Source: Microcaldota archaeon (GTDB lineage: Archaea; Micrarchaeota; Micrarchaeia; Anstonellales; J096). From it: DNA of 37,236 nt. The notes under the pieces were generated by a model. The model searched no databases, was not told where the DNA came from, and saw only the letters and a list, made by a program, of their open reading frames with translations. Shown in pieces: positions 1-37,236 of the stretch. The position numbers were made by a program, and so were the translations under genes. The stretch is taken from assembly GCA_027024255.1 (NCBI GenBank), contig JALVSQ010000022.1, positions 1-37,236 of the forward strand, read 5' to 3'. The first letter of the stretch is position 1, and each line of letters starts with the position of its first letter.

Positions 1-707
1 ACCTTGCCCACAACGATACCTGCATGGGTTATATGAAGATTGCCTTTTCCAGCTGCTTTCTCAAGGACTTTTTTGCTGGCCTCTCCTATTCTTTTCCAGA
101 GGCCACTTTTACTTAATGTTTTATAGGATTCGCTGGCATGAGAGCTTGTAGAGAAGTGCATAAAAACAATGTCTCCTACCTGAACATCATCGATATTCAT
201 AACCAATTTGTTTCCTTTTACCTCCCACAGGCCTTTTAAAGAGCCGTAGGGACTTCCTTTTTTGCTTAATCTGGCAAGCAGGCTCCATACAGAATCGCCT
301 GGCTTTATGCCAAGGGCTTTATAGAATTTCATAGGTGTGCCTTCTTCACTGCTGAATATACTTTCAACCTTTCTTATAGCTCTTTTTACAAATCCCTGCG
401 TAAAGTACTTGATGCCGTAGAGCCTTGCGAGTGTAAACAGAGCAAAAGCAAGACATTTATCCCCTTTCTCATTTTCGCTTATGCCTGTTGCCTCAAATGG
501 ATTTCTAATTAATTCAGTGAGAAAACGGGCTGGATTTACTTCCTTCTGTTCATCTTTTTTAATAAAATTAATTCCTTCTTTTATTCCTCTCAACCAGACC
601 AGGCGATTAACACTCTTTCTGTTTATCTCAACAACTTCTACCTCCATTGCCCTGTGTGGAATTACTGGAGGGATATTTCCTGCCGGGATCCTGATAGGGT
701 GAGCCAT
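1..707 (-). CDS. NlpC/P60-like cysteine hydrolase, partial (C-terminus beyond left edge)
   Basis: I translated this frame by hand. It opens with ATG at 705-707 and stays open for 235 codons to the window edge, so the C-terminus is missing. The protein begins MAHPIRIPAGN and has no signal peptide. It carries a cysteine at the head of a hydrophobic helix (KCLAFALFTLARLYG), then VGDIVFMHF, then HITHAGIVVGK. That order (Cys helix, GD-hydrophobic strand, His strand) resembles the NlpC/P60 or CHAP papain-like fold, where the Cys and His are catalytic. The match is by motif order only and the fold call is tentative. It follows the NAD kinase gene by 34 bp, and a TATA-like ATTTATATTG (reverse strand, near 725-735) suggests its own leaderless transcript. 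Lack of a leader peptide argues against a secreted peptidoglycan hydrolase. Intracellular amidase or protease activity is equally possible. Confidence 0.6.
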   Translation of the reverse strand, partial: MAHPIRIPAGNIPPVIPHRAMEVEVVEINRKSVNRLVWLRGIKEGINFIKKDEQKEVNPARFLTELIRNPFEATGISENEKGDKCLAFALFTLARLYGIKYFTQGFVKRAIRKVESIFSSEEGTPMKFYKALGIKPGDSVWSLLARLSKKGSPYGSLKGLWEVKGNKLVMNIDDVQVGDIVFMHFSTSSHASESYKTLSKSGLWKRIGEASKKVLEKAAGKGNLHITHAGIVVGK

Positions 708-741
708 TAATTATACTATTCAATATAAATGTTTTTAACAG

Positions 742-1434
742 TTACTTAACACCAAACTTAATTGTTTTCTTGGCCACTTCAACCTCAACAACAACCTCCT
801 GCTTTAAGTTGAATTCCTTCTGTCCGTCAAGGACAAGAACAGCTTTTCCATTGCTGTATGTTGCCTTTATCTTTGTCTTTGGCACAACAACAGGGAAAGC
901 AGTCCTTCTTACAGGAGAGATGGGTGTTATGACCAGAGCATCTACATCCAAGGATAAGGAAGGACCTCCTGCTGAAAATGAATAGCCTGTTGAACCAAGG
1001 GGCGTTGCTATTATTAATCCATCTCCTTCGAAGTACATGAACTCATTTTTATAGTAAACTCCAACACTTATAGTTCTTGAATCAGAAGCATGCAGAACAA
1101 CATCGTTTATGGCATAACCAGCTTTTTTCTTCCCTACTTTAACATTTAACAGAGGAAGCTCCACGAATTTATTGCTCTCAACGAATTCAAGTAAGTGTTT
1201 TTTCCAGTTGAGCCTGTTCAGCTGACAAACATAGCTTTTTTCAGAGCCTATTGCTATGAGCTTTCCTTCTATTTTTTGTTTGTGATAAAAGATGGTACCG
1301 TCCCCTCCTATTACAACTGTGAAGTCTGCTTTCTTACCTTTCTCAAAACCAGCATCAGATAGAAAGAGACTTACCTGTTCAGCAAGTTTTTTAGCCCATG
1401 CCTTTTTTCTATTGTAAATTATTTTGTAATTCAT
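742..1434 (-). CDS. nadK: NAD kinase
   Basis: This 230-residue protein phosphorylates NAD to NADP in the cytosol. The NAD kinase signatures are clear: GGDGT at residues 43-47, the ND pair of the nucleotide-binding site at 110-111 (AINDVVLH), and the long glycine-rich motif TPLGSTGYSFSAGGP at 144-158. It is short for the family because the N-terminal flavodoxin-like half is trimmed, which is common in compact archaeal versions. The ATG at 1434 lies about 25 nt downstream of a TTTAAA core at 1459-1464, which overlaps the end of the radical SAM gene. It is therefore probably transcribed from its own promoter as a leaderless mRNA, even though it sits in a co-directional cluster. Confidence 0.95.
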   Translation of the reverse strand: MNYKIIYNRKKAWAKKLAEQVSLFLSDAGFEKGKKADFTVVIGGDGTIFYHKQKIEGKLIAIGSEKSYVCQLNRLNWKKHLLEFVESNKFVELPLLNVKVGKKKAGYAINDVVLHASDSRTISVGVYYKNEFMYFEGDGLIIATPLGSTGYSFSAGGPSLSLDVDALVITPISPVRRTAFPVVVPKTKIKATYSNGKAVLVLDGQKEFNLKQEVVVEVEVAKKTIKFGVK

Positions 1435-1453
1435 AAGGACATATTGAATGGCA

Positions 1454-2206
1454 TTATTTTAAATCTTTCTTATAAGCAGTGAATAAGTTATTTGATAAAA
1501 CACCATCCATCGTTATATACGCTATTTCTCCGTCTGACTCCGGGATAACAAGCTCAACCTCAAACGGAAGGTCTTTTTCAATTATCTCCTTCTCAATTCC
1601 TTTTAGCTTAGCAGGAGATATTGTATATGCTCGTCCATCAACAATCATTGGGTGGAGCCTGAGTTTGCTTACTCCGAGCTTTCTTAAAACATGGAATATA
1701 TTAAATACATCATCTTCATTCTTTTCTGAAACAACTGTGTTTACAAGAACTCTCCTACTTCCCACCCTTTCTATTAACCTCCTTATATTGTTAAGCACAA
1801 ACATGAAGGCATCTACTCGTGTTATGGTTTTGAATAATTCTGGATTTGAAGCATGAAGGCTTACCTGTATTATCACATTTTCATGAGAAGCCAGAACATC
1901 CATGAATCCATCCGGTATTTTTGATAGGTTGGTGGATAGTACAACATATCCTGATTTGTTTGAGAATAACTCAATAATCTCATTTATAGATGAATGTAGC
2001 AGAGGTTCCCCTCCACCAATTCCTAAATAAATGAACTTTCCGTTTCGTTTTAAAACATATCTTTCCACTTCTTTGCTTTCAAGGAGTTCTTTTATTTTGG
2101 TTAGAGGCAATTCTTTTTTAGTTTTCTCAATAGGAACAGGACAAAAAAAACAGGAAAAGTTGCATTGCCTGTTTATTTCTACAATTAAGCCTCTAAACCT
2201 CTTCAT
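1454..2206 (-). CDS. Radical SAM protein of unknown specificity
   Basis: The 250-residue protein has the radical SAM cluster motif C-x3-C-x2-C at C15, C19 and C22 (NRQCNFSCFFC), followed by a GGGEP strand that contacts S-adenosylmethionine's amino group in this superfamily. These proteins bind a 4Fe-4S cluster and cleave SAM to a 5'-deoxyadenosyl radical. No C-terminal SPASM or twitch cysteine cluster is visible, so the substrate cannot be named. I chose the ATG at 2206, preceded by a GAGG-type ribosome binding site. An in-frame TTG at 2221 is the longer alternative. The gene overlaps the unknown gene upstream by 14 nt, so the two are probably translated from one message. Placement beside the unknown proteins and near the AAA+ ATPase may be functional or only positional. 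Confidence 0.85.
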   Translation of the reverse strand: MKRFRGLIVEINRQCNFSCFFCPVPIEKTKKELPLTKIKELLESKEVERYVLKRNGKFIYLGIGGGEPLLHSSINEIIELFSNKSGYVVLSTNLSKIPDGFMDVLASHENVIIQVSLHASNPELFKTITRVDAFMFVLNNIRRLIERVGSRRVLVNTVVSEKNEDDVFNIFHVLRKLGVSKLRLHPMIVDGRAYTISPAKLKGIEKEIIEKDLPFEVELVIPESDGEIAYITMDGVLSNNLFTAYKKDLK

Positions 2207-3092
2207 TTCCAACCTCTTCAATAACCTCTTTCCATACTGTCTCCTCTTCTAACTCCTGTCTATTTGCTAACTCACTTAAATTGGCATTCCCATAAAATAC
2301 ATTCCCTTCTTTAACCACAAGCAGGGGACTTATTATTATCTCTTCTCCTCCATAGAAACCCGTTATATCCACTGTACTTGAATTTATCAATCTTGTGATT
2401 CTATTCAGTTCCTTCCTTACTTCTTCCATATATTCACTTACCTTGGGGTCTATTCCCTGAACTTCTGAGAGTGTTACAAAATCAGCTCTGACCCTTCTTA
2501 TTCCAAGAGCATAGAGAAAAGAAAGAGTTGACAGTGCTGAACGGGAAGCAAGTCTTATCCTGTCGTTAACAACATAAACTAAACCGTTCTTTGTCTCCTG
2601 TAACTCACCTTTCATCTCAATAGAATTTACCTTTATTATTAAGGTATCTCCTGAAACCTCTTTTTTAAGCAATACTCCATCAACTTCTTTAATTATTTCT
2701 TCAAGAGCCTCAATGGAGCTTTTGTATGCTCCTATGTCTCTGAGAGCCATTCCCACTATGGAAGGGACATCTCTGGCTAAATAAAACTTCTTTTCGTATG
2801 CTATGGATTCAACTACTGCCGCTTCAATAGAACCTAGGAGAGCTAATCCATTCTTTGAGGTAAAGTCAAGTAAGGCAACAACAAATGGGTTCAGTTTTGG
2901 CTTTTCTTTGCTATCTATGAGTTCAACAATTCTGTTCAGAAACTCTTTATACCTGTTTTTTTCAAGTACAACAGCCTTATTTTGAATGAGGTTTCTGATC
3001 GTGAAGCCTATCCCCCTTTCTTTGTTCTCCTCTCCTGCTCTCAAAACTGCTGCCCTGTAATCGTTGAGCTTTATTTTTACCTCAACGACCAT
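2193..3092 (-). CDS. Conserved-looking protein of unknown function (299 aa)
   Basis: I do not recognise this family. The protein is soluble, mixed alpha/beta, with no signal peptide or membrane segment. The N-terminal part (to about residue 140) is largely helical with an Ala/Gly-rich hydrophobic stretch near 85-95. The C-terminal half has beta-strand patches (TLIIKVNSIEMKG, GLVYVVNDRIRL) and ends in an acidic helix. The start at 3092 is an ATG preceded by a strong purine-rich site (GAGGGGGGTG, about 7 nt spacing). An in-frame TTG at 3110 would be longer but lies inside the upstream gene. Only 1 nt separates it from the upstream stop, so translational coupling with the 321-residue protein is likely. 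Given the operon, it may act with that protein and with the divergent AAA+ ATPase, but this is inference. Confidence 0.75.
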   Translation of the reverse strand: MVVEVKIKLNDYRAAVLRAGEENKERGIGFTIRNLIQNKAVVLEKNRYKEFLNRIVELIDSKEKPKLNPFVVALLDFTSKNGLALLGSIEAAVVESIAYEKKFYLARDVPSIVGMALRDIGAYKSSIEALEEIIKEVDGVLLKKEVSGDTLIIKVNSIEMKGELQETKNGLVYVVNDRIRLASRSALSTLSFLYALGIRRVRADFVTLSEVQGIDPKVSEYMEEVRKELNRITRLINSSTVDITGFYGGEEIIISPLLVVKEGNVFYGNANLSELANRQELEEETVWKEVIEEVGNEEV

Positions 3093-3093
3093 C

Positions 3094-4059
3094 TTATTCA
3101 CCCCCCTCAAGAGTTTCTGCCAGAACTACATCAACTACTGTCTTTACCACTGTCTCAACCTGCTTCTGCCCCATTGTTTCAATTGTTTCAGAAGGAACAC
3201 TGCCTGCTATCTCACTTATTTTCTCATTAAATTCATCTCTTGAAATACCTCCCTGAACATTAGCCTCTGAAAATGCTGTGTTATAAGTGTCAACAACCTT
3301 TTTCATTGTTTCTGTTCTGATTTCTGTGTGAGACCCTCTCTCAACAGTTCTGTGGAATGTAACCCCTAAGGAAGATGTGTTTCCGATAACTTTTATTGAT
3401 TTAACCCTGACACCTGATTTTTCAAGCACTTTCTGCAGGGTTGGAACTTCTACAGTAACATGCTCCACTGCCCTTGAGCTTCCTTTTTCAAGCCTTTCAA
3501 CAGCCTGAATTACTTCCTCAACAGGTTTTCCTGTGAGTTTTGCAACTAAGGCTATTACATCTTCCTTCATACCTTCCCAGTTGAATTTTTCTTTAAATTC
3601 CTCCCTCATAATTGCAGTGTCTTCCTTTGGCTCCATTATAAGAGAGACAACAGCGTCCCTAACAGAGTTTTCAATACTCTCTGCAACGGTGTAAAGCAGA
3701 CCTCTTTTTCCCGGGTCTTCCTCTCTATTGGCAGAAGTATCTATTTCCTCTATTACTTCTGAAAACCTTTCAAGAGCCCCGACTACATCCTCAAATCTCG
3801 GCACTGCACCTCCTCTGATGAAGAACTCTCCTCCGTATCTCCAGACTTCAAACACATCCTTTGAAACTCTCAAAGTAACTTCATTACCTGAATCATCTGT
3901 AACTTTAAGTTCTATCTCTTCCTTTTCTTTAACCCTCTCTTTCCCAAACAATTTTTCAAGCTCTTCGCTTTTTCCTTCAAATAAGTCCGGAAGTTTTACC
4001 TTACCTTTACCCCCCTTTTCTCCCTTGCCTTCATCATCATCCATTATTTTTTCTTTCAT
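3094..4059 (-). CDS. Charged protein of unknown function (321 aa), divergent partner of the AAA+ ATPase
   Basis: I do not recognise a family. The N-terminus is highly charged (MKEKIMDDDEGKGEKGGKGK), a likely disordered tail. It is followed by a small beta region (about residues 45-90, ELKVTDDSGNEVTLRVS) and a long helical segment, with a second beta patch near 225-260. There is no signal peptide or membrane helix. The ATG at 4059 sits 23 nt from a TTTAAA core at 4083-4088 that is equally well placed for the divergent AAA+ gene, so both may be co-expressed from one bidirectional promoter. The gene abuts the 299-residue gene by 1 nt. An adaptor or substrate of the ATPase is a reasonable guess, unsupported by any recognised motif. 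Confidence 0.75.
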   Translation of the reverse strand: MKEKIMDDDEGKGEKGGKGKVKLPDLFEGKSEELEKLFGKERVKEKEEIELKVTDDSGNEVTLRVSKDVFEVWRYGGEFFIRGGAVPRFEDVVGALERFSEVIEEIDTSANREEDPGKRGLLYTVAESIENSVRDAVVSLIMEPKEDTAIMREEFKEKFNWEGMKEDVIALVAKLTGKPVEEVIQAVERLEKGSSRAVEHVTVEVPTLQKVLEKSGVRVKSIKVIGNTSSLGVTFHRTVERGSHTEIRTETMKKVVDTYNTAFSEANVQGGISRDEFNEKISEIAGSVPSETIETMGQKQVETVVKTVVDVVLAETLEGGE

Positions 4060-4114
4060 GTGTTGAATTGTGTATGGAAATGTTTAAAAATGTTTTTGCT
4101 CATTTAAGTTTATC
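4060..4114. promoter_or_regulatory. Bidirectional leaderless promoter between the 321-aa gene and the AAA+ ATPase
   Basis: The 55-bp gap contains one palindromic TTTAAA core at 4083-4088, extended as GTTTAAAAATG. It lies 23 nt from the minus-strand ATG (4059) and 26 nt from the plus-strand ATG (4115). Archaeal TATA boxes sit about 25 bp upstream of the transcription start, so both mRNAs would begin at or very near their start codons. No Shine-Dalgarno site is visible for either gene. Confidence 0.6.
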
Positions 4115-6460
4115 ATGGCACCGATCTTTGTTGATTCAAATGAAGGTAGTGAAGACAGGGCAGGAGCTAATAAAAGGGGTGAAGAGAAAGGACTGGAAGA
4201 GATAAGGAAGATTGCCAGGAGGAGTGTGGAGCAGTACAGAAGACTACTGGAAAAGAGAGGTAAAGAAAAAGCCTCAGGTGTGATATATGACATGATTAAA
4301 GGGGAATATGGAGTTGATAAAGACTCTAGATGGTTTAAAGGAATGGCTATTGATCTGGATTCTTCAATTTTCCACTACAAAAGGCCTGTTGAAGCAAACA
4401 GAAATATTCTCCTTATTGGACCTCCTGGAACAGGAAAGACATTCCTTATAACAAAACTAGTAGAAAACTTTGGAGTTCCAATTATAATTGATTCAGGTTC
4501 CATAAATCCAGATGAGATAAAAGGAAAATTTCAGTTAGCAAGAGAGTTCAGAAGAGTGATTATTGAGGAAGCAATAAAAATTGAATTCAGTTTTGGCTTG
4601 GATAAACTTTACAATGAAGTCGCTAAGGAATTGTTTGGTATAAAGACGCAAAGAGAAGAAAAGATAAATAAAATCAAGGATAAAGCGAGAGAAATTATAA
4701 TAAGGGAAATTGCTGAAGGGTTGAAGGCAAATTTAGAGAGGGAAGACCAGTTGCTGGATTTGATAAGCCCAACAAATCCCCACATAGCTTCTTCATCAAT
4801 GAGCAGCTTGTTAACAGCATTGAAGAAAAAGATGGAAAAAACTATAAATAGTCTTGAAGAGGCAAAAGAAATCAGTGAAGAGGCGGCTCAACTTTTAAGA
4901 GAAGAGTTTGTTGAAAAATTAACTTCATCCAATGTCCTGACTGCATTTAACTCAGTGTTAGTCTATCCTCCAACCATTATAGTAATTGATGAAATAGATG
5001 CTTTGGGAAATAGAGAGGTCAGAAATAATAAGGTGCTGACAAATCTGTTGCAGGAAATAGATGGAGCAACCCCACCAAACCTCAACAACGGAATTAGTAT
5101 ATTTGCTGCTACAAACATATCTTCGTTCCTGGACCAGGCATTAACAAGACAGGGGAGGTTTGGTACAAAGATAATATTCCACTATCCAAATTTAAGAGCA
5201 AGAAGAGAGATAATTGAAGTAAAAGAAAACAACTTTGGGAATCCTTTAGCTAAATTCAGTGAAGGGGCAAAGGAAGTTCTCCTTTTGATGCCATTAGCAA
5301 CAGGAGCAGATATAATGGGAATAATGGACAGATTGATAAAAATCAAAGTGGGTAGAACAGCTGGTTCTGAGTTTAAAAAAGGTCCTGTAGTAATAACACC
5401 CCAGGATGCGTTTGAAGAAGTCCTTAAAAAAGTTAGAGAGCCTTTCATTCCTTTACCTGGCATCAGTGTAAAGGGAGGAAGCTTTTGGGTAAAGGAGATG
5501 GGAAAATTGTATGAAGGTGTTGATACAGGTAAAGTGCGTGTTAGCAAGAAGTTTGGGGATATAAAAGAGATTATGATGGCCTATGAGCTTTCAGAAGAGC
5601 TCCTTGAAGAAATGAAGAAAGAGGAAACCAGGGACATTGAAGACAGATTTTTGGTTGAGGAAGTTGAAAGCAGAATAGTAGATAGAATGATAGAAAGCAT
5701 TCCATTCATCATTGGATATTCAGAAATTGTAGATTCAATTCTTCTAAAAGCACTTAGTGAGGAAGGAAGCCTTTTGAGGATATTCGGTGAAAACACACTT
5801 GAGTTAATTGCTATGGGTGTTGTGTTTAAGAGTGTAGAGAAGATAAAAGAAGTGGCTGAACAAACAGGTTCAATTATATCAGACCCTCTCTTAGTTGCTG
5901 AAATAAACATGGCAAACACTCTAAGAGGTATTGTTGGTCAGAGTGAGAATGTATTGAAAACATTGTTCAACGCTCTTGAGGCAATGGAAAACACAATTGT
6001 AGTGATAAAAAACTTTGATGTTTATTCCCATCAGCGCTCTTTCTCCAGTCAGGGAGAAATTGCAGTAATAACAGAGAGTATTGAAAGACTCATAGACAGG
6101 GGAAGAACTGTTATAGTTGATTTTCCAAAAGGCATAACAACTCCTTCAAGCCTTAACGCACTTGAAAATTATCTTGGTTTATTCACCTATCCAGGAGAAC
6201 TTGTAGCACTTGTATTTTCCCCTCTGGATAGAAAGATTTTGCATTACATCTCCTTCAAGAAAACAGACCCTGAGCTTAAAGAGAAGATGAAGGAGTTCCT
6301 GAAGGAGAATGGAGAGCTTAGCTACAAAGGTATTGAGGAGTACCTCGGTAAAAGAAAATTAAAGGAAATAACCGACTCCGAGTCTTACATTGCTTTTATA
6401 AGAAAGATAAGAGACAGAAACATAGATTTGAAGAAAGCTCTTAAGAAAATGCCAAACTAA
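4115..6460 (+). CDS. Unusual two-module AAA+ ATPase with long helical insertion
   Basis: This 781-residue protein has one intact AAA+ module: Walker A GPPGTGKT at 102-109, Walker B IIVIDEIDA at about 288-295, sensor-1 AATN at 331-334, and an arginine-finger-like RQGRF at 345-349. Walker A and B are about 180 residues apart instead of the usual 55-60, because of a charged, coiled-coil-like helical insertion at roughly 150-280. Residues 600-660 look like a degenerate second AAA module (VGQSENVLKTLFNALEAMEN, then IVVIKNF in the Walker B position) with no Walker A of its own. The N-terminal 90 residues are charged and helical. Such enzymes remodel or unfold proteins as hexamers. The substrate is unknown. 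The gene is divergent from the 321-residue unknown gene and shares its promoter region. No protease domain is fused or adjacent. Confidence 0.9.
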   Translation: MAPIFVDSNEGSEDRAGANKRGEEKGLEEIRKIARRSVEQYRRLLEKRGKEKASGVIYDMIKGEYGVDKDSRWFKGMAIDLDSSIFHYKRPVEANRNILLIGPPGTGKTFLITKLVENFGVPIIIDSGSINPDEIKGKFQLAREFRRVIIEEAIKIEFSFGLDKLYNEVAKELFGIKTQREEKINKIKDKAREIIIREIAEGLKANLEREDQLLDLISPTNPHIASSSMSSLLTALKKKMEKTINSLEEAKEISEEAAQLLREEFVEKLTSSNVLTAFNSVLVYPPTIIVIDEIDALGNREVRNNKVLTNLLQEIDGATPPNLNNGISIFAATNISSFLDQALTRQGRFGTKIIFHYPNLRARREIIEVKENNFGNPLAKFSEGAKEVLLLMPLATGADIMGIMDRLIKIKVGRTAGSEFKKGPVVITPQDAFEEVLKKVREPFIPLPGISVKGGSFWVKEMGKLYEGVDTGKVRVSKKFGDIKEIMMAYELSEELLEEMKKEETRDIEDRFLVEEVESRIVDRMIESIPFIIGYSEIVDSILLKALSEEGSLLRIFGENTLELIAMGVVFKSVEKIKEVAEQTGSIISDPLLVAEINMANTLRGIVGQSENVLKTLFNALEAMENTIVVIKNFDVYSHQRSFSSQGEIAVITESIERLIDRGRTVIVDFPKGITTPSSLNALENYLGLFTYPGELVALVFSPLDRKILHYISFKKTDPELKEKMKEFLKENGELSYKGIEEYLGKRKLKEITDSESYIAFIRKIRDRNIDLKKALKKMPN

Positions 6461-6480
6461 CTCTCTTTTTTATCAAAACA

Positions 6481-6489
6481 TTTTTAATA
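6481..6489 (+). promoter_or_regulatory. TATA-like core upstream of the C/D box sRNA and trm1
   Basis: TTTTTAATA lies about 22 nt before the C box at 6511. A transcript starting at the normal archaeal distance would begin almost exactly at the 5' end of the guide RNA. No other clear core precedes trm1, so the sRNA and the trm1 mRNA may share this start. The T-rich stretch just before it (6466-6485) may also terminate the ATPase transcript. Confidence 0.45.
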
Positions 6490-6506
6490 AAGTAAACTCT
6501 AAATTC

Positions 6507-6563
6507 TAAGGTGATGATGCGAGGTATTTCTGAACAATGATGAAAAGAGGGTATGCTGATGGA
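6507..6563 (+). ncRNA. C/D box guide sRNA (2'-O-methylation), overlapping the start of trm1
   Basis: All four boxes are present in order with ideal archaeal spacing: C box GTGATGA (6511-6517), 12-nt guide TGCGAGGTATTT (6518-6529), D' box CTGA (6530-6533), 3-nt spacer, C' box ATGATGA (6537-6543), 12-nt guide AAAGAGGGTATG (6544-6555), D box CTGA (6556-6559). Archaeal C/D sRNAs bind L7Ae, Nop5 and fibrillarin. They methylate the target base paired with the fifth guide nucleotide upstream of D or D'. The predicted targets are AAATACCTCGCA and CATACCCTCTTT. I could not place them in an rRNA or tRNA from memory. The outer ends are approximate. The D box shares its last base with an in-frame ATG (6559) of trm1, so the RNA may be processed from, or compete with, the trm1 message. 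Confidence 0.8.
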
Positions 6564-7638
6564 AGAGAAAGCCATTGAGTTTAATGTTGAAGGAGTTTTT
6601 TACAACAAGCATATGGAACTAAGCAGGGATATAAGCTCTTTAATTGTTGGAAGCATTGAATCAAAGCTGAACATACTTGACGGATTTTGTGCCTCAGGCA
6701 TAAGAGGCATTAGATACTATGTAGAGAATAGCAATGTTGAAGGGATAACATTTGTTGATATAAGCAGGGAGGCAATAAAGAGGGCTGAAGAAAATGCCAG
6801 GAAAAACAATGTTGAGTTTAGCCTGCATGAAGGAGATATTCTAAATTACTTGCTTAAAGAGAGAAAACACAACTTCATAGAACTTGACCCCTTTGGAAGC
6901 CCTTCATTTTACATAAGGTATGCAATTCATGCCTTAAAGGATTATAAAAGAGCCTATTTATCAGCAACAGCAACAGATACTGCTGTGCTCTGTGGAAAGC
7001 ATAAGGAGGCATGCTTAAAATACTACGGAGCCAAACCGTTGAGAAACTATTTCTGCCATGAAACAGGATTAAGGATTCTCATTTATCATATTCAAAGGGA
7101 AGCATTTCACCACCACTTTTTAGTAAAGCCCCTGGTTTCATTCTACTACAGGCACCAGATGAAGGTTATCGTTGAGCTTGTAAAAGGAGCAAAATTGAGC
7201 AACAGAGCATTAAAAAACATAGGATTTGTTTGCTGGAACAAAGAGACATTTGAAACATGCTTCAATGATGTTTATTTACAATGTAATTGTGGTGAGTATG
7301 CAGGACCTTTATGGATAGGAAGCCTGCATGATGATGAAGTTGTGAAGAAAGCGTTAAAAAAAGCAGAGAAAAGAGGATGGAAAAAGGCAGGGAAAATGCT
7401 TAGCTTATTCCTGGAAGAGAACCACATGCCTCCTTATTTCTTTTCAATACATGCCCTTGGGAAATTGCTTAAGATTAAACAACTGCCAAAAGTTAGTGAT
7501 GTGATTAAAAAGGCAGAAGAGCAGGGAGTTAATATGACAAGAACTCATTTCTCTGGAGATGGAGTAAAGACAGAAAGGATAGATGAGCTGGTTTCAGTAC
7601 TTAAACATATGCGCCAGGGAGGGGATTCGAACCCCTAA
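6553..7638 (+). CDS. trm1: tRNA (guanine(26)-N2)-dimethyltransferase Trm1
   Basis: Trm1 uses SAM to form m2G and m2,2G at position 26 of tRNAs. Class I methyltransferase features are visible: the SAM-binding loop DGFCASGIRGIR at 43-54, the acidic strand end FVDIS near 67-71, and the catalytic LDPFGSP at 111-117. FYNKHMELSRD (17-26) matches the family N-terminus. A C-terminal Cys cluster with CNCGEYAGPLW matches archaeal Trm1. The length of 361 residues is slightly below the usual 380. The start is uncertain: ATG at 6553 lies inside the sRNA guide, and ATG at 6559 has better spacing from GAGGG. The last nine codons (RQGGDSNP and stop) are antisense to the tRNA-Ser gene, with no earlier stop. 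That tRNA has G26 and is a plausible substrate. Confidence 0.95.
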   Translation: MLMEEKAIEFNVEGVFYNKHMELSRDISSLIVGSIESKLNILDGFCASGIRGIRYYVENSNVEGITFVDISREAIKRAEENARKNNVEFSLHEGDILNYLLKERKHNFIELDPFGSPSFYIRYAIHALKDYKRAYLSATATDTAVLCGKHKEACLKYYGAKPLRNYFCHETGLRILIYHIQREAFHHHFLVKPLVSFYYRHQMKVIVELVKGAKLSNRALKNIGFVCWNKETFETCFNDVYLQCNCGEYAGPLWIGSLHDDEVVKKALKKAEKRGWKKAGKMLSLFLEENHMPPYFFSIHALGKLLKIKQLPKVSDVIKKAEEQGVNMTRTHFSGDGVKTERIDELVSVLKHMRQGGDSNP

Positions 7639-7695
7639 GCCCTTGCGGGCACCGGATCTCAAGTCCGGCGCGTTACCTGGTTCCGCCACCCTGGC
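7612..7695 (-). tRNA. tRNA-Ser (anticodon UGA)
   Basis: The 84-nt sequence folds as a class II tRNA: acceptor GCCAGGG/CCCTGGC, D-stem GCG/CGC, anticodon stem CCGGA/TCCGG with loop CTTGAGA (anticodon TGA at 7659-7661), variable stem GCCC/GGGC with a GCAA loop, and T arm AGGGG/CCCCT with TTCGAAT. The discriminator is G, which supports Ser over Leu (Leu normally has A). The 3' CCA is not encoded, so it must be added by CCA nucleotidyltransferase. There is no intron. Its 3' 27 nt overlap the end of trm1 on the opposite strand. Confidence 0.95.
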
Positions 7696-7716
7696 TATAA
7701 TTTTTAGGTTCAATTA

Positions 7717-7727
7717 GGTTTAAAATT
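7717..7727 (-). promoter_or_regulatory. TATA box of tRNA-Ser
   Basis: On the reverse strand AATTTTAAACC has its TTTAAA core at 7719-7724, about 24 nt before the tRNA 5' end at 7695. This is the standard spacing for archaeal tRNA promoters. It sits directly after the stop codon of the upstream PLD-family gene. Confidence 0.6.
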
Positions 7728-8210
7728 CTACTGTAGAGGGATTGCCTTGTTCCAGAGAGTGTTAAATTTATGCTTGAACTCATCAACATTTAAAAAGAGA
7801 ATGAACACTCCCGCTTCAACATTCCTTTTCAATGCTGATTTGCTTATATTGTTAGAGCCAACCATAACCTTTAAGCCATCTACTATGTAAAATTTTGCAT
7901 GGGTTGTTGTTCTGGCAATCCTTACCTCTATGTTAGGATGGCTGTTTAGCTTATGCACTGTGTAGGGTTCAAATCTCTTTTCATTAACAATAATCCTTAC
8001 TTTAACACCCTCATCCGCTTTGGCAATTATTAAATCAGTTAATGTAGATTCATAAAGGGAATATACAACTATATCAAGAGATTGGGATGACGAGTTAATG
8101 AAATCAAGAACTTCTTTACTCTCTTCAGGTAGAAAATAAGGGTTTACAAGAAATGAAGATAAGAGGAAGCCAATCAACACACCTACCAATAAAAATAAAA
8201 CTCTCTCCAC
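7728..8210 (-). CDS. Membrane-anchored phospholipase D-family nuclease (Nuc-like)
   Basis: The 160-residue protein has one N-terminal hydrophobic helix (residues 4-21, LLVGVLIGFLLSSF), a signal peptide or anchor, followed by a single PLD catalytic domain. The HKD motif is complete: H104, K106, D111 and the following GSNN at 118-121. Single-HKD proteins of about 155 residues, such as bacterial Nuc, dimerise to form the active site and usually cleave DNA without sequence specificity. The leader predicts that it faces outside the cell. A role in degrading external DNA for nucleotide salvage fits a small-genome archaeon, but this is inference. Phospholipase activity is a less likely alternative. 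It precedes tRNA-Ser on the same strand. Confidence 0.88.
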   Translation of the reverse strand: MERVLFLLVGVLIGFLLSSFLVNPYFLPEESKEVLDFINSSSQSLDIVVYSLYESTLTDLIIAKADEGVKVRIIVNEKRFEPYTVHKLNSHPNIEVRIARTTTHAKFYIVDGLKVMVGSNNISKSALKRNVEAGVFILFLNVDEFKHKFNTLWNKAIPLQ

Positions 8211-8245
8211 CCTGTTATTTTACTCAAAACGCTTTAATAACCTAA

Positions 8246-9085
8246 CTAAAAGGGCAGGAATACCTGGAATAAATAGGCTAATAAACCAAGGCCAAGAGCA
8301 TAAAGCATTATCTTTCTACTTTTTCCCGGCTCATTTAATAAAAACAGAGATTTGACCAGTAGCAAATATGCGAGTAGAAACACCAGCAAACCAGATATTT
8401 TGAAAGGCAGTGAAAAGAAAGCCAATAAACTGAAAGGAATGAATAAGGTGATGAAAAACAAAGCAACAACAAGAGCATTCCTTTTGCCTATTAAGATAGG
8501 CAATGTCCTTGATTTCCTTGCTTTTAAGTCCCCTTTCATATCTTCAACAGACTTAATTATTTCTCTTGCCACACCTATGAAAAAGGCAGCACATGATATA
8601 TAGATGATTTCATTACTTATCTTTCCTCCAATAAGGGCTCCAAATACAAAAGGAATCCCCATTGAGAGGGCTATGACTAAATTGCCTATCAAAGGCAAAT
8701 CTTTTAGTTTAAAGTCATATGCAATTGAAAGAAGAGCAAAGAGCAGAGCAACAGCTCTTGCGTATGCGTTGATTAAAAAAGAGAGTAGAAAGGCAATTAA
8801 AAATGATGTTAGTGTTATTCCAAGAGCTTCTTTTTTTGTTACACTGCCTCTAACCAGTGGTCTGTCAACCCTTTTATTGATTAAATCGCTTTCAAAATCA
8901 AGAAAGTCATTTAATGCAAATGCCCCCATTTCTATAAAGAAAGGGACTATTAAACCAGCGATATGCTCAACATCAAGAACAAGATTGTTTGAGAGGGCAT
9001 AGCCTATAAGAACAGCCAGTGAAAGCATGAATGCATGCTCTATTCTTGTGAGCTCAATAAAGCCTTTCAGCTTCTCCTTTAACAT
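8246..9085 (-). CDS. UbiA-family prenyltransferase, probable digeranylgeranylglyceryl phosphate synthase
   Basis: This 279-residue integral membrane protein has about eight hydrophobic helices. The UbiA superfamily's two aspartate motifs are present: NDFLDFESD at 59-67, followed by INKRVDRPLVRG, and a second DMKGD near residue 180. These bind Mg-diphosphate. In archaea the family member with an IN-x-RP-type segment after the first motif is typically DGGGP synthase, which adds the second geranylgeranyl chain to make archaeal ether lipids. Other UbiA enzymes (menaquinone, heme or chlorophyll-type) cannot be excluded from motifs alone. The ATG at 9085 overlaps the end of the RIO1 gene by 32 nt, so the two are likely co-transcribed. 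Confidence 0.85.
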   Translation of the reverse strand: MLKEKLKGFIELTRIEHAFMLSLAVLIGYALSNNLVLDVEHIAGLIVPFFIEMGAFALNDFLDFESDLINKRVDRPLVRGSVTKKEALGITLTSFLIAFLLSFLINAYARAVALLFALLSIAYDFKLKDLPLIGNLVIALSMGIPFVFGALIGGKISNEIIYISCAAFFIGVAREIIKSVEDMKGDLKARKSRTLPILIGKRNALVVALFFITLFIPFSLLAFFSLPFKISGLLVFLLAYLLLVKSLFLLNEPGKSRKIMLYALGLGLLAYLFQVFLPF

Positions 9086-9794
9086 ACCTCATCACTTTCT
9101 CCACATGTATGTTGAGAGCCAACTTCTTTTTAAAGTAATTAACAACATTCCTTATATCTCTTTGGAGAAGTTCATCACTCCTTGGGTGCTTTAAAACAAC
9201 ACCCTGTCCAAAGTCTATGAAGTAGTTTTTATCACCTTTGAGTATGTTGTACTCACTCAAATCTCCATGGACTAGTCCATAAGAGTACAATCTCTTTATT
9301 TGCTCTACGATTTCTTCAAAATCCTTTTTTTCGACAACTCCATCAACCATTCGTGGATAAGGTAGACCTTCTTTGCCTAAGAAAGACATAACAACTACAT
9401 TTTTGTAGTGATACAAAGGGATAGGAGCAGGAACATTTGCTTTATACGCAACCTTTAAGTTCTTGAACTCCTTTGAGGCAAATGCATTCACGAGTTCTCT
9501 TTCTGTTTTAGGAACAGAAGGAAACCTTGGGTCTCCGATGATGTAGGAGTGCCTTCTAAAAAATCTGGCAGTCTCCTTTTTATAAATCTTGACAGCAACA
9601 AATTCATCACTGGCCTTTGCTCTATAAACATTTGCCTCCTTACCCATTGAAATAAGGTAATCCAGCTTGTTGAAGATGCCTTTCTCTATGATCTTGCTTA
9701 ACGCTAATAATGTTTCTTTATCAAATACTAAATCTTCTATTTCCCATCTCTCTTTTAGCAGAAACTTTTCCTTTGGAGGTCTTTTTTTACCCAC
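9054..9794 (-). CDS. rio1: RIO1-type serine/threonine kinase
   Basis: RIO1 is an atypical protein kinase/ATPase needed for late maturation of the small ribosomal subunit. Motifs, numbered from the TTG at 9812, are: nucleotide loop MGKEANVY at 56-63, catalytic lysine in VAVKIYK (K75), catalytic loop VHGDLSEYN at 181-189, and metal-binding IDFGQ at 199-203. The GKEANVY loop and the absence of an N-terminal winged helix point to RIO1 rather than RIO2. I placed the start at GTG 9794. The in-frame TTG at 9812 is the alternative, and neither has a good ribosome binding site. The gene follows the small beta protein and overlaps the prenyltransferase gene by 32 nt. Confidence 0.93.
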   Translation of the reverse strand: MGKKRPPKEKFLLKERWEIEDLVFDKETLLALSKIIEKGIFNKLDYLISMGKEANVYRAKASDEFVAVKIYKKETARFFRRHSYIIGDPRFPSVPKTERELVNAFASKEFKNLKVAYKANVPAPIPLYHYKNVVVMSFLGKEGLPYPRMVDGVVEKKDFEEIVEQIKRLYSYGLVHGDLSEYNILKGDKNYFIDFGQGVVLKHPRSDELLQRDIRNVVNYFKKKLALNIHVEKVMRYVKGEAERLY

Positions 9795-9814
9795 AATTAC
9801 ACAACTAAGCAAAA

Positions 9815-10186
9815 TTATTTTATTATTTCCTCAACAACCGGCTTGCACTCTATTTCAAACTCTTTATCAACTCTCTCGTTTATAACTCCATTCCTATCGT
9901 ATGCAAACACAGTTATCTTTGCCCTGTATATATCTGGCTTTGTATACTTGGAACCGAATATTCTAATGTACTTTTCTATAACTTCATTCTTTCTCAGAAT
10001 ACCTATTCTTATTTTGCCTTTTCTAAGGGAATGGTCAGGTGTTAGGGAAAGCTTATGAGGCACTTCAATATCTGCTTCAAACCACCTCAAGCCTTTTTTA
10101 TCATTCTTAACCCTTATGATAAGCCTTACATCGTTGAAGCGCTCTGCCTCAAGGCTTGAAGGATAAAGCTTTATGAAGACCTCCAT
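9815..10186 (-). CDS. Small beta-sandwich-like protein, paralogue of the 35432-35800 product
   Basis: This 123-residue protein of unknown function is mostly beta strand by pattern (alternating hydrophobic residues, RLIIRVKN, KIRIGIL), consistent with an Ig-like or CARDB-like sandwich. It has no signal peptide. It aligns over most of its length with the product at 35432-35800: I-I-x-V-x-N, then an A-D-[IV] strand, then an L-x-P segment, then KG-x-[KR]-x-IG-x-L and a Y-x-I/Y-x-A tail. I chose the ATG at 10186, with a GGTTTAAAAACC core about 30 nt upstream. An in-frame TTG at 10198 extends it by four residues. It lies 20 nt or less before the RIO1 gene, so the two may be co-expressed. Confidence 0.75.
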   Translation of the reverse strand: MEVFIKLYPSSLEAERFNDVRLIIRVKNDKKGLRWFEADIEVPHKLSLTPDHSLRKGKIRIGILRKNEVIEKYIRIFGSKYTKPDIYRAKITVFAYDRNGVINERVDKEFEIECKPVVEEIIK

Positions 10187-10265
10187 GTTAAACCCCAAAA
10201 CATAGGAAATGTAGGGTTTTTAAACCATAGACAAAGCATTAAAATACTTAGCCTCCAATTAAATC
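10187..10265. promoter_or_regulatory. Divergent promoter region with two separate TATA-like cores
   Basis: This 79-bp gap holds a TTTTTAAACC core (10216-10225) placed for the minus-strand gene and a TTAAAATA core (about 10239-10246) about 20 nt before the plus-strand ATG at 10266. Each gene therefore appears to have its own promoter, unlike the 51-55 bp gaps elsewhere in the window. Confidence 0.4.
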
Positions 10266-10613
10266 ATGGAGAAGTTAATCAGTGCAGAGGAGTTATCTGC
10301 AAAGCCATGGGAAGAAATACTTGCTTTTGGTGATGAGTTGTTGAAGGAGATGAAAGAAAGAGATGAAAGAATAAAGAGAATAAAGAAGAAAGTGGAAATT
10401 GTTAAGTTGCTTTTGAACGAATACAAAGAGGCCAAAGAAGGCTTTATGCTATCAGACCTATTCAGGCAAATGACAGAGTTGATAGCCATGCTTGAGGCAA
10501 AGCTTTTCTCGAAATTACCTTCCCAGAAGTACAGGGTTTTTCTTGAAGCGATAAAAAGAAAGTTAGGGAAAAGCCCACTTGCTGAGATTGAGAAGTTTAA
10601 GAAGGAGGACTAA
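10266..10613 (+). CDS. Small coiled-coil protein of unknown function (115 aa)
   Basis: The protein is almost entirely helical and highly charged. Residues 18-60 show a coiled-coil-like heptad pattern rich in Lys and Glu, with a second helix at 65-85. There is no recognisable catalytic motif, signal peptide or membrane segment. The ATG is probably leaderless, given a TTAAAATA core about 20 nt upstream. Two nucleotides separate its stop from the next start, and the ribosome binding site of the next gene lies inside its last codons, so the pair is translationally coupled. A scaffold or subunit for the downstream protein is possible but not shown. Confidence 0.65.
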   Translation: MEKLISAEELSAKPWEEILAFGDELLKEMKERDERIKRIKKKVEIVKLLLNEYKEAKEGFMLSDLFRQMTELIAMLEAKLFSKLPSQKYRVFLEAIKRKLGKSPLAEIEKFKKED

Positions 10614-10615
10614 GC

Positions 10616-11227
10616 ATGAAGCTTTCAGATGTAATAGATTTAGAAGTGAATGGTTTATTTGTTTTGCTTAACGGTAAGGCTTTGAGTGGAAAGCATTACA
10701 GGTTTGATTGTCTAAAGGGCACATATCCTTTGAAGTTTGAATCTACTGATGTTGCTTTTATTGAGTATAAAGTCACAGAAAAAGATGGCTTTACTTATTC
10801 TCTATTTATCATTCCTCCCAGACTTGTTGGCGGCTTTTATGTAAAAACAACTGCTCATAAATCAAGCGATGATGCAGTTCAGTTAATATGGGGAAGAGGG
10901 GCTATACTGGCTCATTACCTTAATTCAGACCTTTCTGTGTCCATAAAGTCAGGTTTGTTTTCTCCTGTGGAAACTGTTAAGATAGGCAAAGACTGGATAT
11001 ATACTCTTTACAATTTCGGGAAAGAGAAAGTAATCTTTCTTGTTAAGTACAGGGAGCCATGGTCAAATACATCCTTTATTAAGGATAATGAAGGAGAAGC
11101 TTTCTTTTTCAAGTCAGATGGTTCAACAATAAAAAACACCAATTATCTCGTTGCAGATATAACTGAGTTTGTACCTTCTCAAAAAAGTTTGTTAAGAGAA
11201 TTAGAGGATTTAATCCACAATGCCTAA
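10616..11227 (+). CDS. Protein of unknown function, beta-rich (203 aa)
   Basis: I do not recognise a family. The sequence is rich in beta strands and aromatic residues (FTYSLFIIPPRLVGGFYV, VIFLVKYREPW), with no leader or membrane helix. The start ATG at 10616 has a strong Shine-Dalgarno site (AAGGAGG at about 10602-10608) within the end of the upstream coiled-coil gene. Its 3' end overlaps the convergent aIF2-gamma gene by 18 bp. The two-gene unit 10266-11227 carries no hint of pathway. Confidence 0.7.
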   Translation: MKLSDVIDLEVNGLFVLLNGKALSGKHYRFDCLKGTYPLKFESTDVAFIEYKVTEKDGFTYSLFIIPPRLVGGFYVKTTAHKSSDDAVQLIWGRGAILAHYLNSDLSVSIKSGLFSPVETVKIGKDWIYTLYNFGKEKVIFLVKYREPWSNTSFIKDNEGEAFFFKSDGSTIKNTNYLVADITEFVPSQKSLLRELEDLIHNA

Positions 11228-12394
11228 TCCTGCCAACCTCCATCTATGACCTATCCTTCTACTTATAGCTATTTTATCTCCTTTAACAGCAATGACAGGT
11301 CTCTTAAGCCTGACAATTGCTCTTTTCTTTTCTAACTTTACAATCACTCCTGATGTTGGTGTTGCATGAATGTTTAGAAGCAGGGGTTCACCCTCCTTTA
11401 GCAATGGATTTTCAATGTCCTTTCTTTTAAGCAATGAATACTTTAACCTTAATTCAGATGTTTCTTCAGGCAGAGTTCCTTTTAATCCCATAAGCCTTCC
11501 AGCCAGCAAATCTGATTTTGTTAGAGAGGGGTCAAGCAAAGTGCCAAATGCAATTAATCCACCTGGCTTTGCCTCTTTTAAATCTTCTGAACCTGACTTT
11601 AAAGATGTAATTTTTGTGCTTAATCTTACATAACCACTTTCAGTCCTTATTCCAGGAGCAATTTCGACCTCGTCTCCTACTTTGAAAACACCCTGAACAA
11701 TCGTGCCACCTAAAACACCACCCACCATTTCACTTACCTTTTTTCCCGGCTGGTTTATATCAAAACTCCTTATGATATAAGCAATGGGCTTTTTACTTTC
11801 ATCTCTTTCAGGTGTTGGAATAAACTTATCAATTGCTTCAATTACATAATGAGCATTCAGGTTGTAGGTTGAAGAAACAGGGATTATAGGTGCATTTTCA
11901 GCAACAGTTCCTTTAACGAAGTTCTTTATTTCTTTGTAGTTCTCAATGGCTCTTTCCTTGCTTACAACATCGACCTTTGTTTGAACTATGACTATGTTTT
12001 TTACACCTAAGAGTTCCAGTACCATTAAATGCTCCTTTGTTTGTTCCTGAGGACATTTCTCATTTGCAGCGATTATGAACAATGCCCCGTCTATTACTGC
12101 TGAGGCAGAAATAGCTGTTGCCATCAAGCTTTCATGACCAGGAGCATCCACAAATGAGACCTTTCTCTTTAACTCTGTTTTTGAGCCGCAGAAAGGGCAC
12201 TTTGTTTTGTTTGAATACATTTTACATTTTTTACACTGCCTTATCTCCATATCAGCATAACCTATCTTTATAGTTATACCTCTTTTTATCTCCTCGCTAT
12301 GTGTATCTGTCCACTTACCTGTAAGCATTTTGGTTAGTGTAGTTTTTCCATGGTCTACATGTCCAAAAAGACCTATGTTGAGCTCAGGCTGCAT
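11210..12394 (-). CDS. eif2g: Translation initiation factor aIF2 subunit gamma
   Basis: This is the GTPase subunit of the archaeal initiation factor that delivers Met-tRNAi to the small ribosomal subunit. Seen in order: G1 GHVDHGKT (11-18), switch-region RGITIKIGYAD, a zinc knuckle with two C-x2-C pairs (CKKC and CPFC), G3 DAPGHE, G4-like TKVD, and the two beta-barrel domains. The length of 394 residues is normal. I chose the ATG at 12394, which has an AAGGAGG site a few bases upstream. The longer reading frame to 12451 would add an implausible basic tail lying within eS6. The start overlaps the eS6 gene by 11 nt. The eS6-aIF2-gamma pairing is a common archaeal operon. Confidence 0.97.
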   Translation of the reverse strand: MQPELNIGLFGHVDHGKTTLTKMLTGKWTDTHSEEIKRGITIKIGYADMEIRQCKKCKMYSNKTKCPFCGSKTELKRKVSFVDAPGHESLMATAISASAVIDGALFIIAANEKCPQEQTKEHLMVLELLGVKNIVIVQTKVDVVSKERAIENYKEIKNFVKGTVAENAPIIPVSSTYNLNAHYVIEAIDKFIPTPERDESKKPIAYIIRSFDINQPGKKVSEMVGGVLGGTIVQGVFKVGDEVEIAPGIRTESGYVRLSTKITSLKSGSEDLKEAKPGGLIAFGTLLDPSLTKSDLLAGRLMGLKGTLPEETSELRLKYSLLKRKDIENPLLKEGEPLLLNIHATPTSGVIVKLEKKRAIVRLKRPVIAVKGDKIAISRRIGHRWRLAGLGIVD

Positions 12395-12773
12395 CCTTCT
12401 TTTCCTCCTTTTTACCCAGGATGTTCTCCAATGGCTCTTTGCCCTCTTCAACTACAACTGTGTTGACCTGAACTATGTCCTGGCTGTATGTATTCCCTCT
12501 GACAGTTTTTCTCCTTCTTTCTCCTTTTCTTTTTGGCCTGAAGCCAGGAGGCGAAGAGAGCAGAGCTTGCTTTTTCACAGCTCCGCTGATGTCCTTCCTC
12601 ATAGGAAAACCACTTTCATCAGAGCCACCTGTAAGTTTCAGTTTGTATCCACCTAAGCCAAGGACATCGCCTTCAATTACATCACCTATCCTCTTTCCTA
12701 TTATGTAAGGTTCTTTTTCCTTTGGCAATTCCAGTTTGTAAGTCTTCCCTTTATGAGATATATTCACAATCAT
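12384..12773 (-). CDS. rps6e: Small ribosomal subunit protein eS6
   Basis: This 129-residue protein matches the archaeal S6e family: an N-terminal beta fold with KTYKLELP, then GDVIEGDVLGL, the conserved GGSDESGFPMRKD segment, and the basic KRKGERRRKTVRGNT region that binds rRNA. The length is typical for archaea, lacking the eukaryotic C-terminal phosphorylation tail. A GAGGTGA ribosome binding site sits just before the ATG, and a TTTAAATA core at 12807-12814 is the probable promoter. It is co-transcribed with aIF2-gamma, whose start lies in its last codons. Confidence 0.97.
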   Translation of the reverse strand: MIVNISHKGKTYKLELPKEKEPYIIGKRIGDVIEGDVLGLGGYKLKLTGGSDESGFPMRKDISGAVKKQALLSSPPGFRPKRKGERRRKTVRGNTYSQDIVQVNTVVVEEGKEPLENILGKKEEKKDAA

Positions 12774-12818
12774 ACTTTCACCTCATTTAATTTTGTTAGA
12801 TAAGCATTTAAATATTAC

Positions 12819-13709
12819 TTAAAATGTTATGAGTTTTACAGCTCCTTTTTCACCAGTTATGCAAATAGCAACATTATTTTTAGAATAGCCTATTGAAATT
12901 GATGAAATACTCTCGTCAAGAGTGGTAAAAGGAGATTTACCTGATTCCTTTATGTAATGGACTTCTCCACCTGATGTGCCTGTCAGGAAACCATTGCTAT
13001 AAGGAGTAATTACTTTAACATCTTTTATGCTTATAACCGCTTCTTCTGCTTTTAAAGGGTTGACTCTCTCTGTATTTATTTTTCTGATTGTTATCTTGCT
13101 ATCCTCTACAAAGGCTATTTTATCGTCATTTACAGCAATCATCTTACATTTTTCATGTATTAGTTTGGGAGGTTTATAAGAGTATGAGAAAATATGTTTT
13201 TTATTTAAGATTTCAACTCCTGCATTTGATAAAATGGCAATGAATTCATCAACATGAATGTTTTTTGGAGTGCTGTTTAGCTTTAAAGGAATTTTGGCTA
13301 AAACTTCCCTTCCTGTGTATATTATTAATTCATCCTGCTTTAACACATAGAGCTTCCCTTCGTTATCCCTTGCTATATCCACGACATTTTCTTCCAGTTT
13401 TATGGGATTATGCCCTATTAAACCATAAAGGCTATTTCCAGCTTTAAAGAACAGTGAATCTGTAAAAGCTATTTTTTCGACTTTTTTATTTGTAAGAATC
13501 AGTTCGTACTCTTGCTTGTTTTCTTCATCATAAAATAAGTATATTGCTCCTTTATCGGTCTCATTGATATTCATGAACGGGTTAGAAGATGAACCAGCCA
13601 CAGCAAATCCATTATTAAAGAAAGTTGATGTTAGCGGAATTGAGGGAATCCTGAATAATTTAACTTTTTTAGGAATGCTTATTTTCTCATTTTCTTTTGT
13701 TTTCAGCAT
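12819..13709 (-). CDS. Beta-propeller-like protein of unknown function (296 aa)
   Basis: The protein shows repeated short strands with hydrophobic-Gly-hydrophobic patterns about every 40 residues (GAIYLFYD, NSLYGLIG, GKLYVLKQDELIIY, EFIAILSNAGVEIL, DKIAFVEDSKITI, GFLTGTSGGEVHYI, NVAICITGEKGAVKLI). This fits a six- or seven-bladed beta-propeller of WD40-like type. No signal peptide is seen. Such proteins act as binding platforms, and no partner is evident. The ATG at 13709 and the ECF gene start at 13762 are divergent over 52 bp with one central A/T core. Confidence 0.7.
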   Translation of the reverse strand: MLKTKENEKISIPKKVKLFRIPSIPLTSTFFNNGFAVAGSSSNPFMNINETDKGAIYLFYDEENKQEYELILTNKKVEKIAFTDSLFFKAGNSLYGLIGHNPIKLEENVVDIARDNEGKLYVLKQDELIIYTGREVLAKIPLKLNSTPKNIHVDEFIAILSNAGVEILNKKHIFSYSYKPPKLIHEKCKMIAVNDDKIAFVEDSKITIRKINTERVNPLKAEEAVISIKDVKVITPYSNGFLTGTSGGEVHYIKESGKSPFTTLDESISSISIGYSKNNVAICITGEKGAVKLITF

Positions 13710-13761
13710 AACCCTTCTTATTATAAGATAAATTTTTATTTGTTATTCTTGATATGTCTTT
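13710..13761. promoter_or_regulatory. Bidirectional leaderless promoter, propeller gene / ECF gene
   Basis: The only strong A/T core in this 52-bp gap is ATAAATTTTTATT around 13729-13740. It lies about 19 nt from the minus ATG (13709) and about 22 nt from the plus GTG (13762). It is spaced like the gaps at 4060, 25510 and 35380. Confidence 0.45.
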
Positions 13762-14460
13762 GTGAAGTATTACAAAACAACTGTTTCAATTATGCTGGGT
13801 GTTTTAGGTGTTGTTTTAAGTGCTTTTAATAATATTATTGGCATTCCAACAGGCTTCGGTATGACGGTTGATTTAGCTGCTGTGCCTGTTCTTGTTGCTG
13901 CATTTGTCCTTGGAGCAAGGTATGGGGTTTATGCTTTAAATGTTTTATTTCTTGGCATTCTCTTTACTTCACCAACAGGCTTTATAGGAGGTACAATGAA
14001 GTTCATTGCAACTGCTCCTCTTATATTTGTTCCTTATTTTATGAACAGGGGATTGTTGAGAGGCTTTGCTTTTTCAATTGCTATTCTGATTGCTCTGTTT
14101 AGCCTTCCTGCCCTGGCCTTCACATTTAATCAGTTTTTAGGAGCATTACTTTTCCTTTTAGCTGTTGTTTTAATCGCTTATTCCACAGGAGAGGATAGGA
14201 TAAGTCCTTCGCTGTTTGGTTTTGTCCTCGCTGTTGTGGTTAGATGCATTATTACAGTAATAACAAACATCTATTTTGCAGGTCCTCTGTTTTTCAAGAT
14301 GTCTCCTGATGAACTTATTGCCTTTGTAGAATCTATTGGATTACCTTTTGCAAAGTCAAGTGTCTACGCAATCATATCTTTCTGGAACATAATTCAGAGC
14401 ATTGTTGAGTGGAGCATTGCTTATTACATCTCCTTTTACAGACTTAAGCATAAGTATTAA
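13762..14460 (+). CDS. ECF transporter S component-like membrane protein
   Basis: This 232-residue protein has about six membrane helices and begins with a GTG codon. The segment with VDLAAVPVLVAAFVLGARYG (near residues 35-55), followed by a mid-protein GFIGGTMKFIAT, is typical of substrate-binding S components of energy-coupling factor vitamin transporters. In these, the S subunit captures a vitamin or trace metal and works with the EcfT/EcfA module. No EcfT or EcfA gene is present in the window, so a shared module elsewhere is required, or the protein works alone. The substrate cannot be read. A PP2C-like gene starts 27 bp downstream on the same strand. Confidence 0.75.
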   Translation: MKYYKTTVSIMLGVLGVVLSAFNNIIGIPTGFGMTVDLAAVPVLVAAFVLGARYGVYALNVLFLGILFTSPTGFIGGTMKFIATAPLIFVPYFMNRGLLRGFAFSIAILIALFSLPALAFTFNQFLGALLFLLAVVLIAYSTGEDRISPSLFGFVLAVVVRCIITVITNIYFAGPLFFKMSPDELIAFVESIGLPFAKSSVYAIISFWNIIQSIVEWSIAYYISFYRLKHKY

Positions 14461-14487
14461 AAACATGATTGTTCTTATATTATAACT

Positions 14488-15417
14488 GTGAGACTTAGAA
14501 AACTCAAACAACCTGAACTCCAAGCATTTAAAGGGTTTAACCGACTTAGAAGAGGGAATGTTAGATTTGGACATGAGGAGTTTAATATAAAAATAGATAA
14601 AGATTTTTTAGCAGAAGAAGTGAGTATAAAAGGTTCCTCTCACTCCACCAATGAAGACAAACTTGTTTTTAAAGTATCAAAAGGTGTTGGATATGCGTTT
14701 GCCATAGATGGAATCAGTAAAGGAGGCCTGGGAGCTTCTTCATCAAGCAAATGGAAAGATGTTATTGAGGACATAAGTGTTAATCCTTATGGAAAGAAGG
14801 CTGTTAAAATAGTTAAAGAGTTCAGGAAAAAAATACTTAAGGCACTTAAAAGAAGTGAAGAGGAATTAATAATCTTAGAGAATGCTGTTCTTTCAGGCGT
14901 TGTATTCTTTAAGGAAGGAGATGAGTGGAGATATATTTTCATTTACGGTGGAGATGGAGGCTTTGCCATTGTAGGTGATAGGGTTTTTTCTCCTCTTGCA
15001 GAGGGCGTAGAAAAGATGCCTGTTGATATTAGAAAGCATTTATCCCTTAATGGAAACCTGGTGCATCCTTTGCTTTTAGATGAATCATTTGAAGTTAAGC
15101 ATTGCTCTTTGCTAAAACATGAGGATTTTATGAAGGAAGGCTTTCCTCTAACAATACCTTCATTTGTGCCTGTGTTTGCTTTCAGGAGAGAGTGGTTTGA
15201 CCCTCTCGTTGTTTATACAGATGGCTTAACAGAGGCTTATCTTGGCTATGCAGGGAGGTTTTCACCTGATTCCTATGCGAGGTTTATGAAAGCGCTTGCC
15301 AATGATAAAATAGGTGCTGATGAGTTGAAGGCATATGCCAAGAAGTTTAGAGAGACAAGAGGAATTTCAGGATGGGATGATATAAGCTATTTGGTGGTTA
15401 AAAAAAGTAGTGAGTAA
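14488..15417 (+). CDS. PP2C-like protein phosphatase, variant family (309 aa)
   Basis: The protein carries the metal-binding landmarks of PP2C phosphatases in order: NED at 55-57, DGIS at 74-77 in place of the usual DGHGG, GDGG at 155-158 in place of GDS, TDGL at 244-247, and DDIS at 297-300. The first, second and last aspartates that hold the two Mn/Mg ions are conserved, so it may be active. It would dephosphorylate Ser/Thr. The segment DIRKHLSLNGNLVHPL (180-195) recurs in the product at 26995-28206 (DIVKHIHPLGNIV). The first 40 residues are basic. The start is a GTG with a TATTAAAAAC core 20-30 nt upstream, so the mRNA is probably leaderless. It converges on the 869-residue protein gene. 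Confidence 0.8.
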   Translation: MRLRKLKQPELQAFKGFNRLRRGNVRFGHEEFNIKIDKDFLAEEVSIKGSSHSTNEDKLVFKVSKGVGYAFAIDGISKGGLGASSSSKWKDVIEDISVNPYGKKAVKIVKEFRKKILKALKRSEEELIILENAVLSGVVFFKEGDEWRYIFIYGGDGGFAIVGDRVFSPLAEGVEKMPVDIRKHLSLNGNLVHPLLLDESFEVKHCSLLKHEDFMKEGFPLTIPSFVPVFAFRREWFDPLVVYTDGLTEAYLGYAGRFSPDSYARFMKALANDKIGADELKAYAKKFRETRGISGWDDISYLVVKKSSE

Positions 15418-15429
15418 AAAAGAAGGGAT

Positions 15430-18039
15430 TTATTTTCCTTTTCCTTTGGTTGTTGTTTTTGGCTTAACTAGACTGTAAAGCATCAACAGGTACATTGCCA
15501 GAGAGGATGTTTTTCCTGCAAATCTATATAATCCATAAGGCAGTTTTATACCTATGAATGAAAGGGCATTTAATCCAAACAATGCTGCTATTGCAACATC
15601 TCTTGCAAGTGTTAGGTAAGCCTCTGTTAATTTGCCCTCTTTCTTTAATCTCTCAAAGTTATCTTTAATGTACTTTATTTGACCTATTAAAGAGAGTATC
15701 ATTGAAATTGCTGCTATTATGCTTGTTATTGTAAATACTACTGACCATACAGGTGCAGTTGCAATTCCAAGAAGTCCAAGCACACCTCCGAGAATCATTG
15801 CTCCATAAGAGACCTTTGCCAGTCCATTTCTTATTTTGGTTATTTTATCTAACAATGTCTCCTGTTGCTGTTGCTGTTGCTGTGTTGTATCTGTTTCTTC
15901 CCCTACCTTTGTCTTCTGGAATGTTGTTACAATTTCTGTCTCTTCTATCTTTGATTTACCCTTTTCTTTCTTTATTCTAAGTTCTAAAGATTTATATGTG
16001 TAAACTCCAATTACCCCAGCGCTTGCTATTTTCTCTTTTTTAATCAATATTGCTTTATATCCTTTCTTTCCTTTCAACAGAATGATTCTGCTCATGTTCC
16101 ATTTACCGGCATTTCCTTTCTTCTTCATCCATTCTATCAGGGCAGTTGCGGCATCTTCTGGCAGTACTTTGGAGGCTTCTATCCATTTCCCTTCTTTATT
16201 TCTTATGTAAACCTTTCCATCTGCCCCCAGATAAACTGAAGAATCTATCTGGAGGGAATAACTTGTGTATTCTGTGTTTCCATCAGGTTTTGGCATTGCT
16301 TCAACAACCGAACCATCCTTTTGATAGTAGACAACAGGTTGCCACCCAGCTTTTCCACCAACTTTTCTGAAGGAAATATTAATTGTTTTAGCTCCTTTTG
16401 GAATCGCCACCGTGAGTGAAGGTTTTTTGTCTCCTTTCTTCTGGAATATTGCAAATGTAACTCCTCTCTTTTGGGCAAGAGGCTCTAAAATGTTAACCAA
16501 CGCGTTCAACTTAATGATTGATGATGATGTAAGCCCTGCAAGGCGGTCGCTGTTTACCCCCATTACCTGGAAAATAACACCTTCTTTATTGTCAGGAGGT
16601 AGGACAAGATAGTAAGATACTCCTTCAAGTCCGCTCTGGGACCATCTGAAGCTTAGAGACCCATCCTTCATTTTCTCTATATTTACCTTTCCTTTTATAA
16701 TAAGGTCTCCAACCTGTGAGGGAATGCTGTATGTTTTCCCGTCGTATTCAAAAGTGATAAGTTTACCCTTCTTTTTACCATTTTTTATGGCCTCTGCTAT
16801 CTTCTTCTTTTCTTCATCAGACAATTCTGTAACAGAAGGAGGTGGTGCTGTTTCTTCCCCTTCTTTATAGAACTTAAGAACTAAGGTGTTTGTTTTTACA
16901 ACCCTGCCTTTTCTTGCAGTAGCTTTAAGCACCCATTTACCACTCTCTTTCTTTACTTCAAAGTCAACTTTATAGCCTCTGAAGGCATAAGAATGCTTTT
17001 TCTTAAGGACTTTAACCAGTTTCTTGTATACTTTTTCAGCATTATCTCCTTCTTTGAGTTTAGCCTCTTTAATTAGTTTCGCTACAAATTTTAAGGAGTA
17101 GGATGTTACTCCGCAGTTTCTGAGTATGAAGGTTATTAGCTCTTCTATAGCTTTACCATACTTGCCTTCTTCTACTGCTTTAAAGAAAGTATCAATTTCC
17201 TCCCGGGTTAAGCCTGCTTTTTTCAGAATATCGTTATATTTTCCATTCCAGAAATACTCTACCTGCTGGTTTAGAGAGATTCTATTAGCATGTTGTGGAG
17301 TGGGGTGGTCTTCATCTTCTTCCTCTTCTTCATGTGATTCTTCTTGCTGCATCCTCTGTATTTTGGGGTTGCGCCACTCTTCATACTTCTTTAATTTTCC
17401 CTGATGAAGAGATGAAAATTTTTTATACTTTGATAGATCACTTGAGGTTGATTCTGAAACATTGTAATCATAAGCGTCTTGGTTAACTGCTAGTATTGTA
17501 GGAGCTTCATGTGTGGTTGGGGCTTGTCCAGGACCGGGTACTAATACTTCGCCCGTTCCTCTTACCAATAAATAGTAGTTTTCATTCTCTTCAACAACCA
17601 AAATAAGAGGAACATTACTTATGACTTTGTTTCCTTCTATGTCTATAACCCATTTCTTTCCCTCTTTCTTAGCTTCTATGGTTATGTCATCTCCTCCATG
17701 AAGCCACCCCTTTCTTTCTATTCTTATTTCAAATCCATTTCTGGTAATCCTGATGGTAATTTCTTTTTTATTTGGCACATGCCCATAAAAGTTCAATATA
17801 TTGCTTAGAGTATAAATAAGGGCAAGCCTTTCATCTGTTGTCTTATCCTTTGTGACAAGCGCCTGGGCTAAATTATTTAAATTTTGTTCTGGAAGACCTT
17901 TTTGTTTAAGTTTTTCAAGTTCTTCTTCCAGTACTTTTGCTTCTCCTTCACTTATTATTCCATCTTCCTTTGCTTTTTCTATAATTTTCATATATGCTGG
18001 TTGCTCTTGCGTTGTCACAAGGTTATACACAAACACCAT
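15430..18039 (-). CDS. Large modular protein with poly-Gln tract and C-terminal membrane region (869 aa)
   Basis: No known family is recognised. The first 745 residues appear to contain about four copies of a loose alpha-plus-beta module, each with a short helix then strands ending in patterns such as KKEGKKWVIDIEG (first) and KKESGKWVLKATA (second). Linkers are acidic (EEEEEDED), proline-rich (GPGQAPTTHEAP) and glutamine-rich (seven Gln before the membrane region). Residues from about 745 hold four hydrophobic segments. There is no signal peptide, so the soluble part is probably cytosolic with a C-terminal anchor. I chose the ATG at 18039, preceded by GGTGGAGG. The in-frame TTG at 18054 is less likely. 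The reverse-strand TTTTTAAATA near 18075-18084 is a probable TATA box. It is divergent from the 2221-residue gene. Confidence 0.8.
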   Translation of the reverse strand: MVFVYNLVTTQEQPAYMKIIEKAKEDGIISEGEAKVLEEELEKLKQKGLPEQNLNNLAQALVTKDKTTDERLALIYTLSNILNFYGHVPNKKEITIRITRNGFEIRIERKGWLHGGDDITIEAKKEGKKWVIDIEGNKVISNVPLILVVEENENYYLLVRGTGEVLVPGPGQAPTTHEAPTILAVNQDAYDYNVSESTSSDLSKYKKFSSLHQGKLKKYEEWRNPKIQRMQQEESHEEEEEDEDHPTPQHANRISLNQQVEYFWNGKYNDILKKAGLTREEIDTFFKAVEEGKYGKAIEELITFILRNCGVTSYSLKFVAKLIKEAKLKEGDNAEKVYKKLVKVLKKKHSYAFRGYKVDFEVKKESGKWVLKATARKGRVVKTNTLVLKFYKEGEETAPPPSVTELSDEEKKKIAEAIKNGKKKGKLITFEYDGKTYSIPSQVGDLIIKGKVNIEKMKDGSLSFRWSQSGLEGVSYYLVLPPDNKEGVIFQVMGVNSDRLAGLTSSSIIKLNALVNILEPLAQKRGVTFAIFQKKGDKKPSLTVAIPKGAKTINISFRKVGGKAGWQPVVYYQKDGSVVEAMPKPDGNTEYTSYSLQIDSSVYLGADGKVYIRNKEGKWIEASKVLPEDAATALIEWMKKKGNAGKWNMSRIILLKGKKGYKAILIKKEKIASAGVIGVYTYKSLELRIKKEKGKSKIEETEIVTTFQKTKVGEETDTTQQQQQQQETLLDKITKIRNGLAKVSYGAMILGGVLGLLGIATAPVWSVVFTITSIIAAISMILSLIGQIKYIKDNFERLKKEGKLTEAYLTLARDVAIAALFGLNALSFIGIKLPYGLYRFAGKTSSLAMYLLMLYSLVKPKTTTKGKGK
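15862..15882 (-). repeat. CAG/CAA alternating microsatellite encoding seven glutamines
   Basis: Twenty-one bases repeat the hexamer CAGCAA three and a half times on the coding strand. Alternating synonymous codons keep the tract from being a pure trinucleotide run. It lies just before the membrane region of the 869-residue protein and may serve as a flexible linker whose length can vary by slippage. Confidence 0.85.
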
Positions 18040-18211
18040 CTTCCTCCACCTCAATATACTTTTTTCAACGAACTATTTAAAAATAATATTGGTGTGTTAT
18101 TTTGTGGATTTTTATGTGGTAAGCTGGCAATTGCATTCGTGACACAAACGAACCCGGATTAAAACACAATAATTAAAATACCTTTTCTCCATTATTTAAT
18201 CAGGTGAGTTC
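18040..18211. promoter_or_regulatory. Divergent regulatory region between the two large genes, with an inverted repeat
   Basis: At 172 bp this is the longest intergenic gap in the window. It has a minus-strand TATA-like core (18075-18084), and plus-strand cores TTAAAATA (about 18173-18180) and GATTAAAACAC (about 18156-18166). An inverted repeat TTCGT/ACGAA (18136-18140 and 18148-18152) with a 7-nt spacer sits between the promoters and could be an operator for a dimeric regulator. Both large genes have Shine-Dalgarno sites and so have short leaders. Confidence 0.45.
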
Positions 18212-21200
18212 ATGCAAAAGCTTGCAAAACAAACCATAACAGGGGTTGAAGAGCTCAGCTACGAGCAGTTAAAAACCATGATAAATGAGCAGATAAGCGA
18301 TATGGAGGAGAAGGAAAAATACGAACAAATCCTGAACTCAATAGAGCAGGAATCAAATGAAGAAATCAAAAAGAAGAAGGCATTAGCCTTATTCCTGCAC
18401 ATTCAATTAATGAAAACTCAGGAACATATGCCAGATGAGTTAAAGGGATATGCCAATTCCTTCCTCTCAGAGTTTAGTCTTGAAAACTTCAGCAACTGGG
18501 ATTACGAGAAGTTTAAAGTAGGTGCTCTCCTTATTGTTACAGCCTTTGCATTAGGAAAGATGAAGGAGAAGGCACCGGATAGAAGGTTGAGAAGAGCCAT
18601 AAATTACACTTACTCGGGTATAATTGAAATATTGAAGGAAAACAACCTTACAGATCAAAGTTTTGCCGCAGTAAAAAGAAACTTCAACTACATTACAGAG
18701 ATGTTTAAGTTAATATATGCAAGAAAAGGACTTTTAAAGTACTATTCAGGTATCAAAACCTCAACATTGAAGATGCTCGGTTACTTAACAAAAGTTGAAA
18801 AGGGTTTTAACATAAACATAAAAGCAAAGGGAATAATATTATCCAACTATAAAACCCTTCAGAGCCTTTATACAAGATCACTTTCAGAAATAGATGCTGC
18901 TATAAGCAAACTTGAAAACGCTATTCTCAATGCTCAGGAAACCAAAATAGACACACCTGTAACAGGAGCATTCATGAAGCAGGCTCAGAAGCTTGGGGCT
19001 TTGATAAATACAACATCAAAGTATGTGGGAAGCGCACTGGCATTCGGTACTGAGGTAAGCAAAACAATGCAGATTATCTCCTTAGCAGGTAAGATGAACG
19101 CAGGTAGCAAACGAGCAAGTCAGAGACAGGTGAAAATACTGAGTAAAAAAATGGATGAAATCATTAACTTCCTTAAATCCTTTGACCCTGAGAAAAAATT
19201 AAATGTTAAAGGAAAGGACCCTGAATTAACATCTCTGTTTTCCTTTAAAGGTAAGAATATTCCACCTGTGTTTGCCTCTGTCCACTCAGTTGAGGATATG
19301 AAAAAAGTTGAAACTAAATTCGCAAAATCTTATGGGACAATAATATATGGTGAGGTAGAAAGAGCTTATTACATTGGCTTAAAAGATGTAAATTTAGATA
19401 CCGGATTTCTTGGTAAGATGTTTGGATTTCTGGGAATAAGAAAACTAACAGGATATGAAATAACACAAAGAGATGTTGATATTGTAAGGTATGAAACAAA
19501 GGATGGTAAGAAAGGTTTTGTTTTGAGAAATGCTTTAAGAGGAGAAGAAAGATGGTTCAGCATTGATGAGTTAAGAAAAGATGGGGTTTTTCTTAGGGCA
19601 AAGGACGATGAGGTTGTTCTCAATACAAAAAGGGCTTTAGAACTTGTTTTCTCCAACTACAAAAAAGCAATGGATATACTGAACAAATACAGAAAAGGCA
19701 AGAAGTTTGATCTTGAGGGTTTAAGAAAGGCTGTCCAGGAAGCACAGAAGTACATTGCAAAGGCACAGATGTATCTGTTTTTGCTTGAATCTGAGTACGA
19801 AGGAGGTTTGTATACAACAAAAGAGATGAAGATGGTGAGTGACTCTCTTACAGCAATAACTATCCTGGCAACAGCATTAACACTGGGAGCAGGTGCTGCA
19901 GCTCTTGCAGGGCAGGGCCTTACAAGGGCAGGACTGGCAGCAGCATGGAGAGCGATAGGTGGAGGAGTAACAGAAGGTATTGCTGGTTTGATGGGCAGGG
20001 CAGGTAATTTATTATTCATAAGCACAATAGGAGAAGATTTACTGCTAAAAGGTGTTTCAAAGGCTTATGGAGCAGATGTTTCATGGACAGACATAGGGGT
20101 AGATGTCCTCTTCCTTTTAAGTCCTGTGGCAAGGGCTTTGAGAGGAACATCAACACTTGCCAGAATAACTAAGGGAACTATTGCAGCTGGTGTGGGAGCA
20201 GCTGCTGGTTATGTTGGTTATGAATCTGTAAAGAATGTCTGGGAAAAGAAGAAAAGAGGAATGAAAGTAGGGTTTGAGGACTACATGGGTTTAATATGGG
20301 GTATGTGGGCTCTGACAGGAGTTGCTCATTCATTTGCAGAGATTAAGGCTTCTATTAAAGGCAGTAAACCTCCTACCCCGCTTCTATCAGGAGAAGCTAA
20401 TAAAGAGCTTCCAATGCTTCCTTCGGGAGAGAAACCCAAGGCACTTCCTCCAGGAGAAACCAGACCACCTGTGCCCAGAAAGACAGGTCCTCAACCTGAA
20501 ATTGTGGTTAAAGAAGACCCCCATCTATGGGGGGATATACTAAGAAATGAGCGTGTGAGAAAGGTTTCTCCGGAGAAAGACGGGTTTAAGGTAGAACTTG
20601 ATTTAATGAAAATAGAGGCAACAAAGGAAGGAAAGATTGTGAGGGTTGAGATGGATGCAAAGAGGTTTAAGGAGGTCTTTCCTGGCTATGAAATAGAGGA
20701 AGGTTCTGTATCTTTGAACAAGGAAAAAGGAGTGGTTGAATTCAGGGTTAAAAGAAAAGGTAAGGTTTATGAGGCAAGATATGACCTCAGGAAAGGTGAA
20801 GCATCCGTAAAGATAGATGGAAAATGGGAAACACTACCAAAGATACTCCATCCCAGGCTTAAAGGAGAGAGCGATAATGAAATGACAGTCCTTAAGCATG
20901 GAGATGTTGAGGTGTACCTTGTCAAAAACAAAGGAGCAAAGCATCCAATGCAGGACGGAGTTGTGGTAATAGAGCAAAGGGTGGGCAATGCAAAAGTAAG
21001 GATTGCTTTCAGCCTTGATGGTATAAGCGGTGAAACAGGTGCTGAGTTGGCTGTAGAGGCATTCATAGAAGCATGTAAGGAGCTCAGGCTGGAGCCAGGA
21101 GATGTAGTGTCGGGAAATGAAGTCAGGCCTGAAGAGCTTTACAGAAAAGTTTACGAAAAAATAAGGCAGAGATATATGGAAATTCTTAAAGAAAAGATAA

Positions 21201-24200
21201 AAGAAAGGTATGAGGAAGCGTTTAGAAAGAAGTACGGGAAGGCTCTGAAAAGACTCATGAAAGGGTATGAAAGTGGCAGGATCTTTGACTTTGAAAACCC
21301 AGAGGTATTAAACAAGATGGCAGAGAGTTTAAAGATAGGATTCGTTCACAACATGTATGTAGAGGTTTCGTACGGAGGTAAGGTTCACCGCTACATACTG
21401 AGGAGCGGTGATGGAGAGATATTTGCAATTACTAAAAAGGGAGAGGTTGTGTTCCCCAGAGTAGAGGGAGGAGGTGAAGGTGCGGAGACAGTTGCAAGAG
21501 CGAGTCATTATATATATGGGTCAGAAGTTGATCCTCTAGAACATCCCCTCCATAACCTTGATGCAATAAGAGAAGGAAGAAAGAGATTTAAGAAGCTCAG
21601 GTTGGGCGACACAGTAGGGGATATTAAAAAGGGGAATATTGAAGATTATTGGAACATCTACGAAATTCCAGAGAATGCTGAATTCGTTGTCTTTGGCAGT
21701 GATGGCATACTTGATCTGTACGAGTTTGCTAGGTCAGAAGGAATGGTGGGAAGTTATCAGGAATTTTTGAAGAGACTTGCCGCAGATAGGGGATTCAGGA
21801 ATGAACTGATTGAAAAAATTAGGAAGTCAGGGCTAAAACATGATGATATTTCACTTGTTATAATGAAGGTGGGTGAGAAGACCCCGTCATCTGTTATAAG
21901 AATAGGCCCTGAGCCGTTGGGTCCAGAAAAAGCTGGAAAACCAGAAGGCAAGGCAGAGAAGGCTAAGCCACCTGAAGAAAAACCACCACAAGAAAAACCA
22001 CCTGAAGAAAAAGTCAGAAGTGACAAGGAGTTCATTAACTTAGATAAGTTAAATGCTGAAAATATAGATAGGGAGGAAATTGGAGGAGTTATTTATACCA
22101 CTCCAGAAGGAGAGCAAATCAGGGTGAATATAGAGAGCATAAGGAAGTATCTGAGCGAGGATGTGCTGAGGGCTTATAAAGGAGAAAAAGGTTTCAATGA
22201 AGAGGTATTCAGGGAGCATCTTCCCTTCTCAGAAGAAATAAAGAATGTGATAGTTAAGATTGCTAAAGAGAGAGCACAAAAACTTAAATCTATCAATATG
22301 GAAGAGATTCTTTCGGAGAAGGTAAATAATGGAACGCTTACAGATGTTGCCCGGGAATTTGCAGGATTTAATAAAGAAGGTGAGAAGGTCAGGCCTTCAA
22401 ATCGTTTAAAAGAAGGATATAATTGGGTCAGGCAGAAGCTTGGAAAGAAGCCGGTGGATATAACTAATTTGAAAGGAGAGCAGAAGAATTTCATTGACAA
22501 CTTTTTAAAAGCAGCTAAAACACCCGGAGAACATCCAGAGGCTTATACAGTGAAAATAGGAGAAGAAACCTATGCATTGATAAATGAGGACCTTTTCCTC
22601 AATGCATTGAGATTTAATCCAAGAGATGGAGCAATAAGGGCATGGATAGAAAGAGGCCTGCCTTTAACATATGAGGAGTTCCTCCACAGGCTGGGTCTTT
22701 TAGGAAAGGACTTCAAAAAGGTCCTTATAATAAGGAAAAGGATAGGTTTGAGAAGGAGGTTTGATGTTGTTGAAATCACCAATTTAAAGTCTCTCTACTA
22801 CAAGTTAAGAGAAATCTCTTCAAGAGCGTTCAAGGTAGAAGGGAAGAAAGTAACTGTTGTTAGTGAAGAAGCGCTTAAAGAGATTAAAATGCCTGAGTGG
22901 ATGAAGAAGAAGACAATAAAAGTGCTTCAAGATGCTTTAAGGGAAAGGTCGTTTAGAAAGCTCTTAAAGAAAGCAAAGAAAATAGAGGAAAAATTGAAGA
23001 AAAGGCTGGAAGGAGAGATTCCTGAAGATGAGCTAAAGAAGGTAAAACCGGGTGAAATAGTCACAATAAGAAGGAAAGGATTGATTAAAGGAAAGAAGAT
23101 TCAGGCAGCCCATATAGAAGACTTTGTTAAAGACTTCGAAAGCATAAACTCAGGAAAGGACTTGAACAACTTCATGGAGAAGTATGGCTCTGTTGATGTT
23201 ATTGTTTATAAAGATGCACAGGGAAACATGCGTTACTTTGAGATTTATGGAAAAGAAGACCTGAGGAAGGTTGTGCTCGAACTGGATAATGTTAAAGGCA
23301 TTAATGATAAAAATAAAGGAATGTATATTGCCAGATTGAAAAACATAATGCCTGAGGATAAAGCTAAAGCAATAGCAAATAAAGTTGAAAAACTGGTGAA
23401 TGAGAAAGTGATAAAACCATCAAAAACACTCAGGGAACTTCCCAGGATAATAGGAGAAGAAGGGGAGCTTAATCTTGGAGACCAATTAATAGAGAGGCTT
23501 CAAAACCATGAGGTTGTTGAATTCAACGGAAATAGGTACATGCTTGCCGATGATTTTGTTGATATGATGTTTGCATACGAAAATCCAGTGGAGATGATCA
23601 AAGCCTTGGAAGCTAAAGGAAAACTGCCCAACTACCTTGTTTACGGTGAAGGCAAAACCCCCAAGGTTGTTAAAATAGAGCCTAACACCCTTATAGAAAA
23701 GCTTGTTCCTGGTATTGCGAACGATGCTATTTTATGGGAAGATATAGAGTTATTTGTAAAGCCCAGGAAATTTACACTAAAGCCCAAGAAGTTTATAAAC
23801 TGGGTGAAAAGACCTTTTGCAAGGAAGCTGGTTTTTGATGCAGAGGAGTATGCAAGATACTTAATCCACAGGTATAAAATACCAAGAGAACTGGCAGAAT
23901 CAATTGCAGCCCATACAAAGGTAAGGATGGATGCTGTTCTTGATGTAGCAAACATGAGAAGAGAGTTCCTTCCCAGAATGAAGGAAGTAAATGAAGGAAT
24001 GGCAGAGCTTAGAAAGATAGCAACCACGGAAGAAGGATTAAAAGAAGTACGTGAAGGAGTTTACTCCTTTAGAAAGCCACCTGAGAATGCTGAGGTTTAC
24101 AGGGTGGCCATTGCTCTTGATAAAAGCGGAGCAGAAGCAATAAGAGATGTGGTTAGGTGGCTCAAGAAAAAGGAAATACCATTTGAGCTCCATACAAATC

Positions 24201-24877
24201 CCGATGATGGAGCATCAGTGCTGAGAATATTTGTTGATAAATCAAAGGTTGAGGCTGTAAAAGATGCAGTAAATACTATCTTAAGAGAAAGGGTCCGCGG
24301 GCTGGCACTTACAACAGGTTATGTATTCAAAGAAGGAAACAAACCTATTAATGCCCAGCTGAAGTTCAGGAGGAAGTATTTAAAGATTTGGAAGGCAGCG
24401 CACGAAGGGAAGTGGAAGAAAGTGGCAGAAATAGCAGGAATTCCGTTCAAAAAGTTAAAGGAGATAGAAGAAGCGAATAGAGCCTGGTTAAGGAAAATGA
24501 GGGATAAGGGCTTCTTTGGCAAGGTAGCAGCATCTGGAATAGACATCGGTGAAAGACTCTTTGTTAACTCTATTATCTGGGGTATTGGCCTTTATCTTGC
24601 CAATGCTACAGGCGTTATTCCAAAAGGCTCTCCATTAGATTGGGTAATGAAAGGATCTGCGTCTTTCCTTGTCTGGACTACGCCGTATCCAAAAGGCATA
24701 GGGTGGAAATGGAAGCCTCTCATGGTACTTGCTGCCCTCGGCATTGTTGGAACAGCAATAGAGAAGATAATAGAAAGACAAGTTTTTGGCTCCTCAGGTT
24801 CTGGTAGCTCAAGAATACATTGGGAGACAGGTGAGCATGATAAAGATAATAAAAAGAAAGAAAAGAAAAAGAGCTAA
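18212..24877 (+). CDS. Giant multidomain protein with internal PP2C-like phosphatase domain (2221 aa)
   Basis: Layout by residue: 1-540, helical, coiled-coil-rich; 542-710, glycine/alanine-rich hydrophobic region with several potential membrane helices; 713-770, proline-rich linker; about 890-1220, PP2C-like domain with MQD 913-915, DGIS 936-939, GDGE 1066-1069, SDGI 1163-1166 and DDIS 1211-1214; about 1230-1270, second Pro/Glu/Lys linker with three PPxEK repeats; 1270-2100, charged alpha/beta modules, of which at least two (near 1435-1500 and 1765-1820) look related; 2110-2190, C-terminal hydrophobic segments; then a Ser/Gly- and Lys-rich tail. There is no signal peptide. The ATG is preceded by AGGTGAG. 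The domain order suggests a membrane-tethered signalling or scaffold protein with a cytosolic phosphatase. The role is unknown. Its last 4 bp overlap the convergent reductase gene. Confidence 0.88.
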   Translation: MQKLAKQTITGVEELSYEQLKTMINEQISDMEEKEKYEQILNSIEQESNEEIKKKKALALFLHIQLMKTQEHMPDELKGYANSFLSEFSLENFSNWDYEKFKVGALLIVTAFALGKMKEKAPDRRLRRAINYTYSGIIEILKENNLTDQSFAAVKRNFNYITEMFKLIYARKGLLKYYSGIKTSTLKMLGYLTKVEKGFNINIKAKGIILSNYKTLQSLYTRSLSEIDAAISKLENAILNAQETKIDTPVTGAFMKQAQKLGALINTTSKYVGSALAFGTEVSKTMQIISLAGKMNAGSKRASQRQVKILSKKMDEIINFLKSFDPEKKLNVKGKDPELTSLFSFKGKNIPPVFASVHSVEDMKKVETKFAKSYGTIIYGEVERAYYIGLKDVNLDTGFLGKMFGFLGIRKLTGYEITQRDVDIVRYETKDGKKGFVLRNALRGEERWFSIDELRKDGVFLRAKDDEVVLNTKRALELVFSNYKKAMDILNKYRKGKKFDLEGLRKAVQEAQKYIAKAQMYLFLLESEYEGGLYTTKEMKMVSDSLTAITILATALTLGAGAAALAGQGLTRAGLAAAWRAIGGGVTEGIAGLMGRAGNLLFISTIGEDLLLKGVSKAYGADVSWTDIGVDVLFLLSPVARALRGTSTLARITKGTIAAGVGAAAGYVGYESVKNVWEKKKRGMKVGFEDYMGLIWGMWALTGVAHSFAEIKASIKGSKPPTPLLSGEANKELPMLPSGEKPKALPPGETRPPVPRKTGPQPEIVVKEDPHLWGDILRNERVRKVSPEKDGFKVELDLMKIEATKEGKIVRVEMDAKRFKEVFPGYEIEEGSVSLNKEKGVVEFRVKRKGKVYEARYDLRKGEASVKIDGKWETLPKILHPRLKGESDNEMTVLKHGDVEVYLVKNKGAKHPMQDGVVVIEQRVGNAKVRIAFSLDGISGETGAELAVEAFIEACKELRLEPGDVVSGNEVRPEELYRKVYEKIRQRYMEILKEKIKERYEEAFRKKYGKALKRLMKGYESGRIFDFENPEVLNKMAESLKIGFVHNMYVEVSYGGKVHRYILRSGDGEIFAITKKGEVVFPRVEGGGEGAETVARASHYIYGSEVDPLEHPLHNLDAIREGRKRFKKLRLGDTVGDIKKGNIEDYWNIYEIPENAEFVVFGSDGILDLYEFARSEGMVGSYQEFLKRLAADRGFRNELIEKIRKSGLKHDDISLVIMKVGEKTPSSVIRIGPEPLGPEKAGKPEGKAEKAKPPEEKPPQEKPPEEKVRSDKEFINLDKLNAENIDREEIGGVIYTTPEGEQIRVNIESIRKYLSEDVLRAYKGEKGFNEEVFREHLPFSEEIKNVIVKIAKERAQKLKSINMEEILSEKVNNGTLTDVAREFAGFNKEGEKVRPSNRLKEGYNWVRQKLGKKPVDITNLKGEQKNFIDNFLKAAKTPGEHPEAYTVKIGEETYALINEDLFLNALRFNPRDGAIRAWIERGLPLTYEEFLHRLGLLGKDFKKVLIIRKRIGLRRRFDVVEITNLKSLYYKLREISSRAFKVEGKKVTVVSEEALKEIKMPEWMKKKTIKVLQDALRERSFRKLLKKAKKIEEKLKKRLEGEIPEDELKKVKPGEIVTIRRKGLIKGKKIQAAHIEDFVKDFESINSGKDLNNFMEKYGSVDVIVYKDAQGNMRYFEIYGKEDLRKVVLELDNVKGINDKNKGMYIARLKNIMPEDKAKAIANKVEKLVNEKVIKPSKTLRELPRIIGEEGELNLGDQLIERLQNHEVVEFNGNRYMLADDFVDMMFAYENPVEMIKALEAKGKLPNYLVYGEGKTPKVVKIEPNTLIEKLVPGIANDAILWEDIELFVKPRKFTLKPKKFINWVKRPFARKLVFDAEEYARYLIHRYKIPRELAESIAAHTKVRMDAVLDVANMRREFLPRMKEVNEGMAELRKIATTEEGLKEVREGVYSFRKPPENAEVYRVAIALDKSGAEAIRDVVRWLKKKEIPFELHTNPDDGASVLRIFVDKSKVEAVKDAVNTILRERVRGLALTTGYVFKEGNKPINAQLKFRRKYLKIWKAAHEGKWKKVAEIAGIPFKKLKEIEEANRAWLRKMRDKGFFGKVAASGIDIGERLFVNSIIWGIGLYLANATGVIPKGSPLDWVMKGSASFLVWTTPYPKGIGWKWKPLMVLAALGIVGTAIEKIIERQVFGSSGSGSSRIHWETGEHDKDNKKKEKKKS
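21968..22012 (+). repeat. Three tandem 15-bp repeats encoding PPEEK/PPQEK/PPEEK
   Basis: Units CCACCTGAAGAAAAA, CCACCACAAGAAAAA and CCACCTGAAGAAAAA follow one another without gaps inside the second linker of the giant protein. They encode an extended charged proline-rich spacer directly after the PP2C-like domain. Confidence 0.9.
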
Positions 24878-25509
24878 CCCCACCCCTCGGCTTTAACCTT
24901 CCCTCCTTTTTCTTCTATATAACCTTTAAATGAATCAACAAAGCCTTTGCTCCCGCATAAAAAGTAGGTGTAATCACTGCCAAGATAAACATCCTCAGGA
25001 GCAAACCTGCCGTGTTTAAAGCCTTTAACCTCCTGTCTTGTGAATGTTATGCTTACATCAACATTCCTTATCATCTTCAACTCGCTTAAATAAGGCATAT
25101 TTGCATTCCTGAAGCTGAGGAATGCCTTAAAACTTCCTTTAACATTGTTTAACTCTATATGCCTCATTATTGAGAGCAGAGGAGCAATCCCTGCACCTCC
25201 TCCTATGAACACAGCTTTACTCTCTCCTTCGTAAATAAACTTGCCCATGCCCTTACTTATATCAAATGCTTTACCAACATCTGCTTCTTCAAGCAGGCTC
25301 GTCATCTTTCCCTTTATAAAATGAATGAAGAGCTCAATGTACTCAAACTCAGGAGGTGAAGCAATTGAATAAGGCCTGAATAAACCTGTTTCTAAGTCTT
25401 TAAGCAAAACGAACTGGCCAGGCCTGAATTCAACCCTCTCCTTTTCAGGAAAGAACCTTAGAATACCCAGCTCTCCACTCATCAACTTACTGAGTAATAC
25501 ATACTTCAT
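24874..25509 (-). CDS. Ferredoxin-NADP reductase-like FAD/NAD(P)-binding oxidoreductase
   Basis: The 211-residue soluble protein has the FNR two-domain layout. An N-terminal FAD-binding barrel carries RPYSIAS (45-51), and a C-terminal nucleotide-binding domain carries GGGAGIAPLLS (103-113) and a late CGSKGFVDSF segment that normally contacts the nicotinamide. There is no 2Fe-2S cysteine cluster, so this is a stand-alone reductase that passes electrons between NAD(P)H and an unknown carrier. It could serve the Suf system or a flavodoxin/ferredoxin, but the neighbours do not say. The ATG at 25509 is divergent from the TctA-like gene over 51 bp. Confidence 0.88.
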   Translation of the reverse strand: MKYVLLSKLMSGELGILRFFPEKERVEFRPGQFVLLKDLETGLFRPYSIASPPEFEYIELFIHFIKGKMTSLLEEADVGKAFDISKGMGKFIYEGESKAVFIGGGAGIAPLLSIMRHIELNNVKGSFKAFLSFRNANMPYLSELKMIRNVDVSITFTRQEVKGFKHGRFAPEDVYLGSDYTYFLCGSKGFVDSFKGYIEEKGGKVKAEGWG

Positions 25510-25560
25510 GAATGATTAAGAAAGAGAACATTAAAAATACTTTTCCCAAACATAACTCCA
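25510..25560. promoter_or_regulatory. Bidirectional leaderless promoter, reductase / TctA-like gene
   Basis: A single core TTAAAAATA at 25531-25539 is exactly centred: 21 nt to each start codon (25509 minus, 25561 plus). No ribosome binding site precedes either ATG, as expected for leaderless messages. Confidence 0.5.
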
Positions 25561-26628
25561 ATGCTTTTAGCTTTTCTAATAGCAGTATTCATAACCTTAA
25601 TTCCTGGCCTACACATAAACACAATTTCTGCATTACTTTCTCAGTACATAGATGACCCTTATTTTTATCTTCTCCTTATGGGTGCTTATGTGCCTTTAAC
25701 AGCACTACCCCTGCTTTTATTCAATGTCAGCGAGGAATCAGTTGCTTCTTTACCTGCTTTGCAGAGAGCATCAAGAGAAGAACCATCTAAGGCAATCTCT
25801 TATTACATTATCTCGACCCTTCTTTCCTCATTCATCGCTCTGTTCATTCCTTCAGGTGTTTTTTCCCTTCTTTATTCTGTAATAAAACCATATCTTTTTT
25901 ACATAGTTCTTGGTTTCTCACTTGCCTTATTAATAAAAACAAAAAGGATGCTTGGCCTCTTTGCGTTCATCCTCTCAGCATTGATAGGCTACATCTCTCT
26001 AACATCAAAAATGGCAGAACCCTTTTTACCCATGTTCTCCGGCTTTTTTGCAATTCCTTTCATATTACTATCAACTCCTTCTAAAAACATGAACATAAAA
26101 CCTGTGTTTGAATTAAGCATATTAAGGCCTTCAATAATTGGTTCTTTACTCGGCATACTTGCTTTAATGCTTCCAGGCATAAGCTCGCCTTCTGTTGTTG
26201 CCATTCCATTAACCCCTTTGCTTAAATCGTTTGATTACATTGCTTTAACAAGCGCTATAATGTCATCTGAATACACCTTAAGCATTCAAAACTTTTATGA
26301 AACAGGAAAGAAAAGAATAGGTGTTGTTGGAATAATAAAGAGAGTTGAGAATGCTAAGCTTTACATATTCTCAGGTGTTTTAGTTGGCAGTGGATTGGCA
26401 TTTGGTTTGTTGAGGTATCTTAAGCCCTCAAGGACAAGAGCAGGCAAGTATTTGACTATTGCTTACTTAACATTAATCTCATTTCTTCTTAACGGTGTTT
26501 ACGGAATTTTAATACTTGCCTTATCATCACTACTTGGCTTAATAGTTAAATTGAACAATGTGAATGCCAGTGTTTTACTCGGCTCCATCATAGGAACTAC
26601 TCTCTACTACCTGCACTTCTCTGCTTAA
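25561..26628 (+). CDS. TctA/DUF112-family membrane protein
   Basis: This 355-residue protein has about nine to ten membrane helices. It shows the paired Pro-Gly motifs of the TctA family, LIPGLHINTISALL near residues 13-26 and LMLPGISSPSVVAIP in the second half, which form the inverted-repeat transport core. Bacterial TctA is the large subunit of tripartite tricarboxylate transporters. The archaeal relatives occur without TctB/TctC and have no assigned substrate. None of those partners is present here. Its 3' end overlaps archease by 4 bp. Confidence 0.8.
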   Translation: MLLAFLIAVFITLIPGLHINTISALLSQYIDDPYFYLLLMGAYVPLTALPLLLFNVSEESVASLPALQRASREEPSKAISYYIISTLLSSFIALFIPSGVFSLLYSVIKPYLFYIVLGFSLALLIKTKRMLGLFAFILSALIGYISLTSKMAEPFLPMFSGFFAIPFILLSTPSKNMNIKPVFELSILRPSIIGSLLGILALMLPGISSPSVVAIPLTPLLKSFDYIALTSAIMSSEYTLSIQNFYETGKKRIGVVGIIKRVENAKLYIFSGVLVGSGLAFGLLRYLKPSRTRAGKYLTIAYLTLISFLLNGVYGILILALSSLLGLIVKLNNVNASVLLGSIIGTTLYYLHFSA

Positions 26629-27008
26629 ATATCAAACACAACCTCTATTTCTCCATCATCTACTTTTAGCTGGTGGTATGTTACTGCCTTTATTATTGCA
26701 TTTGGACTTCCTTTTCTGCATTTAATTTTAGCCCTTATTTTTCCCTTCTCTACTTCTATGCTTTCAACACTTAAAGGAATTAATCCTTTTATCTCAATCT
26801 CGCTCAGCACATCGCTGAGTAGGTTTACAACCATATCCTCTTTTGTTTCTCCCTGGCTTTCTACAATCAGATGAGTGTCTCCATTACCTTCTGCTTTAAC
26901 AATGTCAAACATCACTTCAAGCAATTCTTTAAGTGCCTTTTTGAAGCAAGGAGCTTTAACCCTTACCTTTATATCCCCTGTATGCTCTAAAAACTCATGC
27001 ATACTCAA
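26625..27008 (-). CDS. Archease
   Basis: The 127-residue protein matches archease throughout: FLEHTGDI near the N-terminus, a central helical pair with LLSDVLSEIE, and the C-terminal IIKAVTYHQLKVDD ending with a strand VVFDI. Archease activates the RNA ligase RtcB, allowing multiple turnovers in tRNA splicing and RNA repair by promoting its guanylylation. It binds a metal through conserved Asp residues. RtcB is not in the window. Its start overlaps the upstream PP2C-like gene by 14 nt, so the two share a message. ATG at 27002 (third codon) is a possible alternative start. Confidence 0.95.
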   Translation of the reverse strand: MSMHEFLEHTGDIKVRVKAPCFKKALKELLEVMFDIVKAEGNGDTHLIVESQGETKEDMVVNLLSDVLSEIEIKGLIPLSVESIEVEKGKIRAKIKCRKGSPNAIIKAVTYHQLKVDDGEIEVVFDI

Positions 27009-28206
27009 TCACAACATAGCTTGTATCATCTCTTGGATAAGGCAAACTATTTTTAATAAAGGAAGGCGTGAGTGAGCCGTCCATTGCTTTTCTTATAATC
27101 CTCTCATGAATCTCTTTGGTTTTACCTAAATCATCAAATTCATTCTCATAATACTCATTTATACATAAGTCATCCAATCCATCGGTATAAACAATGGCCT
27201 GGATGGGCTTTTTGGTTTCTAATTCAAAGACCAGAGGCCTTCCTTCAACTAAGAGATTGAAAATCCTTTCACCATCTTCACCATTCTTGATTGATGCATA
27301 AGGCTTACCTGAGATGAACCCCCTTGTATTGACAATATTGCCTAAGGGATGTATGTGTTTTACAATATCAAATGGGACATATGCATCATCTACCTTTACA
27401 TTTAGCCCTCTTATATAATCACCTATTTTAAATCCAACCCCTCCATCTCCATTGATTATAAATATCGTTCTATAATTTCTCTTCTTTTTGTCGTAGAACA
27501 TTATTGCTCCTGAAAAGGTTGCGGAAATAAGTAAATCAGGCTCTTTGGTACTGTTAATTATTTTGTTTCTTATCAGCTCAGCTATCTCAACATCACTTTT
27601 CCCTTCTATTTCTTCAACGTTTATATCAAGGGATTCAATTATCCTTTTGTATTCTTCTGCTGCTTTTGTTCCATTTGCCCCTTCCATACTTATTCCATCT
27701 ATGGCAAACGCAATAATAACTTCTTTTCCTTCTTTAACAGCAACTCTATCCTGATTTTCATGCTCTGTTCCTTCAACAGAAAGATAAGAGTACTTAAACT
27801 TTCTTTTATGCTTTGCGCCTTCTTTTCTCAAAAGCTCCTTTACTTTGTTCCTCAACCCGGCTGCTCTTGGGATTATCTCAGGAGAGGCTCTTCCGCTTTC
27901 TACCTTTTCAACTCTTCTTATAAGCTCATCAGGTGTGTAAGCTTCATGACTTCCTTCCAGATAGATATTAAAGTTACTTATTAGCGCCTTTAATTCATCG
28001 AAGTTTTCCGCAAGTTTTATGAATTCGCTGATGACCTTTTCTCTCAACCCATCCTTTCTTGTTAAAACTCTTGATTCTCCATGTATAATAAAAATGCTTA
28101 TCCTCTTGTTTTTTTCCTTCCCATCTTTATCCTTTCCGAATTCTTTCTTTAACTCTCTTTCCTTAGCAATAATTTTTTCAACGAGTTTGCCAGTGAGCCT
28201 GTACAT
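26995..28206 (-). CDS. PP2C-like protein phosphatase, variant family (403 aa)
   Basis: A charged helical N-terminal extension of about 135 residues precedes a PP2C-like domain with NQD 151-153, DGIS 170-173, GDGG 253-256, TDGL 341-344 and DDTS 393-396. These match the motifs of the 14488-15417 product and of the giant protein. The metal-binding aspartates are kept, so activity is plausible. The N-terminal region (FIIHGESRVLTRKDG, then a helical pair) is not recognised and may sense or localise. The ATG at 28206 lies about 20 nt after a reverse-strand TTATAAATAC core (28227-28236) that overlaps the end of lysS, giving a leaderless mRNA that also carries archease. Confidence 0.82.
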   Translation of the reverse strand: MYRLTGKLVEKIIAKERELKKEFGKDKDGKEKNKRISIFIIHGESRVLTRKDGLREKVISEFIKLAENFDELKALISNFNIYLEGSHEAYTPDELIRRVEKVESGRASPEIIPRAAGLRNKVKELLRKEGAKHKRKFKYSYLSVEGTEHENQDRVAVKEGKEVIIAFAIDGISMEGANGTKAAEEYKRIIESLDINVEEIEGKSDVEIAELIRNKIINSTKEPDLLISATFSGAIMFYDKKKRNYRTIFIINGDGGVGFKIGDYIRGLNVKVDDAYVPFDIVKHIHPLGNIVNTRGFISGKPYASIKNGEDGERIFNLLVEGRPLVFELETKKPIQAIVYTDGLDDLCINEYYENEFDDLGKTKEIHERIIRKAMDGSLTPSFIKNSLPYPRDDTSYVVIEYA

Positions 28207-28230
28207 GATGTGTTTTATGCAGGGAAGTAT

Positions 28231-29745
28231 TTATAAGCAATCTCTTTTTACCCTTTCAATGCCAAGAGCATATATCAATTTTCCGAGCCTTGGCCCTTTA
28301 TCTTTGCCTATAAGTGTTTTATAAACAGCTTTAAACATCTCCTTTGGCTCTATACCTCTTGACCTGCTAAACTCATACACAGAGTTGTGAATGTCTAATG
28401 CATTCATCCCTTCTTTCAAAGATGATAAAAACTCTTTAACAACACCATCTGCTTTTACAGGTTTGTAAGAAAAATCGTAGTCATCAGGCACAAAGCCCTT
28501 TTCAATCCATCTTTTTATGTAAGGCAATATGAATCCCAAACTTTCTTCATCAATATTAAGGTGTAGCTTTACCTTGCTTAAATCTTTGTAAATTTGATAA
28601 TACATTAAAACCTCTCTAAATGAGCCTTTCCATTCCCTTTGACCTGCCAATTCATAGGCCATCCATTTTTTTCTCTCAGCCCTTGTCATCTCCTCCACTG
28701 GTTTATTTAACATAGATGTTCTTTCATAATCTTCAATTATATGAAGTATATTTTTCTTTGTTGGATTGAAATCAATGTTCTCTTTTAAATCAAATTTTAG
28801 CAGATGATAGGCAATTACATTTGCAGGAATTAACTCAATCATCTCCTTTACTGACATACCTGTGCCTTTGCTTTTAGAGAACTTCTTCCCTTTTAAAAGA
28901 ACAAACCCGTACTTAAACCCGATTGGAGGTTCTTTTTTGAAGAATGCCTTGAATATGGCAACACCTGTGTCCCTGCTTCCCCCCTTTGTAAAGTGGTCAA
29001 CACCCCCTCCTTCTGCTGAGCTGTTGAAGTAATGCCACCACGATGGCCAATGAAGCCTCCACTGGAGCTTGTATTTATGCTCTTTTATGCTCGATTTACC
29101 CTTATAGCCACAGCCTTTAACATAACCAGCATCTGAACTGCATGAGTATTCATAGACAACATCATTTTCAATAACCTCATGCTTAAGAACAACTGTTGTG
29201 CTTATTTTTCCGCAATTCTTGCATATAGGCATTATAGGGTTCCATGTCTTTTTCAATTGCCTTTTGCTTACCCTCTCCAGTATTTCTCTAACTTTAGCTA
29301 TATCCTTAATGAACATCAAAGCATATTTATCAAATGCTCCTGATGCATAAAGCTCATTTGCTTTAACTATCTCTGCCTTTACATTCATTGCTTTCATAAT
29401 GCTAATAGCCTCATCTAAATAATGCTCTCCAAAGCTTTCATGGCATCCAAAAGGGTCAGGTACTGTATAAAGTGGTTTTCCAAGATGTTCTTTGAGCATT
29501 TCACTATACTTTTCAACTGATTTAGGAATGGAGTCAAAGGCATCCATTATATCAGCAACAAAGTAGAACTTTACCTTCTTCCCTTTTTTTCTTAATACCT
29601 TTGCTATTGCATTTGGAAAAAGGAACTCGCAGACAGTGCCAAGATGTGCAGGGCCTGAAGTTGTCATTCCACCTGTTATTACATATGGTTCCTCTTTACT
29701 CTTTATTATTTCATCTGCTATCCTCTCTGCCCAGTGGTAGTACAT
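28231..29745 (-). CDS. lysS: Lysyl-tRNA synthetase, class I
   Basis: This 504-residue enzyme charges tRNA-Lys. It is the class I form found mainly in archaea and some bacteria, not the class II form. Evidence includes the HIGH-equivalent SGPAHLGT in the first 45 residues, the KMSKS-equivalent KFSKSKGTG, the conserved LQWRLHWPSWW segment and a GGVDHFTKGGSRDTG active-site region. Cys pairs (CKNCG and a later CSS/CGY group) suggest a zinc site. I chose the ATG at 29745, which lies 24 nt after a TTTAAA core (29770-29775). The in-frame GTG at 29754 would be too close to the TATA box. Confidence 0.97.
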   Translation of the reverse strand: MYYHWAERIADEIIKSKEEPYVITGGMTTSGPAHLGTVCEFLFPNAIAKVLRKKGKKVKFYFVADIMDAFDSIPKSVEKYSEMLKEHLGKPLYTVPDPFGCHESFGEHYLDEAISIMKAMNVKAEIVKANELYASGAFDKYALMFIKDIAKVREILERVSKRQLKKTWNPIMPICKNCGKISTTVVLKHEVIENDVVYEYSCSSDAGYVKGCGYKGKSSIKEHKYKLQWRLHWPSWWHYFNSSAEGGGVDHFTKGGSRDTGVAIFKAFFKKEPPIGFKYGFVLLKGKKFSKSKGTGMSVKEMIELIPANVIAYHLLKFDLKENIDFNPTKKNILHIIEDYERTSMLNKPVEEMTRAERKKWMAYELAGQREWKGSFREVLMYYQIYKDLSKVKLHLNIDEESLGFILPYIKRWIEKGFVPDDYDFSYKPVKADGVVKEFLSSLKEGMNALDIHNSVYEFSRSRGIEPKEMFKAVYKTLIGKDKGPRLGKLIYALGIERVKRDCL

Positions 29746-29770
29746 AAAGCCCACTTTGGTAGAAAATAAT

Positions 29771-30301
29771 TTAAAGGCCCCTCTCTACCTCCTGCAGTAT
29801 TTCCTTTACTTTGTAAACATCTTCCATGCTTAAACCAAACTCATTGAGCCATCCCATGTAGTTATCAACAAATGTTTTAACATGCTTTACCTCTTCTTTT
29901 ATGAAGGGAACATTCTCCTTTAACTTTTTTGGAGATGTCTTGAAGTCCTGGTACGCATCTGAAAGCCAATCATTAAACATATCAGCAATCCTTTTTGGCT
30001 CATCACCCTCAACTTTTGATAGTGTTAATATGAACTCGCTCAACCTTTTCAAAAATACCTTTGACTCCCTTTCACCTATGAATTTGTAAATTGTTGAGAA
30101 TGCTTTAACAATTGCTCTTATATCTGATTCAAACATGTTGCTTAAATCCACTTTTTTCAGTCCTTCTAAGAATATGCTTAATTCCTTTCCTTTAAGTTTT
30201 CTTTTTATTATCTCGCCTGGCTCAAACACAAATGAATCGAGTTTGACATTAACTCCTTTATTCCCTTTCACATAACTTATAGATGTTTTTAACCTTCTCA
30301 T
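29771..30301 (-). CDS. Helical protein of unknown function (176 aa)
   Basis: The protein has a short N-terminal beta region (about residues 1-40) followed by a long all-helical part rich in Lys, Glu and Phe. No catalytic motif, leader or membrane helix is seen, and I do not recognise the family. The ATG at 30301 is preferred over the in-frame GTG at 30352 because a strong TTTAAATATTTAA element (30324-30336) sits about 22 nt upstream of it and would otherwise lie inside the gene. It is upstream of lysS and divergent from alaS. The lysS TATA box overlaps its stop codon, so the two may be independent. Confidence 0.7.
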   Translation of the reverse strand: MRRLKTSISYVKGNKGVNVKLDSFVFEPGEIIKRKLKGKELSIFLEGLKKVDLSNMFESDIRAIVKAFSTIYKFIGERESKVFLKRLSEFILTLSKVEGDEPKRIADMFNDWLSDAYQDFKTSPKKLKENVPFIKEEVKHVKTFVDNYMGWLNEFGLSMEDVYKVKEILQEVERGL

Positions 30302-30383
30302 GCCTCTGTTTAACACAAAAAGGTTTAAATATTTAATGCCTGCCAAATCCACTTTTTAAAACCTTTCTAACAAAGAGAGGCTT
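30302..30383. promoter_or_regulatory. Divergent promoter region with two TATA cores (176-aa gene / alaS)
   Basis: TTTAAATATTTAA (30324-30336) is placed about 22 nt from the minus ATG at 30301. A second core TTTTTAAAA (30353-30361) is about 22 nt from the alaS ATG at 30384. Both transcripts would be leaderless or nearly so. Confidence 0.5.
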
Positions 30384-32972
30384 ATGCTGAGTAAAGATGA
30401 GTTAAGATTAAAGTTTCAAAAAGAATGGGAAAAGCATTACAGCTTGAATGTGCTTAAAGAGCTTGGCTTTAAAAGGCGGAGATGTAAAAAATGCGGGAGA
30501 TACTTCTGGAGTGTTGAAGAAAGAGAGCTTTGTGGAGACCCTGCATGCATAGGTTATGAGTTCATAGGGAATCCGCCTTCAAACCTTAAACTTGGTTATG
30601 TTGAAACATGGAAAAGGATTGAGAAATATTTTGTTGAAAATGGGCATGGCAGCATTGAGCCCTATCCAACAGTTGCAAGATGGAGGGATGATTTGTATTT
30701 TACAATAGCAAGCATAAATGATTTTCAGCCTTATGTTGTAAGAGGAGAGATAGAACCTCCTGCCAATCCGTTAATTGTGCCACAGCCTTGCATTCGCTTT
30801 TCGGATGTTGAAAATGTTGGAGTAACAGGAAGGCACTACACAAACTTTGTTATGATAGGCCAGCATGCATTCAACACTGAAAAAACAGGTCTTTTTTACT
30901 GGAAGGAGGAGGCTATAAGGCACGATATAAACTATTTAACGAAGGCAATAGGCATTCCCTTGGAAAAATTAGTTTTTCACGAAGATGTATGGATGGGTGG
31001 AGGCAACTTCGGGCCAAGCATGGAATACTTTGCAGGTGGGCTTGAACTGGGCAACTGTGTTTTTATGCAATATGAGATTTTGCCTGATGGTTACAGAGAG
31101 TTAAAAACAAAAGTGATTGATATGGGAGCAGGATTAAGCAGGTTAGCCTGGATAACCCATGGGAGCCCAACAAGTTATGAGATTGTTTTAGGAAAAGCAG
31201 TGGATAAATTAAAGGATTCAATAGGCATAAACATTGATGAAAAACTTTATTTAGAGTATGTTAAGTTATCAGGCTCCTTAACAACAGATGAGGTTGATGT
31301 TGTTAAAGAAAAGGAGAGAATTGCTAAGCAACTTGGCCTTGATGAATCTTTCTTTAAAACATTAGAACCTTTACAGGCAGCCTATGCAATAGGAGATCAC
31401 TTGCTAACTCTGCTCTTTACAGTTACTGATGGAATGATGCCCTCTAACAGCGGGGGTGGCTACAATCTGAGAATGCTGTTAAGAAGGGTCTTTGGTTTTG
31501 AAGAGAAGTATGGCTTTGATATTGATTATAATGAGGTCTTAGAGTTACTGATAAATCATTTGACGGGATTGTTTGATAGGTATAAAGAAGGAGTTGATGT
31601 GACTGCAAGGGTTGTTGAAGAGGAAAGGAAGAAGTACAGAGCAACAAAGGAAAAGGCGAAAAGAAAGATTGAAGTGTTAATGAAGAAGAAGAAAATTATA
31701 ACAAAAGAAGACCTTATTTTACTCTACAAAAGTTATGGAATTCCTCCTGAGTATATTGAGAAAGAGGCAAGCCAAAAAGGCATTAAGGTTTATGTGCCTC
31801 AAAACTTTTATCAGCTTGTTAAGGAAAAGGAAGAACTCGAGAAAAAGGAAGAACATGAAATAGATGTTTCAAAGTATCCGGCAACTCAAAAGATTTATTA
31901 TGAGCTCACTCAACCAGAGTTTGAAGCAGAGGTTTTAGGAATTGAAGGTAATTATATTATTTTAAACAAAACAAACTTTTATCCTGAAAGCGGAGGGCAA
32001 GTAGGTGACACAGGTTATTTGAATGATGTGAAAGTTTTAAACACAATAAAGGACGGCAATGTTGTTTTGCATGAAGTCAAAGAGCCAGAAGCATTTAAGA
32101 AGGGCATGAAAGTCAAAGGTGTTGTTGACTGGCAGAGAAGAGTGGACATAACTAGGCATCATACAGTGACTCACCTGGTTACTGCTGCTGCAAGACAGAT
32201 ACTTGGTAAGCATGTGTGGCAGGCAGGTGCAAAAAAGGATGAATTTAAAGCACATATTGATTTAACCCATTATAAGAGAATAACAGATGAGGAGTTAAAA
32301 GCAATTGAGATGAAAGTAAATGAGTTCATAATGCAGAATGCAGAAATAAATGTTTATGTAATGCCAAGAAATGAAGCAGAAAGAAAATACGGCTTTACAA
32401 TATACCAGGGTGGAGCTGTACCAGGAAAGGAGTTAAGGATTGTTGAAATAAAGGGCATAGATGTTGAAGCATGCGGTGGCACACATCATCTGCTAAAAAG
32501 GACAGGAGAGATAGGACCTTTTAAGATTATTAAAAGAGAGAGCGTTAAGGATGGGGTTGAGAGATTGGTTTACAAAGCAGGCAGGAGAGCGGTTGAGTAC
32601 ATTCAGCAAAGAGAGGAATTATTGAAAAATTCTTCAAGTATTCTAAAAGTGCCTGAGGCAATGCTCCCAAAAACGGTTGAAAGATTTTTCAATGAATGGA
32701 AGGAAAGAGGTAAAAAGATTGAAGAGCTAACCAATTTTGTAAAAAAAGATTTGAAAGGTGTTGTTGAACTGCCATTAACTATAAAGGATATTGGAAAAAT
32801 AAGTGGGGATATTGCCTTGCTTTTAAAAGATGGCATTGTTTTAAGCGGGAGGTATGCTGAGAAAGGAGATGCTTTAAAGCAAAAACTCAATATTAAAGGA
32901 GGGGGTACAAATAGTTTTTATGTTTTGAAAGGAGGTTATGATAAAAGAAAAGCTATTGAGCTGCTGAAGTAA
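30384..32972 (+). CDS. alaS: Alanyl-tRNA synthetase (archaeal type)
   Basis: This 862-residue class II synthetase starts with the archaeal N-terminal zinc-like segment (CKKCGRYFW and CGDPAC). It continues with the catalytic core (ARWRDDLYF, GGGNFGPSMEYF), then the editing domain with HHTVTHLV and the downstream CGGTHH zinc ligands that clear Ser- and Gly-tRNA-Ala. The C-terminal domain is short and ends with a GGGTNSFYVLKGG segment. The total is a little below the usual archaeal length of about 900, owing to a trimmed linker. It probably comes from its own leaderless promoter. The sufB TATA box lies over its stop codon. Confidence 0.97.
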   Translation: MLSKDELRLKFQKEWEKHYSLNVLKELGFKRRRCKKCGRYFWSVEERELCGDPACIGYEFIGNPPSNLKLGYVETWKRIEKYFVENGHGSIEPYPTVARWRDDLYFTIASINDFQPYVVRGEIEPPANPLIVPQPCIRFSDVENVGVTGRHYTNFVMIGQHAFNTEKTGLFYWKEEAIRHDINYLTKAIGIPLEKLVFHEDVWMGGGNFGPSMEYFAGGLELGNCVFMQYEILPDGYRELKTKVIDMGAGLSRLAWITHGSPTSYEIVLGKAVDKLKDSIGINIDEKLYLEYVKLSGSLTTDEVDVVKEKERIAKQLGLDESFFKTLEPLQAAYAIGDHLLTLLFTVTDGMMPSNSGGGYNLRMLLRRVFGFEEKYGFDIDYNEVLELLINHLTGLFDRYKEGVDVTARVVEEERKKYRATKEKAKRKIEVLMKKKKIITKEDLILLYKSYGIPPEYIEKEASQKGIKVYVPQNFYQLVKEKEELEKKEEHEIDVSKYPATQKIYYELTQPEFEAEVLGIEGNYIILNKTNFYPESGGQVGDTGYLNDVKVLNTIKDGNVVLHEVKEPEAFKKGMKVKGVVDWQRRVDITRHHTVTHLVTAAARQILGKHVWQAGAKKDEFKAHIDLTHYKRITDEELKAIEMKVNEFIMQNAEINVYVMPRNEAERKYGFTIYQGGAVPGKELRIVEIKGIDVEACGGTHHLLKRTGEIGPFKIIKRESVKDGVERLVYKAGRRAVEYIQQREELLKNSSSILKVPEAMLPKTVERFFNEWKERGKKIEELTNFVKKDLKGVVELPLTIKDIGKISGDIALLLKDGIVLSGRYAEKGDALKQKLNIKGGGTNSFYVLKGGYDKRKAIELLK

Positions 32973-33000
32973 ATTTAAATATTTCCCTTCCATTGTTTTT

Positions 33001-34251
33001 GTGGATTTGTTTGAGGTTGCCAGGGAAATAAGCAAATCAAAGAATGAGCCAGAGTGGATGCTAAAGATAAGGCTTAAAGCAGCAGAGAAGTTTTCGGAAT
33101 TAGAAGGAAGCATAGATATCAATCTCGATGAAATCCTGCTTTATCAAAAGGGAAAGGGGGCAAAAGCAACCTGGGATGAGGTTCCTGGTTACATAAAGGA
33201 AATATTTGAGAGGCTGGGCATTCCTGAGGCAGAAAGGAAAATACTTGCAGGTGTTAGCCTGCAGTACAACAGCGAGGTTGCTTATGAAAGATTAAAAGAT
33301 GTATATTCAAAAGAAGGCATCATATTTGAAACAATGGAGAATGCAGTAAAAAAATACCCTTCGTTACTTAAAAAGTATTTTAAAAGCAGGAAGTACGATA
33401 AGCTTGGTTATTTAAATACAGCAGTATGGAGCGGGGGCAACTTCATTTATGTGCCTAGGGGTGTTGAGGTTAAAAGACCTATTCAGGCTTTCTTTACCGT
33501 TTACAAAGAAGGGCTTGGTCATTTCCCAAGAACGCTTATTGTGGTTGAAGAAGGTGCAAGCCTCAAATACATTGAGGGCTGTACTGCTCCAACATATTCA
33601 AAAATGTCTTTGCATTCAGCAATGTTTGAGGCATTTGTAAAGGGAAACCTTGAATGGGTGAATGTACAGAATTGGAGCAAGAACATGTTAACTCTGGATA
33701 GGTCTTATGTTTATGTTGATAACGGTTCATTAAGCATCGTCTCAGGAAATTTGGGCAGTAAGAAAGTTGAGAAAGTTCCTAAAATTTATTTAAACAACAG
33801 CAATTTAACAGCTCTATCTGTCAGTTATGCAAAAGAGCAACACTTTATCACAGGCTTTTCTCTAAACATAAAAGGCAAATCAAGTTTCAATATAAAATCT
33901 AAAGCTATAATAGATGACAAAGGAATCTCTGACTTTAAACTCAAAGCAAATATCAATGCAAAGGGCAATGGATATGTTGATTGCGAAACTGTAATGGTTG
34001 GCAGGGGCAAAAGCTTAACATATCCTTTCATTAAAAATTTGAGTGAAGAATTTAATGTAAGTCATGAGGCAAAGGTTAATTCCTTCTCAACTGATTCTCT
34101 TTTTTATCTATCAACAAGAGGATTAAATGAAGAGGAAGCATTATCTTTGCTTACAACAAACTTTTTATCAGAGTTTGCAAAAAAAGTGCCAATTGATTTT
34201 GCTGTTGAGTTCAATAAACTTTTAGATTTAAAGGTAAGGGGGATAGGATGA
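33001..34251 (+). CDS. sufB: Fe-S cluster assembly scaffold protein SufB
   Basis: SufB is the scaffold subunit of the Suf iron-sulfur assembly machine, working with the ATPase SufC and SufD. The 416-residue protein shows VWSGGNFIYVPRGVEVKRPI, the IEGCTAPTYS segment with the conserved Cys, the beta-helix core, and the C-terminal NVSHEAKVNSF with LFYLSTRGLNEEEA. The GTG start at 33001 follows a TTTAAATATT core by about 20 nt, indicating a leaderless mRNA. Four nucleotides overlap the downstream mini-SufD (ATGA type), so the two are translationally coupled. SufC is not in the window. Confidence 0.96.
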   Translation: MDLFEVAREISKSKNEPEWMLKIRLKAAEKFSELEGSIDINLDEILLYQKGKGAKATWDEVPGYIKEIFERLGIPEAERKILAGVSLQYNSEVAYERLKDVYSKEGIIFETMENAVKKYPSLLKKYFKSRKYDKLGYLNTAVWSGGNFIYVPRGVEVKRPIQAFFTVYKEGLGHFPRTLIVVEEGASLKYIEGCTAPTYSKMSLHSAMFEAFVKGNLEWVNVQNWSKNMLTLDRSYVYVDNGSLSIVSGNLGSKKVEKVPKIYLNNSNLTALSVSYAKEQHFITGFSLNIKGKSSFNIKSKAIIDDKGISDFKLKANINAKGNGYVDCETVMVGRGKSLTYPFIKNLSEEFNVSHEAKVNSFSTDSLFYLSTRGLNEEEALSLLTTNFLSEFAKKVPIDFAVEFNKLLDLKVRGIG

Positions 34252-34673
34252 TAATAAGCAAAGAAGGAACATACGATGTTAAAGGTGGAGATGTTTGTAT
34301 AAAAGCAGATGGTTCTGTAACTATAAATGTCTTAGGCGGGGATGTTAAGGTGAGGGGTATATGCAAAGACATTAAGTTAACAGTTGTACATAAAGAAGAG
34401 GCAAATTCAAATGTGGTTATAAGGGGTAAAGATGCCAGAATACATATTGTAGGCAAAGCAAAGCAGGGTTCCATCTACATAGAAGCTGCTTCTCTGTACA
34501 AAGGAGATGTTTCAGCTGCCCTTGAGATAGAAGGGGAGGTTAGAGCAGAACATAAAGCTTATACGTTTAATGCAGGGAATGAACTCCTTTTTTATCTATC
34601 AACAAGAGGGTTGAGTAAGGAAGAGGCAAGAAAGACTATTGAGGATTCTTTTTTAGAGCCGTGTAAATGCTAA
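34248..34673 (+). CDS. Minimal SufD-like protein (141 aa)
   Basis: The protein consists of a short run of beta-helix-like strands (residues 1-100) and the SufB/SufD C-terminal signature EHKAYTFNAGNELLFYLSTRGLSKEEA (split over residues 101-127). The FYLSTRGL stretch (115-122) is identical to that of SufB next door. Normal SufD is 300 residues or more. Here nearly all of the N-terminal and central helix is missing, but the reading frame, coupling to sufB and the conserved His (H102 in the HEA-like position) argue for a functional minimal subunit rather than decay. It would pair with SufB through the C-terminal region. Its last 38 bp overlap the convergent lytic transglycosylase gene. Confidence 0.75.
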   Translation: MIISKEGTYDVKGGDVCIKADGSVTINVLGGDVKVRGICKDIKLTVVHKEEANSNVVIRGKDARIHIVGKAKQGSIYIEAASLYKGDVSAALEIEGEVRAEHKAYTFNAGNELLFYLSTRGLSKEEARKTIEDSFLEPCKC

Positions 34674-35379
34674 AGAATGCCTCAACATACCAGCTGGATG
34701 GGTTGTAAGCATGAACAGCCTTTCTCTTATTTTTGTTCCATCCGTGCTTTGCTAAGTAGTTTGCTATTGAGAATATCGAATCATCCATGTTAAACAAATC
34801 TACCTTTCCATCATTATTTCCATCAATCCCATACTTTAAGTAGGAATAAGGCAGGAATTGAGGAAAACCAAATGCTCCTGCAAACGAAGAAGGAATAAAG
34901 GCGTCAAATCCATTTCCAACCATTTTGTTCAATGCTTTTAATTGGTTCAGAAAGCCACCTTTCTTTACATGAATTGAAAAAAGAGCGTTTATGAGTTGGT
35001 ATTTACCCACAAACTTACCCCCATGGGTTTCAATGGCAATTATAGTGGCAATAGCTTTGCTATCAACACCGAATCTCTTTTCTGCTTCTCTTAAAACTCT
35101 ATTGTAAGATTTTATGAGCTGGTTTGCGATGGCTATCTTTTTGTTTATATTCAGCAGTTTGAAGTAGAGTTTTTTATTAATTTTTCTCCTCTTTAATCTG
35201 TAAAGCCTGAACCTCCTGTCCAGAATAGGTGAAAGTAAATTATCCAGCTTATGCTTTTGGGCAATTCTAATGGCTTTTATCTGATCTTTTGTTGCGTTTT
35301 TCAGAGGGCTCACAAAAGGGTCTCTTGCAAAAATGGCAACTGACAATACAAAGGGTAGCACGAACCTTAACTTTTTCAC
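34636..35379 (-). CDS. Secreted MltB-like lytic transglycosylase
   Basis: The 247-residue protein starts with a signal peptide (MKKLRFVLPFVLSVAIFARD), then a basic helical region, then a domain matching the MltB/SLT_2 family. The catalytic glutamate is E117 in AIIAIETHGG. It is followed by GKYQLINALFS, FIPSSFAGAFGFPQFLPYSY, the Ca-binding-like DGNNDGKVDLFN and IANYLAKHGW. MltB enzymes cleave the MurNAc-GlcNAc bond of peptidoglycan. Archaea lack murein, so the target is likely bacterial cell wall outside the cell, or the enzyme is reused for another glycan. The GTG start at 35379 follows a TATA-like core by 24 nt. The neighbouring genes are archaeal, so contamination is unlikely. Horizontal origin is plausible. 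Confidence 0.88.
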   Translation of the reverse strand: MKKLRFVLPFVLSVAIFARDPFVSPLKNATKDQIKAIRIAQKHKLDNLLSPILDRRFRLYRLKRRKINKKLYFKLLNINKKIAIANQLIKSYNRVLREAEKRFGVDSKAIATIIAIETHGGKFVGKYQLINALFSIHVKKGGFLNQLKALNKMVGNGFDAFIPSSFAGAFGFPQFLPYSYLKYGIDGNNDGKVDLFNMDDSIFSIANYLAKHGWNKNKRKAVHAYNPSSWYVEAFFSIYTALKKNPQ

Positions 35380-35431
35380 ACATTATTTTTTAGCAGTATG
35401 TTTTTTAAACGCTTATAATAAATGAGCTATT
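35380..35431. promoter_or_regulatory. Bidirectional leaderless promoter, MltB-like gene / small beta protein
   Basis: A TTTAAA core at 35404-35409 lies 24 nt from the minus GTG (35379) and 22 nt from the plus ATG (35432). A second A/T patch (TTATAATAAAT, about 35414-35424) is too close to the plus start to be the only promoter. Confidence 0.5.
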
Positions 35432-35800
35432 ATGGCAGGAGTAAGATTTTTTTACAGGTTCATTCCGCTAAGATTTTCACCCAAGGCGGATAAGTATGTT
35501 GGCATGATTATTAGTGTTGAGAACAGAAGTGAAGAGCCAAAGCTTTTATCTGCTGATGTGGTTATAAAAACACCCGGGCAGGTTGGTCTGGATCCCTCAG
35601 CTGTTCATAAAAAAGGCATAAAGAAGATTGGAAGGCTTAACCCAGGAGAAAGGAAGGAAGTTATGGTCAAGATTTATGCTCTGCCAACAGCCCAGCCCGG
35701 AGACTACGATATAGAGCTTTATTTAAATGAACACTATTTAGATTACGATAAGATATTAGCAAGGTGGAAGAAAGAGGCTACACTTAGAGTAATTGACTAA
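35432..35800 (+). CDS. Small beta-sandwich-like protein, paralogue of the 9815-10186 product
   Basis: The 122-residue protein of unknown function has alternating strand patterns (YVGMIISVENRS, LSADVVIKTP, KEVMVKIYALP, YDIELYLNEHY) typical of an Ig-like or CARDB-type fold. No leader is seen. It shares spacing and key positions with the product at 9815-10186, including V-x-N, A-D-[IV], L-x-P, KG-IKKIG-RL and a final Y strand. It is divergent from the MltB-like gene over 52 bp, and its 3' end overlaps the right-edge gene by 45 bp. Confidence 0.75.
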   Translation: MAGVRFFYRFIPLRFSPKADKYVGMIISVENRSEEPKLLSADVVIKTPGQVGLDPSAVHKKGIKKIGRLNPGERKEVMVKIYALPTAQPGDYDIELYLNEHYLDYDKILARWKKEATLRVID

Positions 35801-37236
35801 CCTTCTTGTTCTCCTTTGTTTGTGAAGGCTTATTCCAAATAGCTTTATTATATCTCCCCCTATACCGACATTAATATCTTTCCCACCAGTCTGAACAGGT
35901 ATTTCCACATACTCATTCTGAATAATTTCTTCTTTAACCTCAGAATATTGAGTAGCAAAATAATCTTTATCTGCTGTGCTCAGGCTTACTTCATAAGCAT
36001 TCCAGGACTGAATAAGGGTTTGATAATCTTTGCTCTGCACCTCATACATCCTCATTTTTTGGTTGGTTCCTATATTTACATCAATTCTCTTTACAATCCT
36101 CTCTTTCACCTCATTAACATTTTCAGCTTTAAGTTTAGCTACCAATTCATTATTCACTCTAACTTTGCTTTTTACTTTATCCTTCAACTCCTGTTTAAGT
36201 TTAATTTTATTCGTTCTCTTTTCAAACACTTCAATTCTTTCCTTCTTTTTAAGTTTAATTTTATTTCTTCTCTTTTCTTTCAATCTTTTCCTCGCTTTAT
36301 TCTTTGCTCTCCTCACAATTTCCAGCTTCAATTTAACATCTTCTTTCTTCTTTGGTTCCTTTATGCGCTTTACAGCTTTTCTCCTTTTAGTCTTTGAGCC
36401 TGTGTATTTGATTTTTTTGACCTTCCTTTTATCGACTTTGCCTTCTTTGTTCTTTGTCTTTCTACTACAGCCTTTATCAAAACTTTCATCAGGAGCTTTT
36501 TCTTGCTTTAAGAGCTCATTCTCCTTTCTCTCATGCTCTTTTTCATGCTCAACAGGGATGAGTCTGCTTCCTTTCAATTTTAAGTCCCCTTTGCTTAATG
36601 AAGGCTTTATCACAAACGACCTTTCTCCATTAAACACACTAACAGCAGGTCTTATTATATAATTCCTTCTCCACCTTGTTGCCCTGCCCTTTTTTCTGTA
36701 TTTCCTGAAATTCTTTAACTTTATTGTTTTGCCTTCAACCATGAACCACTCCTTCATACTTAACTTTGAGTTGTTTATGTTCGTGGAGAAGAAGAGGTCT
36801 CCTTCGCAGTAGTAAAGATTGAGCACATTAGTCATCGTTTTGCTCTTACATTGAAGGAGTGCAAACATAGAGGGGGGAACATTTATTTCCCTTTCAACAA
36901 ACCCCTTTTCGTTCTTCACTGCTTTGTTGAATATCTCTATCATTTCCTCTTTCGCTTTTCCTATCATAAAATCCCATAGTTTGTACTTACCAACAATATC
37001 CTTCCTTAGCTTTACATCTTTATCAACACCATAAACCTTCCCTTCTTTTTCAGCCCATTCAAGCACGTTTTTGTCGAAATCAGGTGTTATATAGATGACA
37101 ATACCTCTTTTGTCTGTAATAAAATCAACTATGCCTACATCTTCAGGTTTTGCACCCGCTCTAACTAACTCGCTTATATCGTAAACCTTTGTTACCTCGA
37201 CCAATTCATTGTTGTTTTTGAACTTCGCATCGAGAA
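35756..37236 (-). CDS. Lys/Arg-rich protein of unknown function, partial (N-terminus beyond right edge)
   Basis: The frame stays open upstream of the TTG at 37204 to the window edge, so the true start lies outside. The visible part has a globular N-terminal region of about 170 residues with alpha/beta character (VGIVDFITDKRGIVIYITPDF). It is followed by a very basic, low-complexity region of about 200 residues and a C-terminal part with EIPVQTGG and IGGDIIKLFG. The basic region holds an 18-residue repeat starting NKIKLK. No family is recognised. The basic tract could bind nucleic acid or be disordered. The last 14 residues are antisense to the small beta protein gene. Confidence 0.7.
   Translation of the reverse strand, partial: LDAKFKNNNELVEVTKVYDISELVRAGAKPEDVGIVDFITDKRGIVIYITPDFDKNVLEWAEKEGKVYGVDKDVKLRKDIVGKYKLWDFMIGKAKEEMIEIFNKAVKNEKGFVEREINVPPSMFALLQCKSKTMTNVLNLYYCEGDLFFSTNINNSKLSMKEWFMVEGKTIKLKNFRKYRKKGRATRWRRNYIIRPAVSVFNGERSFVIKPSLSKGDLKLKGSRLIPVEHEKEHERKENELLKQEKAPDESFDKGCSRKTKNKEGKVDKRKVKKIKYTGSKTKRRKAVKRIKEPKKKEDVKLKLEIVRRAKNKARKRLKEKRRNKIKLKKKERIEVFEKRTNKIKLKQELKDKVKSKVRVNNELVAKLKAENVNEVKERIVKRIDVNIGTNQKMRMYEVQSKDYQTLIQSWNAYEVSLSTADKDYFATQYSEVKEEIIQNEYVEIPVQTGGKDINVGIGGDIIKLFGISLHKQRRTRRLVNYSKCSLFLPPC
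36194..36265 (-). repeat. 54-bp direct repeat in the Lys/Arg-rich gene
   Basis: On the plus strand TTTAAGTTTAATTTTATT occurs at 36194-36211 and again at 36248-36265, exactly 54 bp (18 codons) apart. The flanking TTCTCTTTT is also shared after a short difference. It encodes two copies of an NKIKLK-led 18-residue unit, a recent internal duplication in the basic tract. Confidence 0.75.

Follow-up and report, generated by a model that had tools for sequence, protein, structure and literature searches.

The locus raises the question of whether three neighbouring PP2C-like products of an archaeal contig are related and active protein phosphatases, and whether they serve one phospho-signalling system. 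The window (the whole stretch of DNA analysed, 37,236 nucleotides) was one complete contig (C22) of the Microcaldota archaeon assembly GCA_027024255.1, which contained 874,647 bases in 52 contigs and was ~91% complete; the source genome is small and probably archaeal.

Motifs of the three PP2C-like domains

P0001 (14488..15417, plus strand) was found to encode a stand-alone PP2C-like protein of 309 aa, in which the PP2C domain occupied aa ~45-307 (14620-15408, plus strand) and contained the motifs NED57, DGIS (D74), GDGG (D156), TDG (D245) and DDIS (297-298). P0002 (18212..24877, plus strand) encoded a 2221-aa orphan with at least two hydrophobic stretches (aa ~545-570 and 2169-2188). The initial annotation had given the coordinates of the whole 6.7-kb gene; the PP2C-like domain was present, limited to aa 876-1223 (20837-21880, plus strand), and contained MQD915, DGIS (D936), GDGE (D1067), SDG (D1164) and DDIS (1211-1212). 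P0003 (26995..28206, minus strand) encoded a 403-aa protein, with a poorly predicted N-terminal region (aa 1-134) followed by a PP2C domain (aa ~137-403, 26998-27798, minus strand) that contained NQD153, DGIS (D170), GDGG (D254), TDG (D342) and DDTS (393-394). All three products were thus present where they had been described; the strand of P0003 had been left unstated and was found on translation to be the minus strand, the plus strand of the same interval being full of stops.

The motifs named at the outset were all found in the translations of all three products, in the same order and with similar spacings. The ordered motif string, written as a regular expression, was found in 0 of 5000 shuffles for each of P0001, P0002 and P0003, and among all ORFs then collected it matched these three and a homologue from the metagenome-assembled genome (MAG) J096 only. 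The motif set in the three products is not a matter of chance.

The aspartates of motifs 1, 2, 8 and 11 were conserved in P0001, P0002, P0003 and the J096 homologue, in agreement with the earlier statement that the metal-binding residues are kept, and in each domain they would bind Mg2+/Mn2+. Eukaryotic and PP2C7 enzymes and those of bacterial Group I carry an Asp in Motif 5 that is required for the third metal (Kerk et al., PMC4524716). This Asp was also conserved in all four proteins as GDGG or GDGE, and a third metal would be bound through it. In the Group II enzymes (SpoIIE/RsbU), Motif 5 has His or Asn in place of this Asp (PMC4524716). Because the Motif 5 Asp is kept in all four proteins and missing from Group II, the window family appears from its sequence to be Group I-like, despite a weak SpoIIE match of P0001 in Pfam. 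A supplementary Motif 8 Asp was found in P0002 (SDGILD), P0003 (TDGLDD) and the J096 homologue (TDGITD), whereas P0001 was found to contain Glu at this site (TDGLTE).

The segment DI-x-KH-x4-GN-[LI]V, which had been reported as an extra element shared by two of the products, was real in P0001 and P0003 and was found in the J096 homologue as well. It follows Motif 5 and precedes Motif 8, at the site of RN[LIV]VTSVLG in the canonical relatives, and it may therefore be a degenerate form of the standard motif and not an extra one.

Fold, kinship and distribution

The Pfam PP2C cut-offs (PF00481, PF13672 and PF07228) were reached by none of the three domains. The sole above-noise Pfam match of P0001 was to SpoIIE (16.5 bits against a cut-off of 25, E=0.0084), the isolated P0002 domain gave weak but correctly placed matches to PP2C_2 (19.1 bits against a cut-off of 24) and SpoIIE, and P0003 matched none of the three profiles. 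No relevant match was found in NCBIfam for the window PP2C-like proteins, and PDB sequence searches with P0001, P0003 and the family profile A2 returned chance matches only. The low Pfam scores mark the sensitivity limit of the library and not a biochemical feature; because the subfamily stays under the cut-off of every curated profile, it would escape standard annotation.

The AlphaFold models were built from an input alignment of the four family members and are therefore not fully independent, notably as evidence for P0002. The P0003 model had a mean pLDDT of 64, rising to ~80-90 in much of its PP2C domain, and in Foldseek it matched tPphA, PstP, Stp, RsbX and SpoIIE (E down to 8.2e-9, probability 1.00). 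The model of the P0002 domain had a mean pLDDT of 56 and matched TAP38/PPH1, PPM1B and TAB1 (E down to 3.6e-6), and all 16 of its PDB matches at E<=0.001 were of PP2C/PPM type. The best PDB structural matches of both models were PP2C/PPM phosphatases only, and both P0003 and the P0002 domain would be assigned the alpha-beta-beta-alpha PP2C fold from these models of modest confidence.

The SpoIIE match of P0001 and the presence of SpoIIE and RsbX among the structures matched by P0003 would fit partner-switching phosphatases of the SpoIIE/RsbU type (Group II). This reading of the three products is very unlikely, as it conflicts with the Motif 5 Asp described above, the top structural matches were Group I enzymes, and a SpoIIE-type protein of the relative G059 branched outside the window clade. 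Within the window, neither an anti-sigma nor a STAS partner was noticed.

The P0002 domain also exceeded the cut-off for the polymorphic-toxin domain Ntox27 (PF15531), with 25.0 bits against 24 when isolated. The match covered 46 of the 130 profile positions (44-89), only around the DGIS motif, and the full-length protein scored 21 bits, below the cut-off; the rest of the domain contained ordered PP2C motifs and its model matched PP2C structures, so that a toxin domain in place of a PP2C domain is extremely unlikely. Some of the domains, most likely that of P0002, might instead have a PP2C fold without catalytic activity and serve as scaffolds or binding modules, as TAB1 does, since among the three the P0002 domain has diverged furthest and its best structural matches include TAB1. 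This is rather improbable given that every aspartate of motifs 1, 2, 5, 8 and 11 is present and that P0002 carries the supplementary Motif 8 Asp in addition.

P0001 and P0003 were found to share 33% identity over ~220 residues in BLASTP (E=2e-19) and are, on their sequences, clear paralogues. Pairwise BLAST of P0002 against P0001 and P0003 (E=0.09 and 0.004) recovered fragments only, in the right order, and in a single comparison the P0002 domain was found at E=2.7e-5 by a profile of the other members. On the evidence of profile, Pfam, structure and tree, the P0002 domain belongs to the P0001/P0003 clade, although it is far more remote than these two are from each other. The earlier proposal of one variant family had been set against a possible split of the domains into separate clades; in the tree the three domains and the J096 homologue formed one clade (support 100/100 without the long SpoIIE row and 90/85 with it), in a tree with long branches, that of P0002 included, and few outside groups. 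The branching order of P0001, P0003 and the J096 homologue was not fixed, and the duplication may therefore predate the split from J096. A loss of metal ligands in close homologues, also put forward earlier as a test, was not seen, the sole close homologue (J096) retaining all of them.

The three domains probably constitute a paralogous, highly divergent and lineage-restricted PP2C/PPM subfamily whose members most likely act as metal-dependent phospho-Ser/Thr protein phosphatases. Each domain is predicted to hydrolyse phospho-Ser/Thr on proteins, P0001 and P0003 as soluble phosphatases and P0002 as a phosphatase module tethered within a large protein that is probably membrane-associated, and the three would function separately rather than jointly. 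The sub-cut-off profiles and the modest pLDDT values count against the assignment of all three to PP2C, and the weak direct BLAST matches and the long branch count against the link of P0002 to the other two. The subfamily shows how far the PP2C fold may drift with its metal ligands kept.

A profile search of archaeal genomes, suggested earlier, was run, and outside the source genome one homologue was recovered among 301 genomes of the class, in MAG J096 (RFJG01000086.1), which belongs to the same taxonomic family as the source genome; the phylum-level search covered the same number of genomes (301). The J096 homologue was of the same subfamily, with ~30% identity and all the motifs including DI-x-KH-x4-GN-IV, whereas it was present in a single copy on a 4.6-kb contig and had neighbours unrelated to those of the window. 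No further homologues were found in the 301 phylum genomes, IMG/VR, phages, plasmids or a GTDB contig scan: P0003 with profiles A1 and A3 recovered nothing from viral contigs, and P0003 nothing from phages and plasmids. A single-sequence pattern search of the genome contigs with P0001 recovered nothing, and no family copies beyond the three were found in the source genome. A match in G259 (5.5e-4) covered the N-terminal region only. Two weak matches of order members to the P0002 domain (L005 and L006) were rejected, one being a frame with stops and the other lying in GAPDH/UPP-synthase-like genes.

PP2Cs are scarce in archaea (PMC4524716; PMC12088040). The earlier view that they are uncommon in small archaeal genomes held on average, whereas a related group in the same order was found to contain a conserved PP2C and many Hanks kinases. 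The canonical PP2C family of the order (DGVSGE...GDS) was found in 30 of the 301 genomes, mostly of family f3 with some from other lineages, and its best PDB relative was tPphA (E=7e-16). It was absent from the source genome and its taxonomic family, in which no PP2C beyond the window family was found. The canonical gene directly adjoined Trm1 (tRNA methyltransferase), often with overlap, in at least 10 species (L023, L025, L026, L029, L030, L031, L033, L035, L037 and L039). A third PP2C type with DGCGSAK, GDS/GNS, SDGVTN and DDVT motifs was found in order relatives (L024:7851-8969 and L027:9564-10850, both on the minus strand) and had a very long tree branch. A Hanks-type kinase expansion, unusual for small archaeal-type genomes, was found in family f3, mainly in one genus (g12, e.g. 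G033, G042 and G046), where a single 1.5-Mb genome gave as many as 16 Pfam Pkinase matches. The conserved Trm1-PP2C pair of the order together with these kinases may be the more important lead. The literature searched contained no paper that treats PP2C or Ser/Thr kinases in DPANN or Micrarchaeota.

Gene context and candidate kinases

A gene for an ECF transporter S component-like membrane protein (13762..14460, plus strand; below the Pfam cut-off) was found 27 nt upstream of P0001 on the same strand. An 874-aa orphan with C-terminal hydrophobic stretches and no PP2C domain (15430..18054, minus strand) was located between P0001 and P0002, and P0002 stood alone with opposite-strand genes on both sides. 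P0003 was flanked on the same strand by the class I lysyl-tRNA synthetase gene (LysRS; 28231..29754, minus strand), 24 nt upstream, and by an archease-like gene named by sequence inspection (26625..27008, minus strand), which overlapped the 3′ end of P0003 by 14 nt and is possibly co-transcribed with it.

Two further features of the window are recorded here. A conserved module of four genes at 1454-6460 contained a radical SAM protein, proteins of 305 aa and 321 aa and a divergently transcribed AAA ATPase, and the same arrangement was found twice in G003 of the same family (L065 326-5602 and L066 6408-10917), with matches for the AAA ATPase (E=4e-82), the 321-aa protein (E=1e-46) and the radical SAM protein (E=4e-53); the 305-aa protein matched the first G003 copy only (E=4e-8). 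The 247-aa product of 34636-35379 (minus strand), which has a hydrophobic stretch at its N-terminus, resembled a lytic transglycosylase on inspection by eye; such a protein would be odd for an archaeal genome.

The initial annotation had proposed that the large membrane proteins are the centre of a dedicated phospho-signalling system, a reading that the context did not support. The PP2C genes were found on both strands, interspersed with unrelated housekeeping genes. No relatives of P0002 were detectable among 10 genomes searched and none of the 874-aa protein among 296, and the context of the genes was not conserved, the sole outside homologue having a different one in J096. RIO1 had been named as the sole recognised kinase, which was true of the window; in the genome, four small atypical kinases with matches to the Kdo/WaaP, APH and RIO profiles were found on two other contigs (C7 and C25), arranged as tandem pairs at L053:2073-3521 (genes at 2073-2744 and 2772-3518) and L054:9822-11442 (genes at 9822-10646 and 10681-11439). 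These four could be candidate partners only, with nothing tying them to the PP2Cs.

The close grouping of the whole family in 13.7 kb of the 875-kb genome (p about 0.0007 for random positions), with no copies elsewhere and with the two kinase pairs in the same genome, might be read as one pathway shared by the soluble PP2Cs and the giant membrane protein with its PP2C domain, the cognate kinases being encoded elsewhere. The clustering fits local duplication equally well, the two large proteins are orphans, J096 keeps one PP2C without any window neighbour and the kinases lie on other contigs; together with the scattered gene order this makes a single pathway unlikely. It is seriously doubtful that the giant membrane-associated PP2C and its two soluble paralogues counteract the small atypical kinases in a circuit without Hanks kinases in a sub-megabase genome; if true, this would be a distinct kind of archaeal signalling module. 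As a divergent phosphatase subfamily, the three proteins give a limited set on which to test what kinases work against PP2Cs in archaea with reduced genomes.

Comparison with known PP2C systems

With the Group I PP2C/PPM enzymes (tPphA, PstP and Stp1; PF13672/PF00481) the window family was found to share the fold match and, in sequence, the four Asp motifs together with the Asp of Motif 5, whereas it contained DGIS in place of DG[HM]GG, GDG in place of GDS and DD[IT]S at Motif 11, was strongly diverged (below the Pfam cut-offs) and had one copy embedded in a 2221-aa protein. SpoIIE, RsbU and RsbX (Group II, PF07228) belong to the same superfamily and showed weak Pfam similarity at the C-terminal motif, but the Motif 5 Asp separates the window proteins from them. 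The canonical PP2C of the order (alignment A4) is a small stand-alone protein of the same order in which DG[IV]S and DD are common to both families, and comparison of the two family profiles gave 95.6% probability over the N-terminal half; the canonical family was found in a separate clade (100/100) and keeps GDS.
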